A stretch of 64,000 nt of DNA. Source: Vibrio sp. DW001. Its GTDB lineage: Bacteria; Pseudomonadota; Gammaproteobacteria; Enterobacterales; Vibrionaceae. Below, piece by piece: positions 1 to 64,000 of this stretch (its first letter is position 1; each line of letters starts with the position of its first letter). Both the position numbers and the translations under genes were made by a program. The stretch is taken from contig NZ_CP091976.1 in the NCBI RefSeq assembly GCF_029016285.1, forward strand, positions 868,001-932,000. Reading direction: 5' to 3'. Under the pieces are notes generated by a model. The model was not told the DNA's origin, did no database searches, and saw only the letters and a list, made by a program, of their open reading frames with translations.

Positions 1-340
1 CTGATGTTAACGGTCCCCCTGTCACCTTGCTACCATTGTCGGCCTGATAAGTGCCATCTGATCTCGTCGTAAAGCCCGAGTAAATCGACAGATAACTTCT
101 TGTGGAGAACAGTCCGGATAAACTCACGTCCAACTGATAGGTTTGAATAGCCTTGTAACTGAACCCATCGGGAATCGAGAGGTCTTGCATATCTCGAAGC
201 ACGACGAGTTCGATATCTTGGGTTGAACCCGTGTCTGATTCAGCAGGCGTATCTGCTGAGGGAGATGAACCACTATCTGACCCACCACCACCGCCGCAAG
301 CTTGAAGTAAAACCAATGACATTATCCATAATTTTCTCAT
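1..340 (-). CDS. putative lipoprotein, C-terminus beyond window edge
   Basis: The reading frame opens at an ATG at 340-338, preceded by GGAG, and stays open to the left edge, so only about 113 N-terminal residues are seen. The N-terminus (MRKLWIMSLVLLQACGGGGG) is a lipoprotein signal: a positive start, a hydrophobic core, an LQAC lipobox, then a glycine/serine/acid-rich linker typical of surface-tethered lipoproteins. The rest shows no family I recognise. It starts 10 bases after the stop of the LruC-domain gene and is almost certainly co-transcribed with it. By context it may be a partner of that secreted protein at the cell surface. That is inference. Confidence 0.75.
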   Translation of the reverse strand, partial: MRKLWIMSLVLLQACGGGGGSDSGSSPSADTPAESDTGSTQDIELVVLRDMQDLSIPDGFSYKAIQTYQLDVSLSGLFSTRSYLSIYSGFTTRSDGTYQADNGSKVTGGPLTS

Positions 341-350
341 AACGCTGCTC

Positions 351-2462
351 CTATGGTTGATAGATTTTGTTTGTGACGGCTTTGTCTGATATAAACCAAT
401 CCTTTTCCAACGTACCGCCACTTTCGGCGTAGGTCGCAAATGCTGGGTAGGCGTTAACCAGATCAACCCTCTCTAATGGCCATTGCCATTCATCAGTAAT
501 CAATAATGCCCATGGAAGATTGTCTGCGGTCTTAAAATAGATCGCATTGCTGGCATCACTGGCATCAATACCCAGCCCCCACATTGAATCACCATCAAAC
601 TTTTCGGTTGGGCTTTGGTCTGGTAGATGAACCTCCCATTTTCTGCCCGGGTGGAGAGGAAGGCCTTCTCCGTGATAGTATCCTGGCGTTGAGAAGATAA
701 AGGGGTCATAGGGCATACTTGCTATGTCATCAACCGAAATGCCATCGACGATTGAGATATGCAATTCAAATGTGAATGATTCATTTTCTAGACAAGTGGA
801 GAGGGTTCTGAAATAGCGACAGTCTGTCCCTTTTTCTTTGTTTAGCTCATTTGAGACGATAAAGATGGCTTCATTGCTATCAAGCTCAAGGCCACTGTTT
901 GTCTGTTGACGGTCATTGTGTATTTGACGAGTAAGGGAGGTATCAATGTTGTCGCGGCTTAATCTAGGTAATCTGATTGCAAATCCGTTGTGATAATCCG
1001 CACCAAAAGCAGCGAGTCTCCCTTTGATAAAGGATTTTTTAATCTCTCCATCTTTAAGAACTTCAGTGATCCTATAATGAATGACGACATCGTTCATATC
1101 GTAATCGGCGGTATAGGGCCAGTTATCTTCGTAGGCTAACGTGGCGTATCCAGTCTCATTTGGGAAGTGCCGAACGGTGATCCCTTCTGAGATAACCATG
1201 ATCTGATGATCTTCAACTTCACCAGAGGTTGAACCGCCCATTGGGGATAGGTTAGTTTGTTGGCTGAATCGAAATCGGCTCCATGTTAACCCTTCAACCG
1301 CGTCTATATCGGCAATAAAGAAGAGTGTATTGTTTCCTTTTTCTAGCACGGTATCGGAGAACACTTGTTCTCCATCATCAGTGAAATCACCATCTTGGTT
1401 CCAGTCAATCCATGCGGAAAGATAACCTTGGCTCGATGCTTCTACTGTTATTATCGCGTCTAGTCCCGCCTCTATAGCGGTAACAAAGCCAATACCATCT
1501 TCATCATTGATACCAACCGAATTATCACTCAGTGGTGCAACCAACCCATCTTGTTCGCCATCTGGCGCCTGAGAGCCCATCCAAGTCAGGTTGTCGAGCT
1601 GATGTCTCGGCCCATTGTTCGCGAGTGTGGTTTGGTAAGTATCTGGTGCATCGCCAAAATCGATCGTTGAATCTTCATCGATGACCGGGGCATTAGCACA
1701 GCGAGCACCATCGTTCTGATTCGACATTGGACCATCTGCAAATTTTACTGCTGTCACTAAGCCGTTATTAATATTGGCTTGATTCGATAGATCTATTCGG
1801 TAGATATAGCCGTCTTGGTTTCGTGCCACATAGTAGTACCCGTTCACATCAAAGTAGCCAGCACCAAACGTGCCGGTTTGACCAGTGTCTCCAATATAGG
1901 TGCTTTCACCTGAGCTGGTATCAAACTGATAAAGGTAGCCGGAATTGTTATCTATGCCATAGAGCTGGTCGTTGCCTGGATGAAAGGCAAAATCAGTCAG
2001 GTTTTGACTGGCAATGTTCGTGATCTGTTCCACTTCCAGTGTGGCGTCACTGTCTATGTCTAGAGGGGATAGATCGATCTTAAATAGCCCTTTACCTTGG
2101 CGATAAAGATAATAGTGCTTATTGAAGACATCACCGACATAAAAGGTATAGTCACTCGGTAAACCAGAGCTATTTACGGTCTCAGCTTGGAAATTTTTGC
2201 CCAAGCGGACAATCTCTTTACGTGTCGTGTCGTAGCCATAAATATAACGCCCTTCAAAATCAAATCCGACGCTATTAATGTTGCTACTGACCCCCGTGTC
2301 TCCTTGTAAAAGCGAGGTCTGGCCGGTAACAAGATTTACGCCATAGACTTGAACGGGTTTCGACTGGAATAGATACGCTCTGCTAGGGCAGGTGTCGAAT
2401 GGTAGTGCATAGACACCTTGTGACGAGATGACAAGGAGGAAAAGTACAAGTAGTTTATTCAT
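351..2462 (-). CDS. secreted GEVED/LruC-domain protein
   Basis: This 703-residue protein has a Sec signal peptide (MNKLLVLFLLVISSQGVYA, then LPFDTC). Residues about 25-250 are a repetitive beta-propeller-like region (YGYDTT, YGIDNN, YYYVARN) resembling DUF6923. An FGDAPDTY linker precedes a GEVED domain (about 300-430) with a calcium-like acidic loop (DWNQDGDFTDDGE) and the diagnostic SGEVEDHQ. The C-terminal third (about 450-700) is a LruC domain, recognised by DYDMNDVVIHY and by closing segments that include WGLGIDASDASNAIYF. LruC proteins are exported surface proteins of unknown function found in Leptospira, Vibrio, Shewanella and others. The gene follows the extra syp GT on the same strand but has its own sigma54-type promoter and upstream palindrome, like the syp promoters. 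A role as an extracellular matrix or adhesion protein produced with the polysaccharide is inference. Confidence 0.8.
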   Translation of the reverse strand: MNKLLVLFLLVISSQGVYALPFDTCPSRAYLFQSKPVQVYGVNLVTGQTSLLQGDTGVSSNINSVGFDFEGRYIYGYDTTRKEIVRLGKNFQAETVNSSGLPSDYTFYVGDVFNKHYYLYRQGKGLFKIDLSPLDIDSDATLEVEQITNIASQNLTDFAFHPGNDQLYGIDNNSGYLYQFDTSSGESTYIGDTGQTGTFGAGYFDVNGYYYVARNQDGYIYRIDLSNQANINNGLVTAVKFADGPMSNQNDGARCANAPVIDEDSTIDFGDAPDTYQTTLANNGPRHQLDNLTWMGSQAPDGEQDGLVAPLSDNSVGINDEDGIGFVTAIEAGLDAIITVEASSQGYLSAWIDWNQDGDFTDDGEQVFSDTVLEKGNNTLFFIADIDAVEGLTWSRFRFSQQTNLSPMGGSTSGEVEDHQIMVISEGITVRHFPNETGYATLAYEDNWPYTADYDMNDVVIHYRITEVLKDGEIKKSFIKGRLAAFGADYHNGFAIRLPRLSRDNIDTSLTRQIHNDRQQTNSGLELDSNEAIFIVSNELNKEKGTDCRYFRTLSTCLENESFTFELHISIVDGISVDDIASMPYDPFIFSTPGYYHGEGLPLHPGRKWEVHLPDQSPTEKFDGDSMWGLGIDASDASNAIYFKTADNLPWALLITDEWQWPLERVDLVNAYPAFATYAESGGTLEKDWFISDKAVTNKIYQP

Positions 2463-2500
2463 TGAAACGTCCCTTAATAATGAAATACTATTAAAGGTGT

Positions 2501-2516
2501 ATCAATCTCTGTGCCA
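2501..2516 (-). promoter_or_regulatory. sigma54-type promoter for the LruC operon
   Basis: On the minus strand this reads TGGCACAGAGATTGAT. The -24 box is perfect (TGGCAC) and the -12 box is TTGAT against the usual TTGCW. Transcription would start about 25-30 bases before the ATG at 2462, which has an AAGGGA ribosome-binding site. The element lies 75 bp, centre to centre, downstream of the palindrome at 2576-2590. Confidence 0.6.
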
Positions 2517-2550
2517 TTTTTATGTTATTGATAAATAAAGATAAAATATT

Positions 2551-3711
2551 TTATCTGTTTACTTGTCTAAATTGAATCTCATTTTGAGAATGGTTTATCA
2601 AGGCGAAATATTCCAGCTCCATTTCCTTCACTTGTCTCTCTAAGGAAAATTGACTGAGAATTTTTTTGTGAGCATTACTTGCTAGCCAGCGTTGTAATGG
2701 CTTTGACTGAATGATTCTAAGCATGGCGTTGGGCAAGGCATATTTGTTCTTAGGATTATATAGGATGGCGGATTGATTGTGACTGACCACTTCTGGTATC
2801 CCTCCTATATTTGGTGCCACAATGGGTAGCGAAGAAAACCCCGCCTCTGCAATAACAAGACCAAATGCTTCGCTGCGTGCACCACTAACGAAGGCGTCGC
2901 AACCTCCTTTTAACCAACCGACGGGGTTTTCCTGTTCACTTATAAGGTGAACATTATTGTCTAATTTTAGCGAGCTTATACGATCGAGTAGTGGTTGTTT
3001 CTCACGGCCTTCACCAATCACAAGCAGATGCACATTACGGGATTGGCAATGAATGGCTTGCATCGCATCGATAAGTTTATCTATCCCTTTCCTTGAAATG
3101 AGTGAGCCAATGGTGACAAATAGAAAGCTGTCTTTTGGCAGATTTAATCTCTCTTTGACATTGATTATTGGAACATGAGCAAGCGAAGAAAAATCAATAC
3201 CATTATGTATCACTTTGATCTTTTCGTTGGGGTAGCCATCCCCATTAAGCTTAAAACTGATAGCCTTACTTACGACAACGGTTTTTTGGGAAAAATGCAG
3301 ACCTAAACTGACTCTATCCCTTAACGGGTAATCGCAGTGCAATAGAGTGAGCATAGGCACGTTACACCGTCGGCAAGCCAGTGACATCCACTGAACAGGA
3401 CCACCACTATTGGCGTGTACAATGTCTACTCTGTTTTCACGAATAAGACGTAGTCCTTTTCGAATGAGTCTGAACCAGTTAACAAAAGAAAGTTTTGGTT
3501 TAACCCATCCAAATAGTAGCGAGAAGGTATCAAGTTGGCTTGGAACCGAGAGCTTGTTTAGTGCCCGGTGGAGTGAGGGGTTATTTGTCCAAACGATCGG
3601 CTGAAATTTCTGACGGTCAATGTGAACAATAAGGTTGAGTAGTGATTGCTCACTGCCTCTAATCCAGTCATCACCATAGTGAACAAAAAGAATCGTCTTT
3701 CGCTCTGTCAT
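2551..3711 (-). CDS. glycosyltransferase family 4 (extra gene after sypR)
   Basis: This 386-residue GT-B enzyme has an N-terminal acceptor-domain start (TILFVHYGDDWIRGSEQSLL), a domain junction IKVIHNGIDF, a sugar-nucleotide domain with TIGSLISRKGIDKLI, and the EX7E region SEAFGLVIAEAGFSSLPIVA (glutamates about residues 282 and 290). It should transfer a sugar from a nucleotide donor to a lipid-linked intermediate on the cytoplasmic face of the inner membrane. Its ATG is immediately next to the sypR stop, so it is the last gene of the sypP transcription unit. The V. fischeri locus as I recall it ends at sypR, so this is an added enzyme that could change the repeat unit. Donor and linkage cannot be read from sequence. 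Confidence 0.85.
   Translation of the reverse strand: MTERKTILFVHYGDDWIRGSEQSLLNLIVHIDRQKFQPIVWTNNPSLHRALNKLSVPSQLDTFSLLFGWVKPKLSFVNWFRLIRKGLRLIRENRVDIVHANSGGPVQWMSLACRRCNVPMLTLLHCDYPLRDRVSLGLHFSQKTVVVSKAISFKLNGDGYPNEKIKVIHNGIDFSSLAHVPIINVKERLNLPKDSFLFVTIGSLISRKGIDKLIDAMQAIHCQSRNVHLLVIGEGREKQPLLDRISSLKLDNNVHLISEQENPVGWLKGGCDAFVSGARSEAFGLVIAEAGFSSLPIVAPNIGGIPEVVSHNQSAILYNPKNKYALPNAMLRIIQSKPLQRWLASNAHKKILSQFSLERQVKEMELEYFALINHSQNEIQFRQVNR
2576..2590. promoter_or_regulatory. SypG-type enhancer palindrome (LruC operon)
   Basis: The plus strand reads ATCTCATTTTGAGAA. On the minus strand this is TTCTCAAAATGAGAT, which matches the palindrome TTCTCA-N3-TGAGAA at 14 of 15 positions. It lies inside the last codons of the GT gene that ends at 2551. 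The same motif stands upstream of the four syp promoters in this window. Confidence 0.6.
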
Positions 3712-4344
3712 TTAGCGGCCTCGTCCATTGAATACCACCGCGATAGTCTTAAGCAGAATAGTAGAATCTATCACCACCCACTGATATACCGAGGTTATTG
3801 CAAGGGCATAGCTATGGTCAAAACCGACCTTTCTTCTTACGTCATCAATGCAGGTATCATAGCCTTGGTTTACCTGAGCAAGCCCCGTAATTCCGGGTAG
3901 TACGCCATAGGTTCGTTCTACAAAGAAAGGAATGGCTTGATTCAATTTTTGGTAGAAGCTAGGTCGCTCAGGCCGTGGTCCAATAAGTGACATCTCCCCC
4001 TTTAATACATTAATGAGCTGAGGGATTTCATCTATTCGTGTTTTACGCATAAATCGGCCAACAGGCGTAATACGCGGATCGTTGTCAACGGCCCAAACAG
4101 CGCCAGAACTTGCTTCTGCGTTTTGATACATTGTCCTAAACTTAATGATCTCAAAAAACGTGATGGTTTCTGACGTGCATTTACCAACGCGCAGTTGCTT
4201 ATAAAATATTGGCCCTTTGGATGTCCCCTTAATGAACAGTGCAACGACAGGAAGCAGTGGCAACAACAGTAACAAAGTGTAGGTTGCGATCAGGACATCA
4301 AAGATGCGTTTGCCGATGTAAATTTCTCGATGGTGATTGGTCAT
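3712..4344 (-). CDS. sypR: initiating sugar-phosphate transferase (SypR-like)
   Basis: This 210-residue bacterial sugar transferase (PF02397) has one N-terminal hydrophobic re-entrant helix (DVLIATYTLLLLLPLLPVVA), then GPIFYKQLRVGK, IIKFRTM and the signature block RIDEIPQLINVLKGEMSLIG followed by PRPERP. The length fits the short monotopic PglC-like class with no multi-spanning N-terminal domain. It would load the first sugar phosphate onto undecaprenyl phosphate and start repeat-unit assembly. It lies 17 bases downstream of sypQ and is followed at once by the extra GT. Position and family match SypR; the donor sugar is unknown. Confidence 0.85.
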   Translation of the reverse strand: MTNHHREIYIGKRIFDVLIATYTLLLLLPLLPVVALFIKGTSKGPIFYKQLRVGKCTSETITFFEIIKFRTMYQNAEASSGAVWAVDNDPRITPVGRFMRKTRIDEIPQLINVLKGEMSLIGPRPERPSFYQKLNQAIPFFVERTYGVLPGITGLAQVNQGYDTCIDDVRRKVGFDHSYALAITSVYQWVVIDSTILLKTIAVVFNGRGR

Positions 4345-4361
4345 GGTTTTGCCCTCGAATC

Positions 4362-5594
4362 TTAAAAGTTGAAATGTCTCTTCTTGGCATGTTCTTGAGG
4401 CGATGGTTTTCTGGGAGATATCTTATTGGGAGACCGTTTGCTGGTGAATAAATAAGTGAGCCCACCAACGAGGTTCGCCAAATGACCGGACAGTAGGTAA
4501 GTTAATATGGATAACACTTTACTCTTCCTTAAAAAAGGTAGGCAGCAACAGATTAATCCGACGCTGTACGCGGTAATCTGGATGACGAGAGCGAAAAGAA
4601 ATAAAGGATGTTCAATGAGAAGTAGTGAACATATAAGGCAAAGCAACATCAGGTATGGCGTCAGTAACCTTAGCCCTTTTCCAGAGAAGAATGTGAAGGC
4701 AGTGCTCGCGTATTTTGGGTTGAACAAATGGATTAAACGAAGGACCTGTTGCATGTTACCTGCCGAGATCCTTAGTCGTCGTGCAAAGTCGTCTTTGTGA
4801 TTGGTTTCTTCTAGCTCTATCGCGTTAATTCTCGGTTCGAAGACAATCGAATACCCTTGCTCAACGATTTTCATCGGTAGGACAAAATCATCATTGATGG
4901 TGTCCAGATCAAGGGGTTGAAAAAGTGATTGTCGAAATAGATAGAATGCACCGTGGCAACCAATAGTCGCACCTAAACAGGCCTCGCCATTTTTGATTTT
5001 AGCTTGATATTCCCAGTAGCTTGTTTCCTCAAGATTGTCAGATAACGTCATGCAGTAATTAGGATTGACCACACCAACACGTTTGTCATTAAACGAATGG
5101 GATGCTATCTGCAGCGAATCTATAGATAGGAGTGCAGATACATCACTTAGTGCCACAATATCGGATGCGGCTTTAGGCACCAATTCATTAATGACGGCGA
5201 TTTTTCCCCGATTAGTTGCAAAATTGATGACTTCAAAATGGACATTTTCACATATGGCTTCTTGTATCGTCAGTTGTGCCAGTTGAGCGGTGTTGTCTGT
5301 ACATCCATCGCAGGCGATGATGACATTTAGTTTTTGTCGTGGGTAATCTAAACTGGCGATGTTACGTATTTTGCCCTGAATCCATTGAGCTTCATTGTAA
5401 GCAGGAATGATAAGCGTTACCGTTGGTAAATCTCCGTCACTTGCACTTTTTTTAAACTTCCGTGATGAAATAGAAATCGGTTCTAGTGGCCTATTATTTT
5501 TGTACCAGCCTAGCAGCATAGGATAACCAACATGGCTATAGACAATTAAACAAGCGCTTACCACGCTAGATACGATCAACAGTAGTTCCATCAT
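4362..5594 (-). CDS. sypQ: membrane glycosyltransferase family 2 (SypQ-like)
   Basis: This 410-residue protein has an N-terminal membrane segment (residues about 3-20), then a GT2 domain: TLIIPAYNEAQWIQGKIRNI, ACDGCTDNT for the nucleotide-binding aspartate, ALSDVSALLS for the metal-binding motif region, and DDFVLPMKIVEQGY. Two or three C-terminal membrane spans (about 305-380) follow. This is the N-acetylglucosaminyltransferase/processive-GT architecture. It overlaps sypP by four bases (ATGA), showing translational coupling. GT2 membrane enzymes here usually add a sugar to the lipid-linked oligosaccharide. Specificity is not evident. Confidence 0.85.
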   Translation of the reverse strand: MMELLLIVSSVVSACLIVYSHVGYPMLLGWYKNNRPLEPISISSRKFKKSASDGDLPTVTLIIPAYNEAQWIQGKIRNIASLDYPRQKLNVIIACDGCTDNTAQLAQLTIQEAICENVHFEVINFATNRGKIAVINELVPKAASDIVALSDVSALLSIDSLQIASHSFNDKRVGVVNPNYCMTLSDNLEETSYWEYQAKIKNGEACLGATIGCHGAFYLFRQSLFQPLDLDTINDDFVLPMKIVEQGYSIVFEPRINAIELEETNHKDDFARRLRISAGNMQQVLRLIHLFNPKYASTAFTFFSGKGLRLLTPYLMLLCLICSLLLIEHPLFLFALVIQITAYSVGLICCCLPFLRKSKVLSILTYLLSGHLANLVGGLTYLFTSKRSPNKISPRKPSPQEHAKKRHFNF

Positions 5595-6697
5595 GCCAAT
5601 TCTCCCATTGATAGATCATCGTAAGCTTTAACCATCTGATGAATATTGTTGTTTGTGACCACAAATTCTCGCGGGAGGTGCGTGGATTGATTTGCCAACA
5701 TTCTTGTTAATGAATGAGAAAGGTCAGCAACATCGTTTGATTTTGCCAATACCCCTGTTTTTGGGCATAAGACTTCTGCTGAGGCACCAACATTAGTGAC
5801 GACGGCGGGAATATTACACGCCTGCGCTTCCAGCGGTGAGAGAGGTAAACCCTCGAACCTTGAAGGTAAACAAAACAGATCTAATGATTGATAAAATCGC
5901 GGCATATTTTCGACTAAACCGAGAAACAACACTCGCTCTTTTAGGTGCAATTTTTCGACTAAATTTTCAAGGCTTTTCCGTTGAGACCCATCACCAGCAA
6001 TAACCAATATCACCTCTTTCTCTAACAGAGCGAGTGCTTTAATTGCTAAGTCATGGCCTTTTACCTGTTCTAAGCGACCAGCCGTTCCAATTATTTTTTT
6101 ATCGTTAGGTAATTTGAACAGTTCTCTCGCCAGTTGCTTTGAACCGGGTTTGAATTTTTTGCAGTCAACGCCATTTTTTATGACGACCGAGTTGGATCCA
6201 GAAAAACAAGCAGTAAGTTTCTCTTTGACATGAGAGGCGTCGGCAACCAGTGTTGGTTTTGCGGCCTTAAGAACCATGCCTTGAATGCGTCGGTGTTTTT
6301 TGTCTTCTAGGTGCCAAGCGTCATGTTCGGTATGAATTCTAATTGTTACACCAGCCATGCGTGCCGCGTATCCAGCGTAGAGCAAAGGACCAATATGATG
6401 GGTGTGGACCACATCGGGTTTCACCGCTCTAAAAGCCTTAATTAGGGTAAGAATTAGACCTAAATGAACGCCCGGTTTTTTTTCTAAAAAAACCAACTGG
6501 TTTTGATACGCTTCAAGTCTAGGCCAGTTTTTAAGTGATTCTTCTTTCGTGCCTTCCAGACTGACAATCAATACTTGGTCATCTGGGTTGGCAAAACTCA
6601 GCAGATCTAGGGTTAGGCTTTCGAGTCCTCCAGGGGCGAGGTGTTGAACCACATGGATAACTTTTTTTCCGTGTCTGCGTGTTGAGGTAATATCCAT
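5591..6697 (-). CDS. sypP: glycosyltransferase family 4 (SypP-like)
   Basis: This 368-residue GT-B protein starts VIHVVQHLAPGGLESLTLDL, the usual GT4 opening with the GG loop. It continues with HTHHIGPLLYAG, VIKNGVDCKKFKPGSK, GTAGRLEQVKGHDLAIKAL and PSRFEGLPLSPLEAQACNIP (EX7E). AAGGA stands before the ATG. It is the first gene of the sypPQR-GT unit, with a sigma54 element at 6784-6799 and an upstream palindrome at 6858-6872. Expected role: cytoplasmic addition of one sugar to the growing undecaprenyl-linked repeat. Donor unknown. Confidence 0.85.
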   Translation of the reverse strand: MDITSTRRHGKKVIHVVQHLAPGGLESLTLDLLSFANPDDQVLIVSLEGTKEESLKNWPRLEAYQNQLVFLEKKPGVHLGLILTLIKAFRAVKPDVVHTHHIGPLLYAGYAARMAGVTIRIHTEHDAWHLEDKKHRRIQGMVLKAAKPTLVADASHVKEKLTACFSGSNSVVIKNGVDCKKFKPGSKQLARELFKLPNDKKIIGTAGRLEQVKGHDLAIKALALLEKEVILVIAGDGSQRKSLENLVEKLHLKERVLFLGLVENMPRFYQSLDLFCLPSRFEGLPLSPLEAQACNIPAVVTNVGASAEVLCPKTGVLAKSNDVADLSHSLTRMLANQSTHLPREFVVTNNNIHQMVKAYDDLSMGELA

Positions 6698-6743
6698 AAC
6701 GCTATCCTTCTCTATAAATGTGGGATTTCTCTGTGTTCAATAG

Positions 6744-6777
6744 ACTATTTGTTTGAATAGGCTATTTGTTTGAATAG
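6744..6777. repeat. 17-bp tandem repeat in the sypP leader
   Basis: Two tandem copies of CTATTTGTTTGAATAG plus one base lie between the sypP start codon and its -12 element. They are within the predicted untranslated leader. Function unknown; possibly a replication-slippage duplication. Confidence 0.7.
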
Positions 6778-6783
6778 ATAAAT

Positions 6784-6799
6784 TGCAGGTAATGTGCCA
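6784..6799 (-). promoter_or_regulatory. sigma54 promoter for sypP
   Basis: The minus strand reads TGGCACATTACCTGCA, with GG and GC exactly ten bases apart, as sigma54 -24/-12 promoters require. The predicted start site is about 75 bases before the sypP ATG. The upstream palindrome centre is 74 bp away. Confidence 0.75.
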
Positions 6800-6857
6800 A
6801 GTATTATTTCATTTAATAACAGTTAGTTATGGTTATTCCTTTACAGGCGGGTCGGTT

Positions 6858-6872
6858 TTCTCAATATGAGAA
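6858..6872. promoter_or_regulatory. SypG-type enhancer palindrome (sypP)
   Basis: A perfect palindrome with spacer, TTCTCAATATGAGAA, in the gap just after the sypO stop codon. It fits the SypG-binding half TTCTCA-N3-TG that I recall for V. fischeri, and the identical 15-mer occurs upstream of sypA (35054-35068). Confidence 0.75.
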
Positions 6873-6877
6873 CGAAA

Positions 6878-8305
6878 TTAATAACTGACATTAGGTATGC
6901 TACTCAATACTGGTACACCAGTGATAGAAATCAGTTCATCCTGTCGACGAATAGTGGTATCGAAGAGCTCTAGCAGAGTGGCCATTCCGGCACCAAGAGC
7001 GATACCTGCAAATAGTCCAGAGAGTACATATACCCAGCTAGGGAAATTAGATGGCTGGCTAGGGGTATAGGGTAAATCTATAATCTTAACGCGTTTGTTT
7101 TGTTCAAAATTACCAAGTGAGCCGGTTAGTTGCGCCATTTCAAATCGTTCGACAAGCTCATCGTAGAGTCGTCTTTTATTGGTGACACTGCGCTGTAGGT
7201 TAAATAAGATCTTTGACTGGTCGCCAAATTGGTTTGTCTCTTTGTCTAAAACAGATATCATCTGCTTCAAACTTTTGCTCTCTTCTTGGAGTGATTCGTA
7301 CTGGCTTCTAATCAACTGTAAACTCTGTAGTTGAGTGATGAGTAAAGGCTGCATGTTGCCTAATTGAGACAGTTGAATGCTACTTGCAATATCCCATAAC
7401 TGTTCACTAGAAAGATTGGATGAATTTACGTTGACCATTGTTTCTCGTTCGCTCTCCAATCGAGAAAGTTCTCGATTTTTTGCTTGTACAGCACTGTGGT
7501 TTTCAGTGTAGTTTGCTCTCAAAAGGGTGAGTTGGCTGCGAGCTTCGATAATTTGTTCTTCAATTTTTCCTACAACAGGGTTGGTTCGAGATAGTTGCTG
7601 ATCAAGGCTACCCAGACTTTTTTCAACCCCTGCAAGGGTCGCTTTTTTCTCGGATAAGGTTTGTTTTAATGCGGCAAGTCTAGACAGCTTTTCGTTTTGC
7701 CTTTCAGGCGACACATTTGGGTTTATGTTTTGGAAATCCGCGAGGGCTTGTTCGGCATTATTGAGCTCTTCTAATCGCTTGTTTATGTGGAAAGTAAGAA
7801 ACTCTGCGGAATCTTTGATAGACGATCTTTCGGGCGCAAGGACTTGGTCGATAAAGTGATCACTTATGGATTCTAGTAGCGCTTTCATTCCCTGAGGCGC
7901 TGAAGCGGTGAGCTTTATTTGTACAAATTCTTTACCTAGCAAATGAACAGAAATCCTATCCGATAAGCTTCTGATCACTTTTTCTGACTCTTTGGTGCTC
8001 ATTGTGGCATCAATGAGGCCAAGATCCAGAGCGACAGATTGCAAAATGTGTCGGCTTTTAAGTAGTGTACTTAGCGCATTTATTCTGTCTTTGAAACCAG
8101 TTGAGACTGCGATATCTTCAAGGAATGGGTTCATTTTTGCCGTTTCTTGAATAAGCATGCTGGTGTGTGAATGGTATTGTGCAGGTGCCAGTTTACTTAC
8201 GATATAGCCTGCAAAAGGCATAATAAGAACAGGCATCAACAGTATATATCGGCGTCTCCATGCCCCTTGTAACAAAATAAGCAACTTTATCTTTAGTTCA
8301 ATCAT
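6878..8305 (-). CDS. sypO: polysaccharide chain-length determinant (SypO-like, Wzz/GumC)
   Basis: The chosen start is the ATG at 8305, which has GGAG eight bases upstream and overlaps the sypN stop as ATGA. An upstream in-frame ATG at 8362 would add 19 unlikely residues. The product has about 475 residues: a first membrane span (about 20-38), a large periplasmic region with long coiled coils (about 160-400), a PCP-typical proline-rich exit (LPYTPSQPSNFPS) and a second span (about 425-445). It has no kinase domain, so the tyrosine-kinase-like partner is the separate SypD. It should control polymer length and link polymerase to outer-membrane export. Confidence 0.85.
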   Translation of the reverse strand: MIELKIKLLILLQGAWRRRYILLMPVLIMPFAGYIVSKLAPAQYHSHTSMLIQETAKMNPFLEDIAVSTGFKDRINALSTLLKSRHILQSVALDLGLIDATMSTKESEKVIRSLSDRISVHLLGKEFVQIKLTASAPQGMKALLESISDHFIDQVLAPERSSIKDSAEFLTFHINKRLEELNNAEQALADFQNINPNVSPERQNEKLSRLAALKQTLSEKKATLAGVEKSLGSLDQQLSRTNPVVGKIEEQIIEARSQLTLLRANYTENHSAVQAKNRELSRLESERETMVNVNSSNLSSEQLWDIASSIQLSQLGNMQPLLITQLQSLQLIRSQYESLQEESKSLKQMISVLDKETNQFGDQSKILFNLQRSVTNKRRLYDELVERFEMAQLTGSLGNFEQNKRVKIIDLPYTPSQPSNFPSWVYVLSGLFAGIALGAGMATLLELFDTTIRRQDELISITGVPVLSSIPNVSY

Positions 8306-9417
8306 AATAGCTCCAATAGCCAATTGAGAAATTGGCTGCGTTCCGTCCAACTTTGATGACAAATGGCGTCTTTTGATATGCGGGCTGACCTTGCTGCCTG
8401 ATAGAGTTTTTGACGAAAATCGTGATGAGAATGGGCAACGTGAAGATGCGGTTTATAGGGCGCAAGTGCAGGGAAATCGACACTAACAATGGGTTGGCCC
8501 GAAGCCATGTATTCCATCAATTTTAAAGGATTACATGCCCTTATCTGCGGGTTATCAATAAAGGGAAGAATGCTGACGTCCCAGTGCTGGCTGTAACTAG
8601 GTAGATCGTGGTGTGAACGACTCCCTAGATAGAAAATATTGTCTAAATTAGGCAGCTTTCGCTGTTCTAACTCGTTAGGGCCAATAAAAACAAAATTCCA
8701 ATTTGGCATCGATTCAGCGAGAAACTGGATAAGAGGGTAGTCTATCCAGTTTGATAAACTGCCATAGAAACCCGCAATAGGCTTACCTAAAGGAAGATCG
8801 TTCGCTCTTGGCTGCGGCTTTGTAAATAGCTCTGTATCAACGCCATGAGGCAGTAAGTGGGTCTTACACGCAGGGAATTTGTGTCTAAGGTTTTCGCTTG
8901 CGGTCAGAATCAGGTCTGCTTTATCGACGAGTCTTTTTTCATGGTTGCTAACTGTGTGATGGTCTACACCAGCAAGTGCATTAAAGTCATCACCACAATA
9001 GTAAACAACAGCAGATTCGCCCAAGTTGCCGCAAAGATCCGCCGTGGTCGGCAGAGATGACCAAAGGATAGGTTGGTTAAGCTTCGCTCTATCGATGATG
9101 GGTTTGAGCTGATTTATCATCATATCTCTTGCGATATATCGGGCGAAAGTAGACTTAGGGGCAGGAATGGTCAGTAAGTCGACCTCTATTATGTTGTGAT
9201 GCTGAACCTTTGGTTTCGCGTAATGCTGTGCACGATTTTTTTTGGGTAGCAGTTTTGCCCACGCTCGTTTTAGATCCTTGCTATTCCAATGGGGTTGTCT
9301 TAGCCCAATAGAATTAACCCACACAACCTTTCTATCTTCAGCCAATCGGGTGATCAGATGTTGTGTACTAGACGGCAAACCACCTAGGTCCTCACCAAAT
9401 ACGATAAGATCATGCAT
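8302..9417 (-). CDS. sypN: glycosyltransferase, GT4-like (SypN-like)
   Basis: This 371-residue protein begins DLIVFGEDLGGLPSSTQHL and carries VVYYCGDDFNALAGV in the N-terminal domain, LLPHGVDTELF at the domain junction, PIAGFYGSLSNWIDYPLI and FNP-type SILPFIDNPQIRACNPLKLM in the donor-binding half. This is a GT-B fold with a less standard EX7E than its neighbours. Orthologous position between sypM and sypO supports SypN. It is translationally coupled to sypO. Confidence 0.8.
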   Translation of the reverse strand: MHDLIVFGEDLGGLPSSTQHLITRLAEDRKVVWVNSIGLRQPHWNSKDLKRAWAKLLPKKNRAQHYAKPKVQHHNIIEVDLLTIPAPKSTFARYIARDMMINQLKPIIDRAKLNQPILWSSLPTTADLCGNLGESAVVYYCGDDFNALAGVDHHTVSNHEKRLVDKADLILTASENLRHKFPACKTHLLPHGVDTELFTKPQPRANDLPLGKPIAGFYGSLSNWIDYPLIQFLAESMPNWNFVFIGPNELEQRKLPNLDNIFYLGSRSHHDLPSYSQHWDVSILPFIDNPQIRACNPLKLMEYMASGQPIVSVDFPALAPYKPHLHVAHSHHDFRQKLYQAARSARISKDAICHQSWTERSQFLNWLLELL

Positions 9418-9452
9418 AACTCACCTCTTGCTCGATTATATGAAAGCCTGTG

Positions 9453-10163
9453 CTATCCAATAGCACGGATAATTTTTGCTGGATTGCCTGCGGCGAGTAC
9501 AAAGCAAGGCAGGCTTTTAGTCACAACACTTCCAGTGGCGACGATGGTGCCTTTGCCAATAGTGACGCCTTTGTTTACGGTAACATTTGAACCTAGCCAT
9601 ACGTCATCTTCTAGCGTAATTTCGCCTATTTGACTGCTTAGATCTGGGCCTCCAGTCGCCCGATTTATCGCATCAAATGGATGGCCAGAATAACCAAATA
9701 GAGAGGACCTTCCGGCAATCCTTACATTATCTCCAATAACGACTTTAGTACCGACGGCGATAGTGGTCTGCCAACCAATACCAACGTTGTTACCGATAGT
9801 GAGGCTAGGGTTATGGCTAGTAGAGCGGCCACTAAACGTGGTTTGTCCAGAAATACGACAGTTTTCGCCTACGTCGATGGATAGAGGACCGGAGATAAAT
9901 GGAATACCAGTGTAAAGGTAAAGATTTTTGCCACAGGAATGTACTCGTCCTTTAAATGCGGGTGTATAAAGAAAAATTCGAGTCACGTTACTTAAAAAAT
10001 TTCTGATCAGAATGAGCAAGAAGTAGAGTGCTTTATTGAGAATCTTAGGCGTAGGTATGTCGAAGGTTCGTATGCTTTTTAACAAGCTGAACAGTTTTTG
10101 ATGGTGTGGGTTCGGGCTCTGCTTCAACCAATTTTTTAGATTGTTGGGGGAAAGTGTCATCAT
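9453..10163 (-). CDS. sypM: left-handed beta-helix O-acyltransferase (SypM-like)
   Basis: This 236-residue protein has an amphipathic N-terminal third (one hydrophobic stretch about 45-62). Hexapeptide repeats then fill about residues 85-230 (VGENCRISG, IGNNVGIGW, IGDNVRIAG, LEDDVWLGSNVTVNKGVTIG), ending VATGSVVTKSLP and AGNPAKIIR, the classic acetyltransferase tail. It is likely to acetylate a sugar of the repeat unit or polymer in the cytoplasm. ATGs occur at 10163 and 10160; neither has a strong Shine-Dalgarno sequence. It has its own sigma54-like promoter, as expected for a sypM operon (sypM-N-O). Confidence 0.85.
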   Translation of the reverse strand: MMTLSPNNLKNWLKQSPNPHHQKLFSLLKSIRTFDIPTPKILNKALYFLLILIRNFLSNVTRIFLYTPAFKGRVHSCGKNLYLYTGIPFISGPLSIDVGENCRISGQTTFSGRSTSHNPSLTIGNNVGIGWQTTIAVGTKVVIGDNVRIAGRSSLFGYSGHPFDAINRATGGPDLSSQIGEITLEDDVWLGSNVTVNKGVTIGKGTIVATGSVVTKSLPCFVLAAGNPAKIIRAIG

Positions 10164-10198
10164 GGTAGAGTCTCTTTTTGATTTCTTTCAATAAGACC

Positions 10199-10214
10199 TT
10201 CACAGAATGTGCCA
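10199..10214 (-). promoter_or_regulatory. sigma54-like promoter for sypM
   Basis: The minus strand reads TGGCACATTCTGTGAA. The -24 box is perfect; the -12 box is GTGAA, weaker than consensus. It lies 36 bases upstream of the sypM ATG and 65 bp from the upstream motif. Confidence 0.5.
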
Positions 10215-10253
10215 TTTAATAAGTTGTAAAAAATCAATTAGTTATATATTTTC

Positions 10254-11636
10254 TTATTTTGAATTCTCATTTTGACTAGCAATTTGAGCGACACAGATGG
10301 TGAGTGCAGCAAGAATGTAGATTGGCCAATTGAATCCTTGAGTTAAAAAAGTACCAGAAATCACAGTACCAATTAGACCTGCATAAACGGCATTTGCCAT
10401 GGTCTCTACACTTGCAGGGTAAGGGTGCCTTTTAACTTTGTTTACGGTATTTTTTGCTGTTCTGATTAAAGACACGATGAAACTGATGAATATAAATAAA
10501 CCTAACATTCCTGTTTCCGCTAAGACACCGAACCAGGTGCTGTGTACGGCATGGTTTAATCCGTCCCAATGAGAGCTGAAATAGAAATAATTTGAGTAGA
10601 AATTATTGAGGCCAACACCCGTTAAGGGGTTTTCTAATGACATGCGAAATGCGGCTTGCCATGCATATAAGCGTCCCATTGCAGATGCATCTACGCCTGC
10701 TTCAGCTGCGCCACCAGAGGCTCTTTCCGAGATCCCGGCAAAGAAGTAAAGAAATAGCGTTGCGGCAATACCAAGGAAAAATAACAAGGTCTTTGAACGG
10801 ATTTTACCAAATGCCAATACGGAGAAAATGGCTAGCGTCCCTAATAGGCCACCTCGACTTTGCGTTGCAATAATAGAGTAGATAAGTATGGCGCTAATGA
10901 CTATTGCAAAAACTCGAAGCATCAATGGATTGTTTTTGGTGATAAAGGTCGATATTGAGAATGCGAGTGGGAACATTAAAACGAGCGCCAGATCATTCGG
11001 GTCACCGAGCATTGAACCGATATCACGACCAATAGTGACACGGCTGCCCTCCACAAGCCCAATGCCATTTATTGAGTTATAAATGGCAACACTGCCTACC
11101 AGTAATCCAGATAAATTGATTAGCAGCGTAATATAAGAGAGGTATTTGGCCTGATTGACTATCCAGATGATAGCTAACGTCATGACTATGATTTTCCAAT
11201 AGATGTTCTTAAAGTACTCAATGGCAATAGGTCGGTTTGATGCAAGCGCGATGCCGATCAATATGAGAACCCAAAACGCCACCAACCAAGAAAGAGAGGG
11301 ATGCCAATAGGGAGTGAGTGTCTTGCTAATGACACTGTGCCATGCAAGTGCAAGCAGAGCACCTGCCGATAATAGCAATGGAATCTTCAATGGATAAAGT
11401 ACGGGGATAACCTCATGAATGCGAAAAAACGAGAAGATAACAAAGAGAAAAACCAAGCCAAACATATGGTTAATAAGAAAAAGTATTCCTAGTGGTAAAG
11501 CGCATAAGATGAGGACGACAACGGGGTTGGGGGCGATGATCCAGATAAGTGATATAACGGCGCAACACAGAGTAACAAGTGTTATGCCTGCGTAACGACG
11601 GTCGTATAGGATGTGAGTTTTCGGTGAGAGCTTCAT
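10254..11636 (-). CDS. sypL: O-antigen polymerase/ligase family (SypL-like)
   Basis: This 460-residue polytopic protein has about 11-12 membrane segments. The Wzy_C signature region is in the largest periplasmic loop (about residues 325-375: NPLTGVGLNNFYSNY, then LNHAVHSTWFGVLAETGMLG), with conserved arginines and the HS(T)W motif. It should join lipid-linked repeats or ligate polymer on the periplasmic face. It overlaps sypK by four bases. Its last codons contain the SypG-type motif of the sypM promoter. Confidence 0.85.
   Translation of the reverse strand: MKLSPKTHILYDRRYAGITLVTLCCAVISLIWIIAPNPVVVLILCALPLGILFLINHMFGLVFLFVIFSFFRIHEVIPVLYPLKIPLLLSAGALLALAWHSVISKTLTPYWHPSLSWLVAFWVLILIGIALASNRPIAIEYFKNIYWKIIVMTLAIIWIVNQAKYLSYITLLINLSGLLVGSVAIYNSINGIGLVEGSRVTIGRDIGSMLGDPNDLALVLMFPLAFSISTFITKNNPLMLRVFAIVISAILIYSIIATQSRGGLLGTLAIFSVLAFGKIRSKTLLFFLGIAATLFLYFFAGISERASGGAAEAGVDASAMGRLYAWQAAFRMSLENPLTGVGLNNFYSNYFYFSSHWDGLNHAVHSTWFGVLAETGMLGLFIFISFIVSLIRTAKNTVNKVKRHPYPASVETMANAVYAGLIGTVISGTFLTQGFNWPIYILAALTICVAQIASQNENSK
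10264..10278. promoter_or_regulatory. SypG-type enhancer motif (sypM)
   Basis: Reads TTCTCATTTTGACTA: the left half TTCTCA-N3-TGA is intact and the right half is degenerate. It lies inside the 3' end of sypL. Support comes from its position, 65 bp from the sigma54-like element, and from the parallel with the other four modules. Confidence 0.45.
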
Positions 11637-13069
11637 AAGCGACCGAGCTCTTTGCTATGGTTCAATTTTGGTAGAGAAAGGGAGGGGGTAAGGCCAGAGA
11701 TAATAGCTGTCGCTAAAATCACTAATGGCGCGGCGATGGTTAAGAACATTTGGGCGGTTAAATCGTTCAAATAATAGGAACCTAGAATAAACAGTGCGGT
11801 AAGGGAAAAAATGAATAGGATAGGACGAGCCTGGTAAGGAATGAAATAGTATTTTTGACTTAGAGCGAAGATCAGAATCAGTTTAAGCAATTGAGCAATA
11901 TTGAGGGCTAATATTATTCCCCAAACACCTGACTCTCTGAGCAGCCAAGCAACAGAAAGGCCTACGGTTGAAGCGACGATGTTGATGGCGAGCAGTGTGC
12001 CAGTTTTACGACGGTAAAGGAGACCAATATTGCCTATTTCGCTCAGCTCTTTCATCAGTGCAATAGAGAGTGTTCCCAGCACATACTTGGTTGATTCTGA
12101 ATAACCCTCAGGAAGCGCTAAGGTGATAAAAACAGGCGCTAGATAAGAGACCGACGTGGCGAGCATAGCGACCCAGACAAAACCGTATTGGGACAATTGC
12201 GCCGTTGATTGGCGACCAAAGCTCTCAATGTGTTGGAACCGTTTGGGCATCCACCATAGGCCGTAAGGTTGAACCAGAATACACATTGCTAACGAGAACT
12301 TCAGTGCGATGGCGTACACCGCAACATCCGCCAGCGATCCTGAATAGGCAAGTATCCATCTATCGGCACCATTCAAGGCGAAACCAATACTACTTGCAAG
12401 AGCCAATGGTAGGCAATAGCGTGCAAAAATCTTTGTTTTCTCAGCGCTAGGAAAGGTGAAAGACCATCTATTGAGCCAATGAAGTACGCCGAGTTGAATC
12501 GCATGTGAAATAACAGAGGAGAGTAAAATTCCTGAGACACCAGCATCTAATCGTATCGCAATAATAACCAAAATTAGTTGTAGAATTGCGCTTGCGGCGG
12601 TGACAGTGACAAAGCACTTTGCTCTATCTTGCATACGTAACCACGCCAACGATATTCCCAGAGCGCCCTCGATAGACAAGCCAAAGGCTAATATTGAAAA
12701 TTCAGTGTGCGTAACCAGAAGCGTAAGTTGAGTAAGATAATAACCGGAGAATAAAAGCAATATAGGAAGAGTGAGTAACGCAATGAGTGCCGTCAGCGTA
12801 TAGATTTGTGCCGCGACTTTTTTCTTGTTCGACGGGCTATCCTCTACACCTGAATAACGATAAAGGGCTTCATGCATGGATAGATTGATGAACAAGCCGA
12901 GAAATGCCGCGATACTGGCGAGAATTTCAAGTTTTCCCACCTCTTCAATAGACAAGTTAGTGGCAATAAATGGCAACATAAACAAGGATAAACCTTTCAT
13001 CAGAAATAGACCTATTCCGTAATAGAATATATTCCTGAAGCCTGAAGGCACTGATAACCGGATCATCAC
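11633..13069 (-). CDS. sypK: polysaccharide flippase, Wzx/MATE-like (SypK-like)
   Basis: This 478-residue protein has 12-14 predicted membrane helices. It opens GIGLFLMKGLSLFMLPFIA, typical of the oligosaccharide flippase (RfbX/PST) family, has charged loops such as GADRWILAYSG about residue 235, and no soluble domain. It would move undecaprenyl-linked repeat units across the inner membrane. It lies one base from the upstream GT gene and overlaps sypL, so all are one transcript. Confidence 0.85.
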   Translation of the reverse strand: MMIRLSVPSGFRNIFYYGIGLFLMKGLSLFMLPFIATNLSIEEVGKLEILASIAAFLGLFINLSMHEALYRYSGVEDSPSNKKKVAAQIYTLTALIALLTLPILLLFSGYYLTQLTLLVTHTEFSILAFGLSIEGALGISLAWLRMQDRAKCFVTVTAASAILQLILVIIAIRLDAGVSGILLSSVISHAIQLGVLHWLNRWSFTFPSAEKTKIFARYCLPLALASSIGFALNGADRWILAYSGSLADVAVYAIALKFSLAMCILVQPYGLWWMPKRFQHIESFGRQSTAQLSQYGFVWVAMLATSVSYLAPVFITLALPEGYSESTKYVLGTLSIALMKELSEIGNIGLLYRRKTGTLLAINIVASTVGLSVAWLLRESGVWGIILALNIAQLLKLILIFALSQKYYFIPYQARPILFIFSLTALFILGSYYLNDLTAQMFLTIAAPLVILATAIISGLTPSLSLPKLNHSKELGRL

Positions 13070-13070
13070 G

Positions 13071-14276
13071 TTAACCCTCTTTCGCGATTTGTTTGGGCGA
13101 TTGCGCTATGGCCCTAGCGATCCTTCTATAGCATTGTTCTGCGTGATAATTCTCAGCTTTCTTTTTTGCTTTTTGACCGATAGCTGGAATCAAGAAAGGA
13201 GAAAAAATAAGTGTTTGGATAGAGAGAAAGAGAGCTTCAGAATCATTGGGTTTGTATTTGATACAATCAACCTTATGAGTTAATACAATATCCCAGTAAG
13301 CACCATCATTGGGAATGACAACGCACATACCGGCGGCCATCGCTTCTAGTATCGATAAGCCAAAGGGTTCATTTTGGCTAGTAGAAACAAATATATTGCT
13401 TCGTGCTCTTATTTCATCCAGATTTCTTGGGTTTTGATGCCATGAAAAAAGTGGGATTTGAACAGGTGCTTGTGTAGTCGAGATCTGCGTACGTTCCGGC
13501 TTTATATAACAAATGTCTGTAGGTACAGGGGTTGTATTTCCTAAGCGTTTTCCAGTTTCAATCAGCGTATCTAGCCCCTTCCATTTTAGTAGAGATGCGG
13601 CCCAAAAAAGGCGCGGTTCACCATAGGTACACGAAGTCGGCCATTGATTTGAACTAATACCATTGTTAAAAAAAAGGTAGTGTGGAGAAGTGAGGGCAAA
13701 CTGTGTAAATTCCTGTGCGGAATGAGCGTGCACTCTCCAACTAAAATAATGGCTAAACGCTAACTGTATTGACGGGTGGCAGGATTCAAGCGCAAAGATG
13801 ATGTCTGCTTTTGTTAAGCAATGGCCAATGGATCGAGATTTTGCAACAGGGCCATGGATAAGCTGAATCAATGGAAACCGCCAGATTACCTTCACGAGAT
13901 AGAGCGACATATCAACGCCTGGACCTGACATGCCTACCACTGAGTCTACGGGGGGGATACGAAGTAAAGTGATGAAGATCATGATAGAAAAATAGAATTG
14001 CTTGACCCAAAAAAGCCCCCCGTGACTGGCGGTGAAAAGAAAGGGAGGCATTCGAAGGTGAATGGTCTTTATTTGATGGGTACTTGACGAAACCTCACTC
14101 TTCCAGCAAGTCGGGCTAACGGTAAGGACAGTGAATGAGACGGACTCGTTATTACACTGGTTGAGCGCTTCTTGCGTGGCAAGCTTTGACCCCCCGAAGA
14201 ACGGTATGGGATCAAAAATTAAGCAATGATTTTTTGATTTCTCTTGATGCGTATTCTGTTCCATACCGACGTCCAT
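13071..14276 (-). CDS. glycosyltransferase family 4 (SypI/SypJ position)
   Basis: This 401-residue GT-B protein has an N-terminal GG loop (PFFGGSKLATQEAL), VVGMSGPGVDMSLYL, a short junction RLFWAASLLKWKGLDTLIET and the EX7E-type segment NEPFGLSILEAMAAGMCVVI followed by PNDGA. Two starts are possible: the ATG at 14276, close to the predicted transcription start, and the ATG at 14264 with GGACG before it; the second may be the real one. It is the first gene of the unit that continues through sypK and sypL, with a near-consensus sigma54 promoter. The V. fischeri locus has two GTs here (SypI and SypJ); only one complete gene is present, so I leave the symbol open. Confidence 0.85.
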   Translation of the reverse strand: MDVGMEQNTHQEKSKNHCLIFDPIPFFGGSKLATQEALNQCNNESVSFTVLTVSPTCWKSEVSSSTHQIKTIHLRMPPFLFTASHGGLFWVKQFYFSIMIFITLLRIPPVDSVVGMSGPGVDMSLYLVKVIWRFPLIQLIHGPVAKSRSIGHCLTKADIIFALESCHPSIQLAFSHYFSWRVHAHSAQEFTQFALTSPHYLFFNNGISSNQWPTSCTYGEPRLFWAASLLKWKGLDTLIETGKRLGNTTPVPTDICYIKPERTQISTTQAPVQIPLFSWHQNPRNLDEIRARSNIFVSTSQNEPFGLSILEAMAAGMCVVIPNDGAYWDIVLTHKVDCIKYKPNDSEALFLSIQTLIFSPFLIPAIGQKAKKKAENYHAEQCYRRIARAIAQSPKQIAKEG

Positions 14277-14299
14277 ATTATTGAGCAGTATGGTTAAAC

Positions 14300-14315
14300 A
14301 GCAATCTCAGTGCCA
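14300..14315 (-). promoter_or_regulatory. sigma54 promoter for the GT-sypK-sypL unit
   Basis: The minus strand reads TGGCACTGAGATTGCT, a full consensus -24/-12 element (TGGCAC-N5-TTGCT). It is the best sigma54 site in the window. Confidence 0.85.
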
Positions 14316-14386
14316 GAATGTCAACCTGATTTAACATGTTGAATATCAATAGCTTTAATAGTTCTAATTCTGACAATAAAATCGTG

Positions 14387-14401
14387 TTCTCAATTTGAGA
14401 A
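14387..14401. promoter_or_regulatory. SypG-type enhancer palindrome (GT-sypK-sypL)
   Basis: Reads TTCTCAATTTGAGAA, a perfect inverted repeat with a 3-base spacer, centred 87 bp upstream of the sigma54 element at 14300-14315. It abuts the GT gene remnant that starts at 14401. Confidence 0.75.
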
Positions 14402-14463
14402 TCAAAATAATATCCATCTATCCGTTTTCATTGTTAATAATATGTGACTCCAAATGCGCCAAC
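14401..14463 (-). pseudogene. remnant of a sypH-like glycosyltransferase gene
   Basis: About 50 bases here match the 3' part of the intact GT gene at 25309-25354 with roughly 80-85% identity by eye. On the minus strand one frame gives LESHIINNENG then a stop, against LESLIISNENGWIG in the intact gene. A one-base insertion and a TGG-to-TAG change break the frame. The rest of the gene is not detectable. It lies at the edge of the accessory stretch that splits the syp locus, so it is probably a scar of the rearrangement: a partial copy of sypH or the remains of a lost paralogue such as sypI. Confidence 0.65.
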
Positions 14464-14793
14464 ATATCCAACTTTAAGGGAGCACTTCAACACAAAAATG
14501 CCCCATTGTTTGTTACGCGCCGAAGTATACTCCCAGATCGTAAGCTAGTATTTGAAATACAAAAAAATAATGATAGGCAAAGGCATATCTAACCTTATCT
14601 CATCTATTGGCGAGCTTGGTTAAACATATATTGCACAGTGTCGTTCCAGAAAATTTAGAGTGCCTCATATCTTACTTCACCTTTTCAGTTAAAAAGTAAA
14701 GAAAGTAAAAGGGACATACATTTCAACTCGTGAGATATATGTCCTATCTTAGTGGGACCTTCCATAGGAAATAATCGTACACATTTAATGCGG
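14464..14793. other. gap without a recognisable gene
   Basis: This AT-rich stretch has no convincing reading frame. The only structure seen is an inverted repeat at 14712-14744 (GGACATA arms, up to ten pairs with one G-T), downstream of the DUF2167 gene on the minus strand and followed by a weak pyrimidine tract. It may terminate that gene. Confidence 0.4.
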
Positions 14794-15681
14794 TTACGCT
14801 TTTTTCCTAGAAAGAAATCGTTTAAAGAAGGCACCTACCGCTATAAGAGCAAATATTCCAAACTTCTTCAAAAACAGAAAGGCGACCGCAATAAAACCTG
14901 TTTTTGCTATTACTTTGCCAGCCACGAGTGCACCAAGCCCATAGGCCGCTACTGTATCTAGATCTGGATCAAAGTCGCTATATTTAGAGCCTTGGTCGAA
15001 CTCTGCTAATGCGAGGACAGATTCAATACTTGAGTCTATTTCAGGTTTCTGTTCCATGTCTGCAATAAAATTGAGTACCAGAACGCCTTTTCGTCCTAGG
15101 ATACGGATATTGTAGTTAAGCGTATTTATCTCTTGCTCGCCAAATCGAATTTCCTTGGCCCAGTGTAGCTTTTTTCCGTTGGCATCGTAGTACGGAGGGG
15201 AGGCCCAACCTACTAGCTCTACCGGGTCATAGCCTTCTTTTACTCTTGCCTTACTGGAGGATAGGGTGTCTTCTTTCATCTGTTGTAGAAGATCGCTATA
15301 GTTAATTTCGTCGGCATCTTCGTCAGAAACGTACCCGTCTTCTTCGTACTTGATCGTGACTGCCCATGATTCACTATCAAACGGTGACATCTGAGCAGGG
15401 AACAGCATTCCAAGTATAGGTTGATTGGGTGGGTTCCCCCAAACGTCGACAATTATCTTTTTGGAATCTTCGGCATTTAAGTAATAGAAACTGTCTGGAA
15501 CGTTCAATACTGCACCAGTTCCTTCTATTTTTATGGTTCCTGTTTGTCTGTCTAATGACTCCCAGATGTCCCTTGCCCAAGTGATATATTCCTCTTCTTC
15601 TGACTTAGCACCTTCCTCGGTTGCAAAAGAAAAAAATGATAGGCTGAATAACATCAACCCCAAAATGAATCTTGGTCTCAT
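14794..15681 (-). CDS. DUF2167-family membrane-anchored protein
   Basis: This 295-residue protein has an N-terminal signal peptide (FILGLMLFSLSFFSFATEEG). A soluble periplasmic region (about 25-250) carries the DUF2167 pattern: GTGAVLNVPDSFYYLNAED, WGNPP, SWAVTIKYEEDGYVSDEDAD, VGWASPPYYDANGKKLHWAK and LGRKGVLVLNFIADM. One or two C-terminal helices (about 255-290) and a basic tail follow. Members are exported or membrane proteins of unknown function in Proteobacteria. AAGGGAG precedes the ATG. It stands alone between the syp half-locus and the intron remnant; no functional link is evident. Confidence 0.8.
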   Translation of the reverse strand: MRPRFILGLMLFSLSFFSFATEEGAKSEEEEYITWARDIWESLDRQTGTIKIEGTGAVLNVPDSFYYLNAEDSKKIIVDVWGNPPNQPILGMLFPAQMSPFDSESWAVTIKYEEDGYVSDEDADEINYSDLLQQMKEDTLSSSKARVKEGYDPVELVGWASPPYYDANGKKLHWAKEIRFGEQEINTLNYNIRILGRKGVLVLNFIADMEQKPEIDSSIESVLALAEFDQGSKYSDFDPDLDTVAAYGLGALVAGKVIAKTGFIAVAFLFLKKFGIFALIAVGAFFKRFLSRKKA

Positions 15682-16412
15682 TGTCGCTCCCTTATTTTTT
15701 GTATTTAGTTAGTTTGCGTTTACATCTGACGTTGCGTATTAAAAAACGGTTATTATCCAGATAGTTGTAGTTATATCTCTTTGATATTAATCATTAAATA
15801 TTCATATAATGAATGTAATTGCACATTGATTGCCCAGAAACTAACAAGCATGAGTTAATGACAGTATCAAAACACAATTAGTACTAAGGAAACTCTCTTG
15901 TTATTTCTAGATAGATATTTTGACTAGGCTTGTTTTCTAGTCGACTTATATCTTCACTCCCGATAGGGACACGACAAGTTCCCGCTTATTAAGTTATGGC
16001 GGATTGCACGGGGCAGCTTCAGCTGGCCGTTCTCAACCTTGTTAAGTTCACCACCTAAAAGCTTGAGATCGTTCGATGCTTTACGCCGCCTGCTAGTATA
16101 TAAACGAATTAGAAGTGAAACCGATGATTAACTATTTGAATGAGTTGACTACGGAAGACGAACTGCGTTGTGCTGCGTGATAAGTTAAGAAAAAACGAGT
16201 GTGTTTATAAAGATGATAACCCTGTTAAAGATGCAATAGGTGTTAATCGTACTGGAATAAAAGTGATATGTTTGAGAAGGTTTCATCAGGAAATCGAATT
16301 CCCCAATGATATGGTTATAGTGGATAGCTTTGATGATGTGCAAAAAACACTAGGCTTATAAAGGACTAATTATCTCAGAGGTAGGTTTCGTTCAAGCTCC
16401 TAAATCGTTTTT
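15682..16412. other. gap: degraded sequence next to the group II intron
   Basis: No intact gene is supported. On the minus strand, about 15975-16130 translates without a stop for roughly 50 codons (RRRKASNDLKLLGGEL, then NKVENGQLKLPRAIRHN), which reads like the tail of a lost coding sequence I cannot name. On the plus strand, a short frame at about 16123-16179 (MINYLNELTTEDELRCAA) and an overlapping frame at 16170-16361 also look like fragments. Part of this must be the 3' exon of the intron insertion. Confidence 0.35.
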
Positions 16413-16453
16413 GTCGGGTGGACGACACTTGTTACCAAGTGCCGTCTCCCTAA

Positions 16454-16487
16454 GAACCCAGCGTGCAACGTTCACTGCACTAGGCTC
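16454..16487 (-). ncRNA. group II intron domain V
   Basis: The minus strand folds into the standard 34-nt domain V hairpin: a GAGCC 5' strand and GGGTTC 3' strand with the catalytic AGTGC-like segment, a bulge and a small terminal loop. It lies about 40 nt before the predicted 3' splice site. Confidence 0.75.
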
Positions 16488-16523
16488 AAGCCTCCACAAA
16501 GGCATCAAATGATACCCAGCAAC

Positions 16524-17514
16524 TTATAACGCAGTCGGGACAGGCTCTTTCCAAGAGTTACGGGCTAGCCTTTTGGACTTTCTCTTTGCCAAGTATTCTT
16601 GGTATGGAGGGTCAAATGGTGTCACTGCACTTCGGATTTTTACATGTCTTTCTATTGGCACTTTAGCTATTTGGAACAGATTAAATTGGCAATCCATATC
16701 CATGATCTTCTGCCAACCGTGAAACTGCCATTGGCCTTTGCGGTTGAAGAAGTATTTTAGGGCGATCCAAGTTTTAGGCCTTGTTGGATTTACTCGGCTT
16801 AATGAGCAATTTCCCTTTGTACTTCCTATGATTAAAACCTAGGAAATCAAAGCCATCGTTGATGTGAGTGATGTGCGTTTTCTCTTCGGAGAGTGTTAAG
16901 CCTCTTTCCGCTAAGAAGTCAGCAATCAACGGTTTGATATCGTTCTCAAGCACTTCCTTTGAAGCGCAAGTGACGACGAAATCGTCGGCGTATCCAATAA
17001 AGTTGGCTCTTGCTTCCTTTTTGAGAGCGGTAGACTTAATTTGCTGTTCGAGACCAGAGAGCGTCATTAACATCAAGGCTGGGGATATAATCCCACCTTG
17101 AGGCGTGCCTTCATTGGTGTCATAGAACAGCCCTTTGTCTACAAAGCCAGACTTTAGCCATTGTCCCAACATACGCTTATCAACGGCAACATTGTCCATC
17201 AGCCATTGATGCCCGATAGCATCAGCCGTACTACGTTTTGGTCGAAAACCATAACTGTTAGGGTCTGCAAGGCTTTCCGATACGGGCTCTAACGCTAATA
17301 AGTGCAGCGCTTGTTGCGCTCTGTCTATCATACACGGGATACCCAGTGATCGAAGTTTGCCGTTCTTTTTGGGGATATAGATACGCTTGAGCGGTCTAGC
17401 TTGATAAGCTTTTCGACTCATTTGATACACTGCTTTCATACGGCGTGTATCTGCATCGTTACAATGCAGCCTTCGCTTTTTCCAACCTCCTATACCTGCA
17501 TCACTATCGGCCAC
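16524..17514 (-). pseudogene. group II intron reverse transcriptase/maturase, degenerate
   Basis: The longest piece (17514-16774, 246 codons) holds RT block PLKRIYIPKKNGKLRSLGIP, ALEPVSESLADPNSYGFRPK, EGTPQGGIISPAL and FIGYADDFVV with the YADD active site. Three lesions are visible. The N-terminus is mostly missing. A segment is lost between RSTADAI and HQWLMDN, which removes the palm motif with the first catalytic aspartate. A deletion and frame change after KGKLLIKPS follows, then another frame continues as KYFFNRKGQWQFHGW and RHVKIRSAVTPFDPPY to a stop at 16524, the usual C-terminal DNA-binding/HNH-type tail. The protein cannot be an active reverse transcriptase. Confidence 0.85.
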
Positions 17515-17968
17515 ATAGGCTTTAGTGATACAGGCTTACCGTGTTCCGTATGTTGCGCAATGTCAGGGTAGATGCCCGCTATGGTGCGGAGAGCTTTATT
17601 GATCACGAAAGAGTACTGGACAACCTCTTCCTACTCTCATTGCCTTTTGGCCACAGCGTGTTAACCACTTCCGCTGTTTCATCGTATAACGCACCTTAAA
17701 CGGATTCACTTATATTCATCATACTGACTACCTAGCACTCACCCGATTGTGGTTATCAGGAGGACCGTTCTCTCACGATTCTAATAGCCAATCTTCGTTA
17801 CATTGTCAGGCTCGCTACTTTATTCAGAGCCTTAGGTTCATCTGGTGACACAGATGGTTCACTCATTGAGCGGTGAACAGCGCTTCATACGACTTCACGT
17901 CGCACGTCCACATACGAGTTACATGTAGAAATGGTTAAAAATAGCTATCCTTCTCATATTGTTCAGAT

Positions 17969-18535
17969 TTACGGTGTGTGCCCTTTTGTAGAGTTCCTAT
18001 TTATCCAAGACATCACTACGCCTGCTGCGGCTCCATAGATATGCGATGCCCAACTGACATGAGGTTGAAATGAAAATAGACTCCATAACAAACCGCTGTA
18101 TAGCATGAGAACCAACAAGCCTATAAATAGGTTTTTTAAAGTCCTATTCAGTAAACCATAGCTTATCAAGAAAGCGCAGTAGCCAAAGATAAGTCCACTC
18201 GCCCCTGCATGTACTCCGGAGCTCCCCATAATCCATACACATCCTCCTCCTAATAAAGTAATACCGATGCTTACCTGCCAGAAAATAGCTAACCCTAATT
18301 GACGAACCAGCAGCATTAATATGCAAATGGGTATTAGGTTAGAGGCTAGATGGGACCAAGTATGGTGAATAAAAGGTGCTAGTGGTATACCCAAAAGTCC
18401 TATAGGTTGTCTCGGTAAGATCCCCCAATTTGATACGAAGCCAAACGATAAGGAATTGAGAGTTTGCATTATTATGAGGCCTACTGCGAAGATAAGTACC
18501 GGTCTTAAATGTTGCTTTATGATGCCATTTTTCAT
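17969..18535 (-). CDS. rhomboid-family intramembrane serine protease
   Basis: The chosen start is the ATG at 18535, with GGAG upstream; the longer frame from 18604 lacks support. About 188 residues with six membrane helices. The catalytic serine is in GVHAGASGLIFG and the catalytic histidine in SWASHIYGAAAGV; HHTWSHLASN in the second helix supplies the HxxxN oxyanion-hole motif. This is a minimal six-helix rhomboid that cleaves membrane proteins within the bilayer. Substrate unknown. It stands alone, directly upstream of the intron's 5' end. Confidence 0.85.
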   Translation of the reverse strand: MKNGIIKQHLRPVLIFAVGLIIMQTLNSLSFGFVSNWGILPRQPIGLLGIPLAPFIHHTWSHLASNLIPICILMLLVRQLGLAIFWQVSIGITLLGGGCVWIMGSSGVHAGASGLIFGYCAFLISYGLLNRTLKNLFIGLLVLMLYSGLLWSLFSFQPHVSWASHIYGAAAGVVMSWINRNSTKGHTP

Positions 18536-18845
18536 TCTGAAATAACTCCAAAAACTTATAATACAGTACTCATTAGTAGCGAATAGTTGAAAGGCAGTTA
18601 TCACCTGATCACATGAATATCCAACTTAACATCATTTTCATAAAAGCAAACATTTCGATTAGAGTGAATGGAGTAAATTGACCATTAATTAGAAGGAAAC
18701 TCGTTGATTTTTTGTGTAACTGTAGTTCCTCAAAGTATTAGTTTTTCGTAACTTTCACTTTGTTAGTGACTGAACTCACTTCACTCGATGTCCAACGTTG
18801 ACAGTGCAAATCAGAATAATTGTATTATCAATTTATTACTAAAAA

Positions 18846-19289
18846 TTACTCACCAGAGTTGCAATAAATCTCATATTTAACCTCAAATTCTTCACTTAAT
18901 TGCTGGAGAGTCACATTTTCCAATTCCATCAGAAATACTTTTTTTGCTGACTTTAACGCTAAGTCGACAGATTCATTTGCGATTTTCTCCACCAAGCATG
19001 TCGAAGTGTTGGTCTCTGCTCCAATAGCAAAAAGATGGGGTATATCAAGAGCGTTATATAAACCTAATAGCGTTATTTCATTCAATGATTTTGTGAGTTT
19101 CCAACCACCTCGATGCCCCTTCGTTGATTCAACATATCCGTTGTTTCTCAACCCTGACATTGTTCTTCGTACGACAGCTGGATTGGTATTTAGCATTTTT
19201 GAAATGGTTTCCGATGTAGCAACTTCTTGCATTTTACTTAGATGCAGTAAGACGTGAATTACCCGTGAAAGCCGACTATCTACTCGCAT
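18846..19289 (-). CDS. Rrf2-family transcriptional regulator
   Basis: This 147-residue protein has a winged helix in residues about 5-75 (SRVIHVLLHLSKMQ, ETISKMLNTNPAVVRRTMSG, KGHRGGWKLTKSLNEITLL), typical of Rrf2. Only one cysteine stands in the region where Fe-S members have three (TNTSTCLVEKI), so it is likely a non-Fe-S type like YwnA/CymR, perhaps sensing electrophiles through that cysteine (inference). It is divergent from the MFS and flavin-reductase genes and probably controls them. Confidence 0.85.
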   Translation of the reverse strand: MRVDSRLSRVIHVLLHLSKMQEVATSETISKMLNTNPAVVRRTMSGLRNNGYVESTKGHRGGWKLTKSLNEITLLGLYNALDIPHLFAIGAETNTSTCLVEKIANESVDLALKSAKKVFLMELENVTLQQLSEEFEVKYEIYCNSGE

Positions 19290-19336
19290 ATAACCTCCGA
19301 AATATCTTGTTGCTTTTAAAGTTACATGAATATAAG

Positions 19337-19352
19337 GTAATAGTCACGTTAC
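19337..19352. promoter_or_regulatory. candidate Rrf2 operator
   Basis: GTAA-N8-TTAC, part of the looser palindrome AAGGTAATAGTCACGTTACT, lies midway in the 93-bp gap between the divergent regulator and MFS genes. Further GTTAC copies flank it. This is a positional inference only. Confidence 0.3.
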
Positions 19353-19382
19353 TTTTGATGTTACACATTAAGGGCGAAAATC

Positions 19383-20801
19383 ATGAAGGAAAGAGTTTAC
19401 GAAAAACGTTGGGAAACACTGTTTTTTTTGTTGCTAGCCAATTCGTTAAATCTTATAGATATAACAATAATGAATGTCGCTATACCCAGCATAGTCAGGG
19501 ATTTAGAAGCGACCGTAAATGAAACCCAGTGGATAACGATTATTTACCTATTAGCTTTCGCTTCTGGGTTGTTTCCTTTTGGAAAACTTGGAGATTTAAA
19601 GGGGAAGAAAAATTTATTTACCATTGGCTTGATTGGTTTTATGTTGTCCTCACTGATGTGTAGCTTTGCCACAAGCATAGAATTTCTGTTAGCAAGTCGA
19701 TTCTTTCAAGGGCTATTCAGCGCTGTAATGGTTCCACAAGTATTAGGTATAGCTAATTCTATTTTTCAAGATCATGAAAAAAGTCGTATGTATGGTGTTG
19801 TTGGAGGAGTAGGCAGCACAGCTTCAATGCTTGGCCCTTTAGTCGGAGGTCTATTAATTTCTTTAAATCTGTTTGAACTTGATTGGAGAAGCATATTTTT
19901 AATCAATTTTCCGATAGGTCTAATCTCTTTAGTTGGCCTAAGAAACAATCATGTTGAAAAACATTCTATGTTTACTAATGAAAGTGTTGATTGGTTAGGT
20001 ATTGCGCTATTTGTATGTTTATCAATTAGTTTGATATTCCCTTTGATAGAGGGACATAACTTGAATTGGCCATTTTGGATTAAAGGCTTGCTGTTTATGG
20101 CTTTCCCGCTAACTATAACGCTCGCCTTTTGGGTTGTTCATTGCAACAAGACACACCATTCAAGTCTACTTCCTGCCCGCTTATATCAAAATAAAGAATT
20201 TATTTATAATTTAATAGTTTTAATGATTTTCAGTAGTTCTATACCTGGATTATTTTTGGCTTTAGCTTTCTATTTACAACAACATTTAGAGTTTTCAGCG
20301 TTCCAAACTGGCTTAGCAGTTTCGGTGTTTCCACTTGGCGCCTTCAGTGCCTCTATGATCTTAAAGCAGCTAGATTCTAGCTGGAACAAACTTAGAATAT
20401 TTCTAGGCGGCCAGTTACTTAGTCTATCTATATTTTTCGTCGCTATAAATGTAGAACACGTAACCAAGGAATCGGGAGTCACGATGATAATGTTTCTAAT
20501 AGTGTTTTCTGGATTTGGAATGGGAAGTGCAATTATCGCATTAATGCATCAAACAATGATTACAGTTAACAAACATGATTCAGGAAGCGCATCGGGTGCC
20601 ATGCAAGCTTTGCAATATATAGGAATGGCTATAAGCATAGGTACCGTTGGACAGCTTTTTTTAATTGAAATCCAAAACTCCCAAAACTATCAAATTGCCT
20701 TTCAACGTAGTGCTATTTTAAGTTCAAGTATTTTCTTAGCAGTTTCTTGTTATTTGGGACTGGAACTTGTAATAGAAAAACTCACAAAAACCCGAACTTA
20801 A
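19383..20801 (+). CDS. MFS drug:H+ antiporter, DHA2 (14-helix) family
   Basis: This 472-residue transporter has about 14 membrane helices. It has the DHA2 helix-1 motif (LIDITIMNVAIPSIVRDLEA), the loop 2-3 motif A form GKLGDLKGKKN, and the helix-5 region VVGGVGSTASMLGPLVGGLL. AAGGGCG precedes the ATG. It likely exports a toxic small molecule. Followed after 40 bases by the flavin oxidoreductase, so an operon for efflux plus reduction of a reactive compound is plausible. The gene is AT-rich compared with the syp genes. Confidence 0.85.
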   Translation: MKERVYEKRWETLFFLLLANSLNLIDITIMNVAIPSIVRDLEATVNETQWITIIYLLAFASGLFPFGKLGDLKGKKNLFTIGLIGFMLSSLMCSFATSIEFLLASRFFQGLFSAVMVPQVLGIANSIFQDHEKSRMYGVVGGVGSTASMLGPLVGGLLISLNLFELDWRSIFLINFPIGLISLVGLRNNHVEKHSMFTNESVDWLGIALFVCLSISLIFPLIEGHNLNWPFWIKGLLFMAFPLTITLAFWVVHCNKTHHSSLLPARLYQNKEFIYNLIVLMIFSSSIPGLFLALAFYLQQHLEFSAFQTGLAVSVFPLGAFSASMILKQLDSSWNKLRIFLGGQLLSLSIFFVAINVEHVTKESGVTMIMFLIVFSGFGMGSAIIALMHQTMITVNKHDSGSASGAMQALQYIGMAISIGTVGQLFLIEIQNSQNYQIAFQRSAILSSSIFLAVSCYLGLELVIEKLTKTRT

Positions 20802-20841
20802 ACTCTAGGAATTAATAAATCTCAACGAAGGAATACACAAT

Positions 20842-21939
20842 ATGACCCAATTAAAAATCCCTGACATAGCAAAGTTATCCGACGCCCTCAATTTTAATCG
20901 TGGCCCTAATTTAAAGAACCGATTCGTATTGGCCCCATTAACCAATACTCACAACCACAGCGATGGTACAGTTTCGAGTGATGAGATACGTTGGCTCGAT
21001 ATGTGCTCCAAAGGTGGCTTCGGTATGATCATCACAGCAGCGGCTCACATCCAGAAGAACGGGCAAGGATATGTTGGTCAGTTAGGTGCATATGATGACC
21101 AGCACTTAGCAGGTTTAACCCAGCTAGCGAACACTATCAAATCCAACGAGGCTATTGCTTGTCTGCAATTAGCGCATTCTGGAAAAAAAGCAATAGATAT
21201 TAAAACTCGAGTCAGCCCTTCATCGGATATAAAAAGTAACGCTAAAGCATTAAAAAATGGAGAAATCGAGCAACTTATTGGCGATTACGTTAGAGCTGCC
21301 CTTAAAGCAGAAAAAGCAGGGTTCGATGGTGTTGAGATTCATGCAGCACATGGCTTCCTTCCAACTCAATTCCTCTCTTCCGAAACTAATACAAGGACTG
21401 ACAAGTGGGGTGGTTCTCTAGAAAACCGTTCGAGGCTTATTTTCTCCATTTTAAAGGGTATACGTTCAGCGTGTTCATCTCAATTTATGCTTGGACTGCG
21501 ACTGTCTCCCGAAAGGTTTGGGTTAAAGTTACCAGAAATGCTCGAACTAGCACGACAATCTATGCAATCCGAATTAATCGATTGGCTAGACTTATCTCTT
21601 TGGGACGTTAACAAAGAGCCAGAAGACATCGCATTTAAAGGAAAAACAACAATGTCTTGGTTTACGAGTTTGGAAAGGGCGAATACACGTATTGGAGTTG
21701 CTGGAAAAATAATGAGTGCTCAACTAGCAGCTGAGTGTTTAGCCAGCGGAGCTGATTTTGTACTTGTAGGACGCGGAGCCATTGTTGCTTGCGATTTTCC
21801 GAATCAGGCTATGGGCAATTCTAATTATCAACCCCCAAAACTTCCTGTCAGTGCACATCATCTCCGTCAACAGGGACTAGGTGACAAATTTATTGATTAT
21901 ATGAAAGATTTCCCTAACTTTGTAAAAGTTGATAAATAA
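20842..21939 (+). CDS. NADH:flavin oxidoreductase (old yellow enzyme family)
   Basis: This 365-residue TIM-barrel flavoprotein has NRFVLAPLTNTHNHSDGTVS at the FMN site, QLAHSGKKA, the substrate-binding HxxH of FDGVEIHAAHGFLPTQFLS, TDKWGGSLENRSRL, and C-terminal FMN-phosphate binding GADFVLVGRGAI. There are no C-terminal Fe-S cysteines, so it is the simple ene-reductase type. It reduces activated C=C bonds or nitro groups with NAD(P)H. Co-transcribed with the MFS gene and probably controlled by the Rrf2 protein. Confidence 0.9.
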   Translation: MTQLKIPDIAKLSDALNFNRGPNLKNRFVLAPLTNTHNHSDGTVSSDEIRWLDMCSKGGFGMIITAAAHIQKNGQGYVGQLGAYDDQHLAGLTQLANTIKSNEAIACLQLAHSGKKAIDIKTRVSPSSDIKSNAKALKNGEIEQLIGDYVRAALKAEKAGFDGVEIHAAHGFLPTQFLSSETNTRTDKWGGSLENRSRLIFSILKGIRSACSSQFMLGLRLSPERFGLKLPEMLELARQSMQSELIDWLDLSLWDVNKEPEDIAFKGKTTMSWFTSLERANTRIGVAGKIMSAQLAAECLASGADFVLVGRGAIVACDFPNQAMGNSNYQPPKLPVSAHHLRQQGLGDKFIDYMKDFPNFVKVDK

Positions 21940-22329
21940 CTCTCCTTCCAAACTGATCTGCGCTATCCATACTGGACACCAAGTTAAGTGAATATCCATA
22001 TCTGTGGTTATTCATGAATTGCTAATTTAGTAAAGGCATTGTCAAAAATGAGTTACATCAGCGGTACCGCTAAGAAAGTTCTGCCCCATTGTGCATTTGA
22101 GTCAATACTCACAGTAATTCCAGAGCGTAATCTTTGACCTAATTTGTCTAATGTAATTATTATAAAATGAAGTGTCTATCTATTCGATGATTGTTCACTT
22201 GAAGGAACGGATTGATTTTATAATTGATAAATGGTCTTGTTCATATTTAAAAATACTTGTCAATTTTTCGGTTGTGACAAACCATCAATTTTATATCCTT
22301 CTCATAAGATTTCAACATTGGTAAAAAAT
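21940..22329. other. intergenic gap
   Basis: No gene is seen. This region should hold the promoter of the PEP-mutase-family/ada pair. A short stretch at about 21968-21992 (CTGGACACCAAGTTAAGTGA) recalls an insertion-sequence terminus, but no partner repeat or transposase accompanies it. Confidence 0.4.
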
Positions 22330-23085
22330 ATGACTTTTAATGAACTACACAATCAAAACACACCTCTCTTACTCTGCAATGTTTGGGATGTATCTAGTGC
22401 TAAGATAGCAGAAAGTTTAGGTTATCAAGCGATTGGTACTTCAAGTGCCGCTATTGCGACTCATCTTGGCTATAACGATGGCGAAAATATGCTCTTCCAA
22501 GATTTGTATCAAGTGGTTAGTAGGATCTCAGCTAATACAACCCTACCATTAACTGTTGATATAGAGGCTGGTTACAACAGAAACCCTTCAGAAGTTTATG
22601 GCTATATTCAATCTCTGTTAGATTTAGGAATAGTAGGTATAAACATAGAAGATAGTATTGTTGAAGAAGAGCGTAAGCTTGTGGATGCTACAGAATTCGC
22701 AAAACTCATAGTATATTTAAAGGATAGGTTGAAAGAAGGTGGTCGAAAGTTTTTCATAAATGTTAGAACAGATACTTTTCTTTTAAATGTATCTGAAGCT
22801 TTGTTAGAAACAGAAAAACGAATCAAACTTTATGATGAAGCAGGAGCAGACGGAATATTCGTACCATGTGTTACAAAAGAAATGGACATTCAAACGCTAG
22901 TAAAGAAAACTAAGTTGCCGATTAATGTCATGTGTATGCCCGAGCTCCCCGACTTTAGTAAACTAAAAGACTTGGGTGTAAGGCGTATAAGTATGGGAAA
23001 TTTCTTGTTTGATAAAATAATTAAAGATCTACAGGCTAACCTAAGTTCTATACAGAACAATCAATCTTTTGAATCTGTTTTTTAA
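22330..23085 (+). CDS. isocitrate lyase/PEP mutase superfamily protein
   Basis: The start is taken at 22330 (MTFNELHNQNTPLLLCNVWD), which aligns with the family's usual beginning; the frame extends to 22231 without support. About 251 residues form a TIM barrel with SLGYQAIGTSSAAIATHLGY, the metal-binding LTVDIEAGYN, GINIEDS and NVRTDTF. The isocitrate-lyase KKCGH loop is absent, so it is a PEP-mutase-like C-C or P-C lyase, perhaps an oxaloacetate- or methylisocitrate-type lyase. Two bases separate it from ada, so they are co-transcribed. Reaction unknown. Confidence 0.85.
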   Translation: MTFNELHNQNTPLLLCNVWDVSSAKIAESLGYQAIGTSSAAIATHLGYNDGENMLFQDLYQVVSRISANTTLPLTVDIEAGYNRNPSEVYGYIQSLLDLGIVGINIEDSIVEEERKLVDATEFAKLIVYLKDRLKEGGRKFFINVRTDTFLLNVSEALLETEKRIKLYDEAGADGIFVPCVTKEMDIQTLVKKTKLPINVMCMPELPDFSKLKDLGVRRISMGNFLFDKIIKDLQANLSSIQNNQSFESVF

Positions 23086-23087
23086 TT

Positions 23088-24146
23088 ATGCAAATAACTG
23101 ATAAAGAAAAGATAGGTACGTTTTACCAAGCATTGCTTGAGAGAAACTCAAGCTATGTGGGTATTTTTTATGTTGGCGTAAAAACAACATCTGTTTTTTG
23201 TATTGCTACTTGTCGTGCAAGGAAGCCTAAATTTGAAAACGTGGTATTTTATAGTACATTCAAAGACGCTTTAAACTCGGGATTTAGACCTTGCAAAATC
23301 TGTAAGCCTACGGAAAATGCTCATGAAGCACCTGAGCCAGTAGCTCAAGCAATGAAAATAGTACGGGATAATCCGAAAGAAAAAATAACCGATTTTCAAC
23401 TCCGTCAACTGAAAATAAGCCCCGAATTAGTACGTCGATGGTTTAAAAAGCACTACGGTATGACATTTCAAGCATATCAAAGAATGTACCGTATAAATAA
23501 TGCGTATAAAGAGGTAAAAAGTGGAAGAAAAACTATTGATGCTGCATTTGACTCTGGATATGAATCACTTAGCGGTTTTGGGTATACGTTTAAGAAAATT
23601 GTTGGTTATTCCCCAGCCCATACGGTAAATAATAACGTAATTTTGATTAGTCGTGTTACTACACCTCTTGGCCCAATGTTCGTTTGTGCATCTGATGATG
23701 GGGTTTGTTTACTAGAGTTTGTAGATCGAAGAATGCTTGAAACTGAGTTTAAAGATTTACAAAAATCACTAAAGGCTAAAATCATTGCTGGTGAGAATCG
23801 ACATATAAAACAAGTAAAAAAAGAACTAAACGAATACTTTCTCGGTCAACGGAAAAAGTTTGAAGTTGAATTGCTTACTCCCGGTACAGAATTTCAAAAC
23901 TTAGTATGGCAATGCTTAAGTGAAATTCCTTTTGGGAAAACTTTCACTTATCAAGAACAAGCAGAAAAAATATATAAACCTAAAGCTATCAGAGCTGTAG
24001 CTTCGGCAAATGGCTATAATCGTATTGCTATTATAATACCTTGTCATAGGGTTATTGGGAAAGATGGCAAACTAACTGGATATGGTGGTGGGCTAGAGAG
24101 AAAACGTTGGCTTATTGAACACGAAAAAGAATACAGTAAGGGCTAG
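23088..24146 (+). CDS. ada: Ada: methyl-DNA repair protein and transcription activator
   Basis: This 352-residue protein has the three Ada parts in order. Residues about 8-80 are the zinc/methylphosphotriester domain with Cys ligands in SVFCIATCRARKP and FRPCKICKP. About 85-180 is an AraC-type HTH (VRRWFKKHYGMTFQAYQRMY, IDAAFDSGYESLSGF). About 185-350 is the O6-alkylguanine transferase with the active-site PCHRV, then GYGGGLERKRWLIEHE. It removes alkyl groups from DNA and, when methylated, activates repair genes. The start two bases after the PEP-mutase-like gene suggests that gene is part of its response unit. Confidence 0.93.
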   Translation: MQITDKEKIGTFYQALLERNSSYVGIFYVGVKTTSVFCIATCRARKPKFENVVFYSTFKDALNSGFRPCKICKPTENAHEAPEPVAQAMKIVRDNPKEKITDFQLRQLKISPELVRRWFKKHYGMTFQAYQRMYRINNAYKEVKSGRKTIDAAFDSGYESLSGFGYTFKKIVGYSPAHTVNNNVILISRVTTPLGPMFVCASDDGVCLLEFVDRRMLETEFKDLQKSLKAKIIAGENRHIKQVKKELNEYFLGQRKKFEVELLTPGTEFQNLVWQCLSEIPFGKTFTYQEQAEKIYKPKAIRAVASANGYNRIAIIIPCHRVIGKDGKLTGYGGGLERKRWLIEHEKEYSKG

Positions 24147-24503
24147 TACTTTATGACCCATTGTATTAATTATCACTTCATGACAATGAGCTATAACGTT
24201 AATTAAAGTAAAATAAAGTCATTACAACGTGTCAAACTATGTTCTCTCTTATATGGAAGGTTTAGCCGTTCATTCACCTCATTCACCCTTGTCTTGATTT
24301 GTGTGTTCATTGCCGTTTTAGTGAGCAGTGTTTATCTTAAATATTAAAAAAGTCCGCAGCTTCTTTTTTAGCTGCTTGTTCGATTAGGCTTTAAGGTTGT
24401 TAGTACCTTTAGATTTACCATGGTTAATGTGGTATTGAGGACAGTCTCGATGACCGCAGGATTATGGCAGTCAGTCATTATGTGGTTAAGTAGGGATTTT
24501 CAA
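24147..24503. other. intergenic gap after ada
   Basis: No gene is supported. A hairpin at 24356-24375 (GCAGCT arms, T-rich loop) is overlapped by a longer A-run/T-run pairing at 24346-24369; either may end ada transcription. Confidence 0.35.
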
Positions 24504-24848
24504 ATGAGAAAATATCTGGTCTGGTTAAGATGCCATAAAGAATATATTACTGGTACATCTTTTGGGATTATCGTAACACTTATACTCATTGCTACACCGC
24601 TGCTATTTAGCCCCGCAAAGCCGTCAAAAAAAATAACAGTTACAATAGTGAGCAAAGGAATAGCCAGTGCTGGCCATCGAGGCGACATGGTTGTTTTCCT
24701 TGTAGAATTACCTAATCGTTCAAAAGTTAAAATGAAAAGTGTTGCGGATAGTGGTATTGCAATCAACGAAGAAGTTTGTGTGTTGCAAAATACGTCATCT
24801 TTCGGTCTCCATACACATGTTCTTTTAAAGAAAGGCACTTGTGATTAG
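24504..24848 (+). CDS. small membrane-anchored protein, unknown function
   Basis: The ATG at 24504 has AGGGA eight bases upstream and gives 114 residues; the frame is open from 24420 but that start lacks support. A single membrane helix lies about residues 16-36 (SFGIIVTLILIATPLLF), followed by a roughly 75-residue domain rich in beta-strand-like alternation (ITVTIVSKGIAS, MVVFLVELP, VHVLL-type end) with two cysteines (EEVCVLQ and the terminal GTCD). I do not recognise the family. It is the last reading frame of the accessory stretch. Confidence 0.55.
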   Translation: MRKYLVWLRCHKEYITGTSFGIIVTLILIATPLLFSPAKPSKKITVTIVSKGIASAGHRGDMVVFLVELPNRSKVKMKSVADSGIAINEEVCVLQNTSSFGLHTHVLLKKGTCD

Positions 24849-25133
24849 TGCTATGGGCAAATACGACGTAGTTTGTCTGCAAGATGAAGATGGACTTATC
24901 GCAAAATTCATAACGCAGAACTGTCCAAAGATGATTCAGTAATTGTTAAGTGCCTTGATATACCCTCATTATGTTGCTTATTGATAGATGCTTTGACACT
25001 TATCTCCCAAGTTGCACAAAACATACGAGATGGTTCTATGCTCTATTAACTACAGTTTACTGATTATCAAATTTTATTGCCTTCCGGCAGTTACAACTTA
25101 CTGAGCTCAGATTAGCTTGGTTCAATAGAATAT
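24849..25133. other. gap between the accessory stretch and sypH
   Basis: Apart from a 29-codon frame at 24853-24942 (MGKYDVVCLQDEDGLIAKFI), which I cannot support as a gene, nothing is seen. The right border of the accessory stretch must lie here. No flanking repeat or attachment site was found. Confidence 0.35.
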
Positions 25134-26225
25134 CTACGATCGATCTAAAACGGTTTGATACTGTTCCAAATATTGCGGGATAACCGCCAGCAGAGAGAAA
25201 CGACTTTCAATCGTCTGGCGGGCTTTTGTTCGCATGGTATTTTGCGTGGATTCTGACGCGAATAACCAGTCGTTTAGACAGTGGCTCAGTTCTGTCATAT
25301 CGTTACCAATCCATCCATTTTCATTGCTAATGATAAGTGACTCCAAAGCACCAACGTTGGTTGAAATAACGGGAATACCTCTGCTCATTGCTTCTAAAGC
25401 GGCCATCGGCAACCCTTCAAATCTCGATGTGATAATAAGTACATCTATATCGCTCCAAACGGAATTCATATCATCGATGTGGCCGTGAAGCCGAATATTT
25501 CCCCCCGCCATTTTATTCAGTTGCGACGTCATTGGCCCTGAGCCGTAGAGATGAAAATCATGCTGCGGAAAGTTTTTGGCGAGTTCAATGTAACGATCCG
25601 GTGCTTTTTCATGGCTCAATCGTCCAACAAAGGCGATATTTTTGCCAAAGCGTGTGGGATAAGATTGCAATGCGACAAAGTTATTTAGGACATGCGTTTT
25701 AGAAGGTATTTTGTTGGCAATATCTTTGCTGACGGCAAAGTTCAGATCAGAGAGAGAAGCGGTAAAACGGTCAATCATGTCATAGAGTTTCACTTTTCCT
25801 ACTGGGGTTTCACCTGCATGATAGGTCGAAACTTGAACCGTGCTCTTCGGAGGTTCGTTCCATTTACAGTGTAAACATGCGAACCGACTAACAACACTGG
25901 CTTTATACCCATGAGCGTGGATAAGCGCAGGCCGGTGTAATTTTAGGGCGCAACGCAAGTGCGTAAATACATTGGTATTACCTTTACAATTAGACAATTC
26001 TGACAAGAAATTATACGGTATTTTCGCCAATTCTAGTTTACTTAAAATCGGTTGTGAGTCTGAATATTCGGTTAAAAGTACCACTCTAACCTTTTGTTTA
26101 AATTGTATAAGGCCGGAAGCCAATTCTAAAATATGGCTCTCAATACCACCCAAAATTTGGCTGTCCACTGCTAACCAAATATCCTCCCTTAACAAGGTGT
26201 TAGTGTTAGGTTTCGCTATATTCAT
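25134..26225 (-). CDS. sypH: glycosyltransferase family 4 (SypH-like)
   Basis: This 363-residue GT-B protein opens LAVDSQILGGIESHILELAS with the GG loop, has HAHGYKASVVSRFAC, IAFVGRLSHEKAPDRYIELA at the donor-domain start, and TSRFEGLPMAALEAMSRGIP (EX7E), followed by GALESLIISNENGWIG. The start overlaps the end of the sypG frame by 20 bases. Gene order A-B-C-D-F-G-H matches the syp locus. Part of its 3' region has a degraded second copy at 14401-14463. In the ancestral locus sypI would follow; here it is followed by the accessory stretch. Confidence 0.85.
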   Translation of the reverse strand: MNIAKPNTNTLLREDIWLAVDSQILGGIESHILELASGLIQFKQKVRVVLLTEYSDSQPILSKLELAKIPYNFLSELSNCKGNTNVFTHLRCALKLHRPALIHAHGYKASVVSRFACLHCKWNEPPKSTVQVSTYHAGETPVGKVKLYDMIDRFTASLSDLNFAVSKDIANKIPSKTHVLNNFVALQSYPTRFGKNIAFVGRLSHEKAPDRYIELAKNFPQHDFHLYGSGPMTSQLNKMAGGNIRLHGHIDDMNSVWSDIDVLIITSRFEGLPMAALEAMSRGIPVISTNVGALESLIISNENGWIGNDMTELSHCLNDWLFASESTQNTMRTKARQTIESRFSLLAVIPQYLEQYQTVLDRS

Positions 26226-27685
26226 CCTCTGTTTCCCAAGCCAGTTTCTTACGGTAAACCGTCGATGGGCTCAGCTCCAGTAGTACCGCGGCAGTCAGAA
26301 CATTTCCATCACAAAAATCGATAGCGTTTTGTATCGTTTCTCTTTCAACTTGCCACATAGGCCGAATTATCGTTGACGCTTGTTTGTTTGCTTCGAACGG
26401 TTCACCTGATGGCGGTGACTCAATGACGTTAGATTCCTCGTATTGTCGTTTTTCTAGTTGTTCGACGATCTCTGGTTGTCGTGGTTTTTTACTCTCGACA
26501 TTACTGCTTATATCAACATGACTTATTTGGGAGGGGAGATGCTCCATTGCAACGAGTTTGTCATCATTAAGAACCACAATGTTTCTGATGATATTCTGAA
26601 GTTGACGAACATTTCCGGGCCAACGATAGCGCTTCATAAGTTGTTGAACTGGTTTGTCTAGGCCTGTGAATTTCTTCCCGTCTTGTTTGGCATAAATCTT
26701 AAGGAAGTGGTTTGCCAACGTAATGATGTCTTTGCCACGTTCTCGAAGTGGTGGCATCTCTATAGGGATTACATGGACGCGGTAATAGAGATCTTCTCGA
26801 AACCTTCCCTCTTCGACCTCTTTTAGTGGGTCTCGATTAGTCGCACAGATGATCCTAACATCCACCTTTCTTTCTCTGCTTTCACCAAGGGGAGTGAACG
26901 TACCTGTTTGAAGAAACCGTAGCAGTTTCTTCTGCATTTCCAATTCCATTTCACAAAGCTCATCGAGAAAAAGTGTACCACCGTGAGCTTGCACTGCCGC
27001 CCCTTTTCGATCCGCTGTAGCACCGGTAAACGCCCCTTTGATATGACCAAATATCTCGCTTTCCATTAAGTCTCTAGGGATAGCGCCACAGTTTATCGCA
27101 ACAAATGGTTTGTTTTTTCTATCACTCTGGTGATGAATAGCTTCCGCACACACTTCTTTTCCTGTGCCGCTCTCTCCATTGATGAATACGCTGGCATTGG
27201 TTGGGGCAACAGAATCAATGATTTTATTACACCCCTTGCATCTGCACGCTTGAGCCAATAAATCCATGAAACTTAGAACGGTCTAGGCTGTTCTCTAAAT
27301 CCTCGACAAGATGCTCTAGTTTGGCATTTTCTAAATGGATACGAATAGAGGTTTTGAGCCGCTCTGCTTGAATCGGTTTTTCTAGAAAATCCTTGGCCCC
27401 TCGTTGAATTAGGCTTATAGCAACATCCACGGAACCATGAGCTGTTGCAATGATAACGGAAGAAGGGATTTCGTTTTCTTGAATCCAGTCTAGTATTTCC
27501 TGACCGCTAATATCAGGAAGTTGTAAATCGAGAATGACCAATTGGGGAGCATAGTTCTTTATAAATGCTTTTGCCTCCTTCCCGGTTTCTACATGTAGCA
27601 GGTCATAGGGTTCATCTTTGACGTACTGTTTGTATAAAATAGCGAGAGAGGTTGAGTCTTCGACAAGTAATACTTTTGGTCGCAT
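26206..27685 (-). pseudogene. sypG: SypG-like sigma54 response regulator, frameshifted
   Basis: Two frames together encode a normal NtrC-type regulator. 27685-27227 gives 152 residues of receiver domain (VLLVEDS, phospho-acceptor in VILDLQLPDISG, TAHGSVDVA, EKPI) ending ...SSVQMQGV-stop. Frame two continues without gap as IIDSVAPTNASVFINGESGT (Walker A), GAFTGA for sigma54 contact, ICATNRDP, and a Fis-type HTH (GNVLTAAVLLELSPSTVYRK) to 26206. At the junction the minus strand reads GTGTAATAAAATC; removing one A gives GTG TAT AAA ATC (V-Y-K-I), the expected reading. So a single-base insertion splits the receiver from the activator. An internal ATG at 27267 is in the second frame but has no good ribosome-binding site. 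Sequencing error is possible. Confidence 0.85.
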
Positions 27686-27763
27686 ACCTATACCTTTGTT
27701 TTTTCATATGGAACATCATTCCTACAGAATAGACTATAACGACGTTAATTCTGTTTTATCTTA

Positions 27764-30022
27764 TTAAAATCCTTGTTCTTTTCTTCTTTGCAACGCATCT
27801 AAAGAGTCTTGTGCAATCGAGTCTAAGTTTTCTGTGATCGCTTTTACCTTTGTGAGTTCATTATTGATACAGAGGGATTCTATTTTTTCAGCTAATTCGG
27901 CTAAGCTCGTATTGCCCAATGCGAGTGAGGAGCTTGTTAACGTGTGTGCCTCAAACTTGAGTGCGGCATAATCGGACTTTTCTAATGCGATAAGCATTTT
28001 GCGGACATTTATTTGCGCTTCGTCTATATAGTGGTCAATCAACATTGGCATCACTTCGGCACTCGTATCTTTAATCATCTGTCGCAGCGTTGACTCATTA
28101 ATAAGTGGTTTTGAATGTGCGGTGTTACTTGCCGTTTTTGGTATTATCTTGATAGTTGGCGGTTTAATTTGAATGTCTGTTTCACTTTCCTGTGCGACAT
28201 ATTTGTTTAATGTATTGATTAAATTTGAAAGATTGACGGGTTTCGATAAGTAATCCGTCATGCCTGCGCGAATAAATTTTTCCTTATCGCCAGATAATGC
28301 ATGCGCTGTAAAGGCGATAATCGGTAATGTAGCTCTGGTTTTACTGTCGACGTCGCGGATCCTTTTGCATGCTTCTAATCCATCCATTTCGGGCATTGAG
28401 ATATCCATAAAAATAATGTCGTATATGTTGCTTTGAGCCATTTGAACCGCTTCAATACCGTTGTTGGCTATATCAACATTTAATCCAATGTGTTTAAAAA
28501 GGCTCTGGATGACGAGCTGATTCGCCTTATTATCTTCTGCAACTAGAATGCGACTGTGCAAGCACTTTGGATGTAGATTGTTTGGCAATGCTTTGGATTG
28601 TTGGAAGTCGTCACGCGTTGCAATTTCCATAGGAAGGTGAACCGTAAAACAACTCCCTACGCCTTCCGTGCTTTCTACTGTTATCTCGCCATCCATTAGG
28701 TTGACTAATTTCTTGCAGATGGCAAGACCTAACCCAGACCCTTCATAATCACGAGAGAAGGTTTGATCTACCATGGTAAATTCATCAAATAGATAAGGCA
28801 GTGATTTTTCAGAAATGCCGATGCCGGTATCTTTTATTTTGCAGGCGATTTTGGCATGGCTTTCAGATGTTTTTGTCGTGAAAAGTTCAATATCAATCCC
28901 CCCTGCTTCGGTGAATTTTAATGCGTTACCGATAAGATTAAGTAACACTTGTTTATATCTATATTCATCTCCGACAAGGTATTCAAGGAGATGGTTGGGT
29001 TTAAAACTTAAGTTTAGGCCTTTATCAAGCGCTAGTGTTTTAATGTTGTCAATGACCGACTGAGTCGCATCTGAAGGGTTGAATATTCTCCTATCGATGC
29101 TCATGTTATTCGATTCCATTCTGGAGAAGTCGAGAATATTGTTGATTAAGGATAGGAGAAATAGTCCGGAGTCGGTGGCGACATTAACCAATTTTTGCTG
29201 TTCGTCATTTAACGGAGTCTGCTTGAGAGAATTAAGCAACCCTATAACGCCATTCATTGGTGTTCTGATTTCATGTGACATCGAGGCGAGGAAAAGGCTT
29301 TTGCTTTCATTTGCCTTTTCTGCCTGTTTTCGGGCTGCCTGAAGGTCTGTGTAACTATCTTCAAGGTTCTTAGACATGATATCGAAGGCGTTTGCAACCT
29401 CACCTAGTTCGTCATTCTGTTGTAGATTCAGCTGATAACCAGGCCCTTTCTTACTTACCGTGTGTGCTGCTTTTCTTAATTTGACTAAGTTTCTGGTCAG
29501 GTAGGTACCAAGTACAAAGGAAAACAGTGCGACTAGCAGAACCTCTAAAGAGGCGATGCCTATTATGGCCTTGCGAGCATCATCCAACATCTTGCTAATA
29601 GCGGTGGTTGCAAAACCTATTTCAATAGAACCATATACGGTACCATCGCTTTCAATGTCGATTTTGGTATCAAATACACCATCGTCGACGGACCGTAAGT
29701 CTTCATCAATTTTCACACCATTTTCAAGCAACTCAATATTGCCACCAGATGAGAGTGTTTGCCCATAACTCTTTACTTGAACATAGACCACATCTTCGAG
29801 CACCATAATGTCATTTACAAGGTCATCGAGTGTCGCGAGATTGGTGGTTAATACCGCATCTTTGATGGCGTGTGCAAACATAGTTGTTGTCGCATGGGCT
29901 CGTTGTATCAATTGTTTCTCATTCGAATCACCCAAAAAAGACATAGCACTGAAGACAAGAATGACTAAGAGAAAAGTCTCAATAGCCGCAATACCAATGA
30001 TAGTCTTGTTGCGAAGGTTCAT
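27764..30022 (-). CDS. sypF: hybrid sensor histidine kinase with HPt domain (SypF-like)
   Basis: This 752-residue protein has a first membrane helix (about 8-28), a periplasmic sensor region (about 30-150), a second helix (about 155-175), HAMP, a HisKA H-box MSHEIRTPMNGVIGL (about 250), HATPase boxes (GNALKFTEAGG, DTGIGIS, GSGLGLAICKKLV), a receiver with phospho-acceptor in DIIFMDISMPEMDG (about 540), and a C-terminal HPt with EAHTLTSSSLALG (about 695). This is the SypF/RscS phosphorelay architecture feeding SypG. Directly upstream, with a 12-base gap, is a PhnD-like periplasmic protein that may be its ligand sensor. The downstream target sypG is frameshifted. Confidence 0.88.
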   Translation of the reverse strand: MNLRNKTIIGIAAIETFLLVILVFSAMSFLGDSNEKQLIQRAHATTTMFAHAIKDAVLTTNLATLDDLVNDIMVLEDVVYVQVKSYGQTLSSGGNIELLENGVKIDEDLRSVDDGVFDTKIDIESDGTVYGSIEIGFATTAISKMLDDARKAIIGIASLEVLLVALFSFVLGTYLTRNLVKLRKAAHTVSKKGPGYQLNLQQNDELGEVANAFDIMSKNLEDSYTDLQAARKQAEKANESKSLFLASMSHEIRTPMNGVIGLLNSLKQTPLNDEQQKLVNVATDSGLFLLSLINNILDFSRMESNNMSIDRRIFNPSDATQSVIDNIKTLALDKGLNLSFKPNHLLEYLVGDEYRYKQVLLNLIGNALKFTEAGGIDIELFTTKTSESHAKIACKIKDTGIGISEKSLPYLFDEFTMVDQTFSRDYEGSGLGLAICKKLVNLMDGEITVESTEGVGSCFTVHLPMEIATRDDFQQSKALPNNLHPKCLHSRILVAEDNKANQLVIQSLFKHIGLNVDIANNGIEAVQMAQSNIYDIIFMDISMPEMDGLEACKRIRDVDSKTRATLPIIAFTAHALSGDKEKFIRAGMTDYLSKPVNLSNLINTLNKYVAQESETDIQIKPPTIKIIPKTASNTAHSKPLINESTLRQMIKDTSAEVMPMLIDHYIDEAQINVRKMLIALEKSDYAALKFEAHTLTSSSLALGNTSLAELAEKIESLCINNELTKVKAITENLDSIAQDSLDALQRRKEQGF

Positions 30023-30034
30023 CTTATTGTCCTA

Positions 30035-30847
30035 CTATTTCGTTTGAATGAGGTCAATATCCAGGGCTCGCACGTCGTCCCAGTCGCTATTTTTCGCGGG
30101 CATAAATGCGTTTATTTTCAATGGTTCTAATACTTTTTGGCCCTCTGGAGTACTCGCAAGTTTAGAAAAGAAGTGTTGAACTTGCTCTAATAATTTTGAG
30201 TCTATAGAAGGGAGTGCGGCAATGGCATGGGGTGTGTAACCTTTGGTTGTCCAGATAGGATTAAGTTGTTCTTTTATTTCTGGGGGCATCGCATTGAATG
30301 TTCTCATTACTCCTCCACCTGCAGGAAAGAATCCTCTCGCTATCGCTAAATAGACTGAATCATGGGATGAAACATACTTAGGCGTGTAGTTAACGTTGGC
30401 GGCGTTTAGATACGCTTGAGGAAGTATACTGGCCGCAAATGAAGCCGGTGCAGGGAACGCCATTTCGGAGTTATTGAGTTGCTCTATCTGCGTTATGTTG
30501 CTGTCTTTCTTTACGACAATGATGCCTTTTATCTTTTTGTTCTTGGCTTTCGCTACAGCTTGGTATCCCGGTGATTGGTTAAATACAACAAAATGATAAG
30601 GGTTCATGTAAGCAAAGCTATACTCCCCCTTAGCGAGGTTTTTTTCGAAGGTAGGAATATCACTCGTCGTCTTGAATACAAATTCATGCCCAGTCTCTTC
30701 TGAAAGTGCCTTTAATATGGGCGCCCACTGTTTTGCAAGTCGGCTTGCAGACTGCTGAGGCACAATACCAAACGTATAATGGTGTGCCCAAATAGGCGTA
30801 GAAATGAGCATTATCAAGGATATTAGGATTGTTCTAATTATTATCAT
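30035..30847 (-). CDS. PhnD-like periplasmic binding protein, probable sensor partner
   Basis: This 270-residue protein has a signal peptide (ILISLIMLISTPIWAHH) and the phosphate/phosphonate-binding fold: YTFGIVPQQSASRLAKQWAP, AYMNPYHFVVFN, KGIIVVKKDSNITQIEQLNN and HDSVYLAIARG. No ABC permease or ATPase accompanies it, so transport is unlikely. PhnD-like proteins are often encoded next to two-component kinases as ligand-sensing subunits, and here it lies between sypD and the kinase, where V. fischeri carries sypE. Ligand unknown; the fold allows a phosphorylated compound or another small oxyanion. The sensor role is inference. Confidence 0.82.
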   Translation of the reverse strand: MIIIRTILISLIMLISTPIWAHHYTFGIVPQQSASRLAKQWAPILKALSEETGHEFVFKTTSDIPTFEKNLAKGEYSFAYMNPYHFVVFNQSPGYQAVAKAKNKKIKGIIVVKKDSNITQIEQLNNSEMAFPAPASFAASILPQAYLNAANVNYTPKYVSSHDSVYLAIARGFFPAGGGVMRTFNAMPPEIKEQLNPIWTTKGYTPHAIAALPSIDSKLLEQVQHFFSKLASTPEGQKVLEPLKINAFMPAKNSDWDDVRALDIDLIQTK

Positions 30848-30920
30848 TATTTGTTCCTATCAATAATCTTTATCTTTTCAAATGGTTGTAGTACTAGCTT
30901 AGGTAATAATCCACTATTTA

Positions 30921-31610
30921 CTATACCGTGATGGAGAGAAATTGATTCTTTTTTAATTTATTTATAATGGCTGATCGCCATTTATGAGGAAGAAAGACCA
31001 GTCTGTTTACCTCTCTGCTGAGTTCGAATAATAAACTAGGCTGTTCCTTGGTGTTTAAAACGGTGCCTAGTAGCTGTATCTGAGATGAATTAAGTAGCTT
31101 CATCGCTTGTGTGATGTCATGTTTGTTTGTCACTCCAGCCAGTACCGTTAAAATGGTTTGGTCACAGGCTGTCGCAACAATTTGAGAAGGAATGTTGCTC
31201 TTATTGATATTGAGTATTGGAGACGTATCTATCACGATGCGATCGAATTGTGTGCTCCATTCTTCTATGTTCTTTTTGAGATGCCCAGGACGTTTATACG
31301 CGAGTTGAGCAGGAGAATTGATAGGAGAAGACACGCCAGTAAAACACTGGGCCGAGCTGGCGTGTTCTAGCCAAAATTCGTTGGGTTCTAATGAGGGTAA
31401 TTCCAGCACATTAAAACTGGGTTTGTGGATGTTTAGATCAACGATCAACGTGCGGTAACCTGCCAGCAGATACCGCTCAGTTAAGGCGATAGCTAGTGAC
31501 GTGACGCCTTCACCTGATTGGCATGAAGTGATACATAGTGAACGACAGTCAGCGAATTCAGCTTCGATAAAAATCTGTTCTATTTCGGCGTGCATTGCGG
31601 GAATGGTCAT
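30921..31610 (-). CDS. sypD: CpsD/CapB-like ATPase with altered Walker A (SypD-like)
   Basis: This 229-residue P-loop protein of the bacterial tyrosine-kinase (BY-kinase) family has the P-loop CQSGEGVTSLA, where the usual GEGKT/S lysine is valine. It also has the Walker A'-type segment TLIVDLNIHKPSF and VIDTSPILN. The C-terminus (KKNQFLSITV) lacks the tyrosine cluster of true BY-kinases. It is probably the cytoplasmic partner of chain-length protein SypO. The missing lysine means ATP hydrolysis or kinase activity cannot be assumed. The start overlaps the sypC stop by one base. Confidence 0.82.
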   Translation of the reverse strand: MTIPAMHAEIEQIFIEAEFADCRSLCITSCQSGEGVTSLAIALTERYLLAGYRTLIVDLNIHKPSFNVLELPSLEPNEFWLEHASSAQCFTGVSSPINSPAQLAYKRPGHLKKNIEEWSTQFDRIVIDTSPILNINKSNIPSQIVATACDQTILTVLAGVTNKHDITQAMKLLNSSQIQLLGTVLNTKEQPSLLFELSREVNRLVFLPHKWRSAIINKLKKNQFLSITV

Positions 31611-33733
31611 TAGATCGCTCCTATTAAAACAATGGTGGTCGCGATTTGAAGAACGTCTTTAAGGCCAAGGCGTATTTTCTCCGTTAAGCTTTCTCTTCTG
31701 TCAGGGATATAAATGGTGTCCCCAGCTCGAATGACAGGCAGGTTTCGAAAACTGGCTGATTTGCTAAACTCAATGAGGTCAAAGGTTCTCGCTTGGCTTT
31801 GACTAGTGGAAATATTGACGACGCTGATTTTTTCTAGGTATGCGTCTTCGCTTGGTCCCCCAGCTTCTGCAAGGATATCGAGGATCGTCATAGAATCGTT
31901 GAAAACGTATCGTCCAGGATCATTTACAGCCCCTAGTACTCTTACTGTGCTCTCTTTAGAGCGATCTAACCAATTGCGGTTTTTCTCTGGCATATAAATT
32001 GTGTCGCCCGGTTTTACCTTTGGTAGTAGGGACTCATCGCCCGTCTCAAAGTATAAGGCTAGGTTCAATTTGCTCACTTTAGAATAACTCTTGTCCCTGT
32101 GGGTGACTCGAATGTTGTGTATATCGGCGTCCTTCGTTGGGCCATCGGCAGCAGATAATATATCCAAAAAATGCATTTCGTTAGTGAATCGATAACGACC
32201 CGGTGCGTTTATTTGTCCAAATATGTAAATAGAAGCATCAGAACTTTGCCTCACCCACTGGGATTTGTTGTCTGATGGATCTTGCGGTAGGTCGTGCACG
32301 CGAACAATAGAGCCAGCTGAGATGATGGGTTGATCTGAACGTCTCGCGCCTTTTTTGATGAAATCATCCAAATTGAAGGTCTGTAGTTCTTTTTCTCCGG
32401 TTGATCTATTGGTTGATACGACTTCTATTTTTGTCGTGTCGGCTCTACGTGTTGGCCCACCAACATGAGCGAGTAGGTCCATAAAGTCCATCTCATCTGA
32501 CCATTCAATCCTACCGGGTCTAACCACTTCCCCAATCACGTTAACGGCTCGGTTAGGTGACACTTTCAACCAAGACTTTTCATTCATGTCAGTTTTTTCA
32601 GGTACAAAAATAGCGTCACCGGGCATGATAGATGGCGGTCGGTTAGTTCCTAGGCCTTCTGTGTAGGCGGTTAAGTCAAATTTAATGACTTGACCACCAC
32701 TTTTAATGATGCGTATCTGTCTTGATTCTGCAAACCTTGTTGGGCCACCAGCATTGGCAAGAATGTCCATAAAGCTTGCACCTGGTTTTCCTTCAAATGC
32801 ACCGGGTGCGGCAACTTCACCCATTACGTAAACGGTGTTAGCTCCCGATTTTATCTCCTCTTCTTGTTTAGGAACAAAAATGGTGGATCCTGGTAATAAG
32901 ATAGGAAGGAGTTTGCTATCGCCAGAATCTAGATACCGTTTGAGATTAAAAAGGATAGGGTTGTTATCAGTAATTACACGAATCTGTTCAACGCTAGCGT
33001 AGCGAGTGACACCACCGGAACGCATTAATATATCGACTAGGTTTGCCTCGGCACTATAAGAGAAAGACCCTGGTGAATTGACCTCCCCAAAAACCTTAAT
33101 GGCAGATTTAGGGTCTGAACTGTCCCCTGAATTTGCCTGAGAAAGTGGGTTGAATTCTTGTTCTATATTGCCAACAAGCGGTGATGCTGGGACAAATATT
33201 GTATCGAGCGAACGAAGTTTAGGTAGAACGTTATTGTCGCCGGTATCAAGAAATTTCTTGTAGTTGAAGACGCTGTTTTCGGTTCCTCTTTTTAACAGTA
33301 TTTTATCTAACTGAGCACCCGAACGAAGACCACCAGCGGAAGTGATCGCTGCCTGAACGCCTGCATTGCTAGGGATAGTAAATTGACCGGGTGATTTCAC
33401 ATACCCCTGTACCATGACGATTAGCTGTTTCTTCGCGACATATACTTCGGCGTTACGCAGGTCTCTAAAAGCGACAGAAAGATGTTCGAGTACGATGTTT
33501 TTGAGCTGTACTTCATCGTATCCGGCCACAAAGACAGCACCAATTTCTGGAAGGGTTATTTGTCCTTTTTGGTCGACTTGGAAACCTTTATTTAAACTGC
33601 TTTCCCCAGGAAGGTTAACCTGTATGTTGTCACCGATGTTAACCGTCTCATTTGAGTTTGCTTGAGAGGTAGAGGTAAAAAGTAAGACAAATAGACAGGT
33701 TAATGTGACTAAAAATAGATTTGTGGGTTTCAT
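31610..33733 (-). CDS. sypC: polysaccharide export protein with six SLBB domains (SypC-like)
   Basis: This 707-residue protein has a signal peptide ending TSTSQANSNE. A poly_export domain (about 30-115: IQVNLPGESSLNKGFQVDQK) is followed by six SLBB repeats, each with a G-x5-P-G core: VQGYVKSPGQF, FGEVNSPGSF, MGEVAAPGAF, IGEVVRPGRI, FGQINAPGRY and LGAVNDPGRY. A C-terminal amphipathic helix (about 690-707) could insert in the outer membrane. It is longer than E. coli Wza (two to three SLBB) and should form the periplasmic/outer-membrane export channel. Confidence 0.9.
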   Translation of the reverse strand: MKPTNLFLVTLTCLFVLLFTSTSQANSNETVNIGDNIQVNLPGESSLNKGFQVDQKGQITLPEIGAVFVAGYDEVQLKNIVLEHLSVAFRDLRNAEVYVAKKQLIVMVQGYVKSPGQFTIPSNAGVQAAITSAGGLRSGAQLDKILLKRGTENSVFNYKKFLDTGDNNVLPKLRSLDTIFVPASPLVGNIEQEFNPLSQANSGDSSDPKSAIKVFGEVNSPGSFSYSAEANLVDILMRSGGVTRYASVEQIRVITDNNPILFNLKRYLDSGDSKLLPILLPGSTIFVPKQEEEIKSGANTVYVMGEVAAPGAFEGKPGASFMDILANAGGPTRFAESRQIRIIKSGGQVIKFDLTAYTEGLGTNRPPSIMPGDAIFVPEKTDMNEKSWLKVSPNRAVNVIGEVVRPGRIEWSDEMDFMDLLAHVGGPTRRADTTKIEVVSTNRSTGEKELQTFNLDDFIKKGARRSDQPIISAGSIVRVHDLPQDPSDNKSQWVRQSSDASIYIFGQINAPGRYRFTNEMHFLDILSAADGPTKDADIHNIRVTHRDKSYSKVSKLNLALYFETGDESLLPKVKPGDTIYMPEKNRNWLDRSKESTVRVLGAVNDPGRYVFNDSMTILDILAEAGGPSEDAYLEKISVVNISTSQSQARTFDLIEFSKSASFRNLPVIRAGDTIYIPDRRESLTEKIRLGLKDVLQIATTIVLIGAI

Positions 33734-34566
33734 AATGAGCCCCTTGTGTTTAAGGCTACGGTCGAGCTATTACTTGAGATAATCTCAACGCTAACTCTTC
33801 TATTGGTTAATTGAACGGCAGCGGTATCACCTTGGAAAAGTGGTGCGCTTGAACCGAGAGAACTGGATTTAATTCTAGTAGGGTTCAAGCCAAAAATGGT
33901 TAGGTATCGTTTCACTTGATTTGCTCTATCTAATGCTAGCGTTTCATTGTATTCGACACTACCTGACGCGTCGGCATGACCCGTTATGGCGAGCTTTAGA
34001 TGCTTGTTTTCTTTCAACATGTTGGCCGCTTGTGCTAGGTTTCCCATGTATTTTGGATTGATCTCACTTGAGTTCTGGGCAAATTGATTGTCAACGTTGA
34101 GCATCGCGAATAACTCGTTAATGATACCCAGTTCTTGCTGCTGGTCTTGCTGACTTTCTGGCGGTGTACAATCGGCCTGATTGGTGACATAAGTCAGCCG
34201 TTGCTCCAATTTGTTAAGACTTTTTCTCTGGACAATAAGGTCGTTTGCGGCATCGAGTAACAGGTTGCCTTCAAGCTCTCTGGCGATTCTATTTTGTCTT
34301 TCTTGGTTCTGTACAACCGCCGCAGGGAAGCACCATATAGCGCCTTCTTGTACTAACATATCGAGATGAAGCTTACTTATTTGCCAGTCAAATCTTAGCC
34401 CGTGCTCTGGGCCGAGTGGTTCATCAGGTAAAACAGGGGAGAAGCCAGATTCAAAATCATTTTCTGCCAAGCCACCACGACCGCTTTCTGGGTAGCTACT
34501 ACTGCATGCAACTAGGTAGCTGATGCTAAAAAGGATTAACAGGTGTTTATAGGTGTTGTTTTTCAT
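33730..34566 (-). CDS. sypB: OmpA-family lipoprotein (SypB-like)
   Basis: This 278-residue protein has a lipobox at LVACSSS (Cys about 21), a middle region with predicted helices (about 90-150), and a C-terminal OmpA peptidoglycan-binding domain (about 165-265) with LKLAITGHADASGSVEYNET and LALDRANQVKRYL, including the conserved Asp and Arg that bind diaminopimelate. It should tie the export complex or envelope to peptidoglycan. It overlaps sypC by four bases and lies 36 bases after sypA. Confidence 0.9.
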   Translation of the reverse strand: MKNNTYKHLLILFSISYLVACSSSYPESGRGGLAENDFESGFSPVLPDEPLGPEHGLRFDWQISKLHLDMLVQEGAIWCFPAAVVQNQERQNRIARELEGNLLLDAANDLIVQRKSLNKLEQRLTYVTNQADCTPPESQQDQQQELGIINELFAMLNVDNQFAQNSSEINPKYMGNLAQAANMLKENKHLKLAITGHADASGSVEYNETLALDRANQVKRYLTIFGLNPTRIKSSSLGSSAPLFQGDTAAVQLTNRRVSVEIISSNSSTVALNTRGSL

Positions 34567-34602
34567 GCTGGCTTCTCCTTAAGTCTCGCATAGAGATGAT
34601 AT

Positions 34603-34929
34603 CTATGCGGCCTCTCTCTTTTGGTTTACAGATATCGCTTGATTGATACGAAGCAGCGTAATAATTTCGAGAGGTTGTCCATGTACGTTTTCAATTCGCA
34701 TATTTCTTTCTCGCTCGACTAATCGTTTGTACATGTAAACGATGGCGCCTACACCAGAGGAATCTAAGAACAAAACATGCTTTAGGTCGATCTCGATCTC
34801 TGGATGGTTATCTTCTGAAAGGACCTGATCAATATGAGGAAGGGCTTCTTTGCTTCCATTTGCGTCTAAGTCTCCTGAAAGCTGAAGAGTAAGGAGTGTT
34901 TCACTTGCGTCTATTTTTCTAAGTTCCAT
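34603..34929 (-). CDS. sypA: STAS-domain anti-sigma-antagonist-like protein (SypA-like)
   Basis: This 108-residue single STAS domain has the phospho-serine motif IDLKHVLFLDSSGVGAIVYM, with the target Ser at about position 56-57. In V. fischeri SypA activity is set by phosphorylation on this serine by SypE. Here the serine is kept, but no SypE-like RsbW-kinase/PP2C gene is present in the locus. It is the first gene of the proximal syp operon, behind a sigma54-like promoter and a perfect enhancer palindrome. Confidence 0.9.
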   Translation of the reverse strand: MELRKIDASETLLTLQLSGDLDANGSKEALPHIDQVLSEDNHPEIEIDLKHVLFLDSSGVGAIVYMYKRLVERERNMRIENVHGQPLEIITLLRINQAISVNQKREAA

Positions 34930-34968
34930 GACAATGACTCTTTATGCGGTTGTGTGTAGATAGGTAAA

Positions 34969-34984
34969 TACACTTTATGTGCCA
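34969..34984 (-). promoter_or_regulatory. sigma54-like promoter for sypA
   Basis: The minus strand reads TGGCACATAAAGTGTA. The -24 box is perfect; the -12 is GTGTA, off consensus at one key position. It is 40 bases upstream of sypA and 85 bp from the palindrome. Confidence 0.6.
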
Positions 34985-35053
34985 TATTTTAAGTCATTGA
35001 AATATTGGAAATATATTGATTTTATGTTGATATTAAAATGAGAAACTTGCGTA

Positions 35054-35068
35054 TTCTCAATATGAGAA
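35054..35068. promoter_or_regulatory. SypG-type enhancer palindrome (sypA)
   Basis: TTCTCAATATGAGAA, identical to the site upstream of sypP. A further half site (TTCTCA on the minus strand) lies at about 35040-35045. It lies between the malK terminator and sypA. Confidence 0.75.
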
Positions 35069-35120
35069 TCGATTTGACGCTCAGTACTTTCTTAGAGGAT
35101 AGATTAGGGGGAGAAAATAA

Positions 35121-35149
35121 AAAACCTTGCTAAGTATGAGCAAGGTTTT
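35121..35149 (-). terminator. intrinsic terminator of malK
   Basis: Perfect 11-bp arms (AAAACCTTGCT / AGCAAGGTTTT) with a 7-base loop; on the minus strand it is followed by TTTATTTTC. It insulates malK from sypA, which is transcribed in the same direction. Confidence 0.85.
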
Positions 35150-35181
35150 AGTGGTTACGGTTAGAGCGACGTTATTAGACC

Positions 35182-36300
35182 TTAATCAAAATCTATTCCA
35201 TTTTCTTTGTGCAGTCTTCTACATGCTCTACCATCACTATGAAAAAGGTGACAACGATTGGCTGCTAGACCAATAGAGAACTTGTCCCCAACCTCTACCG
35301 CGAGCGTGTCAGGAGCGCGGTAAATAACATCCGCATCTGCGCTGTCTAAATGCAGATAGATCTGGGTTTCGTTACCTAGTTTTTCAACAATCTGAATATC
35401 ACCCTCGATGGCGGCGTCGGCTTCTTCAGCATTTTGTAGATGCTCTGGGCGAATACCTAGCGACATACGTTCGCCTTTATTGACGGTTCTACCATCAACT
35501 GGGATCCAAAGCGTATTGCCATTAGAAAGTTGAACCTGTACACGCTCTGCTTCGACTTCTTCAATATTAACGCTCATGAAGTTCATTTTTGGTGAACCAA
35601 TAAAGCCAGCAACAAAACGATTTTCAGGGTAATGATACAGTTCGAGAGGCTTACCTACTTGAGAGACAATACCGTCATCGAGTACAACGATTTTGTCGGC
35701 CATTGTCATTGCTTCGACTTGGTCGTGCGTTACGTAGATCATGGTGCAACCAAGCTGACGTTGCAGCTTGGTGATTTCGCTACGCATATTTACGCGCAAC
35801 GCGGCGTCAAGGTTGGACAAGGGCTCATCAAGTAGGAATACATTCGGCTGAGAAACAAGAGTACGGCCAATTGCGACACGTTGACGTTGACCACCAGAAA
35901 GCGCTTTAGGCTGCCTTTCTAGCAGATGACCAAGCTGTAATATTTCAGCAACATGAGAGACACGTTTATCGATTTCAGTCTTGCTTGCTTTTGCAAGCTT
36001 AAGGCCAAACGACATGTTGTCATAAAGATTCAAGTGCGGGTATAGCGCATAGGATTGGAAAACCATACCAACACCACGTTTCGATGGCTCAACGTCATTC
36101 ATACGTTCTTCGCCAATATAGAGGTCACCAGAGGTGATCTCTTCTAAACCAGCAATACAGCGTAATAGCGTAGATTTACCACAGCCTGATGGACCAACGA
36201 AAACAACAAATTCACCTTCTTTGATTTCTAAATCAACATTTTTGGAGATCAGTAAGTCGCCATAAGCTTTACATACATTCTTTAACGTGACGCTCGCCAT
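35182..36300 (-). CDS. malK: maltose/maltodextrin importer ATPase MalK
   Basis: This 372-residue ABC ATPase has Walker [10 protein letters not shown], the Q-loop, signature [13 protein letters not shown], Walker [13 protein letters not shown], the switch His in [14 protein letters not shown], and a C-terminal OB-type regulatory domain (about 240-372) with [12 protein letters not shown]. Length matches E. coli MalK (371). It is divergent from malEFG across a 522-bp region with MalT boxes. LamB and malM do not follow; the next gene is sypA. Confidence 0.95.
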
Positions 36301-36822
36301 GTAGCTTGTCCTCGATTAATTTTTTGTCTTATCGTCTAACAGTATATAAATACTACGGTAGACAATAAAAAGTAGGAAACAGTTTTTGACTAAATGTTTA
36401 AAAAAAAGAGAGAGTTAGTAAGCTTACTTACGGTTATCTTGATATGTGCTTTGCTATTAACAACTAATCACTACTCTTGATGGTGTCTAGTTTCCTGTAT
36501 TAATGCTATTTACACATCCTCCATTAGAATTAATTTCCAGGGGGAGTAGTGGGGGATGAGGCGTAGGAGGCGTAGAAATACAAAACAAGATCCACTTCAA
36601 ATAAATGGATACGCAAAACGTGACTCGTATCTCATATTGCGACGATTGTGTGATGGGCTTCTCTATCTAATGCAGATGACGATCACGAAAATTTCCCATA
36701 CCATACGGGGCGTAGAATATAGGATGATGATTACTTACTCGTATTTTAAGATGATACAACTCGAAATATGGCTTATCGTCTAAAAAGAGCCCTACATCTC
36801 ACATATAAAAAGGATATTAAAC
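36301..36822. promoter_or_regulatory. malK-malEFG divergent control region with MalT boxes
   Basis: A perfect MalT box, GGGGATGAGG, is at 36552-36561, with a near match GGGGAGTAGT at 36541-36550 and a weaker GCGTAGGAGG at 36561-36570. Another weak candidate, GGGGCGTAGA, is at 36707-36716. This is the tandem arrangement by which MalT drives divergent mal promoters in enteric bacteria. TGTGA with a poor partner about 36650 could be a weak CRP site. The 75-codon frame across 36556-36783 is taken as non-coding. Confidence 0.75.
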
Positions 36823-38004
36823 ATGAAAAAAGCCCTAAGCACTGTTGCTGTATGCACATTAGCCGCTCTTGGTTCATTAAGTGCAAACGCAGCCATTGAA
36901 GAAGGTCAACTAACTATCTGGATCAATGGTGACAAAGGCTATAATGGTCTGGCGGAAGTGGGTAAGAAATTTGAAGAAGACACGGGTATTAAAGTGACGG
37001 TTGCTCACCCTGATGCACTTCAAGACAAATTCCCTCAAACAGCGGCAACTGGCGATGGTCCAGATATCGTATTTTGGGCTCATGACCGATTTGGCGGCTA
37101 TGCAGAAGCTGGTTTATTAGCAGAAGTTAAGCCATCGAAAGAAGTAACAGATGGAATTGTAGATTTTGCGTGGGATGCGGTTAAATATGACGGCAAGCTA
37201 ATAGGGTACCCAGTCGCGATTGAGTCTCTCTCTCTTATTTATAACAAAGATTTAGTGGCGACTCCTCCTAAGAGTTGGGAAGAAGTTGAAGCGTTAAACG
37301 CGAAACTGCAAAAAGATGGCAAAACAGCCATTATGTGGAACCTAAAAGAACCGTATTTCACATGGCCATTAATGGCGGCTGATGGGGGTTACGCGTTTAA
37401 ATATACGTCATCTGGTTATGATGTAAAAGATGCTGGTATTGCTACCGATGGCGTTAAAGCGTCGATGAATTTTGTTAAAGGTCTTATAGATAAAGGTATT
37501 ATCTCTCCTGATATGGACTACTCGGTCTCTGAGGCAGAGTTCAACAAAGGCAACACAGCCATGACTATTAATGGTCCATGGGCTTGGGGCAATATCGAGA
37601 AATCAGGTATTAACTACGGCGTTGCGACGCTTCCGAAATTTAACGGTAAATCTTCTAAGCCATTCGTTGGTGTGTTAACGGCGGGTATCAGCACGGCGTC
37701 ACCTAACCAAGATCTAGCCGTAGAGTTTATCGAAAACTACCTACTTACTAACGATGGTCTTCGTATGATCAATGACGACAAACCATTGGGTGCAGTTGCT
37801 CTTAATTCTTTCCAGAAAGAATTGGATAGTGACAAGCGTATAGCGGCAACAATGGATAACGCAATGAATGGTGAAATCATGCCTAACATCCCACAAATGG
37901 GTGCGTTCTGGAGCAGTGCCAAAAATGCAATCATTAACATCGTAGACGGTCGCCAAACCGTTGATGCTGCACTTGCAGACGCAGACAAGCAAATGACGAA
38001 GTAA
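36823..38004 (+). CDS. malE: maltose/maltodextrin-binding protein MalE
   Basis: This 393-residue protein has a cleavable signal peptide (cut after SANAA) and the mature MalE opening [20 protein letters not shown]. Characteristic segments are [45 protein letters not shown] and [14 protein letters not shown]. An AAAAGGATA-type site precedes the ATG. It delivers maltodextrins to MalFGK2. Confidence 0.97.
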
Positions 38005-38069
38005 CAGTAAACAGATAGGGCCCATAGATTGCACAATCACGAAAGCAGTTGAAGGTCCTATTCATTTTT

Positions 38070-38089
38070 AGGAGAGGGTAACCTCTCCT
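38070..38089 (+). terminator. malE-malF intercistronic hairpin
   Basis: AGGAGAGG-GTAA-CCTCTCCT, a perfect 8-bp stem with a 4-base loop, then TAATATTTTTT. It is likely a partial terminator or 3' stabiliser that makes MalE more abundant than MalF and MalG. Confidence 0.7.
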
Positions 38090-38126
38090 TAATATTTTTT
38101 ATTTTTAATCGCTAGCAGGTTTTCTT

Positions 38127-39695
38127 ATGCAGTCAGTTCAAGGTTCAGGTGCAACGGCATCTGCCGCATTACCTTCAAGCCAAAAAGTGTTTATCAAATG
38201 GGCATTATTGGCATCAGTAGGTATAGTGAATGGCTATGCCACAATTCTAATGTATTCTCGCGGTGAACTCGCTTTCGCTCTGCTTACAGTGGTGCTTACC
38301 GCTCTAGCTCTTTATATTTTTGGTAGTAAAAAGACATACGCACATCGCTATATTTACCCGGGTATAGCGGGAATGATTTTATTCATTCTTTTCCCACTTG
38401 CTTATACTGTCGGCTTAGCGTTTACAAACTATAGTGCTAAAAATCAGTTGTCGTTAGAACGAGCGCAGACTGTATTACTCGATAGAACTTACCAGAGTGG
38501 TGAGAGCTATCCTTTTAATCTCTATAAAACTGACAATGGTCATCAACTTGTTGTCACGAAAGGCGAACAACTACTCGCCACTGATAAGTTCACCCTAGAA
38601 GGCTTTGCGGAAACAGACCTTGACTTGAATATCGTGTCAGACATTCAGGGTGAAAAAGAGAAAATTAAAACGATTATTCAGAACAAAGCTTCTCTCGGTA
38701 ATGTAGATTTGCATATGCCTGATGGTTCTGATGTCCGCATGAGTGGCTTGCGTAAGTTTGCTTCTGTCGCATCCCTGTATTCGTTGCAAGATGATGGTGA
38801 ATCCATGATCAACAACAAATCAGGTGAGACATTGAAGCCAAATATGGATGTCGGTTTTTATCAAGTCATTGATGGAAAAGGTGCATTTATTGGTAACACC
38901 ATATCACCCGGATTCATCGTCAATATTGATACTGCAAACTTCGAGCGTGTCTGGAAGGACGATGGCATCAAAGAACCATTTATTAGCATCTTTATTTGGA
39001 CAGTGGCGTTCTCGGCGCTGAGTGTTGGTTTAACACTGGTCATTGGCCTTGTACTGGCGAGTGTTGTTCAATGGGAGTCATTGAAAGGGCGTGCCGCTTA
39101 TCGTGTGCTGCTTATCTTGCCCTATGCTGTCCCTGCATTTATCTCTATTCTTATCTTTAAGGGTTTATTCAACCAAAGTTTTGGTGAGATCAATATGGTT
39201 CTGGAAACCATATTTGGATTGAGCCCTAACTGGTTCTCTGATCCTGTTCTCGCCAGAGTCATGGTCGTTATTGTAAATACATGGTTAGGGTTCCCATATA
39301 TGATGATCCTTTGTATGGGTCTGCTTAAGGCTATCCCGGATGATCTTTATGAAGCATCGGCAATAGATGGCGCGGGCCCATTGAAAAACTTCACCAAGAT
39401 AACGCTTCCCTTGATGCTTAAGCCGTTGACGCCATTGCTTATCGCTAGCTTTGCTTTTAACTTTAATAACTTTGTGATGATTTACCTGTTAACTGGTGGT
39501 GGTCCAAACATGATCGGAACCTCAGAGCCTGCTGGTTACACAGATTTACTTGTGAGTTATACCTATCGTATTGCATTCGAAGGCAGTGGTGGTCAAGACT
39601 TTGGTCTGGCAAGTGCGATTGCAACGCTTATCTTCTTATTGGTTGGTGGTTTGGCATTATTCAACCTACGATTCACGAAACTTTCACAGGACTAA
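38127..39695 (+). CDS. malF: maltose importer permease MalF
   Basis: This 522-residue protein has three N-terminal helices, a large periplasmic P2-like loop (about 105-275) typical of MalF, five further helices, and the EAA loop [20 protein letters not shown] (about 410-430) that docks on MalK. It ends with [20 protein letters not shown]. Length is close to E. coli MalF (514). It pairs with MalG. Confidence 0.95.
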
Positions 39696-39706
39696 GGAAC
39701 AATATT

Positions 39707-40597
39707 ATGGCAATTGTACAAGGTAAAAATGTGAAATATCGTGTATGGGCAACCCATGTTGCTCTATGGATATTCTTATCAATGATAATCTTTCCGCTGT
39801 TGATGGTTATTGCTATCTCGTTCCGTGAGGGTAACTTTGCAACAGGTAGTTTGATTCCAGAGAATCCATCTCTAGAACATTGGAAACTGGCATTAGGCTT
39901 TTCTGTAACGAACGCAGACGGCTCGATAACACCACCACCATTCCCTGTTCTTCTTTGGTTGTGGAACTCAGTGAAAGTAGCGGCAATATCGTCTATCTTC
40001 ATCGTTGCGTTATCGACAACTTCTGCTTACGCATTTGCGCGTATGAAGTTTGGCGGTAAGAACACTATCTTGAAAGCAATGATGATTTTCCAGATGTTTC
40101 CCGCGGTGCTGGCACTCGTCGCAATGTATGCATTATTTGATAAGTTAGGGCAGTACATACCGTTCTTAGGCTTGAATACCCATGGTGGTTTGATTTTCTC
40201 TTATCTTGGTGGTATTGCGCTACACGTATGGACGATTAAAGGGTATTTCGAAACCATTGATAACTCACTTGAAGAGGCGGCAGCACTTGATGGTGCAACG
40301 CCATGGCAGGCATTTAGGTTGGTTCTGCTTCCACTTTCAGTACCGATTCTAGCGGTTGTGTTTATTCTCTCGTTCATTGGTGTTGTCGGTGAGGTACCTG
40401 TTGCGTCGTTATTATTATCTGATGTAGACAAATACACACTTGCGGTAGGTATGCAACAGTATCTCTATCCACAAAACTATTTATGGGGTGATTTCGCGGC
40501 GGCGGCTGTATTGTCTGCTGTTCCTATTACCGCAGTGTTTTTGTTAGCACAGCGTTGGCTCGTTGGTGGTCTGACAGCGGGCGGTGTGAAAGGATAA
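39707..40597 (+). CDS. malG: maltose importer permease MalG
   Basis: This 296-residue protein has six helices and the EAA loop [20 protein letters not shown] (about 187-206). The C-terminus [13 protein letters not shown] is the MalG tail that reaches into the MalK dimer. It starts 11 bases after malF and is followed by a strong terminator. Confidence 0.96.
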
Positions 40598-40602
40598 GAA
40601 GC

Positions 40603-40633
40603 AAAAGAGCGACCAAGTGGTCGCTCTTTTTTT
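40603..40633 (+). terminator. intrinsic terminator of malEFG
   Basis: A GAGCGACCA/TGGTCGCTC stem (extended by A-T pairs) and a run of seven T. Confidence 0.93.
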
Positions 40634-40656
40634 ATACCAGCAATAATTCTTGTTGG

Positions 40657-40908
40657 TTATAATTCTTTACTGGAAGGTGCACAGCCAACGTAGCGCATTA
40701 ATACATAAATACTTTCCTCATGCAGGGCCACTTTTCTAAAAAGGTCTGCAAAAATACCGTCGCCACCAAAACACGTTTGGATGTAATGGTTAATATCCTC
40801 GTTTAAATAACCTTCAACGTACATGGTACGTACCCACTGGTACTCTACTGCACTTAAGTTTCCTATTGTGTCATCACTTAATGTAATTAGAGATCGGTCA
40901 TCTATCAA
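40657..40908 (-). CDS. small hypothetical protein
   Basis: This 83-residue frame begins at a TTG (40908) and has no strong ribosome-binding site. The product is acidic and helical with clustered aromatic residues (EYQWVRTMYVEGYLNEDINH, IYVLMRYVGCAPSS) and no signal or membrane segment. The composition looks like a genuine folded protein rather than a shadow frame, but I do not recognise a family. It sits between the malG terminator and the thioesterase. Confidence 0.5.
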   Translation of the reverse strand: MIDDRSLITLSDDTIGNLSAVEYQWVRTMYVEGYLNEDINHYIQTCFGGDGIFADLFRKVALHEESIYVLMRYVGCAPSSKEL

Positions 40909-41006
40909 TTGAAGGCCTACCGTTATTTATTGTGGATGTTTGAGTTATATACAATGAGTTGAGGATTAGAACAGAAAAGCGTTAAAGAAAAATGACAATG
41001 GACAAA

Positions 41007-41045
41007 ATGAAAAGCCGCCGACCTGAGATATTAGGGTGGGGGCTC
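41007..41045 (-). terminator. possible terminator of the thioesterase gene
   Basis: On the minus strand a GC-rich imperfect stem (8 of 11 pairs) is followed by TTTTCATTTT, 57 bases after the stop codon. Confidence 0.4.
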
Positions 41046-41101
41046 TTTTTAAAACTATTTCTATGGGAGTAATGACGAATTCATTGCGATATGCGCAATG
41101 G

Positions 41102-41587
41102 TTATCTCAGCATTTTTACATGCATTTCCATCTCTTCACCAATCTCTTTGCGCATGTTCATTAGTCTTATCGCAGAGTCACGTAGCTTGATGTCTTCTTC
41201 TTCTTTAGGTATCCACTCGGGTATTTTAGTCGGCTTACCATTCGCATCTACCGCCACCATGATGACAATACAGTGTGTCGTGAGCGTTTTATTCAACTCC
41301 TTAGGATCGCTTGCCTGAACATCTAGCGCGATATGCATAGAGCTAGTGCCGGTATAGATAACTTTGGCACTTACCTCAACCAAGTTTCCTACATGGATGG
41401 GGGCGACGAATCGGATGCCACCAGCATAAGCGGTGATACAATATTTTCCGCTCCAGCCAGCCGAACAGGCGTATGCGGCCAAATCGATCCATTTCATAAC
41501 GGCACCACCGTGCACTTTACCACCGAAATTCACATCACCGGGTTCGGCTAGAAATCGAAGCGTTATGTCTCTTTGTTGTTCGGCCAT
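41102..41587 (-). CDS. hotdog-fold acyl-CoA thioesterase
   Basis: This 161-residue protein has a single hotdog domain: FLAEPGDVNFGGKVHGGAVM with catalytic-region Asp and the HGG motif, KWIDLAAYACSAGW on the central helix, and YTGTSSMHIALDVQASDP in the beta sheet. It belongs to the YciA/BACH-like group that hydrolyses medium- to long-chain acyl-CoA. A charged C-terminal helix (about 125-161) is added. It is monocistronic by context. Confidence 0.88.
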   Translation of the reverse strand: MAEQQRDITLRFLAEPGDVNFGGKVHGGAVMKWIDLAAYACSAGWSGKYCITAYAGGIRFVAPIHVGNLVEVSAKVIYTGTSSMHIALDVQASDPKELNKTLTTHCIVIMVAVDANGKPTKIPEWIPKEEEDIKLRDSAIRLMNMRKEIGEEMEMHVKMLR

Positions 41588-41721
41588 TCTTATTCCCTTA
41601 TTATTTTTGACTGCTCGCTAAGTATCAAGCAAAAATCGGCCACTTAAAAGAGGAATTCGATATGAAAAAGAAATAGGTTGAATCATCGGCAGTGAAAGTA
41701 GGTAACGGCTTGTAGCATCGC

Positions 41722-42576
41722 TTACAGTTCGAGTTTCTTTACGGCTTCCCTAGATTCACTGATAAGAGTTTCAGCCATCTCCCCTCTCTTTTGGATAAGT
41801 GCCATAAATATGAGATCTATAACCGTATTTTGTGCCTCTCTGGACGAGATAGACGAGCTTCTCCAACGACTTTCATCCGCGACACAATCAAGACAATAGT
41901 CGGCAATTTTCCTCAGTTCAGCGCTAAGTATGGAGGTTAAAGCAATGATAGGTACACCGTTACTTTTTGCTGACTGAACGGCGACGGAAACGTCCTTTTT
42001 ATTGCCAGAAAATGAGATGACAAATTGAACATCTTTAGGGGATAGGGTTTGAGCCACGGAGACTTGTACGTGAGTGTCCAGTTCTGAGATCGTATTGATA
42101 CCAATTTTTAATAGCTTATAACTAAAGTCTTTCGCGACTAGAGCAGAACCACCAATACCGACTAATTGAACCCTCTGTGCGTTATCAATTAATTCGACAA
42201 TGCTATCAAATACGTCGTAATTGATAGATTCCGTTGTTTCTCGAATGGCCTTAATTTTTTCTTCTAATAATTTATGTGCAATATCAGGAATGGAATCTTC
42301 GAAGCTGATTTCGTTGTGCAAGTTGTGAGATTCATTTGTTGCCCGCTTTCTTCCTAACTCTTGGCTCAATGCTAATTTAAGTGCGGGAAAGCCTTTGAAT
42401 CCTACTTTTTGTGAGAATTTAATGACGGTAGATTGACTCACGTCCGCTTGTTGGGCCATTTCTTGCGAGGACATTTTTAGTGCTTCTGAAGGTGTATCCA
42501 ATATTATCTGAGCAATTCGGCGACTACTTGCCGATAAGCTGTTCTTTAGATTCATTATTTTTGTTAGTAATGCCAT
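41722..42576 (-). CDS. murR: MurR-like RpiR-family repressor
   Basis: This 284-residue protein has an N-terminal RpiR HTH (about 1-80: SSQEMAQQADVSQSTVIKFS then QKVGFKGFPALK) and a SIS sugar-phosphate-binding domain (about 125-255) with LVGIGGSALVAKDFSYKLLK, VISFSGNKKDV and PIIALTS. It is divergent from the murQ remnant and murP, so it should repress MurNAc uptake and respond to MurNAc-6-phosphate, as in E. coli. Confidence 0.85.
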   Translation of the reverse strand: MALLTKIMNLKNSLSASSRRIAQIILDTPSEALKMSSQEMAQQADVSQSTVIKFSQKVGFKGFPALKLALSQELGRKRATNESHNLHNEISFEDSIPDIAHKLLEEKIKAIRETTESINYDVFDSIVELIDNAQRVQLVGIGGSALVAKDFSYKLLKIGINTISELDTHVQVSVAQTLSPKDVQFVISFSGNKKDVSVAVQSAKSNGVPIIALTSILSAELRKIADYCLDCVADESRWRSSSISSREAQNTVIDLIFMALIQKRGEMAETLISESREAVKKLEL

Positions 42577-42685
42577 GTTGTATCACTCAGATTAAATAGT
42601 GTAGCCATTCATAAAATCATATCAGATTGCGCTAATTCAGGCATAGAAAAATAAATCATGTTCGAAAGGAATTATTTATTACTAC

Positions 42686-42730
42686 ATTCACACTAGATAT
42701 GGAATTGAATATTCCATATCTAGTGTGAAT
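42686..42730. repeat. 20-bp perfect inverted repeat upstream of the murQ remnant
   Basis: The arms ATTCACACTAGATATGGAAT (42686-42705) and their exact complement (42711-42730) flank a 5-base loop TGAAT. It sits where the first ~45 codons of murQ should be, and its right arm runs into the resumed murQ frame. It has no T-tract, so it is not a simple terminator. It could be a rearrangement scar or a very extended MurR operator. Confidence 0.9.
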
Positions 42731-42733
42731 AAC

Positions 42734-43068
42734 ACAGTGAGTTGAAGGTGATCAACAGTGAAGATAAGACGGTCGCGGAAGCGATCGAACTCATCTTCCC
42801 GGAAATCGCTGAGTCGGTCGACTTTATTGCCCATGCCTTCCAAAGCGTCGATGCAGCGGCATCCAATGCAAAGGTAATCGAACGTCAAAAGAATATTGTG
42901 ATGGAAGCAACAGGGTGTGACCGACAGACGGCAGAACACGTGTTAGTGCAAAGTGATGGCGATTGTAAAACGGCCGTCGTGATGGTGCTCACCGAAATGG
43001 ATTTTAGTCACGCAGATGAATTACTTCGAAAAAATAATGGATTTATTAGAGCGGCGATCAATTGTTAA
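42734..43068 (+). pseudogene. murQ: MurNAc-6-phosphate etherase murQ, internally deleted
   Basis: The frame encodes LKVINSEDKTVAEAIELIFP through SVDFIAHAFQS, which matches MurQ about residues 28-65. It then joins directly to VDAAASNAKVIERQKNIVME and EATGCDRQTAEHVL through NNGFIRAAINC, the MurQ C-terminal domain. The central SIS domain (roughly 170-180 residues, including the sugar-phosphate site and catalytic glutamates) and the N-terminal start are missing. The piece is about 108 codons against about 300 for MurQ. The joined frame stays open, so a short product could be made from a GTG, but it cannot cleave MurNAc-6-phosphate. Alignment is from memory of the family. Confidence 0.85.
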
Positions 43069-43119
43069 ATATTTTGAGTAAATAACCGAAATAAACATCA
43101 TTACAACAGGTAATTAATA

Positions 43120-44583
43120 ATGGTAAAGATAAATAATACGACGATTGAAACGATCATTCGACTTGTCGGTGGAGAACGAAATATACAGCAGTGTGGTAAC
43201 TGTATGACCCGTCTTCGTCTCGTGTTGATCAACGATGAGTTGGTTGACGATAGTGAACTAAAACGTGTGCCTGGAGTATTAGGCATTGTAGAAAGTGATG
43301 ATCAGTTGCAGATTGTTTTGGGGCCAGGAAAGGCACAAACAGCGGCAGAAATGCTGAATGCTATGATGGCTGAACGTGGCGATTCTGTTGATGAATTAGT
43401 GACGCCTGAAGGTCTTGTCCTTGATCTCTCAGATATTGCCGCTGATCAGAAAAAGCAGGTAAAAGCCAAACATACTAGCGGCGTGCATAAATTCTTATCA
43501 AAATTTGCCACAATCTTTACCCCATTAATTCCCGGCTTTATCGCCGCGGGTTTATTGCTAGGATTCGCTACATTATTTGAACAACTTTTCATTAAAGGAG
43601 CGGATAGCCCCAGTGAAGACTTACTTTATCTGATTGGCTACATGAAGATATTTAGTAAAGGTCTATTCAGCTTCCTGAGCATATTAATTGGATACAATGC
43701 ACAAAAAGCATTTGGTGGTTCTGGTGTCAATGGGGCCATCATCGCGGCCTTGTTTGTACTGGGTTACGACCCTGAGGCAACAAAAGGTTTTTATTCAGGT
43801 ATCGACAGCTTCTTTGGGCATAATATTGACCCTAGAGGGAACATCATTGGTGTTTTGATTGCCGCTATTGTCGGGGCCAAAGTGGAATGTTTTATTCGTC
43901 GGTATATGCCAGACGATCTTGATATGATTCTTACTTCGTTCTTTACGTTGTTGGTCATGGGCGTGGTCACTTTTATCATCATTATGCCTATCGGTGGTTA
44001 TCTTTATAGTGGGATGACTTGGCTGTTCTTGAACCTGAATGGTAACCCAATTGGTAGTGCAATTTTGGCGGGTTTATTCTTGATTTCCGTCATGTTTGGT
44101 ATTCATCAAGGATTCGTTCCTGTCTACTTTGCACTAATGGACGCACAAGGTTTTAACTCACTGTTTCCGATTTTGGCGATGGCAGGAGGGGGCCAAGTTG
44201 GTGCCGCGTTCGCTCTATATAAAAAGGCCGGTAAGGACTCTCTTTTACGAATACAAATTAGGGGTTCAATCATTCCGGGTATTTTGGGTATTGGTGAACC
44301 ATTGATTTATGGCGTAACGCTTCCTAGAGTAAAACCTTTCATAACGGCATGTATTGGTGGTATGGCTGGTGGGTTCTATATTGGTTTGATCTCCTATTTC
44401 GGTCTTCCTGTGGGTCTAAATACGGTATTCGGACCATCAGGTATCGTTGCTCTGCCGCTTATGACGTCCAATAGTGGTATCTTTATTGCGATGGCCGTTT
44501 ATGGTTCTGGACTGTGTATTTCTTATGCGGCTGGCTTTGCGGCGACCTACCTATGGGGTACAAAGGACGTCGATTTAAGTTAA
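43120..44583 (+). CDS. murP: PTS N-acetylmuramic acid transporter EIIBC (MurP-like)
   Basis: This 487-residue protein has an N-terminal EIIB domain (about 1-90) with the phosphocysteine in [14 protein letters not shown], then EIIC (about 125-487) with about ten helices and the substrate motif [20 protein letters not shown]. There is no EIIA domain, as in E. coli MurP, which uses EIIA-Glc. It imports and phosphorylates MurNAc. With murQ next door destroyed, the product MurNAc-6-phosphate would need another etherase. Confidence 0.87.
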
Positions 44584-44633
44584 TCTGAGTTCAGGATTAC
44601 TTAAATAATTTGGTAATGTAATAAACGGTTTTA

Positions 44634-44661
44634 AAAGGCACATCGATGACGATGTGCCTTT
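44634..44661 (+). terminator. terminator of murP
   Basis: A 12-bp perfect stem AAAGGCACATCG/CGATGTGCCTTT with loop ATGA, followed by CTGTTTCT. Confidence 0.8.
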
Positions 44662-44845
44662 CTGTTTCTACTGAGTTATCCATTGTTAAGCGAGAACCAC
44701 TATCTCTGAAACCTCTGGTTTGCCGAAATCCCCTCGGACACTATACAAAAACTTACTTCTTTATAAGGGATCGATTGTATGAACTGCACTTAGTTGGCAC
44801 AATCAAATCATCTTTAGTGTATAGCCTTTATCATAAGAACTTTCT

Positions 44846-46078
44846 ATGCGAATTCTTCATACATCCGACTGGCATCTAGGGCAGTCATTTTTTACTAAAA
44901 GCAGGAAAAATGAACACCAAGCGTTTATTCAATGGTTGCTTGAGCTTGTTAAAGATCAGCAGATAAACGCGGTAATCATTGCTGGCGATGTGTTTGATTC
45001 TGGCACGCCACCTAGCTATGCTCGAGAGCTATATAACCGATTCGTTGTGCAGTTGAACTCGCTTAACTGCACCTTGGTCGTATTGGGGGGAAATCACGAT
45101 TCAGTCTCTATGCTGAATGAATCTAAGCCTCTTGTTGAATGTCTGAATACCCATGTCATTGCCAATACTTCAGACGATTTAGACAGTCAGATCATAGAAT
45201 TGTCTTGTTCTGGAGAAATCGGTGCGTTGCTATGTGCGGTGCCATTTGTGCGGGCAAGGGATGTCATGCAAAGCGTTGCGGGGTCGTCTGGCAATGAGAA
45301 ACAAAAACAGTTAGGGGAGGCGATAAAGGGTCATTATTTGTCCCTTTATCAGAGAGCCGTGCAGCGTCGTAAAGAGAGGGATATAAAGGTTCCTATTATC
45401 ACGACAGGTCACCTGACCGCAATGGGTGTCACTAAAACTGATTCGGAGCGAGATATCTATATTGGCACACTCGATGCTTTTTCAGCCGATGGTTTTCCAC
45501 CGGCCGACTATATCGCCCTCGGTCATATCCATCGCCCGCAAATAGTGGCGAAATCAGAACATATTCGTTATTGCGGCTCACCTATTCCTTTAAGTTTTGA
45601 TGAACTTAAATCCACCAAACAGGTGGTAATCGTTGAATTTGAAAAAGAGAAACGCTCAGATATAAAAATTATTGAAATCCCGACGTTTCAACGAATGGAA
45701 ATGATAAAGGGTGATCTAACCTATATAGAAAAACAGCTCGAATCGTATCGTAATGTTACCGATGAGCAGCCTGTCTGGCTTGCCATTGAGGTCGAAGTAC
45801 AGGATTTCCTCTCCGACTTACAACAAAGAGTTCAGGCATTAACAGAAGACCTTAACGTTGAGGTGCTGCAACTACGTCGAGCCAGAGGACAGCAAACAAA
45901 AAGCTTGCAACAGGAACAGCTTGAAACCCTTGCTGAGCTGACCCCTTTCGATGTATTTGAAAAGCGAGTCGAACACGAAACGCTAGACAGCGAAAATGAA
46001 TCTCAAAGGTTGGTAAGAATAAAGACGCGTTTTCACCAAATCGTTGAAGAAGTTGAAAACGGGGAGCAGAGCGAATGA
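44846..46078 (+). CDS. sbcD: SbcCD nuclease subunit SbcD
   Basis: This 410-residue Mre11-type metallophosphoesterase has the motifs HTSDWHLGQ, IIAGDVFDSG, LGGNHDSVS, TTGHLTAMG and YIALGHIHRPQ. With SbcC it cuts DNA hairpins, cruciforms and ends. Its stop overlaps the sbcC start as ATGA. Confidence 0.96.
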   Translation: MRILHTSDWHLGQSFFTKSRKNEHQAFIQWLLELVKDQQINAVIIAGDVFDSGTPPSYARELYNRFVVQLNSLNCTLVVLGGNHDSVSMLNESKPLVECLNTHVIANTSDDLDSQIIELSCSGEIGALLCAVPFVRARDVMQSVAGSSGNEKQKQLGEAIKGHYLSLYQRAVQRRKERDIKVPIITTGHLTAMGVTKTDSERDIYIGTLDAFSADGFPPADYIALGHIHRPQIVAKSEHIRYCGSPIPLSFDELKSTKQVVIVEFEKEKRSDIKIIEIPTFQRMEMIKGDLTYIEKQLESYRNVTDEQPVWLAIEVEVQDFLSDLQQRVQALTEDLNVEVLQLRRARGQQTKSLQQEQLETLAELTPFDVFEKRVEHETLDSENESQRLVRIKTRFHQIVEEVENGEQSE

Positions 46079-49000
46079 AAATTTTAAGCCTACGTTTTCA
46101 AAACCTCAATTCACTAAAAGGCGAGTGGAAAATCGATTTCACTCAACCGCCTTTCTCTGAATATGGCCTGTTTGCTATTACCGGTCCAACGGGGGCAGGG
46201 AAAACGACGATACTGGACGCTATTTGTGTTGGCCTGTATCAAGAAACGTCGCGATTAGGGCCTATCACACCCGCGAACAATGAATTAATGACTCGTGGCA
46301 CTACGGAATGTCTTTCAGAAGTTGAATTTGAAGTGAAGGGCAAGGCTTATAGAGCATTTTGGGGGATGAAGCGAGCCAGAGGAAAAGTGGATGGTAAGCT
46401 TCAGCCTGCTACGGTTGAGTTGGCTGAGGTTGAGTCAGGTAAAGTACTGGCAAACCAGCTAAAGAAAAAGGGTGAGCTAGTAGAGGCGATTACGGGTCTG
46501 GATTTTGGTCGATTTACGAAGTCGATGCTGTTGTCTCAAGGACAGTTTGCCGCATTTCTAAATGCGAAAGAGTCAGAGCGTGCAGAGTTATTAGAAGAGT
46601 TAACCGGAACAGAAATCTACAGTCAGATCTCTCAAAAAGTACATGAACACTATAGCCTAGCCAAACAAGACTTAGCAGAGCTAGAAGCTCAGGCGAAAGG
46701 TGTTCATCTTCTCAATGAAGAAGAGAAACAATTGTTAACGGCAGAGCTTAATGCGTTAAGCGATAAGCAGACGGAACAAGTAAAACAACTTTCTGGCCTT
46801 GAGGCCAATGTAAATTGGTACATTAATGTCGAGAAATACAGTGCTGAGAAAGCGGAGGCGCAATCCCAATTAGACGTTGTTAAACAACAGTTAGAACACG
46901 CCAAACCCGATTTCGATAGATTGGCGGCGTGCGAACCCGCAGAGAAAATTCGTTCCCCATATATGCTTTTAAAAGAAGCGAATACTCACTTACAGCTTAT
47001 TGAAGAACGCCTTGCGGATAAGCAACAAGCGATTCAGACCTTAGACAGTCGAACGAAAGAACTCGAATTGATCTCAGTGAGTGCAACAGAAAAACAAGCG
47101 ATAGAAAAGCAAGATAATAACCAATTAGAAACCTTAATTAATCAACAAATCATACCGCTTGATAATCAGATAAAATTAGAGAATAGCGCGCTTGGGACGA
47201 TCAAGAAAAGGGTGAAAGAACAGGAAGAACAGTACCATGGTTTTCAAGGTATCCAGCAAAGAGCACTCGCAGATAAGCAAGAGGTAGAGCAAGCGATAGG
47301 CGTTATCACTCAATATCAAGCCGACCATAAAGCTGATGCGTCACTTAATCAGCATATGGGGAAATGGAGTGAGCAATTGAATCAAATTGAGCGTCATTCC
47401 GGCAGTGTTCAGCAACAAAAAAACCATATTGAACAGTTAGAACAGCAGATAACGATTCTAATTGACCAAGGTAAAACTAAACAACAAAGGCTATCTGAAA
47501 GCCGTGCTGAATTGGAACAAAAAAAGCAGCGAGTGACAAAAACGGATGCCGAAAAACAAGCATTGCAGACGACGTCTAAACTTGTTGATACGCTGCCTCA
47601 GATAGAGATGCAACTGAGCGCTCTCAATCAAAAAATCGCAATAGTACAAACACTGCATGGCTATCAAACTCAATGGATGGGCTATGAGGCAGAAAAACAA
47701 GAGAAGTTAAGATCCAAGGTTGATATTGAGAACCGGAAAAAAGAGAAAGAGACTCAGCGTGGTCATCTCAGAGAGCAGTATCGTTTACAAGATAGCTTGA
47801 AAGAATCACTAGAAGAACAAGTGAAGCAAGAGAAAGCGTTACTGGAACAAGAGCAGGTCTTAGCACTCTACCGGAGCCAGCTAAAAAACGACGCCCCATG
47901 CCCACTTTGTGGGTCAGAAGACCATCCATTTGCCGATAATATTGACCAACAGTTCGACGTGTCTGCGAAGCAAACAGCGTTAGAGAAAGCAGCCGCAGAA
48001 CTGATGGTCATTAAGACCAACGGACTAAATATAAAGGGCGATATTGAATCCCTAATTCGCCATATGGAGGATGGTGACAAACGGATTAGTTGGCTTGAAC
48101 AAGAGCAGTCAACATTATCACAATTATGGCAAAAAACGGCGGTGACCATTGACTACCGAGAGCCGATACAAAACAGCCAAGCGTTGAACGCCTATGCAAT
48201 GGAACGAGAAACTCAGCGTAATAAACTGTCGGACTTTACTGTGCAATTTCGCCATATTGAAGATCAGTTACAGAACGCGAAGGAGAGCCTTTCGCAATCT
48301 GAACAAGCACACCATCAATTAGAGTCAGCGGCAAGATTGCAACAACAGCAAGTCGACCATGAACAGAAAAGCAAAGATGAAGCGGTACAGCAATTACACA
48401 AACTAGAATCTGAAGCGATAAAACAACAGAGTGACCTGCTGAACAATATCTCGGATTGTGGCTATGTTACCCAACAAGAGACGAACTTAGTCTCTTGGTT
48501 GGCATTAAAACAGCAAGACCTGACGAAATGGCAAGCCAATGAGCTGAAGTTCAATGAGAGACAGAAAGAACATGCGGCGCTTCAATCCAACTTGGAGGCT
48601 CATCACCATCGATTGTCTGAGATAGAGATAAGCCTAGGAACTGAGAATAAGAAATTAAGCGATCAAGAAAAAACATTGGTTGATCTGGTTGATAGGCGAA
48701 TTGAGTTGTTCGGCGAGAGAGTCGTGGAGCAAGAAAGACAACGTAGTCTACATGCGTTTGCTCAGGCGGAACAAGCGTTGGCTAACGCGCAGAAACAATT
48801 CCAACAAGCTCAGCAGGAACAAAAGGCGATAGAAGGGGAACTGAAGATCCTGAACGCCAACCTAAAAACGGCAAAAGAGAAATGTGATGGACAAAAGACC
48901 CAGTGGAATGGGTTGCTAGAACTCAGTCAGTTCTCCTCAACACAGGCGTTTGAGTTTGCGTTATTGGACCACGAAGAACGACATCGCCTAACGGAGATGA

Positions 49001-49785
49001 AACAAAAATGTGTGATGGCATTGGAAAGAGCACAAGCCATATCTGATTCCGCCATCAAACAGTATGACGCTTTAATGGGGGATGAGTATTCTGAAGAGTA
49101 TCAAAAGGCGGACAGATCCAGCATAGAGCAGAGTTTAAGTGAGCTCAAAGCGACCATAGGACAAGCGACGAAAAGGGAAGGTGAGTTGGCGAACGAGATT
49201 CAATCGGATCAGCGTCGTCGCAAAGAGCAGCAGAACCTATTTGATCAAATTGAGCAGTACAGAGCGGTCTATGACGATATTCAGTACTTGCATGCGCTGA
49301 TTGGCTCTAGTAGTGGCGATAAATTTCGTAAGTTTGCACAAGGATTGACCTTAGATAACTTGATTCACTTGGCTAACCGTCAGTTGTCTCGATTACATGG
49401 TCGCTACCAGTTACAACGTAACCATGGAGAAGGATTAGAGCTCTCGGTAATGGATACTTGGCAGGGGGATGTAGTACGCGACACCAAAACATTATCGGGA
49501 GGCGAAAGTTTTTTAGTCAGCCTTGCTTTGGCACTAGGTTTATCGGATTTAGTGAGCCATAAAACCAGTATCGATTCGCTGTTCCTAGATGAAGGATTTG
49601 GTACCTTAGATGCAGAAACGCTCGATTTAGCACTGGATGCATTAGACAGTTTGAATGCGTCTGGGAAGATGATTGGAGTGATAAGCCATATTGAGGCGAT
49701 GAAAGAGCGCATTCCAGTTCAGCTTAAAGTAAGTAAGAAAAGTGGTTTGGGAGTTAGTGAGTTGGAGTCGACTTATCGGGTCTAA
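46075..49785 (+). CDS. sbcC: SbcCD nuclease ATPase subunit SbcC
   Basis: This 1236-residue Rad50-type SMC-like protein has Walker A TGPTGAGKTTILDAICVGLY (about 35-54), long coiled coils either side of a zinc hook CPLCGSEDHP (about 610), a C-terminal signature TLSGGESFLVSLALALGLSD, and Walker B DSLFLDEGFGTLDAETLDLA. It uses ATP to open the SbcD active site at DNA ends and hairpins. The length is somewhat above E. coli SbcC (1048), the extra being in the coiled coil. Confidence 0.96.
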   Translation: MKILSLRFQNLNSLKGEWKIDFTQPPFSEYGLFAITGPTGAGKTTILDAICVGLYQETSRLGPITPANNELMTRGTTECLSEVEFEVKGKAYRAFWGMKRARGKVDGKLQPATVELAEVESGKVLANQLKKKGELVEAITGLDFGRFTKSMLLSQGQFAAFLNAKESERAELLEELTGTEIYSQISQKVHEHYSLAKQDLAELEAQAKGVHLLNEEEKQLLTAELNALSDKQTEQVKQLSGLEANVNWYINVEKYSAEKAEAQSQLDVVKQQLEHAKPDFDRLAACEPAEKIRSPYMLLKEANTHLQLIEERLADKQQAIQTLDSRTKELELISVSATEKQAIEKQDNNQLETLINQQIIPLDNQIKLENSALGTIKKRVKEQEEQYHGFQGIQQRALADKQEVEQAIGVITQYQADHKADASLNQHMGKWSEQLNQIERHSGSVQQQKNHIEQLEQQITILIDQGKTKQQRLSESRAELEQKKQRVTKTDAEKQALQTTSKLVDTLPQIEMQLSALNQKIAIVQTLHGYQTQWMGYEAEKQEKLRSKVDIENRKKEKETQRGHLREQYRLQDSLKESLEEQVKQEKALLEQEQVLALYRSQLKNDAPCPLCGSEDHPFADNIDQQFDVSAKQTALEKAAAELMVIKTNGLNIKGDIESLIRHMEDGDKRISWLEQEQSTLSQLWQKTAVTIDYREPIQNSQALNAYAMERETQRNKLSDFTVQFRHIEDQLQNAKESLSQSEQAHHQLESAARLQQQQVDHEQKSKDEAVQQLHKLESEAIKQQSDLLNNISDCGYVTQQETNLVSWLALKQQDLTKWQANELKFNERQKEHAALQSNLEAHHHRLSEIEISLGTENKKLSDQEKTLVDLVDRRIELFGERVVEQERQRSLHAFAQAEQALANAQKQFQQAQQEQKAIEGELKILNANLKTAKEKCDGQKTQWNGLLELSQFSSTQAFEFALLDHEERHRLTEMKQKCVMALERAQAISDSAIKQYDALMGDEYSEEYQKADRSSIEQSLSELKATIGQATKREGELANEIQSDQRRRKEQQNLFDQIEQYRAVYDDIQYLHALIGSSSGDKFRKFAQGLTLDNLIHLANRQLSRLHGRYQLQRNHGEGLELSVMDTWQGDVVRDTKTLSGGESFLVSLALALGLSDLVSHKTSIDSLFLDEGFGTLDAETLDLALDALDSLNASGKMIGVISHIEAMKERIPVQLKVSKKSGLGVSELESTYRV

Positions 49786-49791
49786 ATGATG

Positions 49792-49816
49792 GGTTCATAG
49801 ACAAGCGTCATGAACC
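49792..49816. terminator. possible bidirectional terminator between converging genes
   Basis: GGTTCAT/ATGAACC arms with an 11-base loop in the 55-bp gap between the sbcC stop and the stop of the facing regulator gene; the T-tract is short. Confidence 0.45.
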
Positions 49817-49840
49817 TTTCGAATATCTGTATTTTGCTTG

Positions 49841-51733
49841 TTATTTATGGCCGCATTCGCGTAGGCGTTTATAGACAGTATTTCTGCTTACGCCCAACTC
49901 GGCCGCCGTTTTCGAAATATTGCAGCTGAGCGATTGATACAGCGTCACTATGTCCTCTGCGGAGGGTTCCGCACTGATCGAATGTGTTTTGTTTTCTAAA
50001 TTAACAATGACAGGTTTAACATTGTTTGCTTCCGCTTCTATATCCGCGAAAAAATCGTCCGGTAGATGCTCAAAGTCAATAGCCTCGTTATCTGACATCG
50101 CCTGTCCAATCTGTATGACGCTGACCAATTGGCGAATATTTCCAGGCCAACTGTGTTGACAGAAACTCTGCATCGTTCGTTCTGTTATTTGAGCGTGATG
50201 TTTGTTTTCTGCATAATAATCCAAAAGGAAATAGATCAGTTGTTTACGATCGCTTCGATGACGTAGTGCTGGTAGTTCTATATTTAATCCACTGACTCGG
50301 TAATACAAATCTTTGCGAAAAGTCCCCGCAGCTACCGCCTCTTTGAGGTTACAGTTGGTCGCAGAAATAAGCTTAAAATCAACGGGATAAGATTCAGTAC
50401 TACCAAGAGGGTTGACTCTGCGCTCTTGTAATACTCGCAATAGACGTGCTTGAACATTCATCGGCATGTCACCAATTTCATCCAAAAATAGTGTCCCTTT
50501 ATCGGCTTTACGGATTAACCCTATATACCCTTTTTGACTTGAACCTGTGAAGGCCCCTTTTTCATAACCAAATAGCTCGGATTCAACCAATTCCTGAGGA
50601 ATTGCGGCACAGTTTACCGTGATCATGTTTTGTGTGGAACGTTGGCTTGAATGGTGTAGCGCTTTGACAAAAAACTCTTTACCAACACCGGTTTCACCAT
50701 AGATCAAAATAGGAATATCTTTGTTGATAATTCGCTTGCTCTGAGCGACCGCTTTCTCAAATACAGGATCACCAAAATTGAGTTCATCTAGATGGAATTT
50801 GTGTTGTTCTGATACATGTTTCTTTGGCTTGTTGGGCTGTTTCACTAGAGTTCTAAAGTCCAATACTTTCGATTTTGGCTGGGTAGGTTTATCCAATATA
50901 CCGTGAACTCTAAACCCTTTGACGGTAAGTAACGGGACCTGAAAACCTTTCGGTTGATTTATGAGTTGGTGAACATTGATATTGAACAGTTCAGAGATGT
51001 TCACCAGTTTTAAGTCGCTACCCAATATGAGCTCAGCACGATGATTGGCGGAGATGATTAATCCGTTTTCATCAAATACTATTAATCCTGACCATTGGCT
51101 ATCGATATTCTCAACGCTGGTATTAAAACGCAGTAAAAAATACTCACTCTTGAAGTGAGAAATAATGATTTGGTTTTCTACAGCTTGTGACATGATTTTC
51201 ACCATGCCTAACGTGTGAGAATCAGGTAAATATGTATCGCTTGATATGTCGATAACCCCAAGCATCTGACGGTCTATGCCAAAAATAGGGGCGGCAGAAC
51301 CGGTCATAAAACGATTGGAAATCAAAAAGTGCTCGTCGTGCTGAATCTGTACAACGCTTCCTGTTGTTAATGCTGTGCCAATCGCATTTGTTCCAAATGT
51401 AGATTCTCTCCAATCGGTGCCTGGAACAAATAATTCTTCTCGGCTCTTCTTAATCTGTTGTTCACCCCAACTCTTAAGCACATAGCCTTGATGGTCAGCC
51501 AACATGACTTGGCTCTTACTATTAATCAGTAAATTTTCATAACAAGGGAGGACTTCGTTGCGAGTGGTTTCGATAAGGCGATGGTGTTCTTCAAGCAGTG
51601 ATGACAGTGAACCACCTGTTATATGATCAACATTTGGTTCCGATTGATGAGTAAGTCCGGACTCTCGACATCGCATCCAAGATTGTTTGATCGTTGTAGC
51701 ATGGTCAACTTTCGCAGCGGACTTTTTAAGCAT
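49841..51733 (-). CDS. sigma54-dependent activator with GAF sensor (AcoR/DhaR type)
   Basis: This 630-residue protein has an N-terminal GAF-like sensor (about 70-200: GTDWRESTFGTNAIGTALTT, AAPIFGIDRQMLGVIDISSD), a PAS-like segment (about 215-270), an AAA+ domain (about 325-550) with Walker A YGETGVGKE, GAFTGS, Walker B GTLFLDEIGDMP, and a Fis-type HTH at the end (ISKTAAELGVSRNTVYKRLR). It lacks a receiver domain, so it senses a small molecule directly. It is divergent from the glycerol-type ABC operon, whose upstream region holds a sigma54 promoter. It is probably the activator of that operon and may respond to glycerol or a derivative (inference). Confidence 0.88.
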   Translation of the reverse strand: MLKKSAAKVDHATTIKQSWMRCRESGLTHQSEPNVDHITGGSLSSLLEEHHRLIETTRNEVLPCYENLLINSKSQVMLADHQGYVLKSWGEQQIKKSREELFVPGTDWRESTFGTNAIGTALTTGSVVQIQHDEHFLISNRFMTGSAAPIFGIDRQMLGVIDISSDTYLPDSHTLGMVKIMSQAVENQIIISHFKSEYFLLRFNTSVENIDSQWSGLIVFDENGLIISANHRAELILGSDLKLVNISELFNINVHQLINQPKGFQVPLLTVKGFRVHGILDKPTQPKSKVLDFRTLVKQPNKPKKHVSEQHKFHLDELNFGDPVFEKAVAQSKRIINKDIPILIYGETGVGKEFFVKALHHSSQRSTQNMITVNCAAIPQELVESELFGYEKGAFTGSSQKGYIGLIRKADKGTLFLDEIGDMPMNVQARLLRVLQERRVNPLGSTESYPVDFKLISATNCNLKEAVAAGTFRKDLYYRVSGLNIELPALRHRSDRKQLIYFLLDYYAENKHHAQITERTMQSFCQHSWPGNIRQLVSVIQIGQAMSDNEAIDFEHLPDDFFADIEAEANNVKPVIVNLENKTHSISAEPSAEDIVTLYQSLSCNISKTAAELGVSRNTVYKRLRECGHK

Positions 51734-51878
51734 GAATCACTTCCCATCTTCTCAAATGATGAATTTAATAGTGAGCGTAAAACCTGAGTGTTTTTTCGTA
51801 GCCATAGTGTGCTTACATTTACGAAACAATACATTAACCCCCATCACATAACTCATACAAATATCAGTAAGCAGTATC

Positions 51879-51927
51879 TGAACAGTTTGGTTTACATTTT
51901 GTTCACACACTTAACAACGATTGTTCA
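51879..51927. promoter_or_regulatory. candidate upstream activator sites for the ABC operon
   Basis: TGAACA at 51879-51884 faces TGTTCA at 51900-51905, and a second TGTTCA lies at 51922-51927, two helical turns further on. The cluster is about 100 bp upstream of the sigma54 element, a normal enhancer distance. Position suggests binding by the divergent activator. Confidence 0.4.
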
Positions 51928-52015
51928 ATTAAATAACAACCAAAGGGGAGGGTGAAAATGAAAAAATACAATGAATTATGTTATATAACAATGAATTAGG
52001 TGGTGTTTGTAAATA

Positions 52016-52031
52016 TGGCATGAATTTGGCA
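52016..52031 (+). promoter_or_regulatory. sigma54 promoter for the ABC importer operon
   Basis: TGGCATGAATTTGGCA has GG and GC ten bases apart, matching TGGCAY-N5-TTGCA except for one base in the -12 box. The predicted start is about 65-70 bases before the first ATG at 52110. Confidence 0.65.
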
Positions 52032-52109
52032 GTACCGTTAGGGAATTGGCAAAATTGAACAGAAAATTAATTTTGCATTGCAGTTAATCAAAATGGAGAT
52101 TATCGCTGT

Positions 52110-53210
52110 ATGTCCCTGACATTGGAAAATGTAACACAAATAGTGGACGGTCAGTATTACATTAATCAGGCAAATCTCAGTTTTGAGCCTGGATCATTTA
52201 ATGTACTGCTTGGTCGAACATTGTCTGGAAAAACGAGCTTGATGCGTCTGATAGCTGGATTGGATAAACCGACTTCGGGTCGTGTATTGATGAATGGCGT
52301 AGATATGACTGGTGTTCCAGTCCAGAAGCGTAATGTATCCATGGTGTATCAGCAATTCATAAACTATCCAAGCATGACGGTGTACGACAATATCGCCTCA
52401 CCGCTACGACTAGCTAAGGAGTCGGAAGCCACGATCAAACAGAAAGTGATGGAAATTTCTGACATGTTGCGCATCACCCCTTTTCTTTCTCGCTTACCTT
52501 TAGAACTTTCGGGTGGTCAACAGCAGCGTACTGCGATGGCTCGCGCGTTGGTGAAAGATGCCGACATCATTTTATTTGACGAACCTTTGGTTAATTTGGA
52601 TTACAAATTACGTGAGGAATTACGTCAAGAAATGCGTAATTTATTCGCTGAGCGTAACACCATAGCTGTTTATGCAACGACAGAGCCTAATGAAGCTTTG
52701 GCGCTAGGTGGTACCACGACCATTCTTCATGAGGGGCGGATAATTCAGAGTGGCCCAACCGCCAAAACCTATCATTCGCCGTGCAATGTTATCGCGGCAA
52801 CCTTGTTCAATGAACCGCCTATTAATTTGATTACAGGCAACATAACCAAAGCCGAGGTGACCTTCGATAACACAGTGCACTTTCCGTTGACATCCGAGCT
52901 TCTGTCTCTAGATGAAGGGGAATATCAATTTGGAATACGTCCGAGTCATTTAAGTTTGTTACCGAAAAATGATGATGATTTGGAAATTTCAGTCCAAGTA
53001 GAAGTGGCAGAAATTAGTGGTTCCGAAACATTCTTGCATGTGCGCAATGACCACTTCCAAATGGTATTACATTTATCTGGTGTGCATAACTATAACGTGG
53101 ATGAAAAAATCAAGATCTATGTGCCAACCCATAAACTCAATGTATTTCAAATGGATGGTCAATTAATCCAAGCTTCCAGTCGCAGAATCGAGGGTAACTA
53201 TCATGGCTGA
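52110..53210 (+). CDS. glpS: glycerol-type ABC importer ATPase 1 (GlpS-like)
   Basis: This 366-residue ABC ATPase of the MalK/UgpC type has P-loop GRTLSGKT, signature ELSGGQQQRTAMARAL, Walker B IILFDEPLVNLD, and a C-terminal regulatory domain (about 235-366). The switch-region histidine of THDQxEA is replaced: the segment reads ATTEPNEALALG. The P-loop also departs from GPSGCGKST. So this half-site is non-standard. Its start lies about 78 bases after the sigma54 element and it overlaps the second ATPase gene by eight bases; two different ATPases in one operon is the GlpSTPQV pattern. Confidence 0.85.
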   Translation: MSLTLENVTQIVDGQYYINQANLSFEPGSFNVLLGRTLSGKTSLMRLIAGLDKPTSGRVLMNGVDMTGVPVQKRNVSMVYQQFINYPSMTVYDNIASPLRLAKESEATIKQKVMEISDMLRITPFLSRLPLELSGGQQQRTAMARALVKDADIILFDEPLVNLDYKLREELRQEMRNLFAERNTIAVYATTEPNEALALGGTTTILHEGRIIQSGPTAKTYHSPCNVIAATLFNEPPINLITGNITKAEVTFDNTVHFPLTSELLSLDEGEYQFGIRPSHLSLLPKNDDDLEISVQVEVAEISGSETFLHVRNDHFQMVLHLSGVHNYNVDEKIKIYVPTHKLNVFQMDGQLIQASSRRIEGNYHG

Positions 53211-54306
53211 AATCCACCTAAAATCTTTAGCGCATAGTTACGATAGGACGGCAGCGGAACCAGAATACGCAATTAGAGAAATGAACCACGTATGGCAGGA
53301 TGGCGGCGCTTTTGCTCTCCTTGGGCCGTCAGGTTGTGGGAAATCTACTTTGCTTAATATTATTTCTGGTTTGCTGGAGCCTTCAGATGGCGACGTATTG
53401 TTTGACGGGGTAAGAGTCAATGATATTCCACCGCAGGATCGTAACATTGCTCAGGTTTTCCAGTTTCCCGTCGTTTACGACACCATGTCTGTTTTTGACA
53501 ATCTGGCATTTCCATTGCGCAATATGGGGGCCAGCGACGCAAAAATTCAATCCAAGGTTGGCGAGATTGCAGCCATACTTGAACTAACCGATGTACTGAA
53601 GAAAAAAGCCGCGAACCTTACCGCGGATGAGAAGCAGAAAGTATCGATGGGCCGAGGTTTGGTACGTGATGATGTGTCGGCTATTTTGTTTGATGAACCT
53701 CTTACTGTTATCGATCCGCAATTAAAATGGAAACTGCGTCGAAAGTTGAAGCAAATCCACGAGCAGTTTAATACCACTATGGTGTATGTCACCCACGACC
53801 AACTTGAAGCCTCTACTTTTGCAGACAAAATAGCCTTGATGTATGAAGGGCAGGTTGTGCAGTTTGGTACGCCGCGTGAGTTGTTTGAAAAACCAAACCA
53901 TACATTTGTAGGTTACTTCATAGGTAGCCCGGGTATGAATTTTCTAGAAGTAAAACGTTGTGAAGAAGGCGTCTGTTTTGGAGAAAAGATATTTACCCTT
54001 AACGAACAAGAACTGAAAGCGTTGGAAAAGTGTGATTCAGACAACTTAAAGATAGGTATCCGGCCAGAATTTATACATGTTTGGGACAAACCAAATGGTG
54101 AAGCATACAAAGCCGAAGTCGAATTCGTTGAAGATCTCGGAACCTATAAAATTGTTAGCCTTAATCTAGATGGACTTTTAATTAAAGCACGCCTGCAAGA
54201 AGACCAACCTGTTCCAGAAGGTAATGCTTTTATTAGCTTTCCAGATCAATGGTTAATGCTTTATGTCGACGAGTTTCTTGTCTCTAAGGGTGAAAATAAT
54301 GAATAA
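53203..54306 (+). CDS. glpT: glycerol-type ABC importer ATPase 2 (GlpT-like)
   Basis: This 367-residue ABC ATPase has a standard P-loop [10 protein letters not shown], Walker B AILFDEPLTVID and a normal switch histidine YVTHDQLEASTFAD. The ABC signature is altered to LTADEKQKVSMGRG instead of LSGGQ. It therefore complements the first ATPase: one subunit keeps LSGGQ, the other the switch His and canonical P-loop. A heterodimer with one competent site is inferred. The symbol follows Rhizobium naming and is not the glycerol-3-phosphate antiporter. Confidence 0.85.
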   Translation: MAEIHLKSLAHSYDRTAAEPEYAIREMNHVWQDGGAFALLGPSGCGKSTLLNIISGLLEPSDGDVLFDGVRVNDIPPQDRNIAQVFQFPVVYDTMSVFDNLAFPLRNMGASDAKIQSKVGEIAAILELTDVLKKKAANLTADEKQKVSMGRGLVRDDVSAILFDEPLTVIDPQLKWKLRRKLKQIHEQFNTTMVYVTHDQLEASTFADKIALMYEGQVVQFGTPRELFEKPNHTFVGYFIGSPGMNFLEVKRCEEGVCFGEKIFTLNEQELKALEKCDSDNLKIGIRPEFIHVWDKPNGEAYKAEVEFVEDLGTYKIVSLNLDGLLIKARLQEDQPVPEGNAFISFPDQWLMLYVDEFLVSKGENNE

Positions 54307-55162
54307 ATCTCGTTCCAACAAGGCATGGTTCCTAGTTCTACCCGTTGTTCTGCTGGTGGCGTTTAGTGCCGTTGTGCCGCTTATGACTGTGGTCAACTAT
54401 TCGATTCAAGATATTTTTGACGTCAACACACGTATCTACGTTGGCACCGAATGGTACCGAGAAATTTTGAGTGACCCTAGATTACAGGATTCATTAGTAC
54501 GTCAGTTTATCTTTTCCGGGGCAGTGTTACTGATAGAAATTCCTCTTGGGATCGCAGTGGCCTTAATGATGCCTAAATCTGGCAATTGGTCTGTCGTGAC
54601 TTTGCTGGTATTGGCTTTACCCCTTTTAGTACCTCTGAATGTAGTGGGTACTATTTGGCAAATCTTCGGTCGTGCAGATATAGGGCTCTTTGGTTGGGCA
54701 CTAAATGAAATGGGCATGAACTATAACTATGCTGCTAATCCTATGGACGCTTGGTTTACGGTACTTCTGATGGATGTTTGGCATTGGACATCGTTAGTGG
54801 CGTTGCTGGCTTATTCAGGTTTACGCGCTATCCCAGATGCCTATTACCAAGCTGCAAGTATTGACCGAGCATCTAGTTGGGCTGTTTTCCGTTATATCCA
54901 ACTTCCTAAACTAAAAAGTGTTCTGTTGATTGGTGTGCTACTCCGGTTCATGGATAGTTTTATGATTTATACCGAACCTTTTGTACTCACAGGTGGTGGC
55001 CCAGGCAACTCAACCACTTTCTTGAGCCAAGCATTGACTAAAATGGCAGTAGGACAATTTGATATAGGACCTGCTGGTGCATTCTCTATTATCTATTTCT
55101 TGATAATCCTATTAGTCAGTTGGCTTTTCTATACTGCTATGACCCATGGCGATAGCAAATAA
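54299..55162 (+). CDS. glpP: glycerol-type ABC importer permease (GlpP-like)
   Basis: The start is taken at the ATG 54299 (MNKSRSNKAWFLVLPVVLLV), with AAGGGTG upstream, overlapping the previous gene; the frame extends to 54263 without support. About 287 residues, six helices, EAA-like loop YYQAASIDRASSWAVFRYIQ and the following LPKLKSVLLIG. MalF-type permease partner of the next gene. Confidence 0.9.
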   Translation: MNKSRSNKAWFLVLPVVLLVAFSAVVPLMTVVNYSIQDIFDVNTRIYVGTEWYREILSDPRLQDSLVRQFIFSGAVLLIEIPLGIAVALMMPKSGNWSVVTLLVLALPLLVPLNVVGTIWQIFGRADIGLFGWALNEMGMNYNYAANPMDAWFTVLLMDVWHWTSLVALLAYSGLRAIPDAYYQAASIDRASSWAVFRYIQLPKLKSVLLIGVLLRFMDSFMIYTEPFVLTGGGPGNSTTFLSQALTKMAVGQFDIGPAGAFSIIYFLIILLVSWLFYTAMTHGDSK

Positions 55163-55182
55163 TTAACGCAAAGGATTCAATT

Positions 55183-55983
55183 ATGAACAAGAGAAAAACA
55201 CTGGGCCTTAGCTTATATATATTATTTTTGCTACTCCCCCTTTATTGGCTGTTGATGATGTCATTCAAGAGCAATCAAGAGATCTTAGGAGGCCTTACAT
55301 TTTGGCCTAATGATTTTACTTTTGCTAACTATACAACGATCTTCACTGATGCTAGTTGGTACATGGGTTATATCAACTCCATCTACTACGTATCACTGAA
55401 TATGGTGATTAGCCTGATAGTAGCCCTGCCTGCTGCTTACGCATTTTCACGCTTTCGTTTTATTGGTGACAACCATTTATTCTTCTGGTTATTAACCAAC
55501 CGTATGGCACCACCAGCAGTGTTCTTATTACCTTTCTTTCAACTTTATTCTTCTGTGGGGTTGTTTGATACGCACATAGGTGTTGCCTTGGCACACTGCC
55601 TATTTAACGTGCCATTAGCCGTATGGATTCTTGAAGGGTTTATGTCTGGTGTTCCGCGTGAAATTGACGAAACAGCGTACATCGATGGTTATAGTTTTCC
55701 GAAATTTTTCATGAAAATATTTATCCCTTTAATCAGCTCAGGGATTGGAGTAACGGCATTTTTCTGCTTCATGTTTAGCTGGATTGAATTGCTACTAGCG
55801 AGAACACTGACTTCAGTGAGTGCAAAACCCATTGCGGCTGTTATGACACGTACTGTGAGTGCATCTGGTATTGATTGGGGCGTACTAGCAGCGGCTGGTG
55901 TCTTAACGATTTTACCTGGCATGTTGGTTATTTGGTTTGTTAGAAATCACGTGGCGAAGGGCTTTGCTCTTGGTCGTGTATAG
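55183..55983 (+). CDS. glpQ: glycerol-type ABC importer permease (GlpQ-like)
   Basis: This 266-residue MalG-type permease has six helices, the EAA loop EIDETAYIDGYSFPKFFMKI and a C-terminus FVRNHVAKGFALGRV. It lies 20 bases after the other permease with AAAGGATTC upstream. The symbol follows the Rhizobium set and is not the periplasmic phosphodiesterase. Confidence 0.9.
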   Translation: MNKRKTLGLSLYILFLLLPLYWLLMMSFKSNQEILGGLTFWPNDFTFANYTTIFTDASWYMGYINSIYYVSLNMVISLIVALPAAYAFSRFRFIGDNHLFFWLLTNRMAPPAVFLLPFFQLYSSVGLFDTHIGVALAHCLFNVPLAVWILEGFMSGVPREIDETAYIDGYSFPKFFMKIFIPLISSGIGVTAFFCFMFSWIELLLARTLTSVSAKPIAAVMTRTVSASGIDWGVLAAAGVLTILPGMLVIWFVRNHVAKGFALGRV

Positions 55984-55992
55984 GAGATAAAT

Positions 55993-56265
55993 ATGAATTG
56001 GATGGCTTGGACATTGCCTTCAGCACTATTTTATACGGGTATTGCCTGCATATTAATAGCGATGACTTGTTGGGAAGTAATGCGCCCATGTGTTGCAAGA
56101 AAAGGGTTCTTCCCTATCGAAACTACTCGTGGAGATAGGTTGTTTATAAGCTTATTAAGTGCTGCGTACATTCATCTAGGGTTCGTCGGATTTACAGAAA
56201 TGTCGATTTGGGTCCCTTTTGTAGTCGCAATAATCTGGTTGTTAATTGTTATGAAATGGGGGTGA
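55993..56265 (+). CDS. DUF2160 small membrane protein
   Basis: This 90-residue protein has three hydrophobic helices (about 8-25, 48-62, 68-86) and the family pattern WTLPSALFYTGIACILIAMT, TTRGDRLFISLLSAAYIHLG and a terminal helix. DUF2160 genes sit between permease and binding-protein genes in glycerol ABC operons (GlpU position). Probably an accessory transporter subunit; role unknown. Confidence 0.85.
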   Translation: MNWMAWTLPSALFYTGIACILIAMTCWEVMRPCVARKGFFPIETTRGDRLFISLLSAAYIHLGFVGFTEMSIWVPFVVAIIWLLIVMKWG

Positions 56266-56303
56266 AAACACAAGATATTAAGGGGTCTTAGAGAAGGACG
56301 CGT

Positions 56304-56323
56304 TTGGCACTAGGTTGTGCCAA
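56304..56323 (+). repeat. intercistronic inverted repeat before the binding-protein gene
   Basis: TTGGCAC-TAGGTT-GTGCCAA, perfect 7-bp arms, in the 106-base gap upstream of the binding-protein gene. It could stabilise or punctuate the mRNA. A sigma54 reading (TGGCAC) fails at the -12 box. Confidence 0.6.
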
Positions 56324-56371
56324 TAGTAAGTACATAGTTAATGTGCACTTTAAATAACAAAGGAAGAACGA

Positions 56372-58096
56372 ATGTTTAATAAAAATAAATCAGTTTTCAA
56401 ACTGGGCCGTTTGAGCATCGCGATGTTAATTGCAGGTTGTAGCAGCATGGCGCTAGCAGACCAATATAGTGACGCTGCCGAGAATTGGATCGGTACAGAA
56501 TTTACACCGTCAACATTAAGTCAAAAGCAACAAATGGACGAAATGGGTTGGTTCACTGAAGCTGCAAAACCTTTTCGTGGTATGGAGATTAATGTCGCTT
56601 CTGAGACCCTTACAACTCACGAATATGAATCTAAAGTTTTAGCGAAGGCTTTCTTCGAGATTACTGGTATTAAAGTAAATCATGACTTGATTCAAGAAGG
56701 GGATGTGGTTGAAAAACTTCAAACTCAAATGCAATCAGGTCGTAATATTTACGATGCTTACGTTAATGACTCAGATTTAATCGGTACGCACTTTCGTTAC
56801 GGAAAAGTAGTACCAATCAGTGACTTTATCGCTGGTGAAGGTAAAGCTGTCACCTCTCCAACCTTAGATTTAGAAGATTTTATTGGTTTGAGCTTTACTA
56901 CTGGACCAGATGGAAAAATCTACCAATTACCGGATCAACAGTTTGCTAACTTGTATTGGTTCCGTGCTGACTGGTTTGAACGCGCTGATCTTAAAAAGAA
57001 ATTTAAAGACGATTATGGTTACGAGCTAGGTGTGCCACTAAACTGGTCTGCTTATGAAGATATTGCCGAGTTCTTCTCTGTAAAAGTAAAAGAAATTGAT
57101 GGTAAGCGTATTTATGGACATATGGATTACGGTAAAAAAGATCCATCTCTAGGTTGGCGTTTTACTGATTCATGGTTATCAATGGCTGGTGCTGGTGATA
57201 AGGGCATTCCTAATGGTATTCCTGTTGATGAGTGGGGGATTCGCGTTGAAGGTTGTAACCCTGTCGGTTCGAGCGTCGCTCGTGGTGGTGCTACAAATGG
57301 TCCAGCCGCCGTATACGCGACTGCCAAGTATGTAGAATGGCTGAAAAAATATGCGCCACCTGAAGCCGCTGGCATGACCTTTGGTGAGTCAGGTCCTGTA
57401 CCGGCTCAAGGTAGTATCGCTCAACAAATATTCTGGTATACCGCATTTACTGCAGATATGACTAAATCGGGCCTACCTGTTGTAAATGAAGATGGCACAC
57501 CAAAATGGCGTATGGCTCCGTCACCAAGAGGCCCATATTGGGAAGATGGAATGAAGCTGGGTTACCAAGATACTGGCGCGTGGACTTTCTTGAATTCAAC
57601 ACCTGTTGATCATCGTAAAGCCGCGTGGTTGTATGCGCAGTTTGTTACTTCAAAAACGCTCTCTTTGAAGAAGACTATCGTTGGTCTAACACCTATTCGT
57701 GAATCTGACCTTAATTCACAAGCGATGACAGACATGGCACCTAAACTTGGTGGTTTGGTTGAGTTTTATCGTAGTGATGCTCGTGAGCAGTGGACACCAA
57801 CAGGTACCAATGTCCCTGATTATCCGAAGCTTGCACAATTATGGTGGCAGTATGTTGCTGAAGCCGCTAGTGGTGAAAAAACACCACAACAAGCGATGGA
57901 TGGTCTAGCACTAGCGCAAGACAAAGTATTGAAGCGTTTAGAGCGTAGTAAAGCGCAGGGCGAATGTGGTCCTAAGCTTAACCCTGAGAAAGATCCTGAG
58001 TTTTGGTTGAGCCAACCTGGTTCACCAAAAGCGAAGTTATCTAACGAGAAACCTCAAGGTAAAACGATTGCTTATAAAGATCTAATTGGTGGTTAA
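56372..58096 (+). CDS. glpV: ABC importer substrate-binding protein (GlpV-like)
   Basis: This 574-residue extracellular solute-binding protein has a signal (RLSIAMLIAGCSSMALADQY) whose cleavage could be after ALA, although LIAGC also resembles a lipobox. The large family-1-like fold has AKAFFEITGIKVNHDLIQEG, PDQQFANLYWFRADWFERAD, LGWRFTDSWLSMAGAGDKG and KLGYQDTGAWTFLNSTPVDH. This unusual length is typical of the glycerol-binding GlpV group. Substrate glycerol is inferred from the operon, not proven. Confidence 0.85.
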   Translation: MFNKNKSVFKLGRLSIAMLIAGCSSMALADQYSDAAENWIGTEFTPSTLSQKQQMDEMGWFTEAAKPFRGMEINVASETLTTHEYESKVLAKAFFEITGIKVNHDLIQEGDVVEKLQTQMQSGRNIYDAYVNDSDLIGTHFRYGKVVPISDFIAGEGKAVTSPTLDLEDFIGLSFTTGPDGKIYQLPDQQFANLYWFRADWFERADLKKKFKDDYGYELGVPLNWSAYEDIAEFFSVKVKEIDGKRIYGHMDYGKKDPSLGWRFTDSWLSMAGAGDKGIPNGIPVDEWGIRVEGCNPVGSSVARGGATNGPAAVYATAKYVEWLKKYAPPEAAGMTFGESGPVPAQGSIAQQIFWYTAFTADMTKSGLPVVNEDGTPKWRMAPSPRGPYWEDGMKLGYQDTGAWTFLNSTPVDHRKAAWLYAQFVTSKTLSLKKTIVGLTPIRESDLNSQAMTDMAPKLGGLVEFYRSDAREQWTPTGTNVPDYPKLAQLWWQYVAEAASGEKTPQQAMDGLALAQDKVLKRLERSKAQGECGPKLNPEKDPEFWLSQPGSPKAKLSNEKPQGKTIAYKDLIGG

Positions 58097-58116
58097 TCAC
58101 TAAGATGTGTTAATAA

Positions 58117-58147
58117 AAAACCGGCCTAATAAATGGCCGGTTTTTTT
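58117..58147 (+). terminator. terminator of the glycerol-type ABC operon
   Basis: AAAACCGGCC / GGCCGGTTTT stem with an 8-base loop and a T-tract. Confidence 0.92.
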
Positions 58148-58587
58148 ATCAATTAAGTTCTGTAACACTATAGTAAGTGATAAACATTACGTATTAGTCC
58201 TTAAAATGCTTACTCAGCGTACCAGAAATAAAAGGAACAACGACGTAAGAAAGGTAAATCCTCCTCACCGTCACATCACACAAAGTCTTCTGTCCACTCT
58301 GTTGCCATATGGCACTGGATTCTATCAACTTGAGTTTAATACAGCAGTTCGTTTTCGTGTTTTATTCCCCTCTTTCATTGAACAAACAATGCTTTGCTAT
58401 CTTTGAGAATTATTCTCGATTTTTGGCCATATTAATCTTTATCTACGAATATCAAAATTGAGACGTTGTTTGTTTATTGTACAGTTGATCTGTCGAATGT
58501 GAGTCGCTATAGTTCACATATGGTTAAAAAATGATCAGTATGAGTTAAAGTGACTCATAATTACATCAAAATTGACAAGGAAAACGT
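58148..58587. promoter_or_regulatory. upstream region of the RpiR-transketolase operon
   Basis: No gene is supported here. Two inverted repeats stand out: GAGAAT-T-ATTCTC at 58405-58417 and TATGAGT-N7-ACTCATA at 58539-58559. The second ends 28 bases before the regulator start and is a good candidate for an autoregulatory operator. Confidence 0.5.
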
Positions 58588-59493
58588 GTGTTGAACTCTA
58601 CTATGCCAAATGAAAATATAATTCATAGAATGACACAGACAAAAGTGAGCCCAGCAGAAAGACGACTGGTTGAATACTTGCTGTCTTTGTCGGAATACCA
58701 ACTCGCGACCTTAAACACAGATGAAATCTGCCAAAGTGCTAAAGCGAGTCGCGCAACAATAGGCAGGCTTTCAAAACGATTTGGCTGTTCTGGGCAACGT
58801 GAATTACGTGCTGACATAATGAAAAGCAGCCGAGCAATGAAAGCTCAAATTGAAAGTAGCCAAGACAGCGGTCCTAACTTATCTATTGATGACACACCGC
58901 TAGATATTGCCCACAAAGTATTCAGTAACTGCTCGGTTCGAGCTCTGCGATTTTCCGACATTCTTGAACAGTCGGATGTGTTAGCCAACACGCTAAAAGA
59001 AATCAACCAAGCCAACAAAATCATCACTTTTGGTGTGGGACAGTCGGCCATTGCGGCGTTGGACCTTTACCAACGACTGTTGCGAATTGGCTTGTCGATT
59101 CAATTTGATCTGGACTCTCACACCCAACTGGTTAAAGCCTCCCTAATGGGCAAAAACGATCTTGCCATCATCATCTCTTATTCTGGGGTTACACGTGAAA
59201 TCGTCGAAGTCGCTCGGATCGTTAAAGAGCGAGGTAGCAGGCTATTGATAGTGACAGCGAAAGCGGACTCACCACTGAGTGAATTAGCCGATATCACCGT
59301 ACTGACTCCGCCAGGAACTGGGTTATATGGCATGGACGCGGCCATGAACCGAATGATGCAAATTATGTTTAATGAAGTTATTTACCAGTGTCTTGTCGTC
59401 GATTCACCGGGAAGAATGGTCGTCACCGATCAGGTTAACCGAGCACTGGATCGTGGAAAACTCCTGAAAGAAACGAAAAGGAAAAAAACATGA
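58588..59493 (+). CDS. RpiR-family regulator of the transketolase/ABC operon
   Basis: This 301-residue protein starts at a GTG with GACAAGG upstream. RpiR HTH (about 10-85: EICQSAKASRATIGRLSKRF) and SIS domain (about 130-270: IITFGVGQSAIAALDLYQRL, LAIIISYSGVTREI, LLIVTAKADSPLSE). It overlaps the transketolase gene by four bases, so it is co-transcribed with the genes it presumably controls. The effector should be a phosphosugar from the pathway. Confidence 0.88.
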   Translation: MLNSTMPNENIIHRMTQTKVSPAERRLVEYLLSLSEYQLATLNTDEICQSAKASRATIGRLSKRFGCSGQRELRADIMKSSRAMKAQIESSQDSGPNLSIDDTPLDIAHKVFSNCSVRALRFSDILEQSDVLANTLKEINQANKIITFGVGQSAIAALDLYQRLLRIGLSIQFDLDSHTQLVKASLMGKNDLAIIISYSGVTREIVEVARIVKERGSRLLIVTAKADSPLSELADITVLTPPGTGLYGMDAAMNRMMQIMFNEVIYQCLVVDSPGRMVVTDQVNRALDRGKLLKETKRKKT

Positions 59494-60320
59494 CAGAACA
59501 AGTTCAAATTATTGAGTTGGAAGCTCAAGCAAAGCTCGCTCGAAAATATGTTTTTGATGAGATATATGCAGCCGGCTCCGGCCATCCAGGCGGTAGCTTG
59601 TCGTGCATTGAAATGCTCGTTGCGCTGTATTGCGACAGAATTAAACCACAAGGGGGTTGGATAGAGAAACGAGATCGAGACCATGTCATTTTATCCAAAG
59701 GCCACGCAGTGCCTGCACTTTATGCTGTGCTTGCATTAGTTGAACTGTTGCCAGTCGAAGAACTGCAAACCTTGCGTCAACTTGGTTCAAGATTGCAAGG
59801 TCATCCGGACCGTTCAAGGCTCAAAGAAATTGAGATGTCAACAGGGTCATTAGGACAGGGGCTGTCAGTTGGTATAGGACAAGCCATTGCCTTAGAGCGA
59901 ATAGGCAGCAAAAATTTTTCGTTTGTTATTGTAGGGGACGGCGAAATGAACAGCGGACAAATCTGGGAAGCGATAGCCTATGCAGGTGCCGCTGGTGTAT
60001 CGCAGCTCGTGACGATATTGGATGCGAATGGTATTCAAAATGATGGCACTGTTGCAGAAGTACAGGACCTCACCCCATATCGACCGAAATTAGAAGCGTT
60101 TGGTTGGGCTGTAACCGAGATAGATGGTCAATCAATGGCTGAGATGGTGGAGGCCATGCGGTGGGCTACCTCGTCAATACATGGTGATGTTCCGCGATTT
60201 ATCATTGCAAATACCACGAAAGGTGCCGGCGTGTCCTTCATGGAAAATCAGGTAGATTGGCACAGTCATGCCTTGAGTGATGAGGAATATTTGGCAGCTT
60301 GCGAAGAGGTAGCATCATGA
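59490..60320 (+). CDS. transketolase, N-terminal (TPP-binding) subunit
   Basis: This 276-residue protein corresponds to the first half of transketolase: AAGSGHPGGSLSCIEMLVAL, HVILSKGHAVPALYAVLALV, the GDGEMNSGQ...N thiamine-diphosphate motif (about 150-180) and ANTTKGAGVSFMEN. It needs the next gene for the pyrimidine-binding and C-terminal domains. Split transketolases are typical of dedicated catabolic operons, not of the central pentose pathway. Confidence 0.93.
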   Translation: MTEQVQIIELEAQAKLARKYVFDEIYAAGSGHPGGSLSCIEMLVALYCDRIKPQGGWIEKRDRDHVILSKGHAVPALYAVLALVELLPVEELQTLRQLGSRLQGHPDRSRLKEIEMSTGSLGQGLSVGIGQAIALERIGSKNFSFVIVGDGEMNSGQIWEAIAYAGAAGVSQLVTILDANGIQNDGTVAEVQDLTPYRPKLEAFGWAVTEIDGQSMAEMVEAMRWATSSIHGDVPRFIIANTTKGAGVSFMENQVDWHSHALSDEEYLAACEEVAS

Positions 60321-61279
60321 GTATTTCAACGGATTTTGAACAATACAGCTTAGTTTCTCTGAGGGATGCTTATGCCGTTGCGGTGATGTCGGTAGGTGAA
60401 AAACATGAAGATGTTTACTTGTTAGATGCCGATCTTTCTAAGTCAACTAAAACCGCCTCATTCGCATCAAAATACCCGAAACGTCATCTCAACATTGGTA
60501 TTGCTGAGCAGAACATGGTTGGTATATCGGCGGGCCTTGCAACGATGGGATTCGTACCATTTGTGAATACTTTTGCGGCGTTTTTAACTCGCAGAGCTTG
60601 TGACCAAATTGCAATGTCAGTGGCGTATCCAAAACTTAATGTGAAATTCTTCGGTTTTCACGGCGGTATTAATTTGGGAGAAGATGGTGCGACTCAGCAA
60701 GCGGTGGAAGACATTGCGATTATGCGTTCGATTCCTAATATTCGAGTATATTCACCCATCGATGCAAATGATTTGAGTTGGGTAATAGAGGAGATTCTTG
60801 CATACGATGGGCCAACATACGTGCGTCTATCGCGCTTCCCCTCTCCGACATTATTGTCGCCCCGAAGCAAACCTCACTCTACCAGACCCCCATACCGAGT
60901 ATTAAAAGAAGGCGAAGATCTGACGATTTTTTCGACAGGCACCTTGACAGCTAAAGTAATGGATGCAGTCGATGTCTTGGCAGAGCAAGGTATCCATGCT
61001 CGAGTCGTGGCAATAACGTGCATAAAACCATTGGCTAATGAATTAGCAGACGCCATTAAATCTTGGCAAGGGCCAATCGCTGTGGTGGAAGAACATTCCG
61101 TTCATGGTGGGTTGGCCGACTCGATAGGCAGTCTACTAGACAACAATAACCACCCACATTTATTACATCGAATTGGGATTGAGGACCGATTTGGTGAGTC
61201 TGGTCATCCAGACGCTCTGATGGAAGCATTTGAATTAGCGGGTGATCCGCTCGTTAATAGGCTGTCAGTACTGGTTTAA
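60317..61279 (+). CDS. transketolase, C-terminal subunit
   Basis: The start is the ATG at 60317, overlapping the preceding stop as ATGA; the longer frame from 60299 is unsupported. About 320 residues: the pyrimidine domain with the catalytic glutamate in NIGIAEQNMVGISAGLAT, GFHGGINLGEDGATQQAVED, and the C-terminal domain (about 195-320) with IFSTGTLTAKVMDAVDVLAE and VVEEHSVHGGLADS. It forms the active enzyme with the N-terminal subunit. Confidence 0.93.
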   Translation: MSISTDFEQYSLVSLRDAYAVAVMSVGEKHEDVYLLDADLSKSTKTASFASKYPKRHLNIGIAEQNMVGISAGLATMGFVPFVNTFAAFLTRRACDQIAMSVAYPKLNVKFFGFHGGINLGEDGATQQAVEDIAIMRSIPNIRVYSPIDANDLSWVIEEILAYDGPTYVRLSRFPSPTLLSPRSKPHSTRPPYRVLKEGEDLTIFSTGTLTAKVMDAVDVLAEQGIHARVVAITCIKPLANELADAIKSWQGPIAVVEEHSVHGGLADSIGSLLDNNNHPHLLHRIGIEDRFGESGHPDALMEAFELAGDPLVNRLSVLV

Positions 61280-61364
61280 AAACTGACAAAATTACCCTCT
61301 GGCAGTTCATTATAGTATGCGAGATGAGGCGCCAGTGGCTGAAACGGAAATGGAGTTCAGCAAT

Positions 61365-62645
61365 ATGAAAAGTCGATGGAAAATAACTTTGTGCGCACTC
61401 TTTATAGCGGTACTGAGTACGTCGAGTTTCGCGAAAGAAACGGTCAATGTTTGGTCGTGGTTTGTGCAAGGAACAATGCAAAAATCCATAGCGGCCTTTG
61501 AAGAAGCCAACCCAGATATTGACGTTAAATACACCTATTACAATTACTCACCAGAATACATTACCGCGTTAAAAGCGGGCGCAGTATCTGGTGGTTTACC
61601 TGATGTCATCGGCTTGCAACCCGGTGCATTCACGCAACGTTATCGGTCTCATTTAGTCCCATTAAATGGTTTCGCTTCTAAAGAATGGGGCGATGACTGG
61701 TTGAACGGCGTATTCCCTATTAATATCAAACAGATGCAAATGGGAAATCCGTCAGGGGACGAAGAATTTTATATCTTGCCTCAAGAATCGCAGGTATTGG
61801 CGATTTGGTATAACCGAAAAATCTTCGATAAATTAGGTCTAAGTGCACCTGAAAACTACAATCAATTGGTATCAGCGTCGAAAAAACTGTCGGATGGGGG
61901 CTACATCCCAATGTTCCAGGGCGCAGCGGATGGATGGCAGAATATCAATGTGTTCTTGATGCTTGCCAATCAATACTCGCCAGGATTGGTCGAAAAGGCC
62001 CAATATGGGCAAGCGAAATGGAATGATCCTGAGCTGGTTAAAGCAATGGCCGCGTGGAAGAAACTGTTTGATGATGGTGTCTTTCAAAAAGGGGCGTTGG
62101 GTGCACATGCGTATCCAACCGGAGCGCAACTTTTTGCACAGGGTAAAGTCGGTATGATGGCGTTAGGATCGTGGTGGATGCAAGAGAGTAAATTTCCGCC
62201 GCCATTGTCGGAATACGTTCAAAACATGGATGGCTTTGATTTCTTCCATCTACCTGCAATGCCAGACTCAGACCGAGTGTCTCCACCTGTTGGTGGTATC
62301 GATATTGGATATGGATTGACGGCTAATGGTAAAGAAAATCCAGCCGCTTGGAAGTTCCTTGCCTCTTTGGTTAATGGTGTTGCATTGCAACAAGCACTAA
62401 ATGATCTCAATGATCTTCCCGCATTCGTTGGCCACACGCCGAAGGGAGAGATTAGTGCACATGTTGAGTCACTTTCAGCTCGATTTATGAATGATTTAGC
62501 AGTAGCAGAGAATCAAAGGTTCGCTAATCCAAGCATATCGGATGCATTAGAGAACGTATTGGCAGGTGTCGCAGCGGGTAGCCTTACGCCCGTTGATGCA
62601 ATGGAAAAAATGCAGGCTGCAACAGATAAAGCGCTGACAAAGTAA
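61365..62645 (+). CDS. sugar ABC importer substrate-binding protein
   Basis: The ATG at 61365 has GGAG upstream and starts a signal peptide (MKSRWKITLCALFIAVLSTS, cut near SFAKE); an upstream frame start at 61317 would bury it. About 426 residues of solute-binding family 1: VWSWFVQGTMQKSIAAFEEA, GGLPDVIGLQPGAFTQRYRS, QVLAIWYNRKIFDKLGL, KVGMMALGSWWMQ. It supplies the two permeases downstream. Substrate unknown; a sugar that enters through transketolase chemistry is likely. Confidence 0.9.
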   Translation: MKSRWKITLCALFIAVLSTSSFAKETVNVWSWFVQGTMQKSIAAFEEANPDIDVKYTYYNYSPEYITALKAGAVSGGLPDVIGLQPGAFTQRYRSHLVPLNGFASKEWGDDWLNGVFPINIKQMQMGNPSGDEEFYILPQESQVLAIWYNRKIFDKLGLSAPENYNQLVSASKKLSDGGYIPMFQGAADGWQNINVFLMLANQYSPGLVEKAQYGQAKWNDPELVKAMAAWKKLFDDGVFQKGALGAHAYPTGAQLFAQGKVGMMALGSWWMQESKFPPPLSEYVQNMDGFDFFHLPAMPDSDRVSPPVGGIDIGYGLTANGKENPAAWKFLASLVNGVALQQALNDLNDLPAFVGHTPKGEISAHVESLSARFMNDLAVAENQRFANPSISDALENVLAGVAAGSLTPVDAMEKMQAATDKALTK

Positions 62646-62672
62646 CAGGGTAACGAGAATGAGTGAATGATC

Positions 62673-62700
62673 TGCCACTGAGTGAAGACGTACAGTGGCA
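62673..62700 (+). repeat. hairpin between binding-protein and permease genes
   Basis: TGCCACTG...CAGTGGCA, 8-bp arms and a 12-base loop, 28 bases after the binding-protein stop. It probably protects or attenuates the mRNA so that the binding protein is made in excess. Confidence 0.65.
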
Positions 62701-62812
62701 ATCATCACTAGAAAAGGTTCGATAATTTAAGCATCGTCATAAACCCGTTTATTCATTTATATTAATAACGACGGATGGTGCATCAAAAAGACCGACTCAA
62801 GGTGACGTATCG

Positions 62813-63751
62813 ATGAATTCCACACCTTTGGACATGAATGTCTCTTATGTTAGAAAACGCTCAATATTGCGCCAATTTGGTCGTTATTTATTTTTGGTAC
62901 CTGCAACGGTAATATTTATGGTTTTCATCGCTTACCCAATCGCATGGGTGGTCACAAATAGTGCATTTGACGGTGAATCGGTAGCATTAGGTAACTTTGT
63001 AGGGCTACAACATTATCTAACGGTTATTACCGACCCTGTTTTTTGGGTTGTAATGAGAAACATGTTCCTGTGGGCGGCAATCACCATTCCAGTTCAGATG
63101 ATCATTGGTGGTGTGATTGCCTATTATGTTGAGTTTTATACCGAAAGATGGCGTACTTTTTTTCGCACCTTATTCTTTATTCCCGTGGTGACATCCGTCT
63201 CTGTCGTCAGTCTCATTTGGATTCAAATCTACGCGCCTTATTATGGGATAGGACAAGAGTACCTAAAATTATTTGGTATTGAATTGGCCAACTCACCGTT
63301 GGGCGACCCTCAATATACGATCTTCGCCTTAATAGTGGTCAATATTTGGCAATGGACTGGCTTTTCGATGCTGATGTATATCGCAGGGCTGAGTAACTTA
63401 CCAAGAGAGATCTTAGATGCAGCAAGAGTTGACGGTGCGAAGGGGTTGAGGATGGCAGTATCCATCATCATCCCTATGTTGTCATCGTCGACCAAGTCAT
63501 TATTAATGCTCGGCATCATTGGCACCTTACAAACGTTTCCCGTGGTATTTCTTATGACCAATGGTGGGCCAAACCGTGCCAGTGAGATATTTGGTACCTA
63601 CATTTTTAAACAGTCTTTTGTTATTGGTGACTTAGGCGTTGGTGCTGCATTATCCGTCATTGTCTTGTTGATCGCCTTCATTTTATCTGTCCTGCAGATC
63701 GTTTATTTGGGCGGCCAATTTGAAAGCGACAATAAAAGGAATACCCCATGA
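62813..63751 (+). CDS. sugar ABC importer permease, MalF type
   Basis: This 312-residue protein has six helices, a typical first helix (LFLVPATVIFMVFIAYPIAW), and an EAA loop LPREILDAARVDGAKGLRMA (about 197-216). It ends with a charged tail and overlaps the next permease gene by four bases (ATGA). Confidence 0.92.
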   Translation: MNSTPLDMNVSYVRKRSILRQFGRYLFLVPATVIFMVFIAYPIAWVVTNSAFDGESVALGNFVGLQHYLTVITDPVFWVVMRNMFLWAAITIPVQMIIGGVIAYYVEFYTERWRTFFRTLFFIPVVTSVSVVSLIWIQIYAPYYGIGQEYLKLFGIELANSPLGDPQYTIFALIVVNIWQWTGFSMLMYIAGLSNLPREILDAARVDGAKGLRMAVSIIIPMLSSSTKSLLMLGIIGTLQTFPVVFLMTNGGPNRASEIFGTYIFKQSFVIGDLGVGAALSVIVLLIAFILSVLQIVYLGGQFESDNKRNTP

Positions 63752-64000
63752 AGCAATGGCTAAGCAAAGAAAACAGAAAAAGCATCGTTATTCATGTGGT
63801 GCTTTTGGTGTTGTTGATGATCTGGATGATTCCTGAAATTTACATGTTTACCATGGCACTAAGAACGCCTGCGCAAGTTTTTGACCCAAGCCTATTTGTG
63901 TGGCCAATCACTTGGGACAACTTTGTTACCGTGATAGTAGAGAACCCTCTACATGTGTTTTTCATTAACAGCATTATCGTCACTGTGATGACCGTGTTAG
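63748..64000 (+). CDS. sugar ABC importer permease, MalG type, cut by window end
   Basis: The frame opens at an ATG overlapping the previous stop and stays open to the last base (about 84 residues). The first helix (IVIHVVLLVLLMIWMIPEIY) and the following TMALRTPAQVFDPSLFVWP, then WDNFVTVIVENPLHVFFINS match the start of MalG-type permeases. The ATPase is expected beyond the window. Confidence 0.88.
   Translation, partial: MKQWLSKENRKSIVIHVVLLVLLMIWMIPEIYMFTMALRTPAQVFDPSLFVWPITWDNFVTVIVENPLHVFFINSIIVTVMTVL

Follow-up and report, generated by a model that had tools for sequence, protein, structure and literature searches.

Where the DW001 stretch analysed here (the window; 64,000 nucleotides from Vibrio sp. 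DW001) begins, a gene for an LruC-domain protein and a gene for a lipoprotein adjoin a syp polysaccharide locus. This arrangement raises the question of whether the two proteins belong to the Syp biofilm system and, if so, whether the system is already known. We consider it highly probable that this unit represents the Vibrio counterpart of V. fischeri bmp-bal, that it is driven by SypG and sigma54, and that it encodes a predicted matrix protein and an anchoring lipoprotein.

The LruC unit and its neighbors

The unit and the genes directly upstream are as follows.

1-340 (start at 340; C-terminal part beyond the window end), minus strand: lipoprotein gene, 157 aa in the genome; probable Bal orthologue
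351-2462, minus strand: LruC protein gene, 703 aa; probable Bmp orthologue
2501-2516, minus strand: sigma54 (-24/-12) element TGGCACAGAGATTGAT, 1 mismatch to TGGCACN5TTGCW
2576-2590, minus strand: SypG-type enhancer palindrome TTCTCAAAATGAGAT, 0 mismatches to the published TTCTCANNNTGMDWN
2551-3711, minus strand: GT4 glycosyltransferase gene, sypI-like
3712-14276, minus strand: syp biosynthesis genes R (3712-4344), Q, P, O, N, M, L, K, and J

The LruC protein has a signal-peptide-like N terminus, which, like the lipobox of its partner, was recognized by reading the sequence. It is followed by DUF6923 (PF21959; residues 34-256, 81.1 bits against a gathering cutoff of 27), predicted to be a beta-propeller, by GEVED (PF20009; residues 347-421, 55.4 bits against a gathering cutoff of 24.4), and by the LruC domain (NCBIfam LruC_dom TIGR04456, residues 440-690, 268.1 bits against a curated cutoff of 36; Pfam DUF4842, residues 473-690). 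Inside GEVED lies an acidic calcium-like loop, DWNQDGDFTDDGE, of the form DxNxDGDxxDDGE, several positions of which are invariant. The lipoprotein combines a CGGGGG lipobox with a flexible linker and a single beta-sandwich domain; a Pfam search with the lipoproteins gave no confident family. The original prediction of a signal-peptide protein with GEVED and LruC domains and an acidic loop, accompanied by a lipoprotein with a flexible linker, was thus borne out by the Pfam and NCBIfam matches, by the presence of the loop, and by the linker as read in the full 157-aa protein.

The LruC gene is single copy in the DW001 genome (5.46 Mb, two contigs), and a protein of Vibrio sp. F74 is 95% identical to its product. 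What the protein shares with Leptospira LruC, LruC_dom, and DUF4842 is the C-terminal LruC domain, which scores above the cutoff, and its C-terminal end (residues 607-695) matches the putative lipoprotein PDB 3oqq (E 1.5e-10). Unlike Leptospira LruC and 3oqq, it adds a propeller, GEVED, and a signal peptide, and the lipoprotein is encoded by a separate gene. RbmC and Bap1 of V. cholerae are secreted beta-propeller matrix proteins that are co-regulated with exopolysaccharide; set beside the LruC protein by description alone, they resemble it in secretion, propeller, and co-regulation, whereas their domains and regulators differ.

The lipoprotein is a constant companion. Its frame lay directly behind LruC in every one of 30 loci, the window among them, single-sequence BLAST placed it there in 66 of 80 named loci (a contig end cuts one of the other 14), and the best 69 lipoprotein matches in the genus were all behind LruC on the same strand.

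The promoter module and the syp locus

The remaining modules and syp genes of the window are as follows.

6784-6872, minus strand: sypP module; sigma54 site 6784-6799, palindrome 6858-6872, gap 58
10199-10278, minus strand: sypM module; sigma54 site 10199-10214, weak palindrome 10264-10278 (2 mismatches), gap 49
14300-14401, minus strand: sypJ module; sigma54 site 14300-14315, palindrome 14387-14401, gap 71
25134-34929, minus strand: syp genes outside the R-J block, together
25134-26225, minus strand: sypH
26206-27685, minus strand: sypG, two overlapping frames
27764-30022, minus strand: sypF
30035-30847, minus strand: PhnD-like gene
30921, minus strand: sypD
31610, minus strand: sypC
33730-34566, minus strand: sypB
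34603-34929, minus strand: sypA-like small frame, resembling the A. fischeri frame beside LruC
34969-35068, minus strand: sypA module; sigma54 site 34969-34984, palindrome 35054-35068, gap 69

The window therefore holds syp genes, SypF/SypG-type regulators, and sigma54/SypG promoters, which together make up a syp polysaccharide locus; the letters of the genes at 3712-14276 are those that we presume from protein families and gene order. That order is altered: the gene at 2551-3711, called sypI-like because, of all window genes, it is the one most similar (40.7%) to the gene that separates sypH from sypJ in A. fischeri, has moved to a place after sypR, 10 kb of other genes are inserted, and the PhnD-like gene occupies the D-F interval. 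Since sypG is split into two frames, DW001 as assembled may not express the syp regulon.

The palindrome upstream of LruC falls inside the 3' end of the glycosyltransferase gene and matches the SypG site TTCTCANNNTGMDWN published in PMC10162802 at every position. As originally predicted, the unit has a palindrome and a sigma54-like element of its own and adjoins the syp biosynthesis genes, sitting behind sypR and the sypI-like gene. The claim that the two elements stand at the same spacing as those of the syp promoters held in part: the distance of 59 bp is close to that at sypP but not to those at sypM, sypJ, and sypA.

Four exact palindromes occur in the window (2576, 6858, 14387, and 35054), and every one of them is followed, 58-71 bp downstream, by a sigma54-like site on the minus strand (0-2 mismatches). 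When as many as 2 mismatches are allowed, the palindrome alone is near chance (17 found, 15.0 expected), and the sigma54 site alone was found 46 times against 32.5 expected, a count reached in 2 of 100 shuffles. The joint module, by comparison, occurs three times (gap 40-70) or four times (gap 45-75) in the 5.46-Mb genome, against 0 for a reversed-pattern control, which gave 4 matches across 148 genomes. All three genomic modules at gap 40-70 fall in the window, which also holds a fourth fitting one (gap 71).

Conservation of the module in relatives

Sigma54 and palindrome mismatches upstream of LruC were counted jointly. The close set comprised 70 LruC copies (30 plus 40 loci) from 66 genomes, with identities of 46% or more; the window copy is counted among them, and some of the genes are broken. 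Mismatches numbered 0 in 24 copies, 1 in 12, 2 in 14, 3 in 8, 4 in 8, 5 in 3, and 8 in 1, so that 50 of 70 had no more than 2 and 20 had 3 or more; among 1,400 dinucleotide shuffles of this set, none had 2 or fewer, 1 had 3, and 10 had 4. All 19 distant copies (approximately 40% identity) carried the module at 1 (15 copies) or 2 (4 copies) mismatches, with a gap of 39-40 bp. A set of 80 named loci, which overlaps in part with the numbered genomes, gave 23, 11, 15, 12, 2, 9, 5, 1, and 2 loci with 0 to 8 mismatches, respectively. Two or fewer mismatches were thus found at 49 of the 80 LruC genes and at 0 of 947 other gene starts of the same loci (2 had 3 mismatches, and 10 had 4). Each of the 13 named loci outside Vibrionales had at least 3.

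By the same scoring upstream of LruC, two syp-linked genes had no module, those of Vibrio sp. qd031 (G016, L052) and V. ulleungensis (L042); LruC at such loci may be read from the upstream syp promoter. The distinct gaps (37-40, 47-50, 57-62, 74-76, 91-92, and 102) cluster at a period of 10.5 bp, which gave the strongest signal of five periods tried (R 0.54, p 0.0008) and corresponds to the DNA helix repeat, as expected if the activator has to face the polymerase.

Physical linkage to syp is more variable. The 88 LruC copies in sypO genomes comprised 17 within 60 kb of sypO, 7 farther away on the same contig, and 64 on another contig. At least two syp-type genes lay in the 10-kb flanks of 13 named loci out of 80; ten of the 13 belong to Vibrio, two to Oleispira, and one to Psychromonas. 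Module sites, tallied once where matches overlapped, numbered 142 among the matches listed: for 102 of them sypO was no more than 45 kb away, 19 stood immediately in front of LruC, and the other 21 were in different places. The module is retained where LruC and syp occupy different chromosomes; in one genome (G087), C1 carries syp and C2 carries LruC, with a module at each. The check proposed with the original prediction, a search for LruC with a syp-type module in relatives, therefore found a conserved module, in close and distant copies alike, and a neighborhood that is kept in part of the genomes. The lack of conservation in relatives that would have spoken against the prediction was thus not observed.

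Co-occurrence of LruC and syp

Among 148 genomes of the genus, 84 had both LruC and sypO, 1 had LruC alone (G072), 14 had sypO alone, and 49 had neither (Fisher p 3.6e-25, kinship ignored). For these counts, sypO was accepted in 98 of 109 matching genomes, leaving out 11 in which the match was faint or covered very little (G014, G040, G045, G092, G099, G101, G103, G112, G117, G142, and G144), and LruC in 85 of 89, leaving out distant paralogues or a partial match in G038, G051, G071, and G094, which were scored as having syp only. Kinship was taken into account on an rpoB tree of 100 genomes (46 of the 49 with neither, 11 of the 14 with syp only, the one with LruC only, and 42 hand-picked from the 84 with both). 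Eighteen pairs that were independent on the tree differed in syp; LruC differed the same way in 12.7 of them, the opposite way in 0.5, and not at all in 4.8 (means; median p 0.0018); in 15 pairs differing in LruC, syp followed in 12.4 and opposed in 0.3 (means; median p 0.0005). At the family level, 124 of 197 genomes had LruC (E up to 1e-50) and 140 had sypO. This co-occurrence, the conserved motif, and the linkage seen in part of the genomes support both the predicted co-regulation with syp and the predicted role in the matrix or at the surface.

The pair could instead serve Syp synthesis or export, for example as a periplasmic or outer-membrane assembly factor, but we regard this as unlikely. 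Because 14 of the 98 syp genomes are without this LruC, the protein is not essential to syp; in addition, the combination of propeller, GEVED, and LruC domain appears adhesin-like rather than enzyme-like, and Bmp is reported as a matrix protein in PMC10804989.

Relationship to Bmp-Bal

That 2023 paper describes, in V. fischeri, a trio of matrix proteins regulated by SypG (Bmp) and an equal number of lipoproteins (Bal) and credits Ray, Driks and Visick 2015 with the biofilm maturation (matrix) proteins BmpA, BmpB, and BmpC and with Bal. The window unit has two features of such a system, a secreted protein paired with a lipoprotein and a SypG-type enhancer with a sigma54 promoter. In A. fischeri (G195), an orthologue (P0112) is 58% identical to the window LruC protein; together with its lipoprotein it adjoins the sypA-like frame and sypB, is transcribed away from them, and has a UAS-like site and a sigma54 site at its start. 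This genome has two LruC genes, one of them broken in two frames, and another Aliivibrio genome (G177) has three LruC-lipoprotein pairs (L195, L196, and L201).

In each of nine syp-linked Aliivibrio copies (G195 and L200-L207), a sigma54 site (0-1 mismatches) lies close to the gene start and is preceded, at a distance of 168-214 bp, by a TTCTCA-type site, which reads CTCTCA in one copy. It is because of this distance that these copies fail the module rule; this enhancer may also serve sypA. Weaker sites were seen in the remaining LruC classes of Aliivibrio, and three copies of one group (g8) have no such enhancer site upstream.

Given the three Bmp and three Bal proteins reported, the three pairs in G177, and the A. 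fischeri orthologue beside sypA, the LruC protein is very probably Bmp and the lipoprotein very probably Bal. The likeness lies in SypG-controlled genes for matrix proteins and lipoproteins, three of each, and in the Aliivibrio LruC-lipoprotein pairs; DW001 differs in having one LruC gene, which lies behind sypR and the sypI-like gene and not beside sypA. The pair might still constitute a syp-co-regulated matrix system that is undescribed and separate from Bmp-Bal, and a search of literature listings for LruC with Vibrio biofilms or syp found no paper joining LruC to Bmp among those covered. Nevertheless, such a separation is made improbable by the three matrix proteins and three lipoproteins under SypG in V. 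fischeri (PMC10804989), by the two LruC genes of A. fischeri, of which one adjoins sypA together with its lipoprotein, and by the three pairs of G177. The original view of the unit as the most likely undescribed system in the window is therefore probably wrong; what is probably added to the known Bmp-Bal is the LruC/GEVED/propeller architecture, the wide co-regulation, the co-occurrence with syp, and a range that extends through much of the genus.

Proposed role of the unit

If the unit is bmp-bal, its sites suggest that phosphorylated SypG would bind the TTCTCA palindrome and, by looping, activate sigma54 polymerase at 2501-2516; production of both proteins would thereby coincide with that of Syp polysaccharide. 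It is highly improbable that another sigma54 activator reads the module, since, although LuxO and SypG sites overlap at V. fischeri qrr1, LuxO was found not to activate syp promoters (both from PMC10162802), the same palindrome stands at the syp promoters of the window, and LruC presence tracks syp. Under SypG control, the exported LruC protein would cross-link or bind Syp polysaccharide through its propeller and its calcium-loop and LruC beta-domains, as the architecture and the steady pairing suggest. On the same grounds, the lipoprotein, with an outer-membrane anchor and its flexible linker, may capture the LruC protein or tether the matrix to the cell.

A broader reading can be put forward only tentatively: the propeller-GEVED-LruC protein and its lipoprotein may accompany Syp-type polysaccharide as its general protein partner throughout Vibrionaceae, SypG-controlled even from another chromosome, with the LruC domain as a polysaccharide- or matrix-binding module and a dispersed SypG regulon that extends to paralogues of LruC and to a conserved basic peptide of 29 residues. 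These results tie LruC, a family with no assigned function, to a studied biofilm system and point to a matrix operon that kept the sites of the polysaccharide regulator through relocation to another chromosome. Candidate matrix proteins can now be named for numerous Vibrio species that carry syp-type loci and for Photodesmus, whose 1-Mb symbiont genomes (G026 and G124) retain sypO and the LruC-lipoprotein pair, with a decayed palindrome.

Candidate SypG-controlled small protein

At three loci (L188, L189 and L190, in genomes G129, G105 and G115, respectively), a SypG-type palindrome and sigma54 site lie remote from syp. Downstream of the palindrome and site at each is a conserved, basic reading frame of 29 residues, which reads MIPNSSKRKPNKSSKKASKKVRKIPLSFT in two of the loci and carries two changes in the third; base changes within the frame, judged by eye, are mostly silent, and a terminator-like hairpin is found 3' of it. 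It is possible that this frame encodes a new small protein under SypG control. Similar sites, for which coordinates only were obtained, were among the matches listed by the joint-pattern genome scan (G017:C1:1895579, G072:C1:1704314 and G139:C1:1633568).

Composition of the syp cluster

Three features of the syp cluster in the window are of note:
14794-24848: an insert of roughly 10 kb, made up of unrelated genes, that interrupts the cluster between sypJ and sypH
26206-27703, minus strand: sypG, apparently divided between two reading frames that overlap, one for the receiver domain and one for the AAA+/HTH part
30035-30847, minus strand: PhnD-type periplasmic binding protein gene between sypD and sypF

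In the close relative G022 (locus L191), a single 512-residue sypG frame occupies the place of the two frames; the split is due to an assembly error, or else the regulator is broken in the window's strain. The insert, which carries DUF2167, reverse transcriptase, rhomboid, Rrf2, MFS, flavin oxidoreductase, PEP mutase and Ada genes, is probably common to both genomes, since the distance from sypG to sypO in G022 nearly equals that in the window. The gene that stands at the place of the PhnD-like gene in A. fischeri gives a receiver-like match and, by gene order, is taken to be sypE; the PhnD-type protein may be a sensory partner of SypF.

LruC genes in other contexts

Two Candidatus Photodesmus genomes of approximately 1 Mb (G124, L076; G026, L080) retain sypO and the LruC-lipoprotein pair; their palindromes have decayed. 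The LruC gene at G138:C3:907363-909469 is interrupted by stop codons, matching in three pieces, and its promoter module is intact, with one mismatch by the joint sigma54 and palindrome score.

A SypG-like module also occurs at more distant LruC paralogues (L187, on G031:C1; L178; L179). Gene order is reversed in the L181-L187 group, where the lipoprotein gene precedes LruC rather than following it. Tandem pairs of LruC genes were observed at L081, L086 and L089 in Enterovibrio and at L008 in genome G008.
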